NCBI GenBank assembly: GCA_037042915.1
Contig: CM073204.1
Location: 1,054,001-1,118,000, forward strand
Length of the DNA stretch: 64,000 nt
From: Auricularia sp. M13
Lineage: Eukaryota > Basidiomycota > Agaricomycetes > Auriculariales > Auriculariaceae
Reading direction: 5' to 3'
How positions within the stretch are numbered: position 1 is the stretch's first letter; every line of letters starts with the position of its first letter. The position numbers and the translations under genes were made by a program. The notes below the pieces were generated by a model. That model saw only the letters and a list, made by a program, of their open reading frames with translations. It ran no database searches and was not told the origin of the DNA. Below are positions 1-64,000 of the stretch, in pieces.

Positions 1-269
1 TTCCTTGCGCACAGTGCGCATCCTTTGCGCTTGAATCACCCTTGTCTACCGGACCAGATTTTGCCTTGATAATTTAACGCGCTCTGTACCGGCGGTCTAC
101 TCAGTCTACTGTCATTGGCCATGGATAGACCGATATCGTCAATGCCGCCCCATCCGAACCCGCGCGCCGACTGCTTGTATCATTTGGTCGGCGTGCCTGG
201 CGCCACTGTCTGTCCTCCGTCTCCCGTGCCTGCCTCAATATTGACCCATTCGCATCCATGTCAGAGCTT

Positions 270-1800
270 CGACATACACACTGTACAGACGTCGGCCCTC
301 AACTCTCGTTCTGCCAAGAGCCTAAACACCGGCGGGGATCCATTATCAACCCGCGTCTTTCGGCTCCGACGGACCACTGCGTCCTTTGAAATCGCTCGCT
401 TACTTCGTCTGCACGCTTTCTGGCCGAATGGAGCCCTGATAATATCGCTATTCAACTTGGTGTCTGTAAAAAAATTTAGTTGGACTCTGCACTGTTTATT
501 CGTCTGTCCGTCTGACCTGCCCATCGAGCGTGCCTACCTATCGTTTTCGCTGACTTCTACGACGCGCTTGCCACCGTGCCTTCTGCGTCGCTTCTGCTAG
601 ACCGACCTCGAGTTTTTCAACGCCGTCCCATTCAAACCTGCTCCTCGACTGCTCGCACACGGCCCGTCCTTCCTTCGTCTCCCGCGAGCGTTGTCGACCT
701 CGACCAGCTGGCATCCGATGTGCGGGTCAGCGCCCCGACTTACATGGTGTTGGGACTCTCAGACTCCGTCTCTCAACTCTGCACTGGCCGCGAGCCGTCA
801 TCGCCCTTCATTGCCAACTGAGACTAGTCTATCCGATTTAGCTACTTCGTGCGTTTTGGCCGGATGGACCCCTCATATCTCTCCTGAACCTCGGGGCCTG
901 TGGGGATTGGATGTCACGCTGCTTCTGCGCTGGGCCGGTTCTCTCTTGGCGTTTGACCCGCCCGTCGAGCGTGCCTTGCTTATCAACGCGGCTATAATTT
1001 CGCTAAATTCTGTTGTACGACGCGCTCGTTAGCGTGTCTTCTGCTAGACCGACTTCAAGTTTGTCAATTCTGTCCCATTGAAATATGCTCTTCGACTGCT
1101 CGCACATTGCCCGTCCTACGTCTCCCGCGAGCTCCGACATACACGTACAGGTACAGACTATGTGCATACTTCTCTCAACTCTGGGCTGGCCACGAGCCTG
1201 AACACTTGCAGGCCGTCAAATATGAACTATCGCCGGTCCAGCAGGAGTCTGTGAATATCCAGTCGTTCGGATTGAGCTATTCCTCGGCCCTTGCGTCTTC
1301 GATCGTAAGGCCCCTGATAACGCTGTTCAACTTCAAATTGGTACATGGGGGAATTGTGCTGATCGTAGATAGCAAGCTCTCTCCAGTGTCCAACTGACTC
1401 GGAGCGAATTGCAACTGCTTTCAGGCTATGAGGTTCGGATCGTCTGCTGGCTGGCTTCCCGTCCTCTTCCATGTGCACATGTCGTCGAGAGCGCTTTGCC
1501 TAGTCCTACCAAAGTAGGTCTTCTTGCGCTGATTTTCCTGACGCGCTCATTACTGTGCCATCTGCGTTCCGCTCCGAGTCAGTCGCTAGCCCGGACCATT
1601 GGAACCCGACCTCTTGCTGCTCAGAAAATCTCCTTTGACTGCTCGTTGCTTAGCACCACCGTTCCAGTCTTTCGTCCTGCGATCAGCTCGACTGTTCGCA
1701 GCGGAGCTCCACTGGCAGGTGGCAACATACATACTGTACTGTGCAGACGTCGTCTCTTTGGCGACTCTGTGCTTTCTGACCGGAGTCAGCCCGTGAACCT
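270..1800. repeat. Decayed tandem repeat, about 3-4 units of 400-590 bp
   Basis: The same ordered blocks recur with many differences. A block containing ACATACA..GTACAG..CAGAC and CTCTCAACTCT comes back near 270, 745, 1137 and 1727. A block reading CTGCTAGACCGAC, then CCGTCCCATT, CGACTGCTCGCACA and CGTCTCCCGCGAG occurs near 593-690 and 1040-1130, with a weaker third copy near 1590-1650. The ORFs across this stretch (up to 191 codons) have no recognisable domain and do not keep frame between units, so I read it as non-coding repeat. Nothing else is supported between 1 and 2035. Confidence 0.55.
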
Positions 1801-2035
1801 CCCGCGGCATTCAGTGGCAATGGAGCCGTGCTCTGGTCTTGTTCGCGTCTGTTTCCTGCTTTCTTCTTCTATTCTGGTTCTGGCTGTGGCTGAACGGGAT
1901 ATGGCAGCCGCGAGAATGAAATACTGTATCATTCAAATGTCTAGGGCGGAACTTGCTACTAGTAAATATGCGACTGTACGGTAGGCATCCCATCTCCTCC
2001 TCTACTCTACTCTGCTCTTCCGAACCCGCCAACTG

Positions 2036-3417
2036 CTAAACGGCTTCCCCCGCATCCGCTCCCGCAAGCCGCTCCCTGACGACCCTCTCACTCGTCTCCC
2101 ACAACTGCGCCGCGAGCGGCGCCCACGTCCCGTCCGCCATGAGGTCCGTCCACCGCGCCGCGCCCACGCGGCCCGTGACCCCCTTCTCAATCACACCGCC
2201 GTGGAGTTTCGCCACGTCGGAGGGCGGGAGGGTTAGGGCGTGGATGACGGCGCGCGCGGCGGACTCGGGCGAGGATTGGATGAGCCGGAAGAGGAGCCGC
2301 GCGAGGAGGGGGAAGGAGGCGAGGCCGGCGAGGCCGCCTTCTAGATGATGCGTGAGGGGTTAGCCCGATGTGAGGGAAGTGGGACTGGTGGGCGGGGGTG
2401 AGGACGCACCGGATCCCACGGCGCCCGGGTCGACCACGAGCGCGGTGATCTTCGAGCCGGAGGCGCGTAGGCGGCGCGCGAGCTCGCGCGTGTAGAGGCA
2501 TTGTGCCAACTTCGAGACACCTATCCGTTGCGCAGCGAGTTCGGTTCTCGTCAGCGGTGGAGTGTCCTGAGTCAGAGTGGCAGGGAAAGAGACGCACCGT
2601 AGCGCGTCAACCTGCCGAGCGCACTCTCGCTCTGCAGCCCGCGATTGATCGCGTCGAGCGAGTCGAAGCGGCGGTCTTTGCTGGGTAGATGGTACGAGCC
2701 CGAGCCGATCTGCGCGCGGTTCGGAGAATGCTCAGCCGCTGAGAGGGCTCGGAGTGAGAGCTCACCGTGATGATGCGCACGTCCGCGCCGGGGAGCTGCG
2801 ACGTCTTCTCGAGCAGCGGGAGGAGCTCCTGCGTCAGCACGAAGTGGCCGAAGTGGCTACCGGGACTTCAGTAGTACACGGGCGGCATTGAGTCGGTTTG
2901 GTACGGACTTTGTGGCCATCTGCTGGAAGACACCGTCTTCGTTCAGGGCGTACTCCCATGAGGCCAGTCTGCGGCACGTGAGCGGAATGACCCGTTTCTA
3001 TCAACTGTTTGCACACGCACTGAGCAGCATTGTTCACTACATCCCCGGCAAATCAGCTTGCGAAACTGATAACCAGTCCGACGTGACGCACCAAGAATGT
3101 CCAACCGCTCAACGCCAGTCGCCAGAAAATCCTGCACTGCCTTATGCGCGAGGCGGACGGTCGAGAGGTCCATCTTGACGTACACCGCCGCGCCGGGGAA
3201 CTCCTCTGCAGCCTTGCGCCCCGCGGCCTCGTTGCGGCCCGCGACGTACACCGTCGCGCCGAGCTCTGCGAGCTGGCGGTAGATGCGCAGCCCGAGGCCG
3301 GTCGTGCTGCCTGTGACTAGGGCGACTTTGCCCGCGAGCGGCTGCACGAGATGGTTCAGCGTGAGTGAACTGGAAGTAGGCTGCGAGTTTGACCTTGTCT
3401 TTCTGCGCTGAAGACAT
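2036..3417 (-). CDS. Short-chain dehydrogenase/reductase (retinol dehydrogenase/WWOX-like), 8 exons
   Basis: A classical NAD(P)-dependent SDR, probably a reductase/oxidoreductase of unknown substrate. Seven GT-AG introns of 52-77 bp join the exons 3394-3417, 3092-3341, 3021-3036, 2909-2968, 2766-2856, 2598-2709, 2410-2520 and 2036-2340 (969 nt, 322 aa plus stop), with phases consistent throughout. The protein begins MSSAQKDK. It then shows the cofactor-binding TGSTTGLG, the structural NNAA, NHFGHFVL, and the catalytic YGVSK, followed by VVDPGAVGS. The length fits the family. A TATA box lies about 75 bp upstream of the start. All hallmark residues are present, so the gene looks functional. It is the best-supported housekeeping-type gene in the window. 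Confidence 0.92.
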
Positions 3418-3486
3418 TTTCGAGGGTCTTGGAAGCTAGGAGCGGCACTCGGAGAAATGGTGTCCAGCAGGATTGTAGCCAGGATT

Positions 3487-3496
3487 CCTATATAAG
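3487..3496 (-). promoter_or_regulatory. TATA box of the SDR gene
   Basis: On the minus strand the sequence reads GCTTATATAGGA about 70-80 bp before the ATG at 3417, the usual place for a fungal TATA element. Confidence 0.55.
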
Positions 3497-3499
3497 CAC

Positions 3500-4711
3500 C
3501 CTCGTGAGTGTAGGACGCGCGTCCCTGCTCGCCAATCGCAAGGCACGCACTGGACCCGTAATAGTGGATTGGTTGACATTTGTAAGAGATTAATAGACTG
3601 GTTTTCTGCAAGAATGAACGATAATCGTTTGAGGGTGGTTGTTAACTAATTTCAGGACCACCATTCAAACTATTCACTTGTTCAATGAATATTGTTTGTG
3701 ATATGTGAAAGAGTGGCACCGAGATTTCTATTGTGCCACATTTAATAGATTCTCTTGTATTCTTGCAGAAAATCATGACGGTAATCTCTAACAATTTTCG
3801 ACCACCACACAATCACGGGCCCAGTGACGCCTCTGCACGGATTGGGAAGGATTTGCCGAATGATTCTTTCGTGAGGATGACAAATCCTCAACGACAGTGA
3901 TCGCGATTTGTGAGAATGTTGATCGATGACCAAGTGATGACCAACCTTACATACTTTCCTTGCGGATGCAAAATACTCGTATGTATGTAGTTTGGCGCGG
4001 TCACGTGGTTGTGTTCACGAACCCGGGCTCTGCACAGTGCACGAACCCGGAGTGCATGCTTCCACACGGAACCGGGTCCTGGAGGCTGTGATCCCACGCA
4101 AATCTGAAGGGGTGTGATGCACTGTGATGCAACACGAATCTGGAGTTTGTGGATCTCGTTTCACGCGGGAAGTTTGTGGTGCCTCGAGCGAGTGCATGCA
4201 GCATTCCCGCCAAAGGAGTGCTGATTACAGCTGCAACTGGCAAGCTTTTTAGTAAATTGGGACGTCCCTTCTCATGACTGTAATCTCGCCACGCATGCAA
4301 TTCATATACACTGGCCCAAGATAGTTTTGCGACGTAGTGTATGAATAGAAGCTGAGCCGGATCCTGCAACCGGGTTCGTTCGCGGGCGGCTATGTAGTCC
4401 ATCTGAAACCGGGCCCGAAGTTATTAACCCGGTAGGTCACGTGGTTGCGTGCCAGACATGAATCCGGAGTTTGTGATGAAGTGAATTCGCCCCACTGTGT
4501 GAAGATACACTGGGCTGTAACACCTACTGTGAGAGAGTTTGCAGACTCCTAGTCCATGTGAAACCGCCCCCGCACTGTCAACCCCGTCAGGGATGAATTC
4601 TCTTCGGAGCGACGTGCCGTTGCCGCTTCAAGTTCAGACGCCCAGCGGTTGAATAAAGTCGTCCCGGGATTGGCAAGCATCCCGCCCCTGCGCGTCGTAC
4701 GTCCCACCTAC
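3500..4711. other. Intergenic, no gene recognised
   Basis: AT-richer sequence. The motif GTCACGTGGTTG occurs twice (near 4000 and 4438), each close to AACCCGG and GGAGTTTGTG blocks, so a short degenerate repeat is present. The minus ORF at 4001-4402 has no recognisable domain. Confidence 0.4.
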
Positions 4712-6413
4712 ATGGTGCTTCCACTCCCACCCGGCGAGGAGACGCTTGCCCTGATCTCAGCGGCCCGTGATGCTCACATTGAAAAGGTGCAGCTCATCGG
4801 GACCGCGCATCGCAGAAGGTGATTCTGATAATTAATTTCCGCCACAGCTCGTCTACGGTGCGGTGTATCCTCGCTGTTGCGCGGCAAGCGGGCTTTCTGA
4901 TGACGGTCGGAAGCCTGCGTAGCCACTCTATTTGTGAGGTCTGGCGCCTGGCAAGCCGTTTCAGCGCCTCACACTGCGTGTTCCAGATATACGACTACAT
5001 GATTACGATCGGCGACGAGATAGAGCTCATATGGTCCCGCAAGCTGAGCATCACGGAGCTTGTGTACTTCGGCGCGCGATACTCCGCCTGGCTGGAGGCG
5101 ACCGAGGAATTGATCTGTGCGTCTGACTCTTTCCGAGGCTGACAGAGCGCTGCGCGCCAGGCGGATGCACAGCTGATGCTTGCTATGCGATTGGCAGTCT
5201 GGTTTGGCGACCTGGAAAGCCGCGGGTGCAAAGTCCTCGGGGGGTATCACGCCTGTGAGTAGGCAACAGTTGACCATCGAAGAATTGAGTGATGATTATT
5301 GTGCAGTTTCCATTGTCGTTGGGATGGTCATGAGCCAATGTGTGCCATCGACCGTCTCTGCTCGAGCTCAGAGTAATGATGGACTCGGGCGCAGCGCTCA
5401 TTATCATGCGAACATGGGCGATTTGGAACGGCACGCGCGTTATCAAAGTGGTCCTCGGGCTCTTCTATGCGGTCGTCGTCGCAATCCCGTATATCAGCGT
5501 GCAATGGATAACCAAAACGACCTGTACGCACCTAAGAACCGGCGCTACAAGTAATAGCGTAACGTTTTAATCCTAGTCTCCTCAATCCACACCCTCGCAC
5601 CCTGGCTGCACGGCTGCGCGATCTATTCGCCGTATCGCCCGGTATATATCGGTTGGATTATGTTCTGCTGCACGGATTTCGGTGAGAGCGTGAGGGGCAC
5701 GCCGCAGCGCCGAGCTTACGCGTATGTAGTGCTGCTAGGGCTGACCGTGGTAAAAGGCTGTCAACAACGTGAGCCACCCTATGATATCCGATAGTTTGTG
5801 TGACTGACCGGCCATTGGAAGTGAGACCTAATTCAGCTCGCCTTACTGTAGCACTGTATCGAGACGGTTTGTGAGAGACTGAGCAGAAGACGGTTGCTGA
5901 CTGGATTTCTCACCAGCATTTTCGATCTTTTCCGTCGTATTAGGCGAGTTAGCATACAAAACATTGGAACGTACATTTCTTAGACCTTCTCCCAGTGCTT
6001 GCCATCGCAAATTTGACGGTGACGCTCGTAGCAGCCGTACGCGAAGTTCCGTGAGACCGCGATGACTCGCGTATTGATCGTTCCCTGTGTGCAGAAGCAC
6101 TACCAGGTTCTGTTATACGGGTAAGCCCTGAATCTCTCCGACGAGGCAGGTGTCATCCCGCTGACGCGTAGTGCCCATCAGCGTCGAGAGGATGTTGCAT
6201 ACCATGCTTGCGTGTCGCATGATGCTCAATCTCCGTGATACAGCACGAAGAACGGTGATGGTGTCTGATCTGGAGACTGCGGGAGACACGGTAGCCTTTC
6301 GCCGTGATACGGAGTTTCATGAGCTTCGGCAACGAGATTCGGCACCGGGAAATGCTAGCGCTGTACAAAACAGCGACTCGAATACCTGCGCGCAGTCCAG
6401 TAATGCCCTGTAG
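4712..6413 (+). CDS. DUF6533-family integral membrane protein, copy D1
   Basis: Multi-exon gene of the fungal DUF6533 family (predicted multi-pass membrane proteins of unknown function). Exon 1 (4712-4786) starts MVLPLPPGEE and ends AARDAHIEK before a GT. The family signature YDYMITIGDEIELIW follows an intron at about 4991, then ELVYFGARYSAWLE. Further exons give LIIMRTWAIWNGTRVIK, APWLHGCAIYSPYRPVYIG, a VLAIANLTVTLVAAV membrane span, and RMLHTMLACRMMLNLRD near the C-terminus, ending at 6413. The second exon is short and its borders are uncertain; stop codons occur in some candidate frames there, so intactness is not proven. Copies D2 and D3 show the same exon order. Confidence 0.75.
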
Positions 6414-7404
6414 TATTATTCAATACCAAATATTGTAGTTGGGAGAGGAAAATGGTATGTGAGAGCGGACGAGAGTACAACCGTGAGCCTTGAGGCCGAG
6501 TGGTGTAATTCGGGCCAGAGCTGCTGGAAACATTGACTGGGCTCCTCTCGGAGCCTAAGAACTGTATGGCAAGCATATCAAGCAATGAAATATAGCGACG
6601 CTTGCTCAGCTGGTAGGTAAAGACGGTGCGCAACGACACTGGACAGAGTTGAACGCGACCGGATCAAGCGGGCCACTTCAAACCCCGACCAACACCTCTT
6701 CCTCCTCGTCACCAAGCTTGACACAAGCCTCTGCTTCGTCAACGCGCTGCGTGCTCCATTTTTCCCAATCAAAAGCTGATTCTATATTTGGTCTTCAACG
6801 CCTTATTTGCTCCTAGCTGTGCTCGAGTCGCGGAACAGTTACGAGTCGGACCCTTGCACCAACACAGCCAGTCTAAACGGCGGAGGAACCGAGCTTCGTT
6901 CTGCACGGATTGTCTTACGAATGCGCTTATCGACACTTCTACGTCACGACTCTACATTGTGCCCGAGAATTCCTGGCTTTATTCCCGACGGTGCTGATTT
7001 CCGTTCCCTATGATTCGGTATCGAAGACTATCTGAGCTCTCTGGCATGCGTATATGCTGGATACAGTCTCCCATGCAGCTTAGATGCATCATAGAACGGT
7101 TGTGGAGGCCTGGACTAGCGGCAGAGCGCGTATCGACTGCAATGAACCTCATAATCACCGCTATCGCAGCCTGCTGGCATTCTGTCACTGCTTTCTTCCT
7201 ATCAGTCTTCTTTTTCTGACCAGGACTCGCCGCAAGTGGCTGTTTGTTCCATCCCCGGCCCCGGGAACGGCAGGAAGCTCGCGGATGAAGAGATGCACCG
7301 CCCTCTAGTACACGCATGCAAGGCACCGTCAAACGAGGGCGAGACGGCTCGGGCTGCTATATATTCTTACAGAGACCTTCACATCTGTAGCGGACCAGTC
7401 GACG
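6414..7404. other. Intergenic between D1 and D2
   Basis: About 1 kb with only short overlapping ORFs and no recognisable domain. The last 50 bp hold the promoter of D2. Confidence 0.4.
7358..7365 (+). promoter_or_regulatory. TATA box of DUF6533 copy D2
   Basis: TATATATT lies about 45 bp before the D2 ATG. Copy D4 has a TATATAA at the same distance, so the promoter was duplicated with the gene. Confidence 0.5.
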
Positions 7405-9069
7405 ATGGTCCCCGAGTCTGCGGAAGTCTTGATCACGGCGGCCCAAGATGCGCAAACGCAAAAGGTACGCTTCACTCTCATATTGTCCTCCAATGCGCTT
7501 CACCACCAGTCGTAGTTTATCTTAGGTAGGCTCATTGGGTTACTGCGCCCACTGCGTTCGCTCTAATAATCTATCCTCTGAAGCCTGCGTCGCGGCTCTA
7601 TTTGTGAGTTTGTGCGACCTTCAGCTTCCAGCGCTAAGCCCGATTATCAAGATATACGACTACATCATCACATTCACCGACGAAGTCGAGCTCATCTGGC
7701 CCTCGAAATTGAGCATCACTGAGATTGTATTCTACGCTGCGCGCTACACTGCTTGGCTCGAGATAATCGAGGAAATAATCTGTACGTCTGATTGGTTTCG
7801 GGCCCTCCACACAGCGCCACTAATGTCTCCCTCAGTTTGGTACGGTGATCTGGACGGCCGCGCATGCAAGATATTTGGAGGGTATCATGCCTGTGCGTAA
7901 TTGACAAACTGCCTCCAGGCTCTGACAGGTCGTGCTGCAGTTTCCGTTGTGGTGGGCATGGTCATGAGTCAAAGTGAGTTTTCTCATGTCGAGGCCTGGG
8001 AATGCCATGTGCTTACAATGCCTTGGAATTTTGAGCTCTCATCATCGTCAGAACCTGGGCGATCTGGAACGGCGCGCGCGTGATCAAATTTTCCTACACA
8101 ATCTTCTGCTTGTCCGGACTCGGCTTCTGCGCGTACCTCAGCGTGGAGTGGATGGAAAACACGACGTGTGAGTGCGGCGCACCTTATAATCAAGGATATT
8201 GGGCAACTCTCTAACACCTTTGTCGGTGCAGTCCTCGTGACCGGCACGCTTGCGCCGTGGCTACACGGGTGTGCTATCTCTGCGCCCTATCGTCTCATCT
8301 ACGTAGGATGGGTTCTATCATGCGCCTCCGATCTTGGTGCGCCCACACTTTATTCGTGGTATCCCCAATCGGAACTCTTGCAGTTTTGATTGGATTGACC
8401 GCGGTCAAAGGCTGGCAACAACGTAAGCCTCCCTGAATCCAATCAAGGATGTGTCAACTTAAATGTAAAACTAGTTCGTCCGGGTTCTGCTCGTCTGACG
8501 GTGCTGCTCTATCGAGACGGTATGTACCATCTACGCATTCACCTGCGGAGGATAGCAGACTGCTGACTCGGACGGCGCGCATTTTTGTCACCTAGCCTTT
8601 GTAATATTTTCCTTCGTCCTCCGTGAGTCCACCAAAGTCGAGTAGCTCACGCAACGCCATGTGCCGATACCATGACATTCAGTTCTCGCCGTCGCAAATC
8701 TCACGGTGACGCTGGTAGCGGCGGTACGTAGGATCGGCGCATATTCCGAACGCATCTGAGATGTATGTTCTGTCCTGCAGGAACACTACCAGGTTTTGCT
8801 ATATGGGTACGCCATCACCGGTGTCGCTGTCGCCAGGCTAATGGGAGTGCCACCGTTACAGATTCGAGAGGATGCTGTACACAATCCTGGCGTGTCGCAT
8901 GATGCTGAACCTTCGGGCGATGGCGCGAGACACGGCCGCATCGGATACAGTGGCGCCAGGGCTGCTCACCAGCGGCCAGGCGTTGAATTTCCGCCGCGAG
9001 CCAGGCGATGGGTATGAGCTCTCGCGCCGGGATTGGGTAGCGGTATTGGAGACCGCACCAGGCGTGTGA
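7405..9069 (+). CDS. DUF6533-family integral membrane protein, copy D2
   Basis: Exon 1 (7405-7464) encodes MVPESAEVLITAAQDAQTQK. Exon 2 ends SSEACVAALF before a GTGAG donor. The next exon opens IYDYIITFTDEVELIW, the DUF6533 signature, followed by EIVFYAARYTAWLEIIEE. Later exons give VSIVVGMVMSQ, LIIVRTWAIWNGARVIK, an APWLHGCAISAPYRLIYVG segment, a VLAVANLTVTLVAAV membrane helix, and a tail RRDWVAVLETAPGV ending at 9069. The pattern of several hydrophobic spans with short loops fits a 7-TM-like protein. Its function is unknown. It is closest to D3, which lies tail-to-tail with it. Confidence 0.8.
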
Positions 9070-9302
9070 AATTTCGAAAGTCTGGCGCACTTGTTGTACG
9101 ACAACCAAACCGCACACGTTTTTTCCAATTTCAAGACAACGTGATTGAAAGTGACCTTTTTCAAGGTATTGGGTGTGCGCGCTTAATGGAGCAGAAACGA
9201 CCATGATCTTCGATAGTCCTAGATCATGCCCTTAGGTATTTGATTTGTCATTGATATGCACTGCATTTCATTGCTTTACAAGTGCATAAGCTATTCACGT
9301 CG

Positions 9303-10958
9303 TTACACAACAAGCGTCGATTCAGTGACCGTAACCCATTCCTGCCGTGACAGCTCATACGCGTCGCCAGACGTCCCGGGCTCGCCGTTGTTGTTGTCAA
9401 AGGCGATCGTCTGGCCCGTGGCGAGCGGCACCAGCGACGCGGCAGGATCGCGCGCCGTCGCACGTAGGTTCAGCAGCATGCGGCACGCCAGGATCGTGTA
9501 GAGCATTCGTTCGACCCTGATGAAGACAAAGGCATCTCGGTATGAGCTAGACGTGCGTCACGTGAGGGCGAGGCTTACCCGTATAACAGGACCTGGTAAT
9601 GCTCCTACGCAGATGATTTATCAGTTTCGGCGCGCAGTCTGTTATGAAGAGCTCGCGCACCGCCGCTACGAGCGTCACCGCGAGATTTGCGATGGCGAGC
9701 ACTGCGAAGATGAGATGCAAGTTCGGCGCTTCCGGGATTGGGATCGACTCACTTAGGACGATGAAGAAGATTGCAAATGCTGCGACATTGGGTCATCAGT
9801 GCATGGTCCGAGATGTGCCATCGTGCGACGGACCGTCTCGATATAGCGATACTGTCAGGCGGCTTGAACCTGGCTGCACTGGAGGTATCGCGTGAGCTCG
9901 TGTGTTTTGTTAGGCGTAGGGGACTTAAGATGCTGCCAGCATTTTATCGCGGTCAGTCCGAGCAGCCCTGCGACGGGGAGACGGCTGAGTAATCGGACAG
10001 CCTGGTACAGGTATACCGTGCGCTTACCGACATCGCAGCAGCAGAATAAGATCCAGCCCACATATACGTAACGATATGGCGCTGAAATAGCGCAACCCTG
10101 TACCCATGGTACGAGTGAACCGGTCGCATGAACTGCAAAGTCGAAGCTGTGAGGACGGGAGATCGAAATAGCGACTCGGAGGCGCGTACAGGTAGTGTTG
10201 TTCATCCACTCCACGCTGAGATACGCGCATATAGCCAGACAAGTTGAGCAGAAACTGATGAAGGCGACTTTGATCACGCGCGTGCCGTTCCAAATCGCCC
10301 ACGTTCTGACGATAATGAGGGCTGGTGGCGCGGCCAAGCTTAGGACATAGATATCAATGCCGAGTACGAAAAGAACTCACATTGGCTCATGACCATGCCA
10401 ACAACAACGGAAACTGCAGCCTAATCAGATGGGGCAGAGACGGACATATTGTGAACGACGCACATGCGTGATACCCTCCGAAAATCTTGCATGTGTGCCT
10501 ATCCAGATTACCATACCAAACTGAGCACGCGATGAGCATAGCGTCAGCAGCGCCGGTGCGCAGTTAGACGCACAAATCATCTCCTCGATGATCTCGAGCC
10601 AAGCGGTGTACCGCGCGGCGAAGAAGATGACCTCTGTTACGCTCAACGCCGAGGGCCAGATGAGTTCGACTTCGTCGCCGAGTGTTATTATGTAGTCATA
10701 TATCTGAAGAATCTCTATCGGCCAAGGCGTCGCAAAAGCAGCACAAACTCACATATAGAGCCGCCACGCAGGCTGAAGTGACGGTAGCGTCAGAGCGTCT
10801 TTAGTGCAGGGAACTCGATCCTACCGCACCGTAGACAGTCTGTCGCAGAGCGTTAGAATGTAGTACACGGCGCTGGGCAAGCCGCCATGCACCTTTTCAG
10901 TATGGGCGTCCTTAGCGGCTACGATTAACGTCTGCGTTGCCTCGGGTAGGACCGTCAT
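9303..10958 (-). CDS. DUF6533-family integral membrane protein, copy D3 (inverted)
   Basis: Minus-strand paralogue of D2. Exon 1 (start 10958) encodes MTVLPEATQTLIVAAKDAH followed by TEK and a GT donor. After an exon ending TSACVAALY comes IYDYIITLGDEVELIW and EVIFFAARYTAWLEIIEE. Other exons give LIIVRTWAIWNGTRVIK, APYRYVYVGWILFC, LIFAVLAIANLAVTLVAAV and RMLYTILACRMLLNLR, ending in LSRQEWVTVTESTLVV (compare D2 LSRRDWVAVLETAPGV). D2 and D3 are convergent, with their stops 230 bp apart, so the pair arose by inverted duplication. Confidence 0.8.
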
Positions 10959-11352
10959 CTGCAAGGGGGACGAGCACAGAGCATCGCGGAAGCCTTTGGT
11001 AATCGTGACGATTTTAAGAGCGAAGCTGCCGCGCGCGCCTGAGCACCGCAACGGCATGCTCCAAATAGAAGTCCCTCCGGGGATTCGTGGGCGCCTTGCA
11101 CGGTTCTAGGAAACTGTAACAGACGATTTAGGCGCTAGAGAACCAGAGAACCAAACAGGTCTGAGGTTAAACAATACCACGGTGTCCATTCCCTTCCCTG
11201 GCCGCACCAACCTCAACCACTTAAGCGCGAAAGGAAGCGAGTGCTACGCCCCCAGTTACATGACGTTGCCGCCTTGACCTTGAAACAGCCGATACGGTGT
11301 CTGGGGCCGATTTTCGCAAATATGGGCGCACTGTCATCAGTTTTATGCCAAT

Positions 11353-12094
11353 CTAACGCATTGTGATCCTGCGCTGTCTGACGAGCTCACCTAACAGAGG
11401 CCTGGTTGATAGAGCCCGAATCTTCCGGTATCGGCCGTTCAGATCCTCATAGTCCGCTGAACGGATTGCATACGGTCGAAGAGCAAGAGAAATCCTGCAA
11501 GTCAGATGGTCTACAAGCGGCTGACAGATGGTTGGTGCCGCGGAACGAGAGGCGTTGCCGGAGTTTGAAAACGCCGAACCTCTTCCCACGATTACACGCT
11601 CGTTTGATGACTGCAGTCTATGTCTGAGCGCCGTCGCGTCAAGTGCCACGGATGGAATCTGCGCGCATGCTAGCTCTATGCGCGACTCCTGGTCTGGCGA
11701 CGAGTAACTTCCTGCTCTGGCACCCAAAGGCACCCAAGCGCAACGCCGTCTTTTGGGCATCTGATCCAGCGCTGTCCTCCACTCCTCCTGGGCTTCTGCA
11801 CGCATTATTTGGACGGAAGGCCCCCCATTAATTAGGGAGTTCCTGGTGAAAACCATATTTTAATCCGTCTGGCGAACTGGCCAGCGCAGCTTGTTCACGA
11901 TCCCGGGCGGTGGATCTTCCTTTCACGGACTTAGCTTCAACCATGTGCGGCCCGCTCCTCTTCGCTCCAGTCCTTGGCATGACGGCGCTGATAACAGTTT
12001 CGCGGGTCTCGTCCGGAGATATGTGAATTATTGACACTGGATGGCATCGCCCTCGGCGCACAGTTTGGCTTTTACACCACATTGATAGCAGCAC
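11353..12094 (-). CDS. Unrecognised hypothetical, possibly two exons
   Basis: Two adjacent minus-strand open frames: 11828-12094 (88 codons, ending GLKYGFHQELPN) and 11353-11856 (167 codons, starting MVFTRNSLINGG). They overlap in different frames and could be exons of one gene or one gene with a frameshift. The second is polar, with basic clusters, and shows no motif I know. The surrounding 10959-12341 has nothing else. This is a weak call based on open length only. Confidence 0.25.
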
Positions 12095-12341
12095 TCATTA
12101 GCATATCCTTTATGTAAGGCTGCCATCTGCGCACACCCAACCGTGACGTACTTATGCAGCGTGGACGTAGTCTTGCATACTTGGGCTCGCGAGCTCCTGC
12201 TACTCTGGCGGTGAGCATCGGCGAGATCATGTTTGGAGGTTGGTTACATTTCTAGCGCCTCGCTCCCTCCGACCGGTCCAACTCGAGGCTATATAATGAA
12301 CGGATTGTTTACGGCGATCGCTAGTCCTGTTCAGCCCATCA

Positions 12342-13180
12342 ATGGAGGACGAGTTGAATACGCTTGCCGCTGCCCGGGACGTATATATACAAGGTACGAC
12401 TCCAGTGTCTTTCAGATGGCCGTCGTGTCTACATATGCTTACTGTCTGGGCAGGTCGTCGACTGTGCGCAATATTCGACTGAACAGTAGTAATGCCGCGG
12501 TCGCTTACCATCTCCTCAGAAGTGTGCAACGCACGCTGTGTGTGCGTGACCGTCTTGGCCGTCTGCACTCACCGTCTTTCGGTCTCACTCCCTCGCAGTT
12601 TACGACTTCGCGCTCACCATCAGCTAAGAAATCGGGCTCGTATCGCCATCGAAGCAATTGGGCCCGGCCGAGGTGTTATACTACGCCTCGAGACACTGGC
12701 TGCTGCCGGACAGCTTGCTAGGACTAATGTGTCCGTGGAATGCGCTACAGGTATGTCAGCCTCAACGGGCTATGGGTTCAGCACGATGCACTGGTCGTTA
12801 ATCTCGTACAGCGTTCACGTACTTCTCGCTCATGGTTAGGGCAGCTTTTTTGTGCACATGCAGAAGGTTGCGCTAACGACGGCTGTACCTGTCGCCATTG
12901 CAAGCCTGATGGTGACGCTCTTCGTCTCGGTACGATAATTTCCATAGCCTGCATTTGATTCTGAAAGCTCATACGCAAATTACCGCATCCTGCTTTTTGG
13001 TTGAGTCACTGGAAAATGTACCTTCAGTTTCTTCTCAGAGACTGACGGCATGAGCACGGAGCGGATCCTCTACACCATCGGGACATGCGTGGCACGTCGT
13101 TCTGAATCTGCGCGCCGCGGCCGCGCGGGATTCGATAATCTCCTTCGACTCAGGGCAGGCCCTTGGTTTCCCGCATTTGG
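12342..13180 (+). pseudogene. DUF6533-family pseudogene, copy D4
   Basis: The exon order of D1-D3 can be followed. Exon 1 is MEDELNTLAAARDVYIQ (12342-12392) with a GTACG donor, and a TATATAA lies at 12290. The signature region reads VYDFALTIS, then an in-frame TAA, then EIGLV, and continues AEVLYYASRHWLLPDSLLG. A membrane helix VALTTAVPVAIASLMVTL and the C-terminal ERILYTIGTC follow, with a frame change before the VLNLRAAAARDS block. At least two disabling changes are visible, so this copy is dead although its layout and TATA box persist. Confidence 0.7.
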
Positions 13181-13643
13181 GAGGCCACGAGTGGAGATCC
13201 GAGTTGCCAAGAGCAAGTTTTCGAGTAGATTTCCGGCTGATAAAATGTACGATACCTCTACGAGGCCCAATAGTGTTATTGAAGTCGCATACAACGCTGG
13301 GGAGCTGTAATCGCACACAGAAACGCGATAATAACCTGAAAATACCCACCATTTATCCATAGCAACGGCTTTTCATGGGGAGCGGATGCAAAATGAAGCT
13401 CCGAACTTTCTCCTGATGCCGCAACTGTTACGCGCGCAAAACGCTCTGCGCTGTCTCGCAACGACACCGAGGCGCCTGGATCGTTATTTTTGCTTCTAGC
13501 CGTGGCGTTGAGTGGTCGCGGAAGCCGTATATTCTTTCCACCAGGTGTCCTGTCCGGCAATGCCGGCCTCGCAACCCGGCCCCTGGCGGAAGCAGCACGA
13601 CGTATGAGATCCGTTGCAATCGATGTAACTTGTTCACCGATTC
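13181..13643. other. Intergenic between D4 and N1
   Basis: No gene recognised; it holds the upstream region of N1. Confidence 0.4.
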
Positions 13644-15130
13644 ATGCCGATAACCTGCAACTCGTTTGGGGACATCGTCGCTGTGTTGCAGCTTGCGTGG
13701 AGGCTGAGGGCGGCGCTGAGCGAGGCAAGCGGGACATCTTCGGAGGTCAATGCTCTCATCGGCGACATCGACGGCTTCACGTGCATGCTGCAGCATATCA
13801 AGGCTTCAGTAGAGCGGCTCACGCTCCGACGTGCGGTCAAAAATGCCATCGAGCATGCAATCGTAGTGTGTCATAATGTTCTCGAGCGTGTCTTACAGAA
13901 GGTCGCGATGTTTCGGATGGATATGACGCGCAAAGTTGGTCTATTTGCTTGGCGCGAATACTGGATGCTCGCTGCGTGGAGCATTCTAGGTGGGCAAAGG
14001 GAAATCGACGCACTCCGCTCGCGACTATCGGACCAATTGAACGTGATTCAGATTTACCTTTCTCTCTCCCAATCGCGAGTTTCAAAACATGAACTAGAGA
14101 TTAATTCATATGAGCCAGGAACGACCAAGCCGCCGTTGTGGGTGCCGTCGACCGCCAGGCGACTACGTTGGAGATGATGTACAGCGTTGTGCAGGATATC
14201 CAGCTACGATTCGACGTTGGAGTACCCAATTTTCAGTTCTGCGATCGCAAGACGGGAGAATATTACCAACCTTTCGCTCGCACATCCCGCAATGTACGCT
14301 TTCCGCTGCCATAGCGCGTCGAGGCTAACTCCATTACAGCGATTCATCGAGCTACATGAGGCGCTCGCCCGCAGGCCGTATGATCGACATGACCCTAACC
14401 ACCCCGCGAACGTTCTTCGGCAACTGGACGCAGCGAAATGGCAACATGTCACAACACACCAGTCCGTGTCACTGCCTTTTCATCCAGCTACTGACGTGTG
14501 TTAGGTTTGTGGCGTACAGCGCTGGAAATGGTTCAATGCGACTCGAGGTGGTCGAGTGCTGCTACTTCAAAGAGCGGGCATTCAATCAATGGCAAGTCCT
14601 GCTTGGCAGTCCCAGTGTATGCATCCAGAGAGGCGGAATGGATCTCATGAAGTTCATCGTTGAACGCAAGCACGCACCCAAGGCTCCATGCAACTGCGAC
14701 GCCGGCCCTCGGTGCTCTGAACTTTTTTCAGTAGAGCTCCAGCGGTTCAAAAATTGGCTTGCGCTGCAGCACGCGACCATCACGGTCGATGCGATCCGTG
14801 CACAGTCATTCAGCATGGATGATGATGACCGCTCTAGGCATCTCCGTCACTGCGAAGAGATTCTGGCCATCCTACGCCAGTGCCCCAAGCCGTACGTCAC
14901 TTTCAGCCTCTGAGAGTCCATATCTCGACCATCTTATATACTGTAGAGATTACCTGAAATCCGAGATTAAACCGCGTCTGAGGCTACGCTCGAACCACCA
15001 GCAGCCCAGCCTTCGCGCCATTCTCGACGTCGTGCGCGCTGCTCCAAGAGCAGTCTGTCCAGACGAGCATTACCGCCGCGGCGATGATCTGTTCTCGTCC
15101 CGTCGCCAGGCCCATCGTGCCAAGTGGTGA
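13644..15130 (+). CDS. Family N protein N1 (SFGDI-type fungal N-terminal domain)
   Basis: Starts MPITCNSFGDIVAVLQLAW, the helical N-terminus of a large basidiomycete family often annotated as ubiquitin-like or fungal N-terminal domain proteins (recalled, not searched). Exon 1 runs through YWMLAAWSILGGQREIDAL to SLSQSR. A second exon carries QDIQLRFDVGVPNFQF and EYYQPFARTS. A third carries RFIELHEALA. The next holds ECCYFKERAFNQWQVLLG, VERKHA and a CNCDAGPRC cysteine cluster. The last gives HQQPSLRAILDVV and ends at 15130. The exons align with N2, N3 and N4, so the gene model is family-supported. Function unknown; in related proteins this region often precedes signalling modules. Confidence 0.7.
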
Positions 15131-15792
15131 CATTCATATTTCTTGCTGCTGATCTAATAGACGAGGTGGGCTGCGCCATTCGATGAGTGTAAATCATGCG
15201 TATCATCTTGTCTTTTGACATTGCTGCCATGGCATCGGTATGCTCGAGATACTCAAGACTGCTTTTCCGGCGGTCGGCATGCGGATGCCGCGTCACGCAC
15301 GCGAGAGAATGCACGAGAAGCTGCGCCCAGGAGCACCACATCGATACGAGGCTTATATTCCACCGTGAAAGAATGACCTAGAAGTGCCATACAGTTGCCA
15401 GCGCTTATAGCAGAGCGTCGCAGAGGTCCGCTCGCCTACCCTATTCGAAGCTGTCGCTTTGCGAGAAAGCCCGATACTCCAGTCGGAGAGTGGAAGCTTC
15501 CCACAGAATACCGGCCGCACGCTCGTCGTCCCCCATTTCCCGTCGTTATCCCATCTTCCCGCAGTCGGTGCGCTATTCGTGCCAACAGGCTGGCCCCCCG
15601 AAGTCATCGTCCAGATCTAGATCAAATTATGTATGATCAGGGGGTCTTATGAAGCTTTCAGTTGAGGATCACCTGCGTGACCGAACAGGAAGGCATTGAT
15701 CGATGAGGAATCGGAGCTTAAAGCTTGAAGATGCGACACAGCCTTGGTCTTGACCAACCACCTCTGCACGCTTTTTTAACCACATTCAAGTC
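15131..15792. other. Intergenic upstream of the F-box gene
   Basis: No gene recognised. The final bases before the ATG at 15793 are T-rich (CTTTTTTAACC) but lack a clear TATA box. Confidence 0.4.
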
Positions 15793-17442
15793 ATGCTAGC
15801 GTCTGCGCTCCTCCTTGAATCGGAATTACATGCCATCCGGCTTGTTTTAACACATGCCGCTCGCAGAATCGACGATAGGCAAGCAGTTCCTTGTGAACGG
15901 AAAACCGATGCTCTAGCAATTAATTTTCATTTCAGAAATGACCGGACATCATACGACGATCTGCTAAACGATTTGAACGCTGTCGCGCGCACCATCCTCA
16001 ACAAAGTGCGCGCCCAATCTACAGGTCGCCTACTCCCATCGGAATTACTCTGCCACATTTTCTCCTTGCTACCCTTTTCCAACATGGTTGCTGCGAGCGG
16101 CGTCTGTCGCTCTTGGAGAAATATAATACGAGGTGATCCACGCCTTTGGGCTCGGATAGCGACAAGCTCTGGCGTTGACAATACGGTCTTGCCTGTTTTT
16201 CTCGAGCGCGGCGAAAAGGTTCCCGTTGCGCTCGACATCCACCTAGCGAACCCTCAACCCGCTCTGGCCGAGCTCATTGCTCCACACGTCTGGCGTATTC
16301 GCCAGCTTGTAATTAGCAGCGTGCTTCCAGGAAACGCTTTGCTCCAGTTCGGCTTCGATGCGGATAATGGGCTCGCGCGGCCTGCGCCCTGCCTTCGGCG
16401 GTTCGAAATGCGCATGGGTTGGGAGGCCGAGGACGTTTTATTCGACTCAAACTTCTTCGCCGGCCAGGCGCCTTTACTTGAGGAGCTCTGGCTCGACGTG
16501 GAATGTCAGCCTGTGCTCGGCGCGTTCCAAAGCCTCCGCATCGTGGTGTTGACGCATATGGAGACACAGTCTTTTCAGCTCGCGTGGAACGTGCTATATT
16601 CATGCCCTCTCCTCGAGCATGCTGCTATGCGGGTGAGCAGACGTCGAGACAACATCCTCCCCACATCCTCCCAGCTGCCCTTGCTGCGATTCCTACGAAC
16701 CTTGCGGTTCGGGTTCGATGAGGACTTCGCAGAACCCACCATGGATGACGCTACTCTGTTGCTCATAATCCTCCGACCTGAGGTGCGCGCTAGGACGGAC
16801 GTGACCCTCAGACCGGTCGCAGCGCCGCACGACCTACCCACCGGCAGTACAAGTGTCCTTATCTTGAACACGCCCAGCGGTTTTCCGAACCGGCTCACAT
16901 TCAACCTCCACTCACGCGGGCCCGGCGTCGCAGGCACCACGCGTCGATTTCTGCGCGCCCGTCTTGAGCACGCGCGAACATTCCTCCACGAGCATCTGGT
17001 CGTCTCCGCCGACACTCTGCTCTCGCTCACCGTGCCCGCCCATCTCCTGTCCTTCATCGCCGCTGCGGACCACGTCCGCCTCCCAAATCTCCGCGAGTAT
17101 ACAGTGCTGCTGCACCAGCACCACGTCGTTTTTCAGGCGCGCGGCAAGCAGCTTCTTCTCGACCGCATGCCGGCTCTGCACACATTCACGCTCACGCGTG
17201 CGCGCGCCGCGAACACAATCACGCAGGACGTCGTGGTCGACTCCGTCGCTGTTCTTAGCTGCTTCGCCGTGCGCCGCACTGGCCTCGCACGCATGCGACG
17301 TATGGTGCTATGCGGCATCGAGACGCCGCTGACAGTTGATGATGTGCGGAATTATGTGGACGAGCTCGCGCGCGAGCCGTGGAAGCCTATCGATGGGCCG
17401 CAGTTCGACAGGATAGACGAGTGGCTGTTCGATGCGCCGTGA
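15793..17442 (+). CDS. F-box protein, 549 aa
   Basis: A single long open frame. Residues about 78-125 form an F-box: GRLLPSELLCHIFSLLPFS, then AASGVCRSWRNIIRGDPRLW, the basidiomycete form that binds Skp1 in SCF ubiquitin ligases. The rest (residues about 130-549) has irregular leucine-rich stretches such as LRRFEMRMGW and PLLEELWLDV, likely a degenerate LRR-type substrate-binding region. A CATTTCAG near 15932 could be a splice acceptor of a small 5' intron (GTGAACGG..CATTTCAG, 43 bp), but the frame is open across it. Substrate unknown. Codon use and length look normal and no break is seen. Confidence 0.88.
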   Translation: MLASALLLESELHAIRLVLTHAARRIDDRQAVPCERKTDALAINFHFRNDRTSYDDLLNDLNAVARTILNKVRAQSTGRLLPSELLCHIFSLLPFSNMVAASGVCRSWRNIIRGDPRLWARIATSSGVDNTVLPVFLERGEKVPVALDIHLANPQPALAELIAPHVWRIRQLVISSVLPGNALLQFGFDADNGLARPAPCLRRFEMRMGWEAEDVLFDSNFFAGQAPLLEELWLDVECQPVLGAFQSLRIVVLTHMETQSFQLAWNVLYSCPLLEHAAMRVSRRRDNILPTSSQLPLLRFLRTLRFGFDEDFAEPTMDDATLLLIILRPEVRARTDVTLRPVAAPHDLPTGSTSVLILNTPSGFPNRLTFNLHSRGPGVAGTTRRFLRARLEHARTFLHEHLVVSADTLLSLTVPAHLLSFIAAADHVRLPNLREYTVLLHQHHVVFQARGKQLLLDRMPALHTFTLTRARAANTITQDVVVDSVAVLSCFAVRRTGLARMRRMVLCGIETPLTVDDVRNYVDELAREPWKPIDGPQFDRIDEWLFDAP

Positions 17443-17864
17443 CCTTTCCTCGCTCTTTTCGCACGGTACATGTGCATTAAGACCCAAGGAACCCGTACGA
17501 GAAGCCGCTAGGTCACGCACGTACCCGATGGCGAGCATCGTGCTTCGAAGACCGTGAGACGGCGGCTCGGACCATCTCAGAGCTTCCAGTGCCAATCGAC
17601 ATACTGATGGACACTGGTGGCCTGCCTTGACGCCTGACAGTTCCTTATTTACGTGGCAACAGCTGTAAAGACTTTACTTCGTGATGGTAAAATCACCGCA
17701 AAAGTCGTAGAATGCATCAGTGGGACAAGAAGCCTCAGTCGGGAAATAGGAAGCAGCGCCCGACCCGACAGCAGAGGCCCAGAATCACGAGTAACATACG
17801 GAGCACGAAGAAGTGCCGCTGAGTTGAGAACTCCGTGCGGGTTCGTCCGAATATGTCGTCAAGT
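17443..17864. other. Intergenic after the F-box gene
   Basis: No gene recognised; just before 17865 begins sequence shared with the 5' flank of LysM copy L3. Confidence 0.4.
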
Positions 17865-19100
17865 TGAGCGGGGTAGCTGAATCCACCTGCGCTGTGCAAA
17901 ATATACGGCCGTCGCGTGCAAGGAGAATAGAGAGTCAAGTTCCTTGTACCAAGGCCCAGGTGACAGTGAATGAAGAGATTGCGTCCTGCAGTCACGGAAT
18001 AAAAGCCGGACGCGATGTCGCGGCAAGAGGACAAGCAGCGGAGGCATATTCCAGCTCCGCACTTCTCCCGGTCACGCTCTTTCCCCCTCTGGGTAACGCC
18101 GCCCGCATAGACGGCCTCGACGACCGATGGGCTCTGTCCACCGGCCTGCTCGGGGAAGATAACCATTAGAACGACCAGAAAAGAATCTCCAGCACTGTGC
18201 GTCCGTTGCAGCCCAGCTGGACGCGGTACTAATGGCGCCACGTGCGATGAGTAGGTACATAGATGCTGAACTCGCCGTCGCCGACGCTGCTGGCGGTATT
18301 ACGAGGTGGAGCGCGTAATGGGCACGCGGCAGTCGCTGAAGCCGTTGACGGACCCGACATGCAGCCTTCGCTGGCCCAATAGCGACGTTGCTAACGGTGC
18401 TGTATCTCCTAACGCCGAACGCTGAGCGTCTGTACCGGATGGCAGTGCATCTGCGTCGCCCAACTCGTACAACGCGTACTTACATACGGCACGCGGCCGG
18501 CCGCCTCCACGTTCGCCCAGTCTGCTCCTGCGCGCGCGCACCACATCGCCGTGCGCCTAACGGATGTATGGCAGCTAACGGCGACGCACGGAGCTCCTTG
18601 CGCTGCGGTTTCGTCTGGCCGCCGTCCCGCCGGAGCAGCTGTCAAGCACACGGACGGCTGGACGTCGATGGCCAGCATGTCAAATTCATTGCGCTCTCCA
18701 TCGCAAGGCCGCGCAAGCACCGTTTCTCCGCCGCCCGCGCCGGCCAATGCAGACGTCTCGGGGTCCGCAACCAACTGCAGCGCTCGGCTTCGACTTCAAT
18801 GTCTACGTCCGCACGCCGCGAGGCCCAAGCCAGCACGGGCGTCGTCTCCCGGTCAGTCTTGCCTGCTACGTGCGACGCCTGGACGTCAGCCACCAGGTTT
18901 CAGCGCTTAGCGTCGACGTCGACGTCGACGCACGCAGACGTGGCAGCAACGCGCCGCCTGTCGCCCGCTCGCCGGCGGCTGGACATCGGCCACCAGCATG
19001 CACAAGAGCTCACGCCGGCCGTCTGAAAGTACAGTGGCTCGAGCCACTGTCCGAGCGGCATTCAGCCCATCAACACCGCTGTATGGGCCGCTGCGATCCC
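17865..19100 (+). pseudogene. LysM-gene relic L1
   Basis: Nucleotide blocks match the other LysM copies: CACGGAATAAAAGCCGGA and GGCAAGAGGACAAGC near 17990-18040 (compare 49020-49070), then LDDRWALSTGLLGEDN, and further on scattered pieces of the serine-rich repeat region (GWTSMASMSNS, SARRE-like stretches). The C-terminal LysM domain is not found, and frame changes are frequent. It is a 5' fragment of the family whose intact member is L4. Confidence 0.6.
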
Positions 19101-19313
19101 CTCGTATAGTTACCATATTCCCCCTAAGCTGTCAAACACGGGGGTAATTTCCATTTTTAGACGCCTCGGACTTGCCAAATTTGGAGCGGTTTAAATACTT
19201 TTGTCCATGTCTCACTCGGCCTTGCGTGACACTTGCGTTGTCTGGCATTTTCTTCCTCAGACTTTCCCTCATGTACTGTCTGGTACGGGTCGACCGAGAC
19301 AAGTAGTGGCCAC

Positions 19314-19320
19314 TATAAAA
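19314..19320 (+). promoter_or_regulatory. TATA box of B1
   Basis: TATAAAA 36 bp before the B1 ATG, with CGAGACA at 19295-19301 just upstream. Confidence 0.6.
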
Positions 19321-19349
19321 GGACAGAGCATTGTCGTTGTTCATGTGCA

Positions 19350-20345
19350 ATGGCCACCTTCCATTTTGACAGCTTCCTCAAGCTGCGCAATCCCTCCATC
19401 ATCATTCCCACGCGACACCGTAAGCCACATGTTCGGATATACTTTTCTACCACGGTGCATGATGGTACGCGCTCCTGGAAGCTTGCGCCGACTCCCGCTC
19501 ATTATCAAAGGTTGCACCTTCGCCGTCTGTGTCACGACGCCATGCGGCTCCAACGACGACGTTTCCATTGTGAATGAGACGTGGGCGCGGGTCGTTGGCC
19601 TGGCGCACGTTGTCTGTGACACTCTTTTTGTGGAAGCAACATCCATCGTTGTCATTACCCGCTCCGAGGAAGCTCGCTTTTCACCCGCGGTGGTCGCTCC
19701 AACCACGGATGCTTTAGCGCGCGAAAAAACTTCCCGCTTTCCGTTCTCGATCTTACAGTGCAGCGCACTAGACGCCTGCCTGCGCCGGTTACAGTGAGGT
19801 TATTGAATTACGTGTCCTTTTTAAACGCAGTACTCACGTCCGTTGCAGATGCCGTGTCGACGACCAAATTGATGCATTCGCCACATTTCGGCATTTGGCC
19901 GCAGGCACAGTCCTTATTATATCGGGCTTGGTTATCAGTGCAAGCAGTGATGCGCTGACTATCGATGTTCGGAAGTTTGAATTGGATGACTGTAACTCTC
20001 GAAGCTCACATCGCGCTCGTGGTCTGTTCTGCTCTGGCCGTACTTGCGTCAGACGACTTGCCTCACGGCTGTGCGTGCATTTTTGTCGAAGTTTCCGCTA
20101 AAGCTAACTGCTTTTCCAGGGTGACGGCTGTGTTAGGTCGCTCGAGATTCGTACAACAGCAAGAGAAGGCTCGGTATGTAGTCCCAGACTTTTCAAATTT
20201 CTTTGGACTGATCTGTGATCTCGCAGACTTGCATTGGTCCATATTCACAGAGCGAGTTTCCGCAACTCCCCAGTTCGGGTTGAATTTTGCTGCGCAGCTC
20301 ATCCTGAAGCTTGCGCGCTGGAGTAAACCTAGGAAGGACCAGTGA
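19350..20345 (+). pseudogene. Family B member B1, probably frameshifted
   Basis: Exon 1 starts MATFHFDSFLKLRNPSI (compare [15 protein letters not shown] in B2). An intron after VHDG leads to FAVCVTTPCG and CDTLFVEATSIVVI, matching the first domain of B2. A run of A near 19722 then marks a frame change to NFPLSVLDLTVQRTRRLP and APVTVR. A second intron leads to AAGTVLIISGLVISASSDA followed by LTIDVRKFELDDC, the second-domain motif of the family. The tail beyond about 20000 cannot be placed. Whether the frame change is real or bridged by splicing is open; I favour a damaged copy. Function unknown. Confidence 0.55.
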
Positions 20346-20500
20346 TAGTTGCTCGACGGACAAGGGCTTCTTTGTGTAATGTAAAGAGATACCGTGTGCT
20401 TGCAATTAGTTTGACATTGCTGTGAGATTGCGAATCCGTGATTCTTCGGTGTCCGTGTACACTTCGGATGCAAAATGTTAAGTGACAGGCCGTGCGAACA

Positions 20501-20506
20501 TATAAG
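20501..20506 (+). promoter_or_regulatory. TATA box of B2
   Basis: TATAAG 41 bp before the B2 ATG at 20542. Confidence 0.5.
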
Positions 20507-20541
20507 CTTGCACTGGCCATGAACAAGCTCGAGCTCTCGAC

Positions 20542-22366
20542 ATGCCCCACTTCCACTTTGACGCGTCGCTCGAACTACGGTCCCCAATTGTCGTCTGCCC
20601 AGGGGCAAACGGGGATCCTTTCTTGCATGTCTACTTCTCCACCATCGACTTTCGCGGTTCGTCTATTGTATGCCTCGGTTGTCGTGATGAAGTATTGACG
20701 TTATACCGGGCAGGCACGGAACTCTCAGTACTCGTGGCCGTCCCAGCTGGTCCAAACACGCGTCTGATCGCGCACGGCACCCACGCGCAAGTTCTTGGGC
20801 CCGCGGACTTCGCGCGCGACACGTTCTACGTTAAAACTCCGCACGTATTTATCTCCGAAAACCCGGTCCGGTCCGACGCGTCACCCTCTCCCCTTCCATC
20901 CCTCGTCTTCACAGGCTCTGTCACTCTTCCCGCGTATGGGGTTTTTGGAGTCGTAGTCGGGCTCGGACAGACATGGGCTCCGGCTTTGACAGTCAGGTGC
21001 GGCATATATCAATCCAGGTCGGACTGGTCTGACCGACGTGGACAGGTGCGAAATCAACAGTGACACCGGGCACGTTAGCAAGTCCGAGCCCCTTGAAAAT
21101 CACGAGAAGGCCAATGTCGCTGGACTGGTGGTGGGCGTTGATGCCGGTACACTCGTCGTTGCCGTCCACGACGCCAAATTCGACAGCAACGAGATTCCCT
21201 GCAACGCTCATTGTCTGCTGCGCTCATCGTTATATCCCATGGCGCCGACAGAGAATTTGTGCGGGTGGTACGTGTGAATGTTGACCTCTCTTTCTTTCTC
21301 TAATTGGCGAGACAGGCTTCGTTCAATTTTGCCTCGTGACGAAGCGGCGGGATCTCTGCCACTGCCTCTGTCTGCTACGCGTGGTTCCCCGCGGGAGGAA
21401 GTGACCAGTCAGCCTACCGTGGTGCCTCAAACGGACGCCGCGAACGACACCGTCCAGTCTTTTTCCGCGTCGTTGCGCTCTTCGTCCATCTCACCTCGCT
21501 ACTCGCCGATTTCGCCTCGCTACTCGCCGACTTCGCCTCGCTATTCGCCGACTTCGCCTCGCTATTCGCCGACTTCGCCTCGCTATTCGCCGACTTCGCC
21601 TCGCTACTCGCCGACTTCGCCTCGCTACTCGCCAAGGTCTCCTGGTTACTCGCCCGCGTCAGGGATGGCCGACAACGTTGCGGATCTCGTCGATGAACCG
21701 CTCGGGTTTGCTCCTGCTCCGCGCATTGTGTCTCGCCGAGCTCCCTGGTCCGTCAGTCCCTCGCCGTCCGTCTTGCCCACTCAACCCGCGTCGCAAGTGG
21801 CAGATGAGGCCGCGGTTCCCATCGGCGAACCGGTTGAGTTTGGATCTACCCCGCGTATTGCATCTGCTTCAGCTCGGTGGGCGGGCACCTCCTCGCCCAT
21901 GTTCTCGCCAACTACGCTTCACTATTTTCCCGCGCCCGTTTATCTATCTATGACACCTCGGTCTTCGTCCCCTGCGGCCGGCACCTCGCAGCCCTCGATT
22001 CGCTCTGCATCAGGACGTACGAGCGGCCCCGCGCAGACTGGAGATGACCACAATGTCGCGTCAAATTGGGTGGAGAGCCATCAACAAGCATTCGACGCTT
22101 TCCTGTACAGCCAGTTCCCGAACCTGGGCCCGCTTGGCGACTGTGGTCGCGCGGACGCGCTGCTTGCGTTACCGCCACTTTCCCAGAGTATGGAGCAGGG
22201 TTGTGCTGCGGTCCCGATTATGGAACCTGATCATTCACCTCCTCTCGAAGACTACCGCGATACGCTCATGTCCGAATCCGAATTTTCCGTCGAAGCTGTG
22301 CCCTCGCGTTCTGCTACCCCGAGACCCTATTACACCGGCTTCCGCGCGACGTCATGTAACTTCTGA
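20542..22366 (+). CDS. Family B member B2, 556 aa, with Pol II CTD-like heptads
   Basis: Four exons (20542-20656, 20714-20996, 21046-21267, 21316-22366) with introns of 48-57 bp give an intact 556-aa protein; phases agree. Domain 1 (residues about 1-130): [60 protein letters not shown]. Domain 2 (about 135-205): [19 protein letters not shown] followed by [13 protein letters not shown]. The last exon is a Ser/Pro-rich, low-complexity tail; residues about 265-320 are YSPISPR, five [14 protein letters not shown] and YSPASG. YSPTSPS is the Rpb1 CTD heptad. The family is not one I recognise. The exon joining the tail is confirmed by B7, which splices at the same point (CGW/CKW before the tail). 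Inferred nuclear. Confidence 0.75.
21488..21655 (+). repeat. 21-bp coding minisatellite, about 8 units (CTD-like heptads)
   Basis: Tandem 21-bp units of the form TACTCGCCGACTTCGCCTCG plus C, differing mainly at TAC/TAT and ACT/ATT. Each encodes one YSPxSPR heptad in the tail of B2. The near identity of the central units suggests recent slippage or unequal crossing-over that kept frame. Confidence 0.9.
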
Positions 22367-22532
22367 AGGCCTTCCTGTCTGCTCGTCTTGCTTCTGATAT
22401 TACATTTCTGTTTCATGTACACTTTCAACGCCATGTACGTAGTTGAGATGATGTTATAAATTGATTGTATGTTCGCTGGGCAAATTACGTTCGATTTGAA
22501 ACGGCAGCCTGCGTAAACGCGCGTGTGACCCG

Positions 22533-22618
22533 TGTCTCATGTCAGCAGTCCCAGACAACTTCTGTGGTGCTTCGAGAGTCAAGCACCAAAGTGAGACAGC
22601 ATGAATTTGCCTATATAA
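22533..22618 (+). promoter_or_regulatory. H1 promoter: TGTCTCA, TGAGACA and TATATAA
   Basis: TGTCTCA at 22533-22539, its inverse TGAGACA at 22592-22598, and TATATAA at 22612-22618, 34 bp before the H1 ATG. Confidence 0.5.
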
Positions 22619-22651
22619 CCCGACTTCTTCCATCATTTATTTTTCCAAACC

Positions 22652-23116
22652 ATGGCGCCTCTGTACGAGATAATGCCTCAGTATTTCCTGGAATCCCATT
22701 TCGGGCATCCCTTAAGCAAGTTTAGCGACTTGCCTGCCAGCGAAGTGCCTTTGAACCTACTACAGGTATGATCTCTGTTGCATGACCAAGCGTCCATGGT
22801 GATAATCCAGATCTAGCTGCAATTGTCTCTCAAGAATCCATTCGCTGGAAGTTGGCTTCCACCTGTGAATATCAGTGAAGAAGGCGAAGTTTCAGTCGAT
22901 AATCCGCGACAATGGATCGAACAGGGCAGTGCGGATGGCTTCGATCTCCGAGAGCAGTTACTCGATATTAAACCGATTATCCGTCATGTTGCCGAGAGGC
23001 ACTTGCAGGAGTTGGAAGAGACAGGTCGCCAGGACCTTGAGGGACATAAAACTTTTTACAAAAAATTCGAAATCAGTTCGCTTGCACTCGTGGAGTATCT
23101 ACTCGCTTTCCTTTGA
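22652..23116 (+). CDS. Family H member H1, small helical protein, 137 aa
   Basis: Two exons (22652-22765 and 22817-23116) around a 51-bp phase-0 intron. It begins MAPLYEIMPQYFLES. After the intron comes LQLSLKNPFAGSWLPPVN, then NPRQWIEQ and a long helical part ending FEISSLALVEYLLAFL. H4 shows the same plan: intron, then YFVLGNPVVGLGLPHV and NLANWIQ. No signal peptide or known domain. It is intact and sits between B2 and B3. Function unknown. Confidence 0.65.
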
Positions 23117-23868
23117 GCAGCCCATGTACATACTATAATCTGAGGGCACTTTGTTGCATTCAGGAAGACTAGAACATAATATCATTCTGCACTGTTTGCA
23201 CTACATGCATGACAAAGAACTCGTACCTCCTCCTTCTGCGCCCGGCTCGTCCATATCGTCTGCGTGGCGCAGGGTGACCTCCCGCAGACACGCGATAAGT
23301 GTGGCTGACTCGGAATTCGCAGCTAACGCGACGACGTGTCAGCCCTCGCCGCCACCGTCTCGCTCACACAGTCTGCCGGGCGCGTCGCGTTGGGATCTTC
23401 GTGCGCGCCACGTGAACATATGTGCGCATGCGTCGTTCGCGCTGCTTGGCTCCCGTGCGCACGGTCAATGGCGCGCATGATTCACGTAGCATCTGGAATC
23501 ACCCAGTGATAGGGTGGAAGTGCGGGTTGTTCCAGTGATCCATATGATTGGCCGCGGCGCTAAGCCTTCCCGTGCTGGCTGGCTGCATGGACGTCGGCGT
23601 CAGGGAGGAGAGCAGAGCTGGTAGCGGAGTTAGAATGATCTATGCGCGCCGCGCGGTCTTGCTCTGATGGAGTGAGACCTTGACACAACATAGTCTCCTT
23701 TGTCTTAGTTGTGCTTCCTGAGACTGGTGACGAGGAAATGGGGCCAAACGCGGTGTCTCATGGGCAGGATTCCAGACTCTGCGCTAAGTCCGCTCAGGTT
23801 TATAAAGCTCCCTGTTTTTCTGCTAAAGCACCATACTCTCACTCAACAGCTGACATATACTCGCACAC
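23117..23868. other. Intergenic between H1 and B3
   Basis: The open frame 23151-23480 (109 codons) has no recognisable motif and no family counterpart. The end of the interval is the B3 promoter. Confidence 0.4.
23754..23807 (+). promoter_or_regulatory. B3 promoter: TGTCTCA and TATAAAG
   Basis: TGTCTCA at 23754-23760 and TATAAAG at 23801-23807, 62 bp before the B3 ATG. Confidence 0.55.
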
Positions 23869-24899
23869 ATGACGTCCTTCCTGCTTAGCGGCTACTTCGG
23901 TCTTGCCAACGGCCGTCGCGTATCATCGGAGAACCCAAACACGCACAAGACCACGCATCATGTTCTGTATGATACGGTCATTCAGACCAGTGGCGTCGAT
24001 GTCTCTGCTGAGATCAGGACTTGGTCTCCCGCCAATGAAGCACTCCTGCCAGACGGGACCGTTGCGGACATACTCGGGAAGGTGTACGCGCCTCCTAACG
24101 GCACGATGTGGATTGATGTCATCCATTTGGCCGCATTTCCGGGAGATGCGTCTTCTGCGGATTATGAAGATAGGATTCCTGAACGACCATTCCCGACCTT
24201 TTTCGTGCTCGGACATACCAGTAGCATCCCGGAGACAATGGATGACACAGCCTCCGTTGGTTACTCTGTGACAACGTCCGACTACGTCCGTGATCAGGCA
24301 CGTTCGTCGCGCGTGTAGTAAGCAATTATTCATCTAGCAATGGGGACTTTATCTTACCTGAAGATAGCTGTCGTTTTGATGGAGGAAAACCGCGTTGGAA
24401 GAAAACACCGCGTCCGCAGCCGGGCGTGCCTGTTTTCGTCATTGGACTTGCGCATGGGCTTCATCTTGCAAGCGGTAATCTGTTGATAGACGTGGACCAG
24501 GTTCAGCTCAACGTTGGCGGGACCTCAAGCTCTGCGTCTGCTGCGCGAGCGGAATTGGGAGGTGCACCGGCGAAGCGTAGAAAGTTTCCGCTGAGTTCAG
24601 TGACTCCTGCCACCAAGTCAGAGTCAGGAGGGTGAGTGTGAGCTTTTCATTGCTTCGCAGCTTCCTAATGTAGAAGTATCTCAGCGCAGAGACCCAGCAG
24701 GGAACCGCGGTAGCAGATGAGGTGGTCCTCCCTCCGCCAGACCAATCTTTGGAATCGAGCGGGAGCGCGTAAGTACACGAAGTGGACCTGATTAGATCCA
24801 ACTTTCTCACTATGCTACAGGTCTGGACGCCGGTCTGTGGCTAAACAGCGGAGGGCTGTAAAGAGGAAGCTGGTGATTGATGAGGCAGAGGAAGAATGA
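23869..24899 (+). CDS. Family B member B3, basic C-terminus
   Basis: Exon 1 (from 23869) starts MTSFLLSGYFGLANG and contains LLPDGTVADILGKVYAPPN, MWIDVIHLAAFPGD and PFPTFFVLGHTSSIPE, matching domain 1 of B4-B6. It ends near TSDYVRDQ. An intron near 24311-24361, whose borders are not certain, leads to the domain-2 motif PVFVIGLAHGLHLASG, LLIDVDQVQLNVGG. Two further phase-2 introns (donors after 24632 and 24768) enclose an 84-nt exon, and the last exon encodes AKQRRAVKRKLVIDEAEEE, a basic cluster followed by an acidic SIM-like end. Probably nuclear by inference. No break seen. Confidence 0.65.
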
Positions 24900-25680
24900 G
24901 ATCTCTGTGTCCCTCGAATTTGATAGTGATGGTCTCTTGCGAATTGGCAGGCTCTTGATGTCAATGTACATATTGCGAAACCTCCGTGAATACCAGGCTC
25001 ATAAGCAGCTATGATCTAATTCTGAACCTATCCTCTATTCAACACGGGCATAGTCAGCGCCAAGACGATCATGATGGTGGCAGGAGTCTCATATGCTGTA
25101 TATGAGACAATGTTGTCTACAAAACTTCATCTGAGACATTAAATCCTTGACAGGTAAAGACCACAGGCTGAGGTCATATATACCACGCCTGCGGGAGGTA
25201 AATTCATGGCTTCCCATATGTTCAGTGAGATTTTCCGGCAGCACGGTAGTATTTTGTGTGAGCGAAGTCGCTACTGTGCAACATTGCGCCTTTGCCTTGA
25301 GAATGTAAGAATACACATATCCTTTCCTCAAATATAAGAGCTGAATGTCCTAGAGAGTGGTACTTCGGATAATAATGGTGACGACTGATGTGCCAGAACT
25401 GGTTGGCAGTCTCATGGAGTTCGCGGTCGAGGATAGTGTACCTTGCTTCTTTATAATGCCAACATCCGTGCTTCACAGGCGTTAAAATAAGTACATATAA
25501 TTGGAGAGAAATCGAATGACGTGAATATACAGAACACAATTCTGTCTCGCGCGTGTCATATTGGCGCGGGAGACGGGGTCGGATGTAAACCGTGTCGAAC
25601 TCCGACACTTGCTCGCTCCCACAGTATAAATGGTTTGCTCAAGACCCATCCGCCTGCCCAGATCGCTTCCTCTCTCCCGC
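24900..25680. other. Intergenic between B3 and H2, with a TGTCTCA-type palindrome
   Basis: No gene recognised. GTCTCATAT GCTGT ATATGAGAC forms an inverted repeat at 25086-25108, the same core as the promoter motif of this gene set. The H2 promoter (TATAAA at 25625-25630) closes the interval. Confidence 0.5.
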
Positions 25681-26208
25681 AATGCGCTGTGCTCAGACAT
25701 ACGGTGCGCAGCTACGCTCTTGGCAACGTCTGTGCTTGGCTCAGTCTGCACCCTGCAGGTTGCCGTTGCGCGCTTCATCGCGAGCAGTCCTTCGCCGTCA
25801 AGTCGGCCAATGACTATCCGCTGCAGGCTCTTTATGTGCGTAAATTACTACCGCCTGCGTTCTATGTGCTCACTTTTGTGTTAGTGTTACTACGCAGAGC
25901 GCTGCAGTAAATCCTGCAGCGGTCTTCCCTTCATCGATTGGGGCCGCATTCAGCAGCCTCGGTACCCGCGCACCTGGGCTGCTCGCGCTTTTCGGCGCCT
26001 CCCACACATTAGCATTCTTCGCAAACGCCTGAGGCATGCCCGCAGGAGGTTGTTCGGCTTGGAGTTTGATGTGCACATGGAGCTTGCGTCGTCTTCGCGT
26101 GCGGACCGTACTGTCCGTCGCCACGCCGAGTTTTTCGAGTCTTGGATGGAACATCTTCATGCCTTCCTTGATGACGCAGATGTTGCATTGTCCCGCCGCT
26201 CGGTGTAG
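25681..26208 (+). CDS. Family H member H2 (partial model)
   Basis: The second exon is clear: SGLPFIDWGRIQQPRY, PRTWAARAFRRLPH, then RRLFGLEFDVHMELASSSR and HAEFFESWMEHLHAFLDD, ending RRSV at about 26207. Order and spacing match H1 and H4 (LP..., W, long helix, aromatic-rich end). An intron with GTGCG donor near 25840 precedes it. The first exon is uncertain: an ATG at 25681 lies 50 bp after a TATAAA, but the frame leading into the intron is not settled. Function unknown. Confidence 0.45.
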
Positions 26209-26553
26209 GTGTAGTTTGTATATGGACTTGATTTACGAATGTGATTGTATCTTGAGTTTATAATAAATTGCTGTACTATCCAGAAACTCTTCTCGTCGCG
26301 AGCTCGTTCTTAACTGCAAGCAAACCACAATCCCAATCCAGCACAATCCCAAACCGGCTAGCAACGAGCTCGTTGTATCTGCGTGCTGTGTTCGGCACCA
26401 AATTCATGACAGTTGTCATTTTAGAGTCCGATGTCTCTGATCAAGAGTTCGAGACCGTGTCGCGTCAACACCAGCTGATTGAGTTTAAACCTGAGACTTT
26501 GGTTCAGGCTTGAGCTGTGAGATCTTGATCACGCGAGCCTGGGATCTGTGATT

Positions 26554-26560
26554 TATAAAG
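26554..26560 (+). promoter_or_regulatory. TATA box of B4
   Basis: TATAAAG 62 bp before the B4 ATG at 26622; ATGTCTCTG lies about 115 bp further upstream. Confidence 0.5.
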
Positions 26561-26621
26561 GCTGCGCGTGGACTGCCAGCTCGACGTCAAACTCGCCATT
26601 GTCTATCGCTCTTCGCCAATC

Positions 26622-27693
26622 ATGCTGTACATCGACACTCAAATCGACCTCTTCAAGCCCACATTATCCTCGGTGGAGTCTGGTGGAGGCAGCCACTGCG
26701 CTACGTATCTCTCTGAGTTGGTGATGAACAGTATGTCATTGAGCCTTGCCCTGTGCACATGAGCCTCATATTTCACAGACGACGTCTTCCCTGTGACCGT
26801 GGCTCTTCCCCTGCAGAAGCCCGATGCCAAGTTGCTGCCGTCCGCCACCAACGCACATCTTTCGGGATGCTTCAGCGTCGTCGGCAGATCGATCTTGGTC
26901 ACTGCTTGCGAGCTGATCCCTCTCTATGTCGCTACAACACCCTCCACTCGCTCGGCGGCTGCAGCACTGTACGAGCCGTCGTTGACTGTCACCGGCGTTG
27001 TGTCATCTGGTCGCATCGTTGACCTTGGCAATCCCGCTGCTGTTGTTGTCGATCTGACGTGTGACAACTCGGATCGTTGGCCTTATAAACCGACGGTCAT
27101 CAGGTAGATCGTTTTCTCCTCGGAGGTTCTGTCGCTAATTTGCCATTTTGCAAGATGCTGCTTTAACAGGGATGAGAAGCGGTTCCGTACTCTCATTCCT
27201 CTGGTCCGCGACATGCCCTTGATTGTATGCGGCAAACTATTCGGCTGGGCCGACGACAAACTCGCAATCGATGTGCATGAGATTCGGTGCAACAACGTCG
27301 GCCTTTCACCCGAAAGGCCTCTCGCAATGTTTCCCAGCCCGTTTACACGCTGCAGCTTTGTCAACGACTACGCTGTGTTGGCCGAGGCTCCTCCGGCCTA
27401 TAGTCCAGGTCCTGTGACTATTCCCGAGTACGTTGTTAAGTTAACTTTGCCGGAGAATATGGTAGCTGACGGTCCACAGGGAAGACGATATTCCAATCGT
27501 TATAGATGTATCGGATTCCGAGGATGATAATCCAAGCGCCTGCTTGGATTCAGTTCCGTCTGGAAACAAGTTGCTCGCCGAGCGGGCGATCACCGATCGA
27601 GTCATTCGCTCGCGCCGACGCTATACTAAGAGCCCACACCCCCGGAGCCCCTTAGCTCAAGCTGCAACGATTTCCGACCTTGCATCTCAGTAG
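26622..27693 (+). CDS. Family B member B4, 301 aa, with two SUMO-interaction-like motifs
   Basis: Four exons (26622-26730, 26779-27103, 27170-27427, 27480-27693) with introns of 48-66 bp; phases agree and give an intact 301-aa protein. Domain 1: LPLQKPDAKLLPSATNAHL, SILVTACELIPLYV, SLTVTGVVSSGRIVDLG. Then AAVVVDLTCDNSD at about residue 125. Domain 2: RDEKRFRTLIPLV, PLIVCGKLFGWADDKLAID, EIRCNNVG. The last exon opens EDDIPIVIDVSDSEDD, then SRRRYTKSPHPRSP. Both VVVDLT+acid and IVIDV+SDSEDD have the form of SUMO-interacting motifs. Close paralogue of B5 (LLITASTLIP, LAGVVSSDTR). Inferred nuclear; biochemical role unknown. Confidence 0.75.
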
Positions 27694-29031
27694 TTTCCCT
27701 TGATCATCGTGCCCATTTTTTGTAGTATTCTGAGACTGCCGCTGTATGTTCGTAAATAACGTGGCCGTGCTAATATCAATCGTGCGATCACCCTTGAAAT
27801 GAGTGACATTTGAGTAGTGGCCTTATATTACTGATAGAGAGAAACTACCTGAGACTACATAGTTGCGCTTATGCACGAGTGTCTACTGGGAGTACGACCC
27901 GTAACGTATACTAATCTGAAGTATATGTTAGGCGTGGCAATATCTGCAGGTGTTCTGCGCACCGCTGGTATACGTCCTGAGTAAGCCTGGGATTCATGGG
28001 AGAACTCTGGGCGCGAGCACCGCTCACTTCAGCGCTGGGAGACTGGCGGCGGGCTGCGTAGGAGGGAGGGCGCCGCGGCAGTGGACAAACGGACCGTGGA
28101 ATCTGCGTCGCGCTTTGAGATGCTGCTTATCCTGCGCGAAGCAGTAGGTCACGACCCTTTCAACAGTGTTTGTGTTCTGCGAGCTGATACGTGAAACGCA
28201 TCTTGCGTGAGCTGCCTGTCTTCGCTGTTCTCAATACTCTCCGCGAACCGCGAGCTCTCCAACCTGTGGCGTCGGTTGCGACGTCCTTCAGCCACGCGAT
28301 ACGCATATTCCGCGCGACGACGCTGAAAGCTGTTCAACGTTATAAGCACCGATGAAGCGAGCTGCATGTACACGCTGACCATCATCGCGCGCTCAGGTGA
28401 CTCCCCCGTGTCTAGCACGCGATTTTGAGCGCACTTTTACGTTGTCGGTGGCGACGGAGACGAGATTTGACCTAGGCGGCGACCTGGATGACGCGGGGTT
28501 GTCGATCCAGGGAATCCGTGCGGACGGGTTCCGTGCGAATGTCCGCGTCAGCGGCGCAAAAACGACGAGCCGACGACTGACGTCGTCGCGTGCGACCACC
28601 AGGAGGGGACTGAGACCACCGCAGCATCTTGGACGGAGGCTGCAGCGACAAGCCTTGCAGGTGATGATGGCGATCATTCGCAGTGAGGGACGTGCTCTGC
28701 AAACTGTCAATCTCAGCGGCTAGCTTAACACTCACCTCGTCGTAAGAGATGGCAAACAGACCACTGACACTGCCGTTGGGACGTTGGTCGGCGGCGTTGA
28801 GGGCAATACTTGCTCGCGGTGGCGGTGCGCCACTGAATTCGCGGTAATGGCAAGGGGCGGATTCTGCGCGATGACCATGGTTGAACGCGCCATCGCCAGC
28901 GCAGGCGCGTCGGTAGTCTCGGCAACCTCACTTCAGGTCTCGGTCTTGCCCAATGATTCGTGGAGGCTGATGTCTGACGCGCATGTACTGAGACATGTTG
29001 TTGATCAGTCATGTGTTGCCTCCTCACGAGC
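27694..29031. other. Intergenic; possible decayed minus-strand gene at about 28150-28990
   Basis: Minus-strand reading frames such as 28149-28418, 28393-28710 and 28725-29033 are contiguous and might be exons of a decayed gene (one frame reads EVAETTDAPALAMARSTMV), but no domain is recognisable and no splice model holds. The stretch 27694-28150 shows nothing. Confidence 0.3.
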
Positions 29032-29038
29032 ATATAAA
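28989..29038 (+). promoter_or_regulatory. H3 promoter: TGAGACA and TATAAA
   Basis: TGAGACA at 28989-28995 and TATAAA at 29033-29038, about 68 bp before the H3 ATG. Confidence 0.5.
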
Positions 29039-29105
29039 CCTGGGACCAATCTGCTAAACTTGACTTGCGACCTGCATATTGCTCTCTGGATCATATTTAG
29101 CCGCG

Positions 29106-29523
29106 ATGACCTTTCGAAAGCTGGAAAACTCCGTAAGTAATTCCGTTTAATCCGCATTTGATTACACACCGATCCTCTTAGCAGTATTTCCTGTCGCGCA
29201 CGCCGGCTGTTGTCGGTAATCTGCCCAGGATCAATATCCGGTTGATGCATCGTCGTACCTATGTGAAAGCGTGGGTTCAGCATGCTATACGAACCGTTAG
29301 ATGCGTGCACGAGGTCCTGGCGCGCCTGCATCACATGCAGGTGATCTACGAGGGTATAGGTGGATTAATGCTCCACGAAGTCTGCCAGCGCGATGTCAGT
29401 GCAAAGAAACTACATGCGGCATGGTCGAGAATCAATACCTGGTTTGCAGATCACATTGTGTTCTTCGAGACTGCTGTTTCACTTTGTTACGGATCGTGCG
29501 AGCATTGTACCGAGCGCCCCTGA
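29106..29523 (+). CDS. Family H member H3, 121 aa
   Basis: A short first exon (29106-29132, MTFRKLENS) and a second exon (29185-29523) around a 52-bp phase-0 intron. Exon 2 reads YFLSRTPAVVGNLPRINIR, RTYVKAWVQHAIRTVRCVH, then GIGGLMLHEVCQRD and INTWFADHIVFFETAVSL, and ends with a small cysteine group CYGSCEHC. The NLPRI..W block matches H5 and H6 and the LP..W block of H1 and H4. No known domain; predicted helical. Intact. Confidence 0.65.
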
Positions 29524-29526
29524 AAA

Positions 29527-29569
29527 TGTCTCAGTCTACCAAACTTATGTCAATAGAACAGATATAAAA
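29527..29569 (+). promoter_or_regulatory. H4 promoter: TGTCTCA and TATAAAA
   Basis: TGTCTCA at 29527-29533, only a few bases after the H3 stop, and TATAAAA at 29563-29569, 35 bp before the H4 ATG. H3 and H4 are only 80 bp apart, so this small interval must hold the whole core promoter. Confidence 0.55.
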
Positions 29570-29603
29570 CGCGCAGCTGGTCGGGTGCAGGCGTGTAATT
29601 ACC

Positions 29604-30083
29604 ATGTCCGCGTTACTGAACAAACGAGCTTTGCGCGCACGCCTGTTGCGTGCCATCGACCGCTTTGTCAACTTGGATGTAGACGTAGTTCCGCGCAATC
29701 TTTTACCTGTAAGATTATGAAAGACTGATAAATCATCTCATCGACATTACGAGCAGGCTTACTTCGTTCTCGGTAATCCAGTTGTAGGTCTTGGTCTTCC
29801 ACATGTTATGTGCGACCCTGCTGGCTTTGTGTCTGTTCGAAATCTTGCCAACTGGATCCAGCTTTCGCGAGAGAGATGGGAGAATCTGGATGAAGTTCTG
29901 GAACTTAGCATGAGGAGGTTGGAATGTTATGTGGAGCGTCACATCAAACGGTTAAAGAGATCTACAATAGCGAACATTGATCTGTTAGAACGCCATGATA
30001 TTTTGGCAACGTGGACTTACAGTATGACCGCCTTTATCGAATTAATAGAGTCCTGCGAGTGGCATCACAAGAGGGCGCATTGA
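29604..30083 (+). CDS. Family H member H4, 143 aa
   Basis: Two exons (29604-29708, 29757-30083) around a 48-bp phase-0 intron give 143 aa. It begins MSALLNKRALRARLLRAID, and the first exon ends VPRNLLP (H1: VPLNLLQ at the same place). Then AYFVLGNPVVGLGLPHVM, NLANWIQLSRERWENLDEV, YVERHIKRLKRST and ATWTYSMTAFIELIES. Intact, no known domain, predicted all-helical. Lies directly downstream of H3 on the same strand. Confidence 0.65.
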
Positions 30084-30132
30084 ATGCACGAAAGCTTCAT
30101 GTACATAGTATCGTTGCGCCTGTGAATGATAA

Positions 30133-30800
30133 TCATTCTTGACTTGATCTTCTGAAAGACACGGCGACGTACCATTGCGACGCGAACGTCTCGTCCATGT
30201 TAATCGTGTGTGCGCCCTTGACCCAGCACCACACGGCCGAATTGAGCGGGCCATCTGCACTCGGCGGCTCCATCACATAGTGCACGGCGATACTGCCCGC
30301 GCGATTTGAACTGGAAGCGCAGATTGCTGGTGGGCAGCGTTGACTTCCAATAATGTCGGCTGTCGAGCGTGAGGCTGATCTCTCCGGGACTTTGCTGGGT
30401 GAAACGCAAGCCAGCCAGGGCCGTAGAACAGCGACGGGAACGGGTTCACGACGTCTTTCGCGCTCACACAAAAAGACTCAACCTCGCTCAGGTGCTGCGC
30501 CTCGCTCATCCGGTTATTCATCCGCGTGACACAGGAAGCCACGCGTTGGCGAGAACATTTGCACGGCTTTAGATGCTGCACGTGTTGAAGGCAAGCACCA
30601 GGAGTAGGGGTATCGGATAAACAGCGAGCAGCGAAAGCTGGAGCCTGCGTGCGGTTAGACGATTTATTAGGGATACCTGCGCAAAATGCGAGCAGTACCG
30701 TCCGGACAGCAAGATGACCAGCGAAAAGTCGGAGTTTGGTCTGCGGGCTGCGCGGGCCGGATTGCGTCCTGCTGAGTCAGCGTGCTCAGGTTCTGTCACG
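30133..30800 (-). CDS. Unrecognised minus-strand gene, fragmentary
   Basis: Adjacent minus frames read LSLLAVYPIPLLLVLAFNT (a likely membrane anchor near the N-terminus), then DVVNPFPSLFYGPGW, ISLTLDSRHYWKSTLPTSN, and AVHYVMEPPSADGPLNSAV, WVKGAHTINMDETFASQWYV. These look like protein in several frames, so introns or frameshifts must separate them; I could not build a consistent model. It may be a type II membrane protein. TGTCTCA also occurs upstream on this strand (about 30815). It lies between H4 and the Helitron. Confidence 0.3.
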
Positions 30801-30931
30801 TCTCACAAATTGCATCTGAGACAACGATAGCGTCTCACTCATACGATTTCAGACCCTACGTTCAGTCCAGAGAGGGTATTTAGCTGTCATTCGTTGACCT
30901 CGAGTCAATAGCTGTGATCTAACCCGACATC

Positions 30932-33900
30932 ATGGTGTCATCCCTCGCATCAGTAGACGACACGTGGAAGGTCGCCCGTGTTCTGAAAAACACGCTGTGG
31001 TGGGGTAAGAACAAGCGAACACAGGCACCGAACCATTGCCAGTACTGTGGCATAGAGCTTCTCACCGGCGAATCGTCTGGATTTTGCTGCGGACCCGGTG
31101 GAGAGAAATTCAACGACGTTGAACCACTCCCACCACTTCCTGACGAGTTTACGACTTTCCTAGGAGATCCTAGAGTTTCATCGCTCTCGCGCACTCTGAA
31201 TCTCATATATACGTTTGCACAGTTAGAATCAACTGCTCAATTTCCGGATTACGGTGGCATGCCCGCTCATTTTGCTGTGCAAGGCCGTATCTACCATCGT
31301 GTACGTCCCGATCATACAAATTCCGCCGTGCGTTGGCTTTTGTACGACGGGTTTATGCAAGGGAGGGCTCCACACACGGGCGCGGGGTGGTTCCAGCTCT
31401 TGCCGCAGGAATGGATTGATGCCCTTGGTGCCGCATTACTACGTGTTAACCCTTATGTGCACTATATCAATGTATTTAGACAAAGCCGTGAGAGCGATTT
31501 GCCAAACGTGCAACTACTCATACGTGAAGCGGGTACCAATGAGATTGCTGGGATCATGTGCTTCGAGAACACGATCGCTTCCGACGTCAAGGTAATGCTG
31601 ACCACTACTCTCGGCGAACAGTATTAACAGGCAAAATAGTTGCGGTCCATTATTATATCAAAGAAACGCGAGCCACAGGCGGGATTTGTGGATGATGTGC
31701 GCAGAACGCAGCGCAATGTACATTCAATCTCCGCTGTCAACCGTTTCTGGGAGCCGCTCGTCTATCCCCTTTTTTTCCCACACGGCACGTTGGGCTGGGG
31801 ACGAGCAGCGCGACGGCCTGCTATAGGGCTAGACTCCAATGACGACGATACAATTACGAGCCAGCTCTGGCATTGCCGCGCTCGACTTCTGCGCGAGGAT
31901 CGTTTTGCGGTGTTCGGCCGTCTGACGAATGAATATGTTGTCGACATGTTCACGCGAAATATTGAGTCTAGACTGGCGTACATTCGCGCGGGTCAGCTCG
32001 CTGCTCGCCGCGAGGATGCTGCGTTGATGGGCGTGGACACGCACTGCGAGCAGGAAAACGTCTTTCTTCCGGCGTCGTTTCTTGGCTCAAATGCTTGGTG
32101 TTCAGAGCAGATTGCAGATGCACTGACTATTGCTGCTAACTGCGGCGTGCCGCGTTCTTCATTACGATGACCTGCAACCCGACTGGCCTGAAATTCGCGA
32201 AAAGCTGCGCCCGGGTCAAAATTGGTCTGACGTTCCTATTGTGGTCGTGCGAGTATTCAAGCAGAAACTTGCTGTACTGCTCAAAACCCTCAAGACGATG
32301 TTTCCCAATGCCGGGCGAGTGGTGCGTGTTCTTTTTCTCATGGTGCTCGTTTACTAATTTACTACATTCAGGTGTACCGACTATTCGCCGTCGAGTTTCA
32401 GAAAAGAGGCTTACCGCATTGCCATATTCTGATCAAATTCGAGAGGGACTGCTTGGCGCCTAGCGATGTCGATCGCATAGTGTCCGCTGAAATGCCTCAA
32501 AATTCGTCGGACGCGGCCTTGGTCCACCGCTTCATGCGTCATAATCATCCCAGCGCAGATGAACTACCTGAGTACTGTCAGCCGAAAGCGCGTCGCTTCG
32601 CCTACGCCGAACCCCTCCCTCCAAATCTCTGTCGTTTCGGTTATCCCAAAGCCATGCAGGAAACCACGACGTTCGCATTTGACGGGCGGCCGCAGTATCG
32701 TCGACGTAGTCCTGCGGACAGCATGGTAGTACCTCACTGCCTGCCATTGCTGCGCGCTCTTGAATGCCATATCAATTTCGAGGTTGCAAATTCATCCCAT
32801 ATCTTTCAATATCTTTTCAAGTATATCCGAAAGGGTTCGTGCATTACGTTCAGTAGTTGTGAGCCCGTTGGCTGATTGATCTCTAGGCGTGGACAAGGCG
32901 CACGTGCGTCTGCGCCCCGATGGTACAGAGGTTGTCGACGAAATTGACAACTATTGGCGGGCGCGTTATCTGTCCGCTGGTGAAGCTGCCTGGCGCATCA
33001 TGGGATTCCATGTGTCGAGCAAATATCCCGGTGTCACAGGCCTACCCATCCATTTACCAGCGTCACGAAAACACCGTCAGTATCAGCGCGCGCACGGGCC
33101 TGTCAGTAACTTTTCTCTCTTGGACCGCTATTTCCACCGGCCTACTGGAGTTTTTGTGTCTGGTCAGGAGACTCTGTCCTTTGCCGATCTCACATACACG
33201 GAGTTCTATACCAGATTTCGTCATATACCGTGGGATTCGCGGCTGCTCAATAATCCTGGTGTCTACCAAGAATCTGATGTGCTCGACGGCGATGTCACAA
33301 GGCTGGTCTTGCAGCGGACTGAGATTCACCGTCATTTTGTACGTGTTGCCTCTGTGAAACCTTCTCAGGGCGAACTTTTCTATCTACGAGCCATTCTTCT
33401 CAATCGTCCGGCGAGTTCCTTTCTCGACGCGCGCACGTTTGGCACGGTGGTGTATCCGACGTACCAAGAAGCTGCGCAGTCTATGGGCCTGTTTGCTGAT
33501 CGGAACAAGGCAAATTTTGCACTCCATGAGGCCGTACAGTCCCTCAGAACGCCGCGACAGATCCGTTTGCTCTTCGTTCACCTCATTGTGCACGATTCTG
33601 GAGAGGTCGACTTCCCCTTGAAATTATGGGAACTGTTCCGTGACGAGCTGAGCATGGATTTTTATTATGACAACGGAGGTTCACGAACAGCGGCTTACTC
33701 GAGGGCTCTGCAAGAGTTGGCGCTTATGCTCGAGGAGTTTGGCCGGAGCCTAGACGACTTGGGATTGCCTCAACCCACTTCGTTTGTGGGCAAGGTCGCG
33801 TATGAGCTTGACAGATGGGCTCCCCACCTTATCAAGTTCAGAAACAACGTCGCGGCAGCCGTCCCGCGATTGACTGTAGAGCAGCGGGAGATTTTCAACC

Positions 33901-35281
33901 AGGTGGTCGATGCAATAGAGAATGACCGACCTCTACTGCTATTCATCGATGGGAAGGCTGGACGTGGAAAAACCTTCCTTATCAATGTTATCTGCGATTA
34001 CGTTCGTTCCAGGAGCGAAATTGTACTTCCCACTGCCACATCTGCATTTGCTGCGCTTCTATATGAAGGCGGACGTACGACGCATTCATGCTTCAAGGTA
34101 TGTTATTATCATCTGCTCAAAAGCCTGCTGATAGAGGCTTTCAGATACCTGTTGATGAAAATAATGAGCTGCTCTGATCACCGATCGAGCAGGGCGACTC
34201 CCGCGCCCAACTACTACAGGAGTTTCGCGTCCTCATATGGGACGAAGCTCCTATGGCTAATCGGGCTGCCTTGGGGTGTGTGGAAGAGACTTGCCGGCGT
34301 GTTACGGGCGACACTCGACCCTTTGGAGGGAAAATCGTCATTCTTGCGGGCGATTTCAGGCAAACATGTCCTGTGGTTCGTCGCGGGACTCGTGCTCAGG
34401 TGGTCGATGCCTCTATTCGCCGTTCGCCACTCTGGAATCTCTTTACCATCCGGCGCCTCACTATCCCAATACGCAACGCGGACGACATTGAATACTCCAC
34501 ATGGGTGGATTCCATCGGGGATGGCGCTGGTCCGCAGGTTCCTTTGCATTTGCTGCGGCATGTCCAAACAGAGGAGGAGATGATCGATTTCGTCTATCCT
34601 CAGGAAGTTATCAACAATCCGAAGGCGTGTCTAAAGAGGTCAATTCTCTGCCCCACGAACAGACAGATAGATCGCTACAACGCTCAGATCCTTGATCGCG
34701 TTGCCGGCGTGGCACGAACTTATCTATCTGCGGACAGGATCAAGGAGGAAGAGGAAGCCGGCATGCCAGAACGCGGAATTGCGTCTCTAGACTATGCGGC
34801 GCGCGCTCCGATACCTGGACTTCCCGGCCATTCCGTAACAATCAAGACTAATGCCGTTTTTCGACTCTTGCGCAATTTTTCTATCTCCCGCGGGCTCGTC
34901 AAGAACGTCAGAGTCGTAGTCATGGATGTGGGAGTGCGCTTGATCACAGTCCGTGTGCTTAGGGACACTGTGGCTGGTGTTGCGATCGACGAGGAAGACA
35001 TCCTCATTCCGCGCATTACCTTCGAGACATTCCTGCCTGAAACTCGAAGAACGTTGCAACGACGTCAATTTCCTCTAGCTCCAGCCTACGCCACGACATT
35101 CAACAGTTGCCAAGGCTTGACACTGGATGTTGTGGCTATGGACTTATGTCGACCTGTCTTTTCCCACGGGCAACTGTACACCGCGGTTTCGCGGGTGAGA
35201 CGCCGCGAGCATGGAATCGTTAGACTTCCCGGTGGTCAGGATAGCGCGGAAAATGTAACATATACCGAGATACTATTATAG
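30932..35281 (+). mobile_element. Helitron RepHel coding region, decayed
   Basis: Rolling-circle DNA transposon. The protein begins with a CxxC...CC finger (HCQYCGIELL, GFCCGPGG), then the Helitron-like N-terminal domain (FWEPLVYPLFFPHGTLGWG), the HUH-type Rep block (EFQKRGLPHCHILIKFE) and YLFKYIRKG. The PIF1-type helicase has Walker A DGKAGRGKT, Walker B LIWDEAPMAN, GDFRQTCPV and CQGLTLDVVAMDL..YTAVSRVRR. Introns are visible at 31592-31639, about 32326-32371, 32837-32886 and 34099-34144. Two frame changes lie around 32150-32200 (FFITMTCNP versus DWPEIREKL) and an in-frame TGA at 34175. So it is probably inactive but recently so. I could not place the TC 5' end or the hairpin-CTRR 3' end. Confidence 0.85.
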
Positions 35282-35612
35282 GTTCAATGTTCATACAACT
35301 ATCATTAGTATAAATACAGTAGTATTATAGTAGGCCGTCGCCGCTATTGCGAGATCACGAGCAGCCCGCACTGCTCAAAAACTATTTTAACTCTTCAAGT
35401 GCCTGCAGCCCAGCGTATAGCATTTTATAGGGCAAAAAAACTACCTTGGAGGTGTATCAGGCCATGTAGTTGTGCGAGGAGGTGAAAGGCGCTGGTACGC
35501 ACTTAGCTTCCGGCTGCCAAATGCTCTGCTGGAAAAGATCCAGCCGTGGTAACGCGGAAATGATTCAATGAGTATCTGGATTCAGAGTGTCTCTAAGGCC
35601 TTCAGAAGTCGT

Positions 35613-35763
35613 TGTCTCATATTTCATTGGTAAGACAACTGCGGAGACTGGAACGCTTATGTAATCAACGTCTACATCCGTCTGACAGCTGTCACGGGAA
35701 CAATGTCGCACAACACACATTCCAGACACTCGAGTTATTGTTACAGGTTTTTGGGCTATAAAA
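35613..35763 (+). promoter_or_regulatory. B5 promoter: TGTCTCA and TATAAAA
   Basis: TGTCTCA at 35613-35619 and TATAAAA at 35757-35763, 58 bp before the ATG at 35821. Confidence 0.5.
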
Positions 35764-35820
35764 CCAAACACATCCCGACCTTTTGGCCATCAGATTTCAC
35801 GCCGTGGGTCTTCGCATCAC

Positions 35821-37613
35821 ATGTCATCCTTCCAGATCACTTCCATCGTAGTCTCCTTCACAGACTTTGACGTTCGAAGATAATCGTTCGAAGTAAAGTC
35901 TGCATTAGATCGCGCCCCCCTGATAGCGAGTCCCCAATTCGGCTCAATCCGTGATGGCTCCGGCGGAGAAATTAATTCGAAAATATTTGTTCTCCCTTAA
36001 CTCTCTTGCAGAACCTCAACGAAGCGCATCTGAATGTTTTAATGGTTTACTCAACCACACATAACGCATTTGGGCGATGGTTTTATGTGACGGACATGCG
36101 GAACGGTAGGAGGATGGTTATCCGGCGCTTATCGGTTCGGGCCGAGCAAAAAATCGAAAAATGCAGAAACCGTCCGCCTCCGTTGACGGAGCAAAGATTA
36201 ACATTCCATTCGCTTATTATATGACTTAGTTAAATTAATAAGATGGTTTTGAGTCCCGAGACTCGCTGAATAGCGTGCCCAACGAGCGCGTCGAGGTCAC
36301 GTGCATCACGGCCATCACCGAATTGGGGACTCACCATCAGGCAGGTGTAATCTAATACAGACTACTTCCATCGTGGTTGCTCTCTACGAGCCCGAGCGCA
36401 TCCCAGCCGACTTTGTGGGCCTGAAGGGCTATAACATTTATCATGCAACCCTGCCACTGCACTGTGCGTGTTTTTCCACTGGCTAGGAATTACCTCGCTC
36501 AGCGAAGCCAGATTCGGACATCCCCATTTGCATTGCGCATCGGACTTTGAAGAAACCATGCCCTCCTGGAACAATCGCGCGCATCCGAGGTTCCGGCGCC
36601 ATCGCCGACAGGACCTTGCTGATTACGGCGTCCACGTTGATCCCTGCAGCCATCGAGCCCGTCCCTGGTCCGCTGCCCCCGCGCTTTCATTGCCTTCCGA
36701 GGTTGTTCTTGGCCGGGGTCGTGTCGTCAGACACCAGATCAATCTCGGGCACCGTCAACTGCTTCAGCTTCGACGTCACCATTGACCGGCCAGATATATG
36801 GCCAGGCGATCAATTGACGGTGTCGTGCGTGTCGTATCTCGATATCTATTATACAACTAACTATTCTTCAGTTGCTGGGTCCATAGAGACCAGGAACGGT
36901 TCTCGCTTCTGGAGTCTATGGTTCCCAATACGCCAGTTCTTATTGCAGGACTTGGTTGCGGATGGACATGGGACGACAAACTCATCGTCGACGTGTACAC
37001 CATAAGCTACAACAACGAAGGTCCACCGCCTCGAACACACGCCACGGATCCACCCAACCCGTTCAGCCGTGCCATATTCAAGGACTCCTTCCCAACGTTC
37101 CCACCTCTGCGTTATGACAGCTCTGACCGGCACAGTCTGCTGGCGATGGATGCTCTTCCCACCAGGTCCCGTCCGCCGTCACCAGTGTATGACGCCGCCT
37201 TGGACCCACGGCTGTCTACCAAGCACGCAGCTACAGCTCCTTCGACTCAGAATTGGTACGTGGAATCCGAGACTGATTGAGAGCCCCTGTTTAACGTTCA
37301 TATTCGCATAGTATGTTGTCTGCGACGGATGACAATGACCCCGCCGTGGCGGCCGTTCAAGTCGCTGGCCCGCCCGACGAAGTTGAACACTGCGAGGATG
37401 TCTCTGGCAATGCTGCGCGCAAAAGCGCTCGCACGGCCGCCGTGAGAAAATTGCGCTCTCGAGTCACACGCATTCGTCGCTCCTCGCGCACGTCTTCTCC
37501 CGACGTCCCTCTCCGCAAGCAGGTCAAACTCAAGATTACCTCAAAGCAACTTGCGTAAGTTTCACCGTCATATATTCATTGTATTCTTATGCACATGCAG
37601 TACTCTTGCCTGA
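35821..37613 (+). CDS. Family B member B5, first exon interrupted by an insertion
   Basis: MSSFQITSIVV at 35821 is followed by an inverted-repeat element. ACTTCCATCGTGGT then recurs at about 36364 and reads on as TSIVVALYEPERIPADFVG. Later exons give GTIARIRGSGAIADRTLLI, RLFLAGVVSSDTRSISG (domain 1, close to B4), then DQERFSLLESMVPNTPVLI, GWTWDDKLIVDVYTISYNN (domain 2). The tail has PPSPVYD and a strongly basic stretch AVRKLRSRVTRIRRSSR, ending after a last small exon (TLA, stop at 37611-37613). Apart from the insertion no break was seen. The insert might be spliced out or might inactivate the gene. Confidence 0.6.
35851..36363. mobile_element. Candidate DNA transposon (MITE-like) in B5
   Basis: Imperfect inverted repeats at 35898-35958 and 36311-36362 share GTCTG(C/T)ATTAGAT, CCTGAT(A/G)G and GAGTCCCCAATTCGG in opposite orientation. 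The host sequence ACTTCCATCGT(A/G)GT occurs on both sides (about 35837-35850 and 36364-36377), compatible with a target duplication of about 14 bp, which is long for a MITE. Inside is a 70-codon frame (NLNEAHLNVLMVYSTTHN) with no known match. Family unknown; the outer borders are tentative. Confidence 0.45.
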
Positions 37614-37734
37614 ATGCGATTGCTCGAGACATACCATATGGACTGGACTGCCTGTATATAAATATGTCTGCTAATGATATTGTCTTGAATTTTTACACTA
37701 CATCTGCTCCGTTTTGCGCGTCTGCTGCCTCAGA

Positions 37735-37881
37735 ATGGCCTCGGGGCTGAGCTCATCGTCTATCGCGATCATCTTCCCGGATTCCCCGTCTCACCGGCCG
37801 CCAGTCGTCCAGTGCGCGCGTCTCGAACGTCAGTGCCAGCATCCCGTTGTTGTTGTCGTCAGCGACGGCGCGCGGTGGTGA
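37735..37881 (+). pseudogene. RPA1-like N-terminal fragment
   Basis: Reads MASGLSSSSIAIIFPDSPS, then PPVVQCARLERQ, VVVVVSDGARW, then a stop. This matches the start of fungal replication protein A large subunit (pattern LS.GAI..IF......PVVQC..I.......R..VLSDG). Only about 48 codons are present; the DNA-binding OB folds are missing, and the sequence after 37881 does not continue the match. A captured or decayed fragment, near a Helitron, a transposon class known to capture RPA-like genes. Confidence 0.5.
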
Positions 37882-38714
37882 AGGTAGACTCGACGAGGGC
37901 ATGTGCTAGCGCGTGAAGCACTGCGCAGGTCAGTGCGCCCTCGTCCACGAACGCCAAGCCACAAACGCGGCAAGTAACCCGCACATGAGGCGTTTATGCA
38001 GGAGATTTCTGAGTGGCGTATCCAGAACGTGCATGCACAGCTGGAGAAAGCCCAACCAGGTCCGTCCCAGCTACTGCAACCTGCCCGCTGCCAGTCTTGG
38101 TGGAAGCGAGTTCAAGGTCGACGTGTAAGGGTATAGGTTTTGTGCCTATATCCCTGTGGGTTTCTACGGTCCTGACGACGACAGCGACGCTGCGTTAAGA
38201 CAACGACGACAGCGAAATCGGCCATGAATTCTGGGGATGAATGCGGCTACGCAGACGAAGCTGCTGGAAGACAGCATGAAGAGATGTGTGCGCCATAGTA
38301 TCGGCGTGCGGGAAAGACGATGCCGCCCATGGAGCACGCGCGCATGGTATTCGGACCCGTGACGCTGAACACCATCTTGAATAGTTGGAGGCGAATACGC
38401 GAGGCTTTGCACTTGCGGTGAACGGTATTCGCATTGAAGTGAGCGGAGCATGTGCTGAGTTGGAAACCGTCTTGCTCTCGACCACCCCGGCACGTGGACA
38501 CATACCTTTTGATAACTGCCTCGGGGTCCCGGGGCTTGCGCACCTGCTGGTACCTTGCGGTGTGCAGGTGTCTGCCGTAGGCGCCACTCGATACGGGTCC
38601 CATGCTGCGTATAACTTCCATGTTTCGTACAAGCTCAAATGCGCCCTCCAGCAGGCTCAAATGCGGTCGCCATAAAGCCCTGGGCTGGGTTACAACCTCG
38701 GGCCCCTCCCCAGC
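37882..38714. other. Intergenic between the RPA1 fragment and B6
   Basis: Minus frames at 38195-38638 and 38247-38660 (about 140 codons) have no recognisable motif and no splice model. Nothing else supported. Confidence 0.35.
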
Positions 38715-41268
38715 ATGCGTTCCATCAAGTGCACCCTATCGCTCGTGCTCCATAACCAGGTCCATTGGGGCCTACACCCTTATAACGAGGTCGTCTACAA
38801 TGTCTACATCGTCAATTCTTTTATCCATTCCGTCCTTCAGAGTGCGTACTCTTCACTCAGCTTCTCCATCGTTAACACTGGCCTAGACATCCATACGCCC
38901 GTTTCAATCGTCTATCGCGTCATCGGAGATCCTCACCCCGATGGCACTTACACGACCGTGAGGGGGACTGTCATGTTTGACGACACCATGGCCTTGCTCG
39001 ACGCCGCTGAGCTCACCCTCCATGGATTGTACATGCGTAAGCACGTACCGCCGCCTCTGGTCACGACTCCGCGGCTCGAATTCGACGCTGTAATCCTTCG
39101 GGGCCTCGCCACTGGCCAGTCGTCTTGGCGCACGGGCGTCTTTGAAATGGACGTGCTCGTCACAGTGGATTACTCGGTGAGGGCACCTCCAGCCATAAGG
39201 CCGTTGTCTGATGCCAGCAGGACCTTTCCACCAACACGGTCGAAGTGCGGTACGTCCATCGCGCTCGGGGACGAGCACAGCTTCTGATGTTGCCGTGCAG
39301 ATGCAGCTTCCAGCGCGACAAGAAGATATTCAAGGAGCTTCCCCCCTTATTCACCCTCATGGACGTCCAGATCATCGCCGATATCATCGGTTGGGTCGAG
39401 AACAAGGTCCGCGTCGACGTCGTCCGGTTCGAACATAATTCCCTGCCTCTTCCGAACTCTGGTGCTTGCAAGATCGAGACGTCGCGTCACCGTCGTACTC
39501 CAAGTCCCGGTAAAGGCGTTGGATCATCCCGCGACATAATTCCGTGAGTAAGAAAGGCGGTTGTCATTGATGTCTATTGATGTTTGATCAGACGCAGCCG
39601 CCGCACTCCCAGCCCGCTGAAGCGCTTCGATTCACCTTCGTCGCCGTGAGTAGAAATTGCGAGGCTCAGCGGCTTTGCTAACTGGTAACAGGCGACGCTC
39701 CCCAAGCCCATTCAAGGTGCCATTGTCTCCCATGAGCTCAGCATCATCTCCGTACGCCGTGGCAGTTGTCACGCCCGTCAGGCGATAATGATGATTCTTA
39801 GCCCTCGTAGCCCCAGCCCCTTTCACTACCCGTTGTCACCTGAGGGCAGTTTTGCAACGCCGTACGTTTTTTTTTCATATGTTCTTATGAATTCATGCTG
39901 ATTTACTCCAAGGCCGCGATCTCCGAGTCCTCTCAAAGGCCTTCCAAACTTGATTGGTTCAACGTCAGTTCGTTTCCCTTTTGCGTTTCGTCGTCGCCGT
40001 CGCATTCAAGTCTTGCCTAGGATTCCGGAGGACATGTTCGTTGCTCCGTGCTTCGAGATGGACGCGAACAATCTTCTTGGGTTGGTTTTTTGTGCTCACG
40101 ATATCTCTCGCTGACCCGCTGGAATCGCAGCGCCATGCCTACTGTTCCTGAACCCGTCAAGTCCTACAACGGTCAATCTTTGTAAGCCTGCCACCCGTTC
40201 GACTCGCCCTTGCTTATATTACAGGGACGTGTTTTTCTCTAATGCCACAACGGGGGGGAGTATTGCGTATGTACCTCGATGCTGTATTATTTTTACCGCG
40301 AGCTAAGCTTTTCTACAGGGGCCCGTCGTATAACAAATTTACGGCTGCGACTGAGTACGTTGCACGTTGATCATACGGCAATTCATTCATATCTATGCAG
40401 TGGGTTGCCTGGGTTCGAGTCGGACGATCTGAAGCGCGCCATGGCTGCGCTGTCCGAGTACACGTCCGTTTCCTCGCACGGCTGTGACGTATCTAATTCA
40501 CTTGATGGACAGCATCCCGCCTGGGTTGGCAGAATGCATCACTGGAGCAGATGATTCAACCTCCCTGCCGGCGCCTGATCCTACTCGCCTGCAAAACGTC
40601 GATATGCCCCTCCCACATGCAGATGTAATGTCCGTGTGACCAAACTGCGCCACCCTGCCCGATGAGCTGAAATATCCGCAGGCCCCCATCGTATGACAAT
40701 TTTACTGTCCCGACTGAGTGCGTTGCGCGTTCATCGGCCGGCAGTTGCTTAATATCTAAGCAGTGGGTTGGATGTGTTCGTGTCGGACGATCTGAAGCGC
40801 GCAATGGCTGCTCTGTCCGAGTACACGTACGTTCCCTCGCACATTCATGATGCATATGATTCATTTTGGTCGGACAGCATTGCGCCTGGGCTGGCAGAGT
40901 TGATCTCGGGAAGTGACGCTTCCACCTCCCTGCCGCCGCCCGACTATACTCGCGCGCGGAAAGTCGACATGTCCCTCGAACATGGAGGAGTAACGTTCGT
41001 TTGGCTGCAACTTCCGTATGTTATACTGACGTGCGCTTCAGTTTGACGAAGGAAGAGTACGCCAAATTCATCGCGGATGAGTACGTGCCCATCCAAACGC
41101 TCTTACTTCATTAACGATTGTGCAGTGGAAGTGGCTCGCGTAACTTCATCTCCATCATAGGTTACGACTTTGACGAAGCGTGCGTGACTCCTGACGATCT
41201 GCTTTTTCTCGTCTTATGTTATCAACAGGAATGATCTTTTGTTGACCGACCTCGCCGTACCAGCCTAA
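38715..41268 (+). CDS. Family B member B6 with a tail made of many small phase-2 exons
   Basis: The first exons carry domain 1 (DGTYTTVRGTVMFDDTMAL, LDAAELTLHGLYM, RLEFDAVILRGLA) and domain 2 (DKKIFKELPPLFTLMDVQI, IGWVENKVRVDVVRFEHN). From 39591 on comes a chain of small exons: 39591-39644, 39691-39750, 39802-39861, 39913-39963, 40021-40080, 40131-40181, 40225-40266, 40319-40354, 40764-40994, 41042-41080, 41126-41179, 41229-41268. All but the last have lengths divisible by three, and all join in phase 2. The early ones encode RRTPSPLKRF, RRSPSPFKV, PRSPSPFHY, PRSPSPLKG. The end is NDLLLTDLAVPA. An alternative acceptor at 40010 would stop translation at 40020. Function unknown. Confidence 0.6.
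40319..40994 (+). repeat. Tandem duplication of about 360 bp inside B6
   Basis: Two units, about 40319-40675 and 40678-40994, share the small exon (PSYNKFTAATD / PSYDNFTVPTD), its intron and the exon with SDDLKRAMAALSEYT. The first copy of the large exon carries a 2-nt length change and ends early; the second stays open for 77 codons. Skipping the first copy keeps frame. Confidence 0.8.
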
Positions 41269-41528
41269 GCGAACATATTTTATCTGCATCTTATCGCCTT
41301 CTGCCGCTTCCTCTCCTACCCGCGTCCTTTTTTTGCTCGTTTCCTGTTCTGCCCGCTTCCTCTCTCTACCGCGCACCATGAACATCGAACTCGCTGTCCG
41401 TCCAAAACGTGTTGCGCCGTAGGCTTGGTCAAGTGTGGACTATAACATGTCAAAAATCGTATTGTGTGTTCATGCCCATCGCGAACATGGCTCCAAGTGA
41501 ACATCCTAACATCATGTGTTTGTAGCGA

Positions 41529-41613
41529 TGTCTCACGCGTCGAACCTAAGACACGATCTCGCAGTTACACTTCGAGACATCTCCGCGTTTATGCCTTGCG
41601 CCAGACTATAAAA
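41529..41613 (+). promoter_or_regulatory. H5 promoter: TGTCTCA and TATAAAA
   Basis: TGTCTCA at 41529-41535, CGAGACA just downstream, and TATAAAA at 41607-41613, 51 bp before the ATG at 41664. Confidence 0.5.
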
Positions 41614-41663
41614 GGGCCCTTGAACTGCCAGAGGATGCTCCCAGAGCTTAAGCACCTGTTTTG

Positions 41664-42238
41664 ATGGACTCAACGACTCAAGGACGGCCGACCTCGCCCA
41701 GTGAAACAGCTGTATTGGGCGATAGGTCCATAAACAAGCCTCTCAGCTGTTGCGCTGACTTGGAGAACGTCCGTCCCACGGCTGAACCCGTCACCGCGAC
41801 TTCAAGGCCTCTTGCGCATTCGATGGTATTCCCATCGTTGCTCTCAGTCCCGAGGAACTGAAGGTTCGTTTGTCGGTTTCCCTCCAGCAAAAACTAACTC
41901 AATGTGTATCCGCCCATTAGCGCTACATTCATCATCGTTTTCCCCGAGTTCTTTCAGATTTACCTCGCATCAGTCTTTCCCGCATGGACAGTCAGTCCTA
42001 TATTCGACGATGGGTCTACCGCGCCGTCGAAAGGACTCAGTGCATTGATGAAGTTACACATCGCCTGACTTTGCAGCAGGCCATTGTCGAGGCTGTTGCC
42101 AGTTTGATGATTAGTGAGATAGCGTACGAGGTCGGAGATGAGAGCAAGCGTAGACACGCACGCGAGACCGTTCATAACTATCTGAGGAAATATATGAACT
42201 TTCACAACGCGGCGATGGACGTCTGCGAAGATATGTGA
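41664..42238 (+). CDS. Family H member H5 (splicing uncertain)
   Basis: The second exon is clear: DLPRISLSRMDSQSYIRRW, then ERTQCIDEVTHRLTLQQAI and ASLMISEIAYEV, ending NFHNAAMDVCEDM at 42238, aligned with H3 and H6. Upstream, FDGIPIVALSPEELK matches the exon-1 end GIPITDLLEEDME of H6, but it is not in frame with the ATG at 41664 (MDSTTQGRPTSP) and the phase across the roughly 94-bp intron does not fit. So either the 5' model is incomplete or this copy is damaged. Confidence 0.5.
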
Positions 42239-42339
42239 CATAATAGAGTATGAAGTCTTAATACAGTTTACTTTTCGTGATCTTTGTCAGAGTTCCACGG
42301 CGAACGCATGAAGGCCGGATTGGGTCCGCAATGACGGCC

Positions 42340-42429
42340 TGTCTCATCACTGCGAGATGAAACTGCATTCGCAGGTGTCTCACCTGCGTGATTTGAAACA
42401 CTTGGTAGACGTAGTATGATGGTATAAAT
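42340..42429 (+). promoter_or_regulatory. H6 promoter: two TGTCTCA motifs and TATAAAT
   Basis: TGTCTCA at 42340-42346 and 42376-42382; the second lies in the palindrome GCAGGTG-TCT-CACCTGC. TATAAAT at 42423-42429 is 19 bp before the ATG at 42448, the shortest spacing of the set. Confidence 0.5.
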
Positions 42430-42447
42430 TGAGTGCGATCCTGGTGC

Positions 42448-42999
42448 ATGCCACGTCTCGCCATCCATTGTGACTGGGGGTACTGTCCTACCCGAGAATC
42501 TCGTATGGCACGCCGCAGACGGCCAGTCCATCAGAGAGGGTGGTCATCAGTCTTTAGGGGCATCCCAATCACTGATTTACTTGAGGAGGACATGGAAGTG
42601 AGTCAGAACTCGAAGTACTCGTCCTCTTCGGCAATCTGATGTTTGTTACGTTTCTAGCTTTATATCAGGGCCCGCCTCCCTCGTATTCTATCCCAGTTTG
42701 CGCCGCTTAGTCATTCTCAGTTGCACTTAAGCATGTATGCTGAGCAATGGGTCGAACGTGTTCGGGAGAAACATAAACATGTAGACGACATAGTGGAACA
42801 ACTTATCCTTCAACGCAGTGTCATTCATAGCGTGTTCTCCTTGATTTCGCTTGAGATTGAACACGCCGCGTGCAGCGTAGAGAAGAAAGTGTTGTGTAAT
42901 GAGGTCATTACAAGAGCTGCCTACAGATACTTGGATTTCTTAACCGATGCTGTTGAACTTATGCAGAAAGACCGCGAGGCGTGTACATACCAAGAATAA
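42448..42999 (+). CDS. Family H member H6, 163 aa
   Basis: Two exons (42448-42597, 42658-42999) around a 60-bp phase-0 intron. Exon 1: MPRLAIHCDWGYC, then a basic MARRRRPVHQRG and GIPITDLLEEDME. Exon 2: LYIRARLPRILSQFAPL, MYAEQWVERVREKHKHVDD, FSLISLEIEHAACSVEKK and YRYLDFLTDAVELMQKD. Same plan as H3 and H5 (LPRI block, W, long helices). Intact, no known domain. It is followed 200 bp later by B7 on the same strand. Confidence 0.65.
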
Positions 43000-43157
43000 T
43001 TCAATGAATTCCTCCCCCCCCCAGCTTCCCCCAATAATCTACGCTGTGATGGGCTAGCAGAGGTCTTACTTCGGGATTTTCAGACAACGGGAGGATCGAA
43101 TGTCTGACATGACCGGAGTGAAACCGGAAGTAAATTGCAGTTTGACAGGTTCAACCG

Positions 43158-43163
43158 TATAAG
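43158..43163 (+). promoter_or_regulatory. TATA box of B7
   Basis: TATAAG 42 bp before the B7 ATG at 43205; the motif variant TGTCTGA lies at 43101-43107. Confidence 0.5.
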
Positions 43164-43204
43164 AACCTCACGGTCGCGAACATGACCCTCACGTAGCTCA
43201 CGTC

Positions 43205-44624
43205 ATGGCCCACCTTTTCCTCGACGCGTTCCTTGACCTCCAGTCCCCAACAGTCGTGCAACCGAGGTATCAAGGTGACCCATTGCTGATTGTATACTTT
43301 GCGGCTTTGAATCTTTACTGTGCATCCGTATCCTTTGCGCATACAGCGTTTTACTTACTGTTATTCCAGACACTAGGCTTTCGGTCACAGTGGCCGTGCC
43401 GTTCGTCAATGGTGGTGCAGTAACTATTCATCCCCACGGCACGCGCGCCCAAGTACTCGGCCCTGCTGATCTTATCGGCGACACTCTCTTCGTAAAGACA
43501 CCGAGCATCTTTATCTCCGATGCGCCGGCCGATGACGACGGGGCTACGTGTCCTCTACCTGTCATCAACTTCAAGGGCGCTGTCACGTTGCCTGGTCATG
43601 GGGCTTTTGGAGTCCTGCTCGGTGGCGATAAACAGTGGCCTCCGCCGCACACCGTTCGGTAAGTTCTCCATTGCTGTGCTGTTTCGCCTGTGCTCACTAT
43701 CCTCACCAGGTGCCTGATTGACTGACAGGAAAGCCATATTAGCGGATTTGAAACTTTCGAGAACTATAAGACCGCCCATGTGTCTGCGCTGTTGTCAGGC
43801 TTCGACGATGGCATGCTCGTTGCCGATGTTCACGACGTCTGTTTCGACGGAGATCGCATTCCTTGCAACGCACGCTGCCTTACGCGTGTCTCTACTCGGT
43901 GCGCCGATAGCGGTGTCTTCTGCAAATGGTACATAAGCTCTTTGTATATCGTGCTCCTTTCCAGACTCATTCATGTTGCAGGATGCGTTCTGTCTTTCCT
44001 GACCCGGAGCCAGTCCGCACTCCAGTCGCGGACACACCGCAATCGCCCCCATCATTCGCGGGGACGCCGCTGTTACTCGTGGATGAATCCCAGGCTTTCT
44101 CTCCCGACTGGTCGGCTCCCGAAGCATACCAGCCTCACCGCGCGGCTCCTGCACCGTTCGCGGCCGAGGAATTATCGTCCCCATCTCCGCTCCCAGACCC
44201 GGTGGGCGCACATCTTCGCGAGCAAGACGAAGCTAGGCTGCGGGAGGCTCTGGAGGCCGCCTTTCAAGTTCATTACGATTATACTGCAGCTGAGGGAGGG
44301 ACACCATGCTCTTCCTCTGCTTCGACAACCTGCTCACCTGCATCGCCGAAGCAAGCATCATCATTGTCTCTTCTAGGCCTTCCCGTCGTCAGCGATGTTG
44401 CTCTCGCCGGCAACACCGTATCTACGTCGACGTCGGCTCGTCCTCGCCATTCACCCACATCTCTGGTCTCCCCGCTTGACTCACCCACGTCGTCGGATTT
44501 GAACTGTAGCACGCCGATGAATTTGTCTGCCCAGCTTCCGCGGTTGAAAGCCGACTTTCGTCCTGTATATTCTCTACTTGACTCGGACTTGAGCTCTCTT
44601 CGCGTTTGCTCGTGCAGCTTTTGA
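43205..44624 (+). CDS. Family B member B7, Ser/Pro-rich tail, one in-frame stop at an exon start
   Basis: Closest to B2. Exon 1 (43205-43319, 115 nt as in B2) starts MAHLFLDAFLDLQSP. Exon 2 (43370-43658) has [39 protein letters not shown] and LPVINFKGAVTLPGHGAFG. Exon 3 has AHVSALLSGFDDGMLVADV and FDGDRIPCN. With the acceptor matching B2 (after 43709) the exon reads RCLID, TGA (43723-43725), QESHISGF. The next acceptor (after 43728) avoids the TGA but shifts frame, so this copy may be inactive. Exon 4 (43982-44624) is a Ser/Pro/Thr tail with TPQSPPSFAGTP and SPTSLVSPLDSPTSS. Confidence 0.6.
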
Positions 44625-44734
44625 ATGTATATGCCCTCCTGCTTTTCTCGGACTTTTCGACGTATATACTCGTAACGATGAATTGGCTGATCCTAACGAT
44701 GAACCGTAGCGAAGCGAAGGTTTTCCTTGTGAGT

Positions 44735-45420
44735 ATATACCGCTCGCCGTCTACCTCGACGTCGGCCTCTGCATTTGCGCTCCGCCCGTCGCTGTCCAAC
44801 GGCTCCTGCATCTAGCTGCGGACGTCGCTCGCCATGCCTAGCAGCGACGGTCTGCTGCTGGCGCCAATACCACCGCGTGCGTCGCTTGCTCCCCACACCC
44901 GGACCTGGCCGACATCGCCGCGTCGTTCTCGCCCATGCTGCCCCAGCTGCTGCCCTCGCGCCGGTCATCACAAGTCTACGCAAGCATTGTCTCCTCGTCG
45001 CCAGCGCCTACCAACACGGACGCCTGGGTATCCACAGCCAGCCTGCAGTGCTTAGCATCGACTTCAACGTCCCGTCCGCGCGTCGCTAGCCGAAGGCAGC
45101 ACCGGCATCGCTTCCCCTCTGCGATACCCGCTGCAGCCGACGCCGAAGTCTCTGCAGCCAGTCTTCAGGGCTCAGCTGATCGACGCAACAGGAGCTGCTG
45201 CCGTTTTCACTAACTAGCTGCGCTGGGATCCTGTCACGGCAGTTGCGACCAGACGCACTCTCAGGCGATCCGTGTCGTGAATTTCACCATGGCCCGCTCA
45301 ATCCTCGTCGCCATATCGGCATGCGTGCAAGTGTGGGATTCTCTACGCTATCTGCTCGTCGGCGACAACGTTGTGGACGCCACGACCGTTGTCGATCCTT
45401 TTGAACTGGCAATGAAATGA
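44735..45420 (+). pseudogene. LysM-gene relic L2
   Basis: Carries pieces of the serine-rich and C-terminal parts of the LysM family (CTACCTCGACGTCGGC, DAWVSTASLQCLAS-like repeats, SARR). It ends with a block (GGCCCGCTCAATCCTCGTC, GCCATATCGGC) nearly identical to 50860-50900 in the L3 unit. No LysM domain and many frame changes. It forms the left part of the first duplicated L+N unit. Confidence 0.55.
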
Positions 45421-45721
45421 TCATTTTCTGTGCCTGGTGCTCCCATCTCTGACGCCGACGTCCCTACTGGGTTTTCTTCAGCGACAGAATCGCTGAACTG
45501 TTCGATCTGACTGGTTCTCGCGGTGTTGACGGCGCGCGCAGAGGATGTTTCTGCCGTGGAATCTGGATTCGATCGCGGCCAGGCAACCCGCCTGGACTGT
45601 TTCCTCTGCCAGTAAGCTAAATATGTGTTCCAAACCGAATCAAATGTGCGCTGCCCAAGCATAGTAAGTACATGTGAGCTCAGCGCGTCATCAGTGACAT
45701 CTCGGCCAGCCTCATTGAACC

Positions 45722-47321
45722 TCAAACATAACACAAAAACCAGCTAGCGGTGTCCGTGAATGCCTCAAAGTGCGGTCTACGGGGTGCAGTCGAAAGTGAT
45801 GCTGATAGCCATGGTGGATTGAATACCGATGGATCCCATGGTACGAATTCGAAGGTTTCAAGGCTGACTGTGCAGTAGGCGATGAGATCATCGAGCGGAG
45901 AGAGTGAACGGGGACTGTTGCGCAACAATCTGACGATGCAGGCCCCACTGGGTCTCTGGTGCTCAATGTGAAGTTTGAGTAGTGGGATAATTGTCTGTCT
46001 GAGATAATTTCTATATGTGATTGTCAATGGGAGACCAAGGTCGTGGCAGAGATAACGCACCCGTCTGGATTCCGCTCAAGCTCCGCAAAAATATTTTCGC
46101 ACATCTCGTAATGTCTGCGGGCGGCATCTTCTTTCATAACCCAGCCGAGGGCCGTCATATGGTCTAACAACGATACTGTGCGGTGCATGTCGCGGATGTA
46201 CTGTGCGCGCTGGATCACCCCTCTAAGCAAAACTCTGCACCGGGCCCCGTCGCAGTTGCACGTGGTGTTGAACGCGTGCTTGCGCTCGACCAAGTGTTTG
46301 AGGACGCGAACTGTGTCATGAGGGACGTGGGGCATGCCGATGAGAACTTGCCACTGGTCAAATGCGCGTTCCCTATAATAGCAACAATCCACCTGAATCG
46401 CCCAAAATTCCGGAGGCTCAAACCTATGCAGAAGGCTGAGGTGGAATTAGCATACTTCAGCCAACTTCTGGAAATAATTCATCTCACGAATGATTCATAA
46501 CACACTGGGTTTGAGTTTTTTGCAAGGTCTGTTGGATGATGTCTGGGTCGCTGGTTTGACAGGAGATCGTGGCACTGTTGAAGCACATTCCAAGCAAGTG
46601 CATAAACCGCTGTAATGAAAGAATGAGCACTGAATGAGCGTGATGCAAAAAGACATACGGTGAGGGATGTACGAGCACATGGCTGGTAGTATCTTTTTTT
46701 GTGTTCGTCGTAGAACTGAAATGTGGGCACCCCGACGTCGAACCGCAGCTGGATGTCCTGCACGACGCTGTATACGCGTTCAATCGTCGTGACCTGATGC
46801 TCGACCGCTTCGAGAACGGCAGACTGATCGTTCCTACGCCCGTTGATTCAGATCGATGCAATAGGTCAAACGTAACGGGCGTACGCTTGAGAAAGGGCGA
46901 GGTACGTCTGGATGACACCTAGCTGCTCCGAGAGCCTCGTGCGCAGCCCGTCGACTTCTTTCTTCCCGCCGAGGATGCTCCACGCCGTCACAGCCCAGTA
47001 CTGACGCCACGCCGCTGCGCCGACCTTGCTGGTCATCCGCGTCTGAAATGCGGCCAACCTGCTGAGAATAGCTCGCAGGACGGCGTGGCACGCGATGAGA
47101 GCATGCTTGATCCCATGTTCGACGGATGGCTCAAGCGGCGTGCGCCGTTTGGTGATGGAAGCTTTGATATGCTGCAACGTCCGCATGAACGAGTCGATAT
47201 CGATGATGAGCTCGCGGATCTCTGCAGACGCGCCCGTCGCCTCACTCAGCGCGGCACGGAGCTGCCACGCGAGCTGCAGCACGGCGACGATATCGCCGAA
47301 CGAGCTGAAGGTGATGGGCAT
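45722..47321 (-). CDS. Family N protein N2
   Basis: Start at 47321 with MPITFSSFGDIVAVLQLAW, then EIRELIIDIDSFMRTLQH, YWAVTAWSILGGKKEVDG and LSEQLGVIQTYLALSQ. Later exons carry DIQLRFDVGVPTFQFYDE, YYQPCARTSLT, RFMHLLGMCFN, CCYYRERAFDQWQVLIGMP, VERKHAFNTTCNCDGARC, and HIEHQRPSGACIVRLLRN, ending FEAFTDTASWFLCYV at 45722. Introns of about 45-55 bp separate them, with standard borders. Very close to N3, including the 5' flank. No certain break. Function unknown; the conserved CNC..RC cysteines suggest a structural or metal site. Confidence 0.7.
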
Positions 47322-49044
47322 GATGCAATGGGGATGCCGCCTCCGCAACTACATACAGGCTCATATACCACTTTTCCTCGCCCGGAATCCCGGATGCCGC
47401 CCATTGCATTGCCGTGCAGGTTGCCGCGGAATTGTCGGGAAACCACAGGGTATCGAGCAGTGTCCCGTTTTGCGCGGACGAAGCGGGTCTGCCCTGAACG
47501 GACTCTGTTTGGCTCGATAGGAAGCAGTAGGTGTGGCCACCACAGCATTCTCTCCCGGAACCAGGGTACTAGATAGTCGATTGGCCGCGACGGCAGAGGC
47601 CTGCCGTTCGCAGAAGACGAAACAGTGACGTCGGAATCGCAGTTGACATTGCATCACCTGCGAGGGTATACTGAAGCGTTTTATGGCGCCCGGCAGCGCA
47701 ACGAACGGACGGACGCGGGCGTCGTCATGGCAAGTGCAGTCTCAACTGAAAAAGGACAACAGCCAGCAAATACTCTGTGGCAAAGTTCGCAGCGCTCCAG
47801 AGTCGCGCGCGCTGGCGGTCGAGCGACATCTGCCGCGGCCGCCGCACGCCAAGCACATGGATGCGCGCGCAGGGTTCGCCATGCAATGAAGGGCCCAAGC
47901 CGTGTATTGAGCGGGTCGATGTCCTGTGTGTGCCAGTGGTGGAACAATGCCGCTCATTTTCGATGGCGATTATGCTCGTGTTACTTTGCGAGGAATCGCT
48001 TGAACATGCGCGTGGTCGGACATCAGCCGTCGGCATGCACAACGGTTGGCAGTAAAAAGAGACGGAAAGAGGGAGAACGGCGAGGCAGTGCAAGCTGGAA
48101 CGACTATCTTCCAACAGAGGATGCAAAGGAGACTAAGGCAGTGCCACGATGCCCCGCAGCACGAAGTATAACAGGCGTGCTTCGCCGTTCGGGGCCACTA
48201 TAGCGCGCGGCGCAAGTTGATGCTGCGCAAAACGCCGGCGGGGTGTCCTGAGAACCGGGACAAGCAACCAGATACGCCATCAGTCCCAGGTGAGGACTAC
48301 AGCATTGTCCGAGGCGTGTACTGGCTTCTCAGGCAGCGCACCCTCGCGAGCTGTGCATTTTTGAAGAGCTCAAATTCCCTGCGCCAAATTTGAGTGCTGA
48401 TATGGATTCCCGGCCAGCCCGTCAAGACGCAAAGCAGGCCGTGCCACCTCGCCCGCGCAGTCCTGGGTCTTACTCGCGGAGGGAGAGGACGACAGCACGC
48501 AGTACCTGCGTAAGGCGCCGCGAGGTGGACCGAAGACATGCCGCAACGTTTAATGGGAATGACGGCGCAGTCTTCGAGCATGGATGGTGAGCTGAGCGAC
48601 CTCCGCGTATTCGCTCTGCACGTCGCGAGGCCGTATGGCTAGTCCACCGCGCCAAGTGCGCAGCTTTGCGGCCGCGGTCGGGCAGAATGCCGGCGTCGAG
48701 GCTGGCTGCGCGGTGGCTCAGACTGACAACTGAGGGATTATGTACTTCGCGTAGTAACATGAGACCAGTAATGCGCAGAACAGGTGGGCACCGTGATTCG
48801 TGAGTCCGCGCTGATTTCAGTCCAAATAGGCAGCCGCGAAAGGAACAGAAGAAAAGCATATGCAAGTAAGAGACTAAGCCGCGCGTTTCTACGCAGTCGA
48901 AATGTATAACCGTGGACTTTAGGTTGCACGGTGGGAATAGAAGTGCGTGACAGTGCAGCCTGCTAGTATAAGAAGGGTGCAAGTATATCAACCACAGCCG
49001 CTAGAGCGCACAGAATTCCGCCCGAAAGTCACAAAATAAAGCCG
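47322..49044. other. Intergenic between N2 and L3
   Basis: The first 250 bp (upstream of N2) match the upstream region of N3 (CGAGCAGTGTCCCG, TTTTGCGCGGA and others). The rest holds only unrecognised short ORFs. Confidence 0.45.
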
Positions 49045-50995
49045 ATGGTGACCCGATGTCGTGGCAAGAGGACAAGCGACGGACACAATTTCCAACTCCG
49101 CACCTCTCCCGCTCACGCCCTTTCCCTCTCTGCGCAACCCACCCGGGCATTCGGCCTCGACGACCGATGGGCCATATCCCCCGGACTGCTCGATGACAAT
49201 AACCCCTGGAACGACCAGCAAATACCCTCCAATTCTCATCCTGTGCGTGCCCAGCAGCCGGCCGTACTGACAGCGCCACGTGCAAAGAGCAGCTAGATAC
49301 TGGACTCGTCGCCGAAGCTGCCGACGGCATTTTGAGCCATGGCGCTGCCGGCGCGTGTAATGGAGACGGGGCCGGCGCAAAAGCTGTCAACGACGATGTC
49401 GAGCAGTCCGGCAGCGTTCGCTGGCCCGGCATTTACATCGCCAGCGGCGCTGCACACCTTAACGCCGAACCATGGGCTCCTTCTCCGGATGGCAGTGCAA
49501 CTGAAGTCCAACGTCGACCCCCTCTTTCCCTGCGCGCACCATCACCTACGCTCGCTCGGTGTCCAACGGAGCTATGGCAGCTAACTGCGACGCTCGGAGC
49601 TTCTTGCGCCGCGGTCCTTCTGGCCGTCGTGCCACCGGAGTTGTTGTCGAGCTCGCGAATGGCTGGACGTCGATGACCAGCATGTACAAGTCCTCGCGCC
49701 GCCCGTCGCAAGGGAGCACGAGCATCATCACGCCGTCGCCCACTGCCAGCGCTGACGCCTGCGCGGCATCTACGAGTTTGCCGCATTCAGCGTCGAACGC
49801 GCCGCCCGTCGTCGAGCTTGCCGACGGCTAGACGTCCACAACACGTCCACAGCCAGCATGCACAAGGGCTCGCGTCGCCCCTCTATTCAAGTTCTCGCGC
49901 CACCCTTCGCAAGACAGCGCCTCCCGTTATCTGCGCCTCCCCGGTATCCGCGCCTGCCGCCACCGTCGACGGCCGGGCGTCAGCAACTAGTTTGCACTAC
50001 TCCGCCAAGCAGCATGGGCGTCGTCTCCGCGTCAGCCGTGCCCGCTGCAGCCGACGCATGAGTCTCCGCAACCAGTCTGCGTTAGCCAGCGTCGGCCTCG
50101 AGGTCGAGACTGCGCGCCGGCTAACAGCAACCGAGCTCGCCGACCACCAGCATGCAAAATTGTTCGCACCGCCCGTCTGGAAGCACTAGCGTCATGCCCG
50201 CCGCCTCAACCTCCGCTTCCGCCTCTGGCGGCCGCCCGTCGTAGTCCAACGGCGCCAGCATCTTCGCGACGCCGCCACCGGCGCCTAGTAATCGGCTCCG
50301 CTCGCGGCGCGGTTGCCATGGTCATAGTAATACAGATGATTCAGTTCACGCACCTTCTCACGCAGCCGCCGTCTCCCGTCCTCGCGCCGACACCGTCTCT
50401 CATGCGGGTCACCCTCGCTTTCTCAGGCACTGAATCACTTGCCGGCGTCGCGCTGAAGTATGGTGTTGCTATCGCGGCGCCGCGCCGCACGAACGGGCTG
50501 TGAGCAGACGGCTCAATTCATTTCCGCACGACGCTCGTCATACACAGCGACGACGGCCTCCCACTTCCATCGCTGGCAAAGAGTCACTCTCGACATCCGC
50601 GCGCGCCTGCCGGTGCAACCGCGGACTGTCCTACCTCTAGCGCACGCGTCGCTGGAGGTCCGCACGCCCACGCCGAAGCACGGGCGCGCGTCACAGCACC
50701 GGCGGACATCGCCGCGTCGTTTCCGTTCAGCGCTCGACCGCGACGAGCGCTGTGCGGAGCACGAGCTGCTGCCGTTGTCGCTGTCGGAGTCGAGGCCGTC
50801 GCTATCCTGTTGCGCTGGGATCCTGTCACGGCAGTCGCGACCAGACCGTGCTCTCGTATTTCACCAGGGCCCGCTCAATCCTCGTCGCCATATCGGCGCG
50901 CGTGCAAGTGCGAGATCCTCTACGCGATTTGATCGTCGGCGACACGTGGGCGCTGCAGCCGTTGTCGGTCCTTGGGAACTGACATTTGCGGTTTG
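49045..50995 (+). pseudogene. LysM-gene pseudogene L3
   Basis: All parts of the intact copy L4 can be followed: FGLDDRWAISPGLLDDNNP, HGAAGACNGDG, NDDVEQSG, SNGAMAANCDARSFLRRG, VVVELANGWTSMTSMYKSS, and a LysM block MRVTLAFSGTESLAGVALK, YGVAIAA, RRTNGL, then a stop in the middle of the domain. Frames change several times, so this is a dead copy. It forms a unit with N3, which lies convergently downstream. Confidence 0.7.
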
Positions 50996-51127
50996 GTTTT
51001 TGCGGAATGAAGTCGCCTCGCAGGACTCTGCGCGCGTTTTGTATGATGGCCGTCGCTCTGGCAAGCTGACTTCACCAGTGGTGTCTGCGGTCGTCTCTGA
51101 TAGCACGGCCAACGGCTCATTGAAATC

Positions 51128-52757
51128 TCATATATAATGCACAAAAGTGATAAGCGCGTCCAAAAATAGATCAAAGACGAGTCTACGGGGTGCGGTTGCA
51201 AGTAATGCTGATCGGAGGGCCCGTGGGGAGAACCGTGAATTCCCTAAAACGTACGTCCCCGTGCTTTCGCCGGCCCAGAACATGCCAACATTGAGCGGAG
51301 TGCGTGAACGGGGACCCTTGCGTAACAAATTGACAATGCAGTCCCCACTGGGTCTCTGGTGCTCCATGTGAAGTTTCAGTAGTGGGCCGATTGTATCTCT
51401 GAGATAATGTCTAGATACGATGTGATTGTTAATAGCTCTGACGTCGTGGAAGAGACGACGCACCCGTCTGGATTCCGCTTAAGCTCTGCAAAAATATCCT
51501 TGCACACCTCGTAGTGCCGCAGGGCCTCGTCTTCTTTCATAACCAGACCAAGGGCTGCCATTTGATTTAACATGAACAATGTCCGCTGCATGTCGCGGAT
51601 GTACCGTGCGAGCTGGATCCGCTCTCGAAACAAAACTTTGCACCGACGCCCGTCGCAGTTGCACGCGGTGTTGAGCGCGTGCTTGCGCTCGACCAAGTGT
51701 TTGATGATGCGGAGTGTGTCAGGAAGGGCATATGGTATGCCAATGAGAACTTGCCACTGGTCAAATGCGCGTTCCCTATAATAACAACAGTCGACAGACA
51801 AAGCATAGCCTCGCATGCATGGCAGACGAGGCTTATATTCAAACACCAGGCTGAGGTGGAGTTAGCATACTTCAGCCAACATTCTGGAAATAATTCATCT
51901 CACAAATGTTTCACAATATACTGAGTTTGGGTTTTCTGCAAGGCCTGTAGGATGATGTCTGGGTCATTGATTGCATGGTAGAATGGCCTGCCAAACGCGA
52001 GTGCATCTTCAAGGGACACTTCAAGCAGCTGCATAAACCGCTGTAATACTGGAATGAGTGCTGAAGGGCATGATGCAGGAAGACATACCGTGAGAGACGT
52101 GCGAGCAAATGGCTGGTAGTATTCTCTTGTATTCTCATAGAAGAACTGAAATGTAGGCACTCCGACGTCGAACCGCAGCTGGATGTCTTGCATGACGCCG
52201 TACATCCGCTCGAGTGTTGTCGCCTGACGCTCAACCGCGTCCTGAACTGCAGAATGATCATTCCTAAATGCAGCAAGCGTCAGATTCATCCACCCCGTCT
52301 AACTGAACTCTTCGGCTTACGCATGAGAAAGCGAGAGATATGTCTGAATGACGCTGAGTTGCTCCGAGAGCCTCGTGCGCAGCGCGTCAACTTCCTTCCT
52401 CCCGCCGAGGATACTCCACGCCGTCACCGCCCAATACTGACGCCACGCCGCTGCGCCGACATTGCTCGTCATCCGCGTCTTAAACGCGGACAACCTGCTG
52501 AGAATTGCTCGCAGGACGGCGTGGCAGGCATTAATAGCATGTTTGATCCCATGTTCGACGGACGGCTCGAGCGGCGTGCGGCGTTTCAGGATTGAGGCCT
52601 TGATATGCTGCAACGTCCGGGTGAACGAGTCGATGTCGATGATGAGCTCGCGGATCTCGGCAGACGCGCCGGTCGCTTCGCTCAGCGCGGCGCGCAGCTG
52701 CCACGCGAGCTGTAGCACGGCGACGATGTCGCCAAACGAGCTGAAGGTGATGGGCAT
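51128..52757 (-). CDS. Family N protein N3
   Basis: Start at 52757 with MPITFSSFGDIVAVLQLAW, EIRELIIDIDSFTRTLQH and SILGGRKEVDALRTRLSEQ. After an intron come QDIQLRFDVGVPTFQFFYE and YYQPFARTSLT, then RFMQLLEVSLEDALAFGRP and QKTQTQYIVKH. A 54-bp intron with a GCTAAC branch site leads to LVFEYKPRLPCMRGYALSV, then CCYYRERAFDQWQVLIGIP, VERKHALNTACNCDGRRC and HMEHQRPSGDCIVNLLRK, ending at 51128. All frames connect, so N3 looks intact and is the best model for the family. Its 5' flank was later split from upstream sequence by the copia element. Confidence 0.75.
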
Positions 52758-53252
52758 GAGGCAGATGGAGCTTCGTCGGCGGCCGCAGCCAGGACGTGCT
52801 CATATACCATGTGCCTTCCCCAGGGATTCCGTATGCCTCGCCCAGGACGGCGCACCGGAAATGTCGGGAAGCCACCGGAATAACGAGCAGTGTCCCGGTT
52901 TGCGCGGAAAGGGAGGGATCAGTCCGTGCATCTATACATGGTCTTCGGTCTCTCTGCCCTCAATGAAGTATGTTTGGTTCGAAGGGAGCAGGAAGCAATG
53001 CGACAGCACGTTCTCCCGGCTCCCGGGCTGTGGGCAATGCGCACTCGATAGAACGCGGAAGCAGTTACTCATAGGAAGACGAGACGGTATCGGAGCCGCA
53101 GTTGCATGGGTCGAGCTCTTACTGCCGGAAAACTCCGGCCGAGGAATCAGTGGGTGACAGCCACAGCAGATCGGCTCGCATAGCACGTCTGCAGCAAATC
53201 CGCTCCAGGAGACAGTCGCCGAAGGATGTGGCCGCACAGGGAGAGCGCATCC

Positions 53253-53406
53253 TGTTAGCAGTTGATTATAATACTCACTGTATATTTGTCAGTCCGTCAC
53301 TCATGTAGACGCGTGCGCCGTTGTTGTCATACGGCGGAGCTTTAATACACGGCAGTTACTTATCCTCACGCTCGTTGCTCCGGCACTTCGCTACACTACT
53401 TTAACA
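53253..53406 (+). repeat. 5' LTR of the copia element
   Basis: 154 bp, starts TG and ends CA; identical by eye to the 3' copy. Confidence 0.93.
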
Positions 53407-53427
53407 GGTTATTGAGCCCTGCCCGGG

Positions 53428-56400
53428 ATGTCTGCCGACCTTCTTACTACTGGCACGAAGTTTGTGTCGACCGTACCGCGTCTGCTGGCCGGCGGCACAA
53501 ATTGGGTCGTCTACAAGGACCGCATGCGCCAGCACCTCGAAGGACAGCCCGGATTCCGCAAGCACCTCACGGGTCGAGCCCAACGTCCCGTCGAGCCGAC
53601 TGCCCCGTCCCCGCCTGCAGATGCAGACAAGCCAACGGCGGAGGAGACGAAGGCGCAGAACGCGTACGCGCGCGCGCTCGACAGATACGAGGACGAGCTC
53701 GACGACTGGCTGGTCAAGCAGGCCGCAATTATCGACCGCATCACCCAGTCAATCCCGGAGGACATCCACCAGCAGTTAATAGGCGTCCGTCCCGCTGAAA
53801 AGCTGTGGACGACGCTCGAAGCTATGTTCGCGAATCAATCTATTCTAGTGCGCACGGAAATTCTAATCCAACTTACGGATATTCGTTGCACGGGCGAGGA
53901 CGGCGAGGACCCGCTCAAGACAATTCAGCAACTCATCGAGAAGCGGAACGAGTATACGGAGGCCGGCGGCAAGCTCGACGACGAGATCTACGCCGCATTC
54001 CTCATCAAGTCTATGCCGAAGACTTACCGCTCCGTCATCCATACGGCCATTACCACGACGAAGGGCAAGCTCAACTTCGACGATATTCACGCCGCGCTGC
54101 GCGAGGCGATACGGCTGGACCAGTCGGAGGTCAAACGTGACCGCGACGAGGCGCGCGCCATGGCGGCGCGATTCCAACGCCAGCAAGCGAAACAAACGAC
54201 CAAGTCGCGGACGCGCGACGATGGCGACAAGTTCTGCGACAATTGCAAGCGCACGAACCACAATACCGCCGACTGCTGGCGACCTGGCGGCGCGAAGGAG
54301 GGTCAAGGCCCGAAACCTCGACGCAGCGGGAACGCGAACGGCGATGGCAAGGCGAAGGGCACCGCGAAGTCCGCAGAGACCGCGAGTAGCACCAAGTCCG
54401 CCGATGCTGCCAAGCAGGACACGAGCGCCGTGGTGGCGTATTCATTCTCTGCGACAGCGAGTCGCGCGTTCGGTGCGGTAGCCGCTGGGCACCAGATCCG
54501 CCTACTCGATACCGGCGCATCGCTGCATTCAGACCCGAACCGCGAGAACTTCACGCACATCGAGCCGTGCGAGCCGTACAAGATCGAGACGGCATCGGGC
54601 ATCGAGTACGCAACGGAGAAGGGCACTATCGCCTTCGCCTGTGTCGTGGACGGCACAGAGCGCCACTTCGAGCTCAAGGACACCTACTACCTACCGTCAT
54701 CGACAACCGCGCTCATCTCGCTGGGTCAACTCCGCAAGCGCGGCCTCGTATTCACGAACGAGGAAGAAGGCTACGGCACCCTCATCGACACCAAGACCCG
54801 CCACGTTGTGGTGAGGGCAAAGGTCCAGCACGACGTGTATCCGCTCGTGACTTGGAACCCGCGCGACACGAACGGCCGCGCCGCGGCGGCAGCTGCTGCA
54901 GCGCACAAGCCAATATCGCGCCAGGAGGCACACGAACGTCTCGGGCACCTCGCGCACTCGACTATTGAGGCTATGGCTCGGTCGGGTGCCGCCATCGGGA
55001 TCGACATCGACCTCAGCACCCCTATCGTGGAGTGCAAGACATGCATTCGCGCGAAGATGCGCAATTCGCCCATTGGCAAGGAGCGCGCAGAGCCCCTCGG
55101 GAAGAAACTCGGCGAGCACATCTCGTCCGATATCTGGGGGCCGGCACCAACGACTGCGAAGGGTGGTTATCGATACTACTGCACTCATCTCGACGCCGCG
55201 ACGGACATCGCGTGGGTTTCCCTACAGCGTACCAAGACCTCGCAGGAAACGCTCGAGAACTACAAGGCCGTGGAGGCTGAGCTCAAGAACAAGCACGGCG
55301 CCACGATTGGCACTTTTCACACGGACCGCGGCGGTGAATTCACCAGCAACGAGTTCGACAAGCACGTCCGATCCCAAGGGACGACGCGCACGCTGACGGC
55401 GCACGATACGCCGCAGCACAATGGAGCTGCAGAGCGCCTCAACGGCACGCTCGCTTCCCTGGTCCGGGCGCTGTTGGACGCGTCCGGACTTCCCGACTCA
55501 TTCTGGGGACACGCGGTGCTATACGTCGCATGGCTTCGCAACCGCACCCCGACCAAGCGTTCCACCCCACTGACGCCATATGAACTGGCGACCGGACGCA
55601 AGCCCGACCTGACCCGCGCCCGCAAGTTCGGTAGCAAGGTCTGGGTCCGTGTCGTTGTCGACTCGAAGCTCGCCGCACGCGGTGAGGAGGCTACTTGGAT
55701 TGGTCCGAGTGTAGAGACGCCTGACGGCCACAAGATCTCGTGGCAGACGACGCGCAAGGTGACCGTCGAGCGCAACGTGCGTTTCGAGGACGGCACCGAG
55801 TTTACGGGGGAGCCGACAGAGCCGCTGGCAGCGGATAGCGCGCCAGTACCGCCTGCTCCCAGCTCTTCTACACCGACACTGCCTACGCCCGCAGCGACAC
55901 AGTCCGACAAGCTGAGTGTGCCCAAGGATGGGCGCTCCAGCGGCGACGAGCAGGAAGCCAAGGGTCCGGTGCAGGAACCACGCGCTTCGCGCGACTTTAC
56001 AGCAGACGACGTCGGAGGGGATGACCCCGATGCACCTGCACAAGACGGGCGTCCATCACGCGTCCGCAAGCCTAGCGCATACGTGCGCGCCATCCAGTCC
56101 GGCGAGGGTACGACATCACAGTACTCGCGACGTGACCCCAAGTTCGTGCGAGGTCTACAAGTCCCGCCCGACTCAGAGCATGCCGCGATAGGATTTGCCA
56201 AGGGTGTGGTCCCGTCGGCACTCATTCCGCGTACCGTCAGCCAAGCCGAACGCAGCGTCAACAGTGACGACTGGATTTCCGCTATGGAGACGGAAATGGC
56301 AACGCTCGACGCGCACGAGACTTACAAGGTTGTGCCGCGCGAGGCGGCAGGTAGCAAGCCCGTCATCCCACTCAAATGGGTGTTCGATAACAAGACCGAC

Positions 56401-57792
56401 AGCGCGGGTAACATTACCCAGCGCAAGGCTCGACTCGTCGCACGTGGAGATTATCAAGCGCGTCACGGCGAGTACGGCGAAACATTTGCGCCAGTGCTCA
56501 AGTCAACATCGCGCAATATTCTTCTTGCGCTCGCAGCTCGTTTCGACTGGGAAGTTCGGCAATGCGACTTCCGCGGCGCATACCTCAATGGCGTCCTCGA
56601 CAAGCCGCTCTATGCGGAACAGCCGCAGGGTTTCACCGCGGCTGGCACCACGTCCGCCTCTCATATCCTCAAACTCGGCAAAGCCCTTTACGGCTTCAAG
56701 GAGTCCGGCCGTGTGTGGTACAATACCATCAGTGCGTATCTCGTCAGCCTTGGTTTCAAGTGCTCTGTGGCAGATAACGCCGTCTTCTACCGTGTCTCGG
56801 ATGCCGAGCGCACATACATCGGACTCCATGTGGATGATCCGATGATGGTCGGCAACAACCTCAACCTCCTCCTTTCCCTCGAGCAGCAGCTCAACGCCAA
56901 ATTCCCGATGAAGATCCTCGGGGATGCTCATCATTACCTCGGCATCACCATTTGTCGCGACCGTGGTGCCGGCACCATCAGCATCTCGCAGCCATCGTAC
57001 ATCGAGGACGTGATCACTCTTTGCGGGTTGCAAGACGCTCGACCTGTCGCGACACCACTCAACCCTGGTATCCGCGTCAATCGCAGTCAGTGCCCGAGGG
57101 CCGACGACGAGAAGGCCGATATGGAGAAGTATCCATTCCGCGAGGTTCTTGGCCAACTTTTGTGGATTGCAAACGGTCACCGCTACGACATTGCATATGC
57201 CTGCAGTCTCTTATCGCAGTTCGCATCAAACCCCGGTATGGCGCATTGGAATGCCCTACTACATATCGTCCGCTTCCTCGCTGGTACACGCAGCAAGGTC
57301 CTTGTCTTAGGAGGCACGACCGACGGTCTTCAAGGCTGGTCCGATGCGAGCTTTGGTACGGAGTCTCTTGACTGGCGCTCGATGTCCGGATATGCTTTCA
57401 CGCTGTTCGGCGGCGCTATTTGTTGGCGCTCCAAGAAGCAGAGTGTCATTGCACTCTCCACCGCTGAGGCGGAGTATATTGCCCTTGCGCACGCGACCAA
57501 GGAGGCCGCGTGGATACGCTCTTTACTTTCTGAATTATTTGATCCTCTCACAGATCCAACCCCTATTCGTGTCGACAATCAGTCCGCTATTGCTCTGGCG
57601 AAGAACAACAAGTTCCACGACCGTACGAAGCACATTGCGCTCCCGTATCACTATGTCCGCCACTCTGTCGCAAATAGGACCATCTCCATCTCCTGGGTCG
57701 ACACGCATTCCAACTTGGCTGACCAGTTCACCAAGCCGCTCGACGTTGCCAAGACTACACGCTTTGCGGCTGGACTAGGCTTAACGGCCTGA
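53428..57792 (+). CDS. Copia Gag-Pol polyprotein, 1454 aa
   Basis: Parts in copia order: a Gag region with a CCHC zinc knuckle near residues 265-280, an aspartic protease around residue 355, a GAG-pre-integrase and integrase core at about 490-700, a variable acidic linker at about 790-900, reverse transcriptase at about 940-1180, and RNase H at about 1290-1420. Integrase precedes reverse transcriptase, which defines copia (Pseudoviridae-type) rather than gypsy. Gag and Pol are in one frame. It looks whole. Confidence 0.95.
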   Translation: MSADLLTTGTKFVSTVPRLLAGGTNWVVYKDRMRQHLEGQPGFRKHLTGRAQRPVEPTAPSPPADADKPTAEETKAQNAYARALDRYEDELDDWLVKQAAIIDRITQSIPEDIHQQLIGVRPAEKLWTTLEAMFANQSILVRTEILIQLTDIRCTGEDGEDPLKTIQQLIEKRNEYTEAGGKLDDEIYAAFLIKSMPKTYRSVIHTAITTTKGKLNFDDIHAALREAIRLDQSEVKRDRDEARAMAARFQRQQAKQTTKSRTRDDGDKFCDNCKRTNHNTADCWRPGGAKEGQGPKPRRSGNANGDGKAKGTAKSAETASSTKSADAAKQDTSAVVAYSFSATASRAFGAVAAGHQIRLLDTGASLHSDPNRENFTHIEPCEPYKIETASGIEYATEKGTIAFACVVDGTERHFELKDTYYLPSSTTALISLGQLRKRGLVFTNEEEGYGTLIDTKTRHVVVRAKVQHDVYPLVTWNPRDTNGRAAAAAAAAHKPISRQEAHERLGHLAHSTIEAMARSGAAIGIDIDLSTPIVECKTCIRAKMRNSPIGKERAEPLGKKLGEHISSDIWGPAPTTAKGGYRYYCTHLDAATDIAWVSLQRTKTSQETLENYKAVEAELKNKHGATIGTFHTDRGGEFTSNEFDKHVRSQGTTRTLTAHDTPQHNGAAERLNGTLASLVRALLDASGLPDSFWGHAVLYVAWLRNRTPTKRSTPLTPYELATGRKPDLTRARKFGSKVWVRVVVDSKLAARGEEATWIGPSVETPDGHKISWQTTRKVTVERNVRFEDGTEFTGEPTEPLAADSAPVPPAPSSSTPTLPTPAATQSDKLSVPKDGRSSGDEQEAKGPVQEPRASRDFTADDVGGDDPDAPAQDGRPSRVRKPSAYVRAIQSGEGTTSQYSRRDPKFVRGLQVPPDSEHAAIGFAKGVVPSALIPRTVSQAERSVNSDDWISAMETEMATLDAHETYKVVPREAAGSKPVIPLKWVFDNKTDSAGNITQRKARLVARGDYQARHGEYGETFAPVLKSTSRNILLALAARFDWEVRQCDFRGAYLNGVLDKPLYAEQPQGFTAAGTTSASHILKLGKALYGFKESGRVWYNTISAYLVSLGFKCSVADNAVFYRVSDAERTYIGLHVDDPMMVGNNLNLLLSLEQQLNAKFPMKILGDAHHYLGITICRDRGAGTISISQPSYIEDVITLCGLQDARPVATPLNPGIRVNRSQCPRADDEKADMEKYPFREVLGQLLWIANGHRYDIAYACSLLSQFASNPGMAHWNALLHIVRFLAGTRSKVLVLGGTTDGLQGWSDASFGTESLDWRSMSGYAFTLFGGAICWRSKKQSVIALSTAEAEYIALAHATKEAAWIRSLLSELFDPLTDPTPIRVDNQSAIALAKNNKFHDRTKHIALPYHYVRHSVANRTISISWVDTHSNLADQFTKPLDVAKTTRFAAGLGLTA

Positions 57793-57799
57793 GGGGGAG

Positions 57800-57953
57800 T
57801 GTTAGCAGTTGATTATAATACTCACTGTATATTTGTCAGTCCGTCACTCATGTAGACGCGTGCGCCGTTGTTGTCATACGGCGGAGCTTTAATACACGGC
57901 AGTTACTTATCCTCACGCTCGTTGCTCCGGCACTTCGCTACACTACTTTAACA
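57800..57953 (+). repeat. 3' LTR of the copia element
   Basis: 154 bp, same sequence as the 5' LTR, followed by the target duplication CATCC. Confidence 0.93.
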
Positions 57954-58899
57954 CATCCGTGCCTCTCAGCCACGGTCAAACGCAAGGATTCCGCGGCTGT
58001 GACCAGAGCATGGTGCACGCAAACCAAGAATGAAGCACTGGATTGTCACCGACACCAGCGTCGGGTCTCATCTTCCAGCAAGTGCAGTCTCTTGACCCCG
58101 CAGAGCCGCCGGAAATGCGGCGAGCGATGATATCGAGTACCATTGCAATCTCACCAGTGGTGAGATTGCAATGGTACTACAGCAACAGATAGGAGACAAG
58201 GGGCAAGCGCACCTTAGCGGGAAACCCGTCCACGGCACGAGTATCTGTGAGGCGCGCATAGATATTGGGAAGCGCGATCAAGGTATCTGAGGCCCGAAGG
58301 GAAGTGAGGCGCGCAGTCGGGCCATGGTCTCAGTATTACAGATTTGAATAGAACAGAAAACCACCTATCGCCCAGCAAAGCGTTTCGAAGTAGCCCATCC
58401 TGCGCGCGCGTCGACAAGATCGCATCGCCCCGCCGGAAGCACAGACAACAAATCTGGGTATGTGCTCGCCCTCGGGTCGAGCGTGAGCGAGAGCGACGAG
58501 GCCGCGCCGAGTCGCCTGCAGTTCGCACGGGGCATCCACCGCTGACGACCAGAGCCGGCCTTCGCATAAGCAACGGGCAGACGCTTTGAAAGAGACATCA
58601 GAGCAAATGCGTCGACGGCGCAGCACCAGCACAAGACAGACCCTCGTAGAAAGCTTCAGTTCATAACCACCCGACCGAGCGCAGCGAATAATGATACACG
58701 GGAATAACGGACATAGAGAGCAAGCGGGGCGAAAGCAAGGCAAGACAGACGGCCCAGTCGAGTCACAACGGCCGCTCGGGGCGACTCAGCTGAGTCCCCA
58801 GGGACGCGCGGGGCGGCACAGTCGAGTCTATAGACGAGCAAGGCGGCTCAATCGAATCTCTAGGACGGACCACACGAGTCCCCTGAGGCACAGCGCAGC
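57954..58899. other. Intergenic between the copia element and L4
   Basis: No gene recognised; short ORFs only. Contains a 43-bp near-perfect palindrome (listed separately). Confidence 0.4.
58136..58178. repeat. 43-bp palindrome, 21-bp arms, 1-bp centre
   Basis: Left arm 58136-58156, centre base G at 58157, right arm 58158-58178. The arms are perfect reverse complements (AGTACCATTGC..CACCA / TGGTG..GCAATGGTACT). No target duplication is obvious. Confidence 0.9.
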
Positions 58900-60633
58900 C
58901 TACGGCCGCGGCAACACCATCCCGCGTATAGGCGACGGCTGCTTCGTCGTCGGCATCTTCTGCGCATCCGTCATCGCGAGCTGCGGCCGCGACTTCCTCC
59001 TGCGCGCCGACAGCGAAAGCGGCAGCAGCTCGTGCTCGGCGTCGCTCTCCGACGGCCCCGCGTCGCGGTCAAGCGACAACCGTAACCGGGGCAGCGTCAA
59101 CGAGAAGGATGCGGCGATGTCCGCCAAGTCTGTGGACGCGCGCGCGTGCCTCGGCGCGGGCGTGGGGAGCTCGACGGACGCGCGAGATAGGGGAGCGGTC
59201 TCGGCGGGCGTGGTGGTGTGCGCGCGCGAGTATCGAACCTGGCTCTTCGGCGGAGATGGGAGAGGCAGACCGTCACCGGTGGGAATAACAAGCGTAGTGC
59301 GCAGATGTATCGAGTCATTCGCCCAGAGCCCGTTGGCTCTGCGAAGCGCGGCGACGGTGACGCCGTACTTGAGCGCGACGCCGGCGAGCGAGTCGGTGCG
59401 CGACACCGTGTGCGTCACGCGTACTGGTGAGGGTGGCCGCGACACGGCGGGCGACGGCGGTTGAGATAGAGGATGGATGTCGTGCGTGACGTCGATCGTC
59501 TGCGAGCGTGTGTGGCCGTGGCCACCGCCGCGCCGGCGGCGTAGTTGGCTGCTAGGCGCCGGAGGCGGCGTCGCGAAGATGCTGGTGCCGTTGGAGAGTG
59601 ACGGCCGTCGCGCAGACGTGGACGTTGAGGTGGAGGCAGAGCGCTGTAGACTTGTTGCTGAGGCCCAGGCGTCCGTGGTGGCGGGCGGGATGATGCTCGT
59701 GCTTTCAGACGGACGGCGAGAGGTCTTGTACATGCTTGTGGTCGATGTCCATCCGTCGGCGAGGTCGACGACGGGCGGCCCGTTGCTGTTACGCCGGCGC
59801 GCGGACGCGGAGGTTGACGTCGACGCTGAGCGCTGCAGGCTGGAAGCCGACGCCCAGGCATCGGCAGTGGCGGCAAGCGCGGGTGACGGGGAGGTGATGC
59901 TGGCGCTGCCTTGCGAAGGGCGGCGCGAGGACTTGTACATGCTGGTCGTCGACGTCCAGCCGTCTGCGAGCTCGACAACGGCGCCGGGCGGCCGGCGGCC
60001 AGACGACGAGCGGCGCAACGAACTCCGTGCGTCGCCGTTAGCGGCCATAGCTCCGTTGGACGCCCAGCGAGCGTCAGTGCTGGTGCGCGCAGGGGAAGAG
60101 GGGGCGGACGTGGACGCCGCCGAGTCCGCCGCCGATGGGCGACGCGAGGCGTATGAATTGGATGCTGTAGATACATCGCCGGCCGGCGCAGACGCCGTGT
60201 GCTCGGCGTTAGGGCGTGCATCGCCGTTGGCGACGTCGGTGCTGGGCCCGCGAGCGGTGCCGGACTGGTCCACGTCGTCGTTGCCGAGTTCAGCGTCCGC
60301 CGCGTGTCCGTTACGCGCACCGGTTGCGCCATGTTCCGTACTGCCGTCGACAGCGCCGGCAGCGACGAGCTCAGTACCTGGCTGCTCGTTGCACGTGGCG
60401 CTGTCAGTACCGCGCTGAGCTGAGCAGCTAGGGACGCACAGAGTTCGTATTGGAAGATATTTGCTGGTCATCCCAGGGGTTGTCATCATCGAGCAGGCCG
60501 GGGGACATGGCCCATCGGTCGTCGAGGCCGAATGCCCGGGTGGGTTGCGCAGAGGGGGAAAGGGCGTGAGCGGGAGAAGTGCGGAGTTCAGATTTGCCTC
60601 CGCTGCTTGTCCTCCTAGGCCTGCCACGGCCAC
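58900..60633 (-). CDS. LYSMD-type intracellular LysM protein, L4
   Basis: Largely one open frame (577 codons). The C-terminal third has a eukaryotic LYSMD-type LysM domain: VTHTVSRTDSLAGVALKYG, VTVAALRRANGLWANDSIH, LRTTLVIP. No signal peptide is seen, so this is an intracellular LysM protein rather than a secreted chitin-binding effector. Upstream is a disordered Ser/Thr-rich region with a direct repeat of about 60 residues (LADGWTSTTSMYKSSRRPS / LADGWTSTTSMYKTSRRPS). The true start lies further upstream: the other copies conserve FGLDDRWAMSPGLLDDDNP in a different frame (about 60480-60560), implying an intron near 60420-60450. It is the only intact LysM copy of five. Confidence 0.8.
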   Translation of the reverse strand: MAVAGLGGQAAEANLNSALLPLTPFPPLRNPPGHSASTTDGPCPPACSMMTTPGMTSKYLPIRTLCVPSCSAQRGTDSATCNEQPGTELVAAGAVDGSTEHGATGARNGHAADAELGNDDVDQSGTARGPSTDVANGDARPNAEHTASAPAGDVSTASNSYASRRPSAADSAASTSAPSSPARTSTDARWASNGAMAANGDARSSLRRSSSGRRPPGAVVELADGWTSTTSMYKSSRRPSQGSASITSPSPALAATADAWASASSLQRSASTSTSASARRRNSNGPPVVDLADGWTSTTSMYKTSRRPSESTSIIPPATTDAWASATSLQRSASTSTSTSARRPSLSNGTSIFATPPPAPSSQLRRRRGGGHGHTRSQTIDVTHDIHPLSQPPSPAVSRPPSPVRVTHTVSRTDSLAGVALKYGVTVAALRRANGLWANDSIHLRTTLVIPTGDGLPLPSPPKSQVRYSRAHTTTPAETAPLSRASVELPTPAPRHARASTDLADIAASFSLTLPRLRLSLDRDAGPSESDAEHELLPLSLSARRRKSRPQLAMTDAQKMPTTKQPSPIRGMVLPRP

Positions 60634-60673
60634 GACAACGGAGCCCGGTTCTTATTGCTCGACATCTCCCCAA

Positions 60674-61050
60674 TTTTCTTTAACGTCCATCGGCGCTTTC
60701 CTGCGAATGTTTTGGTACTCTGACTTGCCTGCGATAGGAGCGCTAGAGTGACAGCGTCCCTCTAGTCCACAGGCTAGCGCATGCTCTCCAGCGCTGCTAT
60801 ACCACTGGAGTTGCTCTATCGTTGTCTGTTTCCTCCGCAAAGCCCAAAATTTTGCACTCGTACTTGTTGCTCAGCCTGAGCTGCCAGTGTTGGCTGGTTT
60901 CTGCAGTCGTTCGTCCCTCCCCGCGCGCCCGGTGGGTTAGGCACTCGGCCAGGGAAACACATCCAAGGATTCTTGCTATGGCAACATGCAGTGCGATGAC
61001 AGTAAGTTAAGAGTGGACAAAAAAAAAGTAAAAGTGAAGAGACCCATCGC
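60674..61050. other. Intergenic upstream of L4
   Basis: No gene recognised; ends at the target duplication of the next MITE. Confidence 0.4.
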
Positions 61051-61511
61051 AGGCCCCCGGAAAGCTCCATCAGAGGTCCGGTCCAGAGTCCGCCATTCTG
61101 GGTCATTTCAGGCGATTCTGGCGGAAGTTTAGACCTATGATCTAATTTTTTTCTCGGCGTTTCGCGCGGCCAGCGTTGCACCACGACTAACGTGTGGGGC
61201 AGTGCATATGCGAAGATAAAATGAAAATGCTTCTCCCACCACAGAATTTGGCAGAATTGGCGACTGCCCGGGTAGTACAAATGTCCCCCGAGGTGCCACA
61301 AGCGTGTTCAAGGACCACGGTGGGCCCGGATATGAGGCCGGCACCGGTGTGATCTGCTCCCAACCATGCCCGACTTTGGCGGAATTTTAGACCTGACCTC
61401 GGCCACCAAGCACCCCATTTTGGGGGAAGTTTAGACCTGAGGTTCAGGCTCTCGAGCGGCCATTTTGGCGGACGTTTAGATCGGAGCTCTCATGGACCTT
61501 TCCGGGGGCCT
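61051..61511. mobile_element. 461-bp MITE with long terminal inverted repeats
   Basis: Starts AGGCCCCCGGAAAGCTCCAT and ends with the reverse complement of AGGCCCCCGGAAAGGTCCAT. The imperfect match runs on to about 48 bp (AGAG.TCCG.TC, GTCCGCCA). CCCATCGC is duplicated at 61043-61050 and 61512-61519 (the right copy is followed by A, so 8 or 9 bp). Inside, GGCGGAAGTTTAGACCT-like motifs occur near 61112, 61373, 61413 and 61463. No coding capacity. An 8-bp duplication suggests hAT, 9 bp would suggest Mutator-like; undecided. Confidence 0.8.
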
Positions 61512-61576
61512 CCCATCGCATGGCCGGCTTTACCAGCGTAACAACAACTTTTCCTTCCCCTCTCTCGCAGCCAACA

Positions 61577-63602
61577 TCAGCGCAGCTTCAAGAACCGTTG
61601 CAAGCTGTTGAAACGCTGTGAGGTGTGCGGCTCCTTCCAGCCGAACCGGACGCGCGGGCCCTCGAAGTAGATGTTCGGCTGGAACCAGAGCGGATTCCAT
61701 ATGTCGCCGTCCGCGACGGGCGCCTTTTGCAGCACGCCGCGGATGGTGCGCAGACTGGGCTGCTGGTGCTCGACGTGCAGCTCGAGCAGCGGCACGATCT
61801 CGCGCTGCAGATACTTGCTGAAATCATTGCGGCCAGACAGACCAAAGACAGACAGACGGTCAGAAAAGATATCGATCGCATCAGGCCGAGATGGCGATTG
61901 AATATAGAAGACGCACGGCTGTGGACACATGCTGAGGAGATTGAAGATCTCATCGCAGAGGGCGACATGCCCGGACGCGGCGGCAGCGTCGATGGTCACG
62001 GTGGATGCCATGGCGCGGATGATGTCGACAAGGGGTCTTCACATTTTGCTTCCGGGATATCACGTTGGTTAGTTAGTCCAGCCGGTGGCTTACCAAAAAA
62101 ATACTTGAGCTGAAAATCAGCGAAATTAAGACACTTAGAAGTGCAGGCAGGAGTTTGAGATACTCCTGTGAGCAGAAACTCACTCAGGGGCCCAGCCAAG
62201 CACCTGAACATTATAGTTTACTGACCTCAGCCTCGGGACTGAGTCCTTCAGGTCCGGATCTGTCGGGATATAGATCCGGATATGCCAAATCAGGAAATCC
62301 GGAAGCAAATCAGTTAGTTAGTCCTGGCTCAGAGGGCTTACAAGAAAAAACGACGTAATATCCATAATTTTAAACGTGGTGACCCCTTGGATGTCGAGTC
62401 TGATGACCGCGCGCTGCAACGGAAGCCACTGCCGCGATTGCGAAGAGAGACGGTCCGCTGCCAGTGGGTACCGATCGCCGCACCGCGCGCCGGGTTCGCA
62501 ATTGCACGCAGCGCCGGCATCGTGCCTGCGCTCGACCAGGGCCTTGATGATGTCCACGCTCTCGCTCCGCCGCGGTCCGCCCATCCCGATGAGAACCTGC
62601 CATTGGTCGAACGCCCGCTCTTTGAAGAAGCAGCACTGGACCCGTTGCGAGTGCATCGCAACAAACTCCCCAAGGGCGCTGTACAGCGCGATCCTGCCAG
62701 TGAGATGCGCGATCAGCTTGAACATTCATTCGCCAGGCAGACGCAGCCCTGTAGTGATCCCCAACGCTGACCTTTGTGTCGCGACGTGTTGGGATTTTAC
62801 TGGGTCCAGCACGAAGTCCTCGGGGTAATCGTCATCATATGGGATGTAGGAGCCGGCGAAGAGCGATTGTTGCAATGTTCGGTATTTCTATAGACAAATA
62901 TCAGATAGCTATGAGCCGGGTTCTGACAGATGATCACGTACTTGGAGGGACGTGCGAACGAATGGATGATAGTATTCCCGCGTCGTTTCATCATAGAACT
63001 GAAACGAGGGTATGCCGACGTCGAAGCGCAGTTGGATGTCCTGCACAACACTGTAAATCCTACCCAACGTAGTTCCCTGATGGCTGACGACCTCCAGGAC
63101 GGCAGCCTGATCGTTTCTGGCAGTCAGGTCAGGTCAGCAATTGTCCAGCTGTCCGCGCGGGAACGCACGACTGCGAGAGCGCCAGGTACGTCTGGATGAC
63201 ATTGATCTGCTCCAAAAGCCGCGCGCGCAGCCCGTCGACGTCCTTCTTCCCGCCGAGGATACTCCACGCCGCCATAGCCCAGTACTGCCGCCACGCCCCA
63301 GCGCCGACCTTGCGCGTCATCCGGGTCTTGAACGCGGCTATCTTGTCGAGCATAAGAGAAAGGACCCGGTGGCACACGCCGATTGCGTGTTCTATCCCAT
63401 TCTCAACGGCAGGCTGCAGCGTTCCGCGCTGCTCCAACGAAGACTTGATATTTTGCAGCGCCTGTGTGAACGAGTCGATGTCGATCACGAGCTCCCGTAT
63501 CTCGGCCGACGCGCCAGTCGCCTCGCTTAAAGCGGCGCGCAGCTGCCATGCAAGCTGCAGCACGGCGATAAAGTCACCGACAGCGTTGAAGGTGATGAGC
63601 AT
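61577..63602 (-). pseudogene. Family N copy N4, interrupted by a MITE
   Basis: Starts MLITFNAVGDFIAVLQLAW at 63602, then EIRELVIDIDSFTQALQN, YWAMAAWSILGGKKDVDGL and QINVIQTYLALSQS. A second exon has QDIQLRFDVGIPSFQFYDE and EYYHPFVRTSL. Later exons have CCFFKERAFDQWQVLIGMG, VERRHDAGAACNCEPGARC and LQRAVIRLDI. Exactly there the 361-bp MITE (62029-62389) splits the exon; coding resumes IIRAMASTVTIDAAAAS, LCDEIFNLLSMCPQPC, HVEHQQPSLRTIRGVLQK and ends at 61577. The exon borders around 62720-62780 are also unclear. Unless the insert is spliced out, this copy is disrupted. Confidence 0.7.
62029..62389. mobile_element. 361-bp hAT-like MITE inside an N4 coding exon
   Basis: Starts CAAGGGGTCTTCAC and ends GTGGTGACCCCTTG, i.e. 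inverted repeats CAAGGGGTC with CAC after them. The 8-bp target GATGTCGA is duplicated exactly at 62021-62028 and 62390-62397. CAAGGGG termini with an 8-bp duplication are typical of the hAT superfamily. Subterminal GTTAGTTAGTCC occurs at 62068-62079 and 62313-62324. No coding capacity. The empty site is clear from the reading frame on both sides and from N1. Confidence 0.9.
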
Positions 63603-63799
63603 CGAGCACCAGGGGCGGGAGCTCAACTCACACAGGAGTATTAATACTATCACCGGCGATGGGCCATTTTTGATTTTAACCGTGACCGCGCCTCCGATGC
63701 TGTGTTTCCGTAGGCGCCGCGGTAATTGTGAGGCCCTAGCGGATTTTGTGACCGCGACCCCTCCTCAACGCTCCGGGGTTCTTGAATTTGGCAGCAGTC
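63603..63799. other. Intergenic upstream of N4
   Basis: Holds the N4 5' flank; no gene recognised. Confidence 0.4.
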
Positions 63800-63999
63800 A
63801 TCCAGTGAAGACCGCCGTTGGCGACATAGTCCACATCGTCCACGACGGCTTTAGCCTCCGCCGCGCGCTCATTACGCGCGCCAAGGTCGCCATGAGTTCA
63901 AATTCCGTCGACGGCGTGGGCGGCGGCGAGTCCAGTATCTGCCTGCCCGCTGCACCAGCGGCGAGCTGGGCTGCCAGGGACGCACAGAGTTTATATTGA
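63800..63999 (-). pseudogene. LysM-gene fragment L5, runs off the window
   Basis: On the minus strand the sequence CTCTGTGCGTCCCTGGCAG, then GCCCAGCTCGCCG, aligns with L4 at about 60390-60440 (CTCTGTGCGTCCCTAGCTG), and GTCGCCAACGG with L4 near 60225. One frame reads LCASLAAQLAAGAAGRQI. The match stops near 63800, so only part of the gene's 5' half is present here; the rest, if any, is beyond 63999. Confidence 0.55.
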
Positions 64000-64000
64000 A

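Follow-up and report, generated by a model that had tools for sequence, protein, structure and literature searches.

Evaluating a 64,000-nucleotide stretch of the Auricularia sp. M13 genome (contig CM073204.1, positions 1,054,001 to 1,118,000, hereafter the window), we found that an accessory gene of a large Helitron, B2, encodes a tail of tandem heptads resembling the C-terminal domain (CTD) of the RNA polymerase II subunit Rpb1, and that tails of this kind recur in diverged copies of the element elsewhere in the genome. The original prediction, made from the sequence alone, had described the heptads, a four-exon gene, arginine at heptad position 7 and 21-bp steps of length change; that reading of B2 is supported, its further idea that the tail could recruit CTD kinases, capping or splicing factors is a hypothesis, and what it missed was the Helitron setting, in which B2 is an accessory gene. 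Because the tail recurs in diverged Helitron copies, its likely meaning shifts from that of a host regulator to that of a transposon-encoded mimic, and its likeness to the CTD suggests that the element may plug into the host transcription machinery.

The repeat itself is as follows.

21482–21655, plus strand: 21-bp array encoding the CTD-like heptads, identified from TRF, PF05001, codons and PDB matches

Across this interval TRF reported a 21-bp period with 8.3 copies and 90% matches, and the in-frame peptide reads YSPISPR, then YSPTSPR five times in a row, then YSPRSPG, flanked on both sides by an incomplete unit. The tally is thus six exact YSPxSPR and seven YSPxSPx units, such that the "about eight" heptads first counted are right as the length of the array, made up of the six exact units together with variants and partial ends. 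The heptads are real, and they score as CTD repeats in two separate resources: the Pfam model for the Rpb1 C-terminal repeat (PF05001) gave 52.3 bits over 7 stretches of the array against a cut-off of 20.3, and the 362-aa open frame holding the tail exon returned 20 PDB matches at E ≤ 0.01, 19 of them Rpb1 or CTD peptides and the remaining one a Cdk7 entry matched over a short stretch (residues 4–29). A chance run of heptads is ruled out by shuffling, with the pattern [YF][ST]P.[ST]P. occurring 7 times in the array and twice elsewhere in the window's six frames (one of these with a terminal stop) and 50 base-shuffled controls giving a mean of 0.76 and a maximum of 3. Likewise ruled out is an Rpb1 pseudogene, as no polymerase domain was found in the three B2 frames scanned with Pfam, where PF05001 alone exceeded its cut-off; the proposal of CTD-like heptads in a protein other than Rpb1 is borne out.

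Whether these heptads are translated depends on the gene model, for which two features matter.

20542–22366, plus strand: B2 gene, with predicted exons 20542–20656, 20714–20996, 21046 or 21061–21267, and 21316–22366, encoding 556 or 551 aa

21316–22366, plus strand: B2 tail exon (exon 4), Ser/Pro-rich, holding the heptads and ending in ATSCNF

The model came from listing the GT/AG splice sites that follow the ATG at 20542, and both four-exon versions are open, as are those using the alternative exon 3 donors 21258, 21264 and 21273. We favor donor 21267 because its GT splits the exon 3 Trp codon between TG and G, a split common to all seven B-family members in which that Trp was located (a count that leaves out B1, B3–B5, L042, L043 and L047), and because the exon that follows begins MRS in B6 and in a copy on contig C7 and LRS in B2. 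On this comparison, a coding array reached by splicing from 21267 to 21316 is supported, and the predicted four-exon structure with it. The junction between exon 3 and the tail, on which the original prediction had staked itself, is likewise supported by the comparison among members, 21315/21316 being the putative boundary of intron and exon 4. An untranslated repeat was rejected on the strength of the common Trp splice together with the same peptide in paralogs, and the other open frames across the array were set aside on the same grounds, namely that the B frame runs on from the Trp splice and that its peptide is kept in paralogs. Judged by composition, the tail is probably disordered, and its C-terminus (ATSCNF) resembles the ends of other B tails (CSCSF, YSCSF, SSCAF, SSANF, SSAKF). 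Two further matches in exon 3 were taken as chance: Flavi_NS2B (E 0.054, below cut-off) and, for the exon 3 profile against PDB, 10 rows at E 0.01–0.98 headed by lumazine synthases.

The element that carries B2 was delimited by comparison with a second copy on contig C1.

19097–44729, plus strand: Helitron of 25,633 bp, beginning TCCCCTCGTATAG after A and ending GGTTTTCCTTG before T, junctions placed against the C1 copy

19097–19158, plus strand: conserved 5' terminus of about 62 bp, with 12 genome matches at 82–100% (window and C1 copies counted)

30933–35281, plus strand: RepHel gene region of several exons, limits set by eye, with Helitron_like_N and PIF1 helicase

Window positions 19095–26152 are 99.0% identical to C1 and positions 43149–44730 match it at 99.4%; the two copies, which are those in which both ends were compared, diverge where GA meets TCCCCTCGTATAG at the 5' end and where GGTTTTCCTTG meets T at the 3' end. 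The first 68 bp, searched in parts, gave 12 genome matches with the two copies counted, 8 of them beginning at position 1, and the base preceding the 5' TC was A in all six loci read among these 12. At the other end T follows CTTG in both copies, and a duplicated flank is absent by eye. The element thus has the 5' TC end, the insertion between A and T and the lack of target duplication expected of a Helitron, and it also encodes a Rep (HUH) and PIF1-type helicase protein: PF14214 (Helitron_like_N) scored 29.5 bits on 31640–32167 (cut-off 28.9) and 23.1 bits, under cut-off, on 32231–32872, PF05970 (PIF1 helicase) scored 73 and 92.5 bits in the RepHel region, and the HUH residues themselves were recognized by eye. 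Its 3' end is CTTG and not the canonical CTRR, as is also described for HELPO2 of Pleurotus ostreatus (PMC4289320), and the last 40 bases, evaluated for a 3' subterminal hairpin, fold weakly (−6.0 kcal/mol). Helitron2 is described with an inverted repeat shared by its two ends (PMC5148889); the ends of the present element, searched for such a repeat, showed neither an exact match of at least 8 bases nor a convincing inexact one. We therefore class the element as a Helitron of the CTTG-ended variant, not of the strict canonical form. The ends of the C1 copy lie 77 kb apart (C1:8379020-8456505) against 25.6 kb in the window, with about 52 kb of extra DNA inside.

Comparison of the two copies across the B2 region (20501–22400) revealed one missing base (at 21443), one 42-bp gap and four substitutions. 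The gap falls inside the array of the C1 copy, which has two units fewer than the window, and the suggestion that the minisatellite may still be changing length gains from this pair, 99.0% identical over 7 kb and differing by exactly 42 bp in the array. The base absent from C1 belongs to exon 4 and precedes the heptads, so either the array there is no longer in frame with the beginning of that exon or the assembly is in error at this base.

Besides RepHel and B2, the element contains B1, B3, B4, B6 and perhaps B5, the gene A1 and several small unclassified genes.

19350–20345, plus strand: B1, B-family paralog adjoining the 5' end, limits by eye (B profile 4.2e-8)

23869–24315, plus strand: first exon of accessory gene A1, with a predicted OB fold of SSB/PriB/RPA type

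26622–27660, plus strand: B3, B-family paralog, limits by eye

36487–37560, plus strand: B4, B-family paralog with limits set by eye, found by the B profile on 36487–37002 at E 1.2e-8

43205–44624, plus strand: B6, B-family paralog lying at the 3' end, its exon 2 sharing 52% identity with that of B2

The B profile was built without B1 and B4, and it gave E 0.059 and then 0.035 for the possible B5 at 38.7–39.5 kb. The tail of B6 is Ser/Pro-rich and lacks YSPTSP heptads. By eye, and with approximate limits, the small genes are alike in layout (about 22653–23116, 25682–26208, 29106–29523, 29625–30081, 41664–42238 and 42460–43000), and positions 38676–41275 hold the B5-like gene followed by a long run of apparent very short exons, partly repeated at 40.4–41.0 kb. 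Elsewhere in the window we observed an F-box protein frame (15754–17439), a 1458-aa polyprotein frame of a Copia-type LTR retrotransposon with gag, integrase and RVT_2 (53416–57789), and a LysM-domain frame on the minus strand (58903–60651).

What the accessory proteins may do was approached through structure prediction. A1 has 21 genome matches; leaving aside the window and C1 copies, nine of them are full-length (59–76% identical). At three of the 12 places that match the 5' end (C5, C7:3570 kb and C2:3024 kb), an A gene lies no more than about 360 bp further on. Modeled by AlphaFold with 12 relatives, A1 is all-beta (mean pLDDT 73.8, pTM 0.63), and Foldseek against PDB gave a best E of 2.3e-3 at probability 1.00 with none below E 0.001, TM-scores by query length of 0.34–0.48, and SSB, PriB, RPA or Stn1/Ten1/CST names on 45 of the best 50 rows. 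On these models A1 is most likely an OB-fold single-stranded DNA (ssDNA)-binding protein. Neither A1 nor its 12 relatives matched a Pfam family, and the B frames scanned gave none of RPA/SSB type, the heptads being all that exceeded cut-off in the scanned B exons, and a PDB sequence search with A6 gave no match. For B2, exons 1–2 read through intron 1 gave an AlphaFold model too poor to interpret (pLDDT 44.8); RPA, CST, Stn1-Ten1, SSB or PriB names fill 29 of its best 50 fold matches, every one at E ≥ 1.5. The B profile ranks A1 as the top non-member among 1015 window ORFs (E 0.011, the best reversed-ORF control reaching 0.1), and hhalign gave A–B homology a probability of 0.6%, which is not significant; nor were its comparisons of A6 with A2 and of A2 with A3. 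At the level of sequence a relationship between A and B is thus only suggestive, and B2 exons 1–3 probably form OB-type single-strand-binding domains like those predicted for its sister A1.

We then evaluated how widely the tail recurs, the search space being one genome of this lineage (52 Mb, 14 contigs). RepHel similarity was found at at least 11 loci outside the window, a lower bound from 38 of 128 candidates scored, and the window brings those considered to 12. Eight of the 12 have, no more than about 14 kb away, a B gene bearing one or more CTD-like units.

Window, C3:2420 kb, C5:189 kb, C2:2074 kb, C1:5419 kb, C9:2644 kb and C7:2125 kb: RepHel loci with a CTD-like B gene by PF05001

C7:3612 kb: RepHel locus with a CTD-like B gene by reading, one unit

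The C2, C1, C9 and C7:2125 kb copies are near-identical and were counted as one lineage, and the C1:8454 kb copy, the window's twin, bears a tail too and stands outside the 12-locus count. PF05001 revealed none near the other four RepHel loci (C1:5319, C5:3977, C6:1587 and C2:4256 kb), of which the pattern scan covered C2 alone (L042). By pattern, regular units number 7 in the window, 4 at C5, 3 at C3, 2 in the four-copy lineage (from its C7 and C9 copies) and 1 at C7:3612 kb, with 5 read in the C1 copy, and exon 2 identity to B2 falls from 52% in the C7 member of the four-copy lineage to 36% at C5, 35% at C3 and 34% at C7:3612 kb. Genome-wide, 13 of the 24 PF05001 matches are in B genes, 9 in Rpb1 (C5:2523 kb) and 2 elsewhere, these last being a 43-aa frame at C1:2238 kb (19.5 bits, under cut-off) and a match at C2:2879 kb that exceeds the cut-off only jointly with its neighbors. 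The frame at the latter site (C2:2878001-2881000, 1244–1738) spans 165 aa; its YSP/TSP units are irregular, part of it is charged and may form a coiled coil, and by eye it is not a B protein.

Within the recurring tails, YSPTSPR and close variants are kept, in different codons, in copies whose tails otherwise differ by eye, and the C5 and C3 copies largely retain both the seven-residue phase and a Tyr or Phe at position 1. We regard the persistence of the seven-residue unit in otherwise unalike tails as a stronger argument for selection than pN/pS. Compared in register between lineages, the units gave pN/pS of 0.26 (B2–C5), 0.25 (B2–C3) and 0.52 (C5–C3), against 0.54–1.28 with the register shifted by 1–6 codons. 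These ratios carry little weight because units within an array are non-independent, the arrays were recognized by their peptide and shifting pairs unlike residues, and also because B2 against host Rpb1, a pair with no established common origin, gives 0.32, nearly as low (C5 0.43, C3 0.49). Random back-translations fall somewhat short of the codon identity seen between B lineages (reached in fractions 0.048, 0.045 and 0.011 of simulations), as common descent would give.

In the host polymerase, the CTD (C5:2523048-2523551, minus strand) has four consecutive YSPTSPR followed by YSPQSPN and another YSPTSPR. Arginine at position 7 is thus common in the CTD of this host, in line with the earlier remark that it occurs in natural CTDs, and the commonest B2 unit equals one of the heptads of the host's own Rpb1. 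This identity fits mimicry, and it may also reflect shared composition.

Taken together, our leading interpretation, which we hold at a little short of even confidence, is that B2 is an accessory protein of a large, basidiomycete-type Helitron (a rolling-circle transposon), that its N-terminal part is probably an OB-type ssDNA-binding module, and that its tail mimics the host CTD in its Arg7 variant and would serve in docking. What the computation establishes is that the array lies in a Helitron, that its heptads are, by comparison, coding, that it recurs in diverged copies and that its length differs by 42 bp between two of them; ssDNA binding by B2, phosphorylation of the tail, recruitment and benefit to the element are what we infer. 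Mechanistically, the OB part would bind ssDNA, either that of the Helitron or that of the target site, and host CTD kinases would phosphorylate the tail, and/or the tail would mix with CTD condensates and CTD readers. The Helitron nucleoprotein would in this way be tethered to transcribed, open chromatin, where tethering might aid copying, insertion or expression. The fuller evolutionary claim, that a transposon lineage evolved and kept its own CTD copy fused to an ssDNA-binding protein, docking rolling-circle transposition onto the transcription machinery and following the host's YSPTSPR, we consider possible rather than probable. The poor domain model of B2, the modest fold matches of A1, the merely suggestive A–B relationship, the weakness of the pN/pS test and the frame shift (or assembly error) in the C1 tail all count against the leading interpretation. 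It is also weakened because B6, the element's 3'-most B gene, is without heptads and because 4 of the 12 RepHel loci are without a detected CTD-like B gene.

The most serious competitor, which we judge unlikely, is a neutral minisatellite, in which a Ser/Pro-rich disordered tail expanded by 21-bp slippage and its CTD likeness is coincidental and functionless. Whole-unit differences between copies, the spread from 7 regular units to 1 among lineages, the heptad-free B6 paralog and the out-of-frame C1 copy would all be at home under such slippage, and the low B2–Rpb1 pN/pS leaves that test of little use against it. It sits poorly, however, with the persistence of YSPTSPR and close variants in different codons within tails otherwise unalike by eye, and with the near-confinement of PF05001 to Rpb1 and B genes, the 2 of 24 matches outside them being one under cut-off and one above it only with its neighbors. 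Distinctly improbable, in our judgment, is a tail that serves as a generic substrate of proline-directed kinases (CDK/MAPK) or as a positively charged DNA-contact tail, without CTD-specific factors; SP motifs and Arg7 are, from general knowledge, compatible with both of these roles and the B6 tail is Ser/Pro-rich though heptad-free, but generic SP sites need neither the heptad phase nor the Tyr1/Phe1 largely kept at C5 and C3. Helitrons are known gene capturers, and host Rpb1 carries the same YSPTSPR run, such that the B tails might descend from a piece of the host Rpb1 CTD taken up by the element. We think this very improbable, and reject a recent capture, since the B2 codons are no nearer to Rpb1 than chance: 64% of random back-translations match an Rpb1 unit at least as well as B2 does at its best, leaving no DNA trace of capture, and Ser2 is TCG in B2 against AGC or AGT in the four YSPTSPR units of Rpb1 (flanks compared by eye), even if an old capture would accommodate the raised mean similarity of C3 units to Rpb1 units (reached by 1.4% of simulations) and Pleurotus Helitrons are described with genes called captured (PMC4289320).

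Returning to the mimic interpretation, the combination of a transposon accessory protein with a host-like heptad array in several diverged copies looks new. No case of a transposon CTD-like repeat, heptad or mimic appeared among the matches listed in our literature search (subscription papers, preprints and fungal proteomes being outside its scope); "YSPTSPR" was absent from the literature searched, and within it Helitron, CTD, heptad and RNA polymerase II co-occurred only in a transposon database for Cicer (chickpea). Through the heptad tail, a rolling-circle transposon would be tied to host transcription in a concrete, testable way, one that bears on the reason that some Helitrons are so rich in accessory genes and on how their insertion sites are chosen. 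If the interpretation is true, B2 would stand out among proteins other than Rpb1 for the completeness of its CTD mimicry and be a natural tool for studying a short CTD array freed from the polymerase, and docking would amount to targeting of open chromatin or to use of CTD-bound capping, elongation or repair factors.

Among known systems, the nearest basidiomycete elements by description are HELPO1 and HELPO2 of Pleurotus ostreatus, reported as Helitrons with an AT target, HELPO1 having genes of unknown function (1–4 cap genes) and HELPO2 none, with listed sizes up to 13.7 kb (PMC4289320). The element shares with them the basidiomycete host, the AT target and, with HELPO2, the CTTG end, and it differs in size (25.6 kb against at most 13.7 kb listed), a comparison made by description and not by sequence; the text of that paper has 0 occurrences of "RNA polymerase", and its HELPO description does not mention a CTD-like repeat. 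Plant Helitrons (e.g., the Mothra family) are described as encoding RPA-like ssDNA-binding proteins (PMC4683698), to which the predicted ssDNA-binding accessory genes here are comparable; unlike the plant genes, A1 and its 12 relatives are without a Pfam model, and a CTD tail goes unmentioned in the excerpted plant description. Compared with the Rpb1 CTD itself (PF05001), B2 likewise has tandem YSPTSPx in its C-terminal part, down to the YSPTSPR of the host, but it lacks a polymerase domain, has 7 regular units only and uses codons no nearer to the host array than chance. Finally, yeast Sen1 and Trf4 carry NIM motifs, described as CTD mimics bound by the Nrd1 CID (PMC7110113, PMC4186968), and B2 resembles them as a non-polymerase protein imitating the CTD in a disordered region; whereas their motifs, as described, are short, belong to host proteins and imitate the CTD in its phosphorylated form, B2 has a heptad array and is the protein of a transposon.
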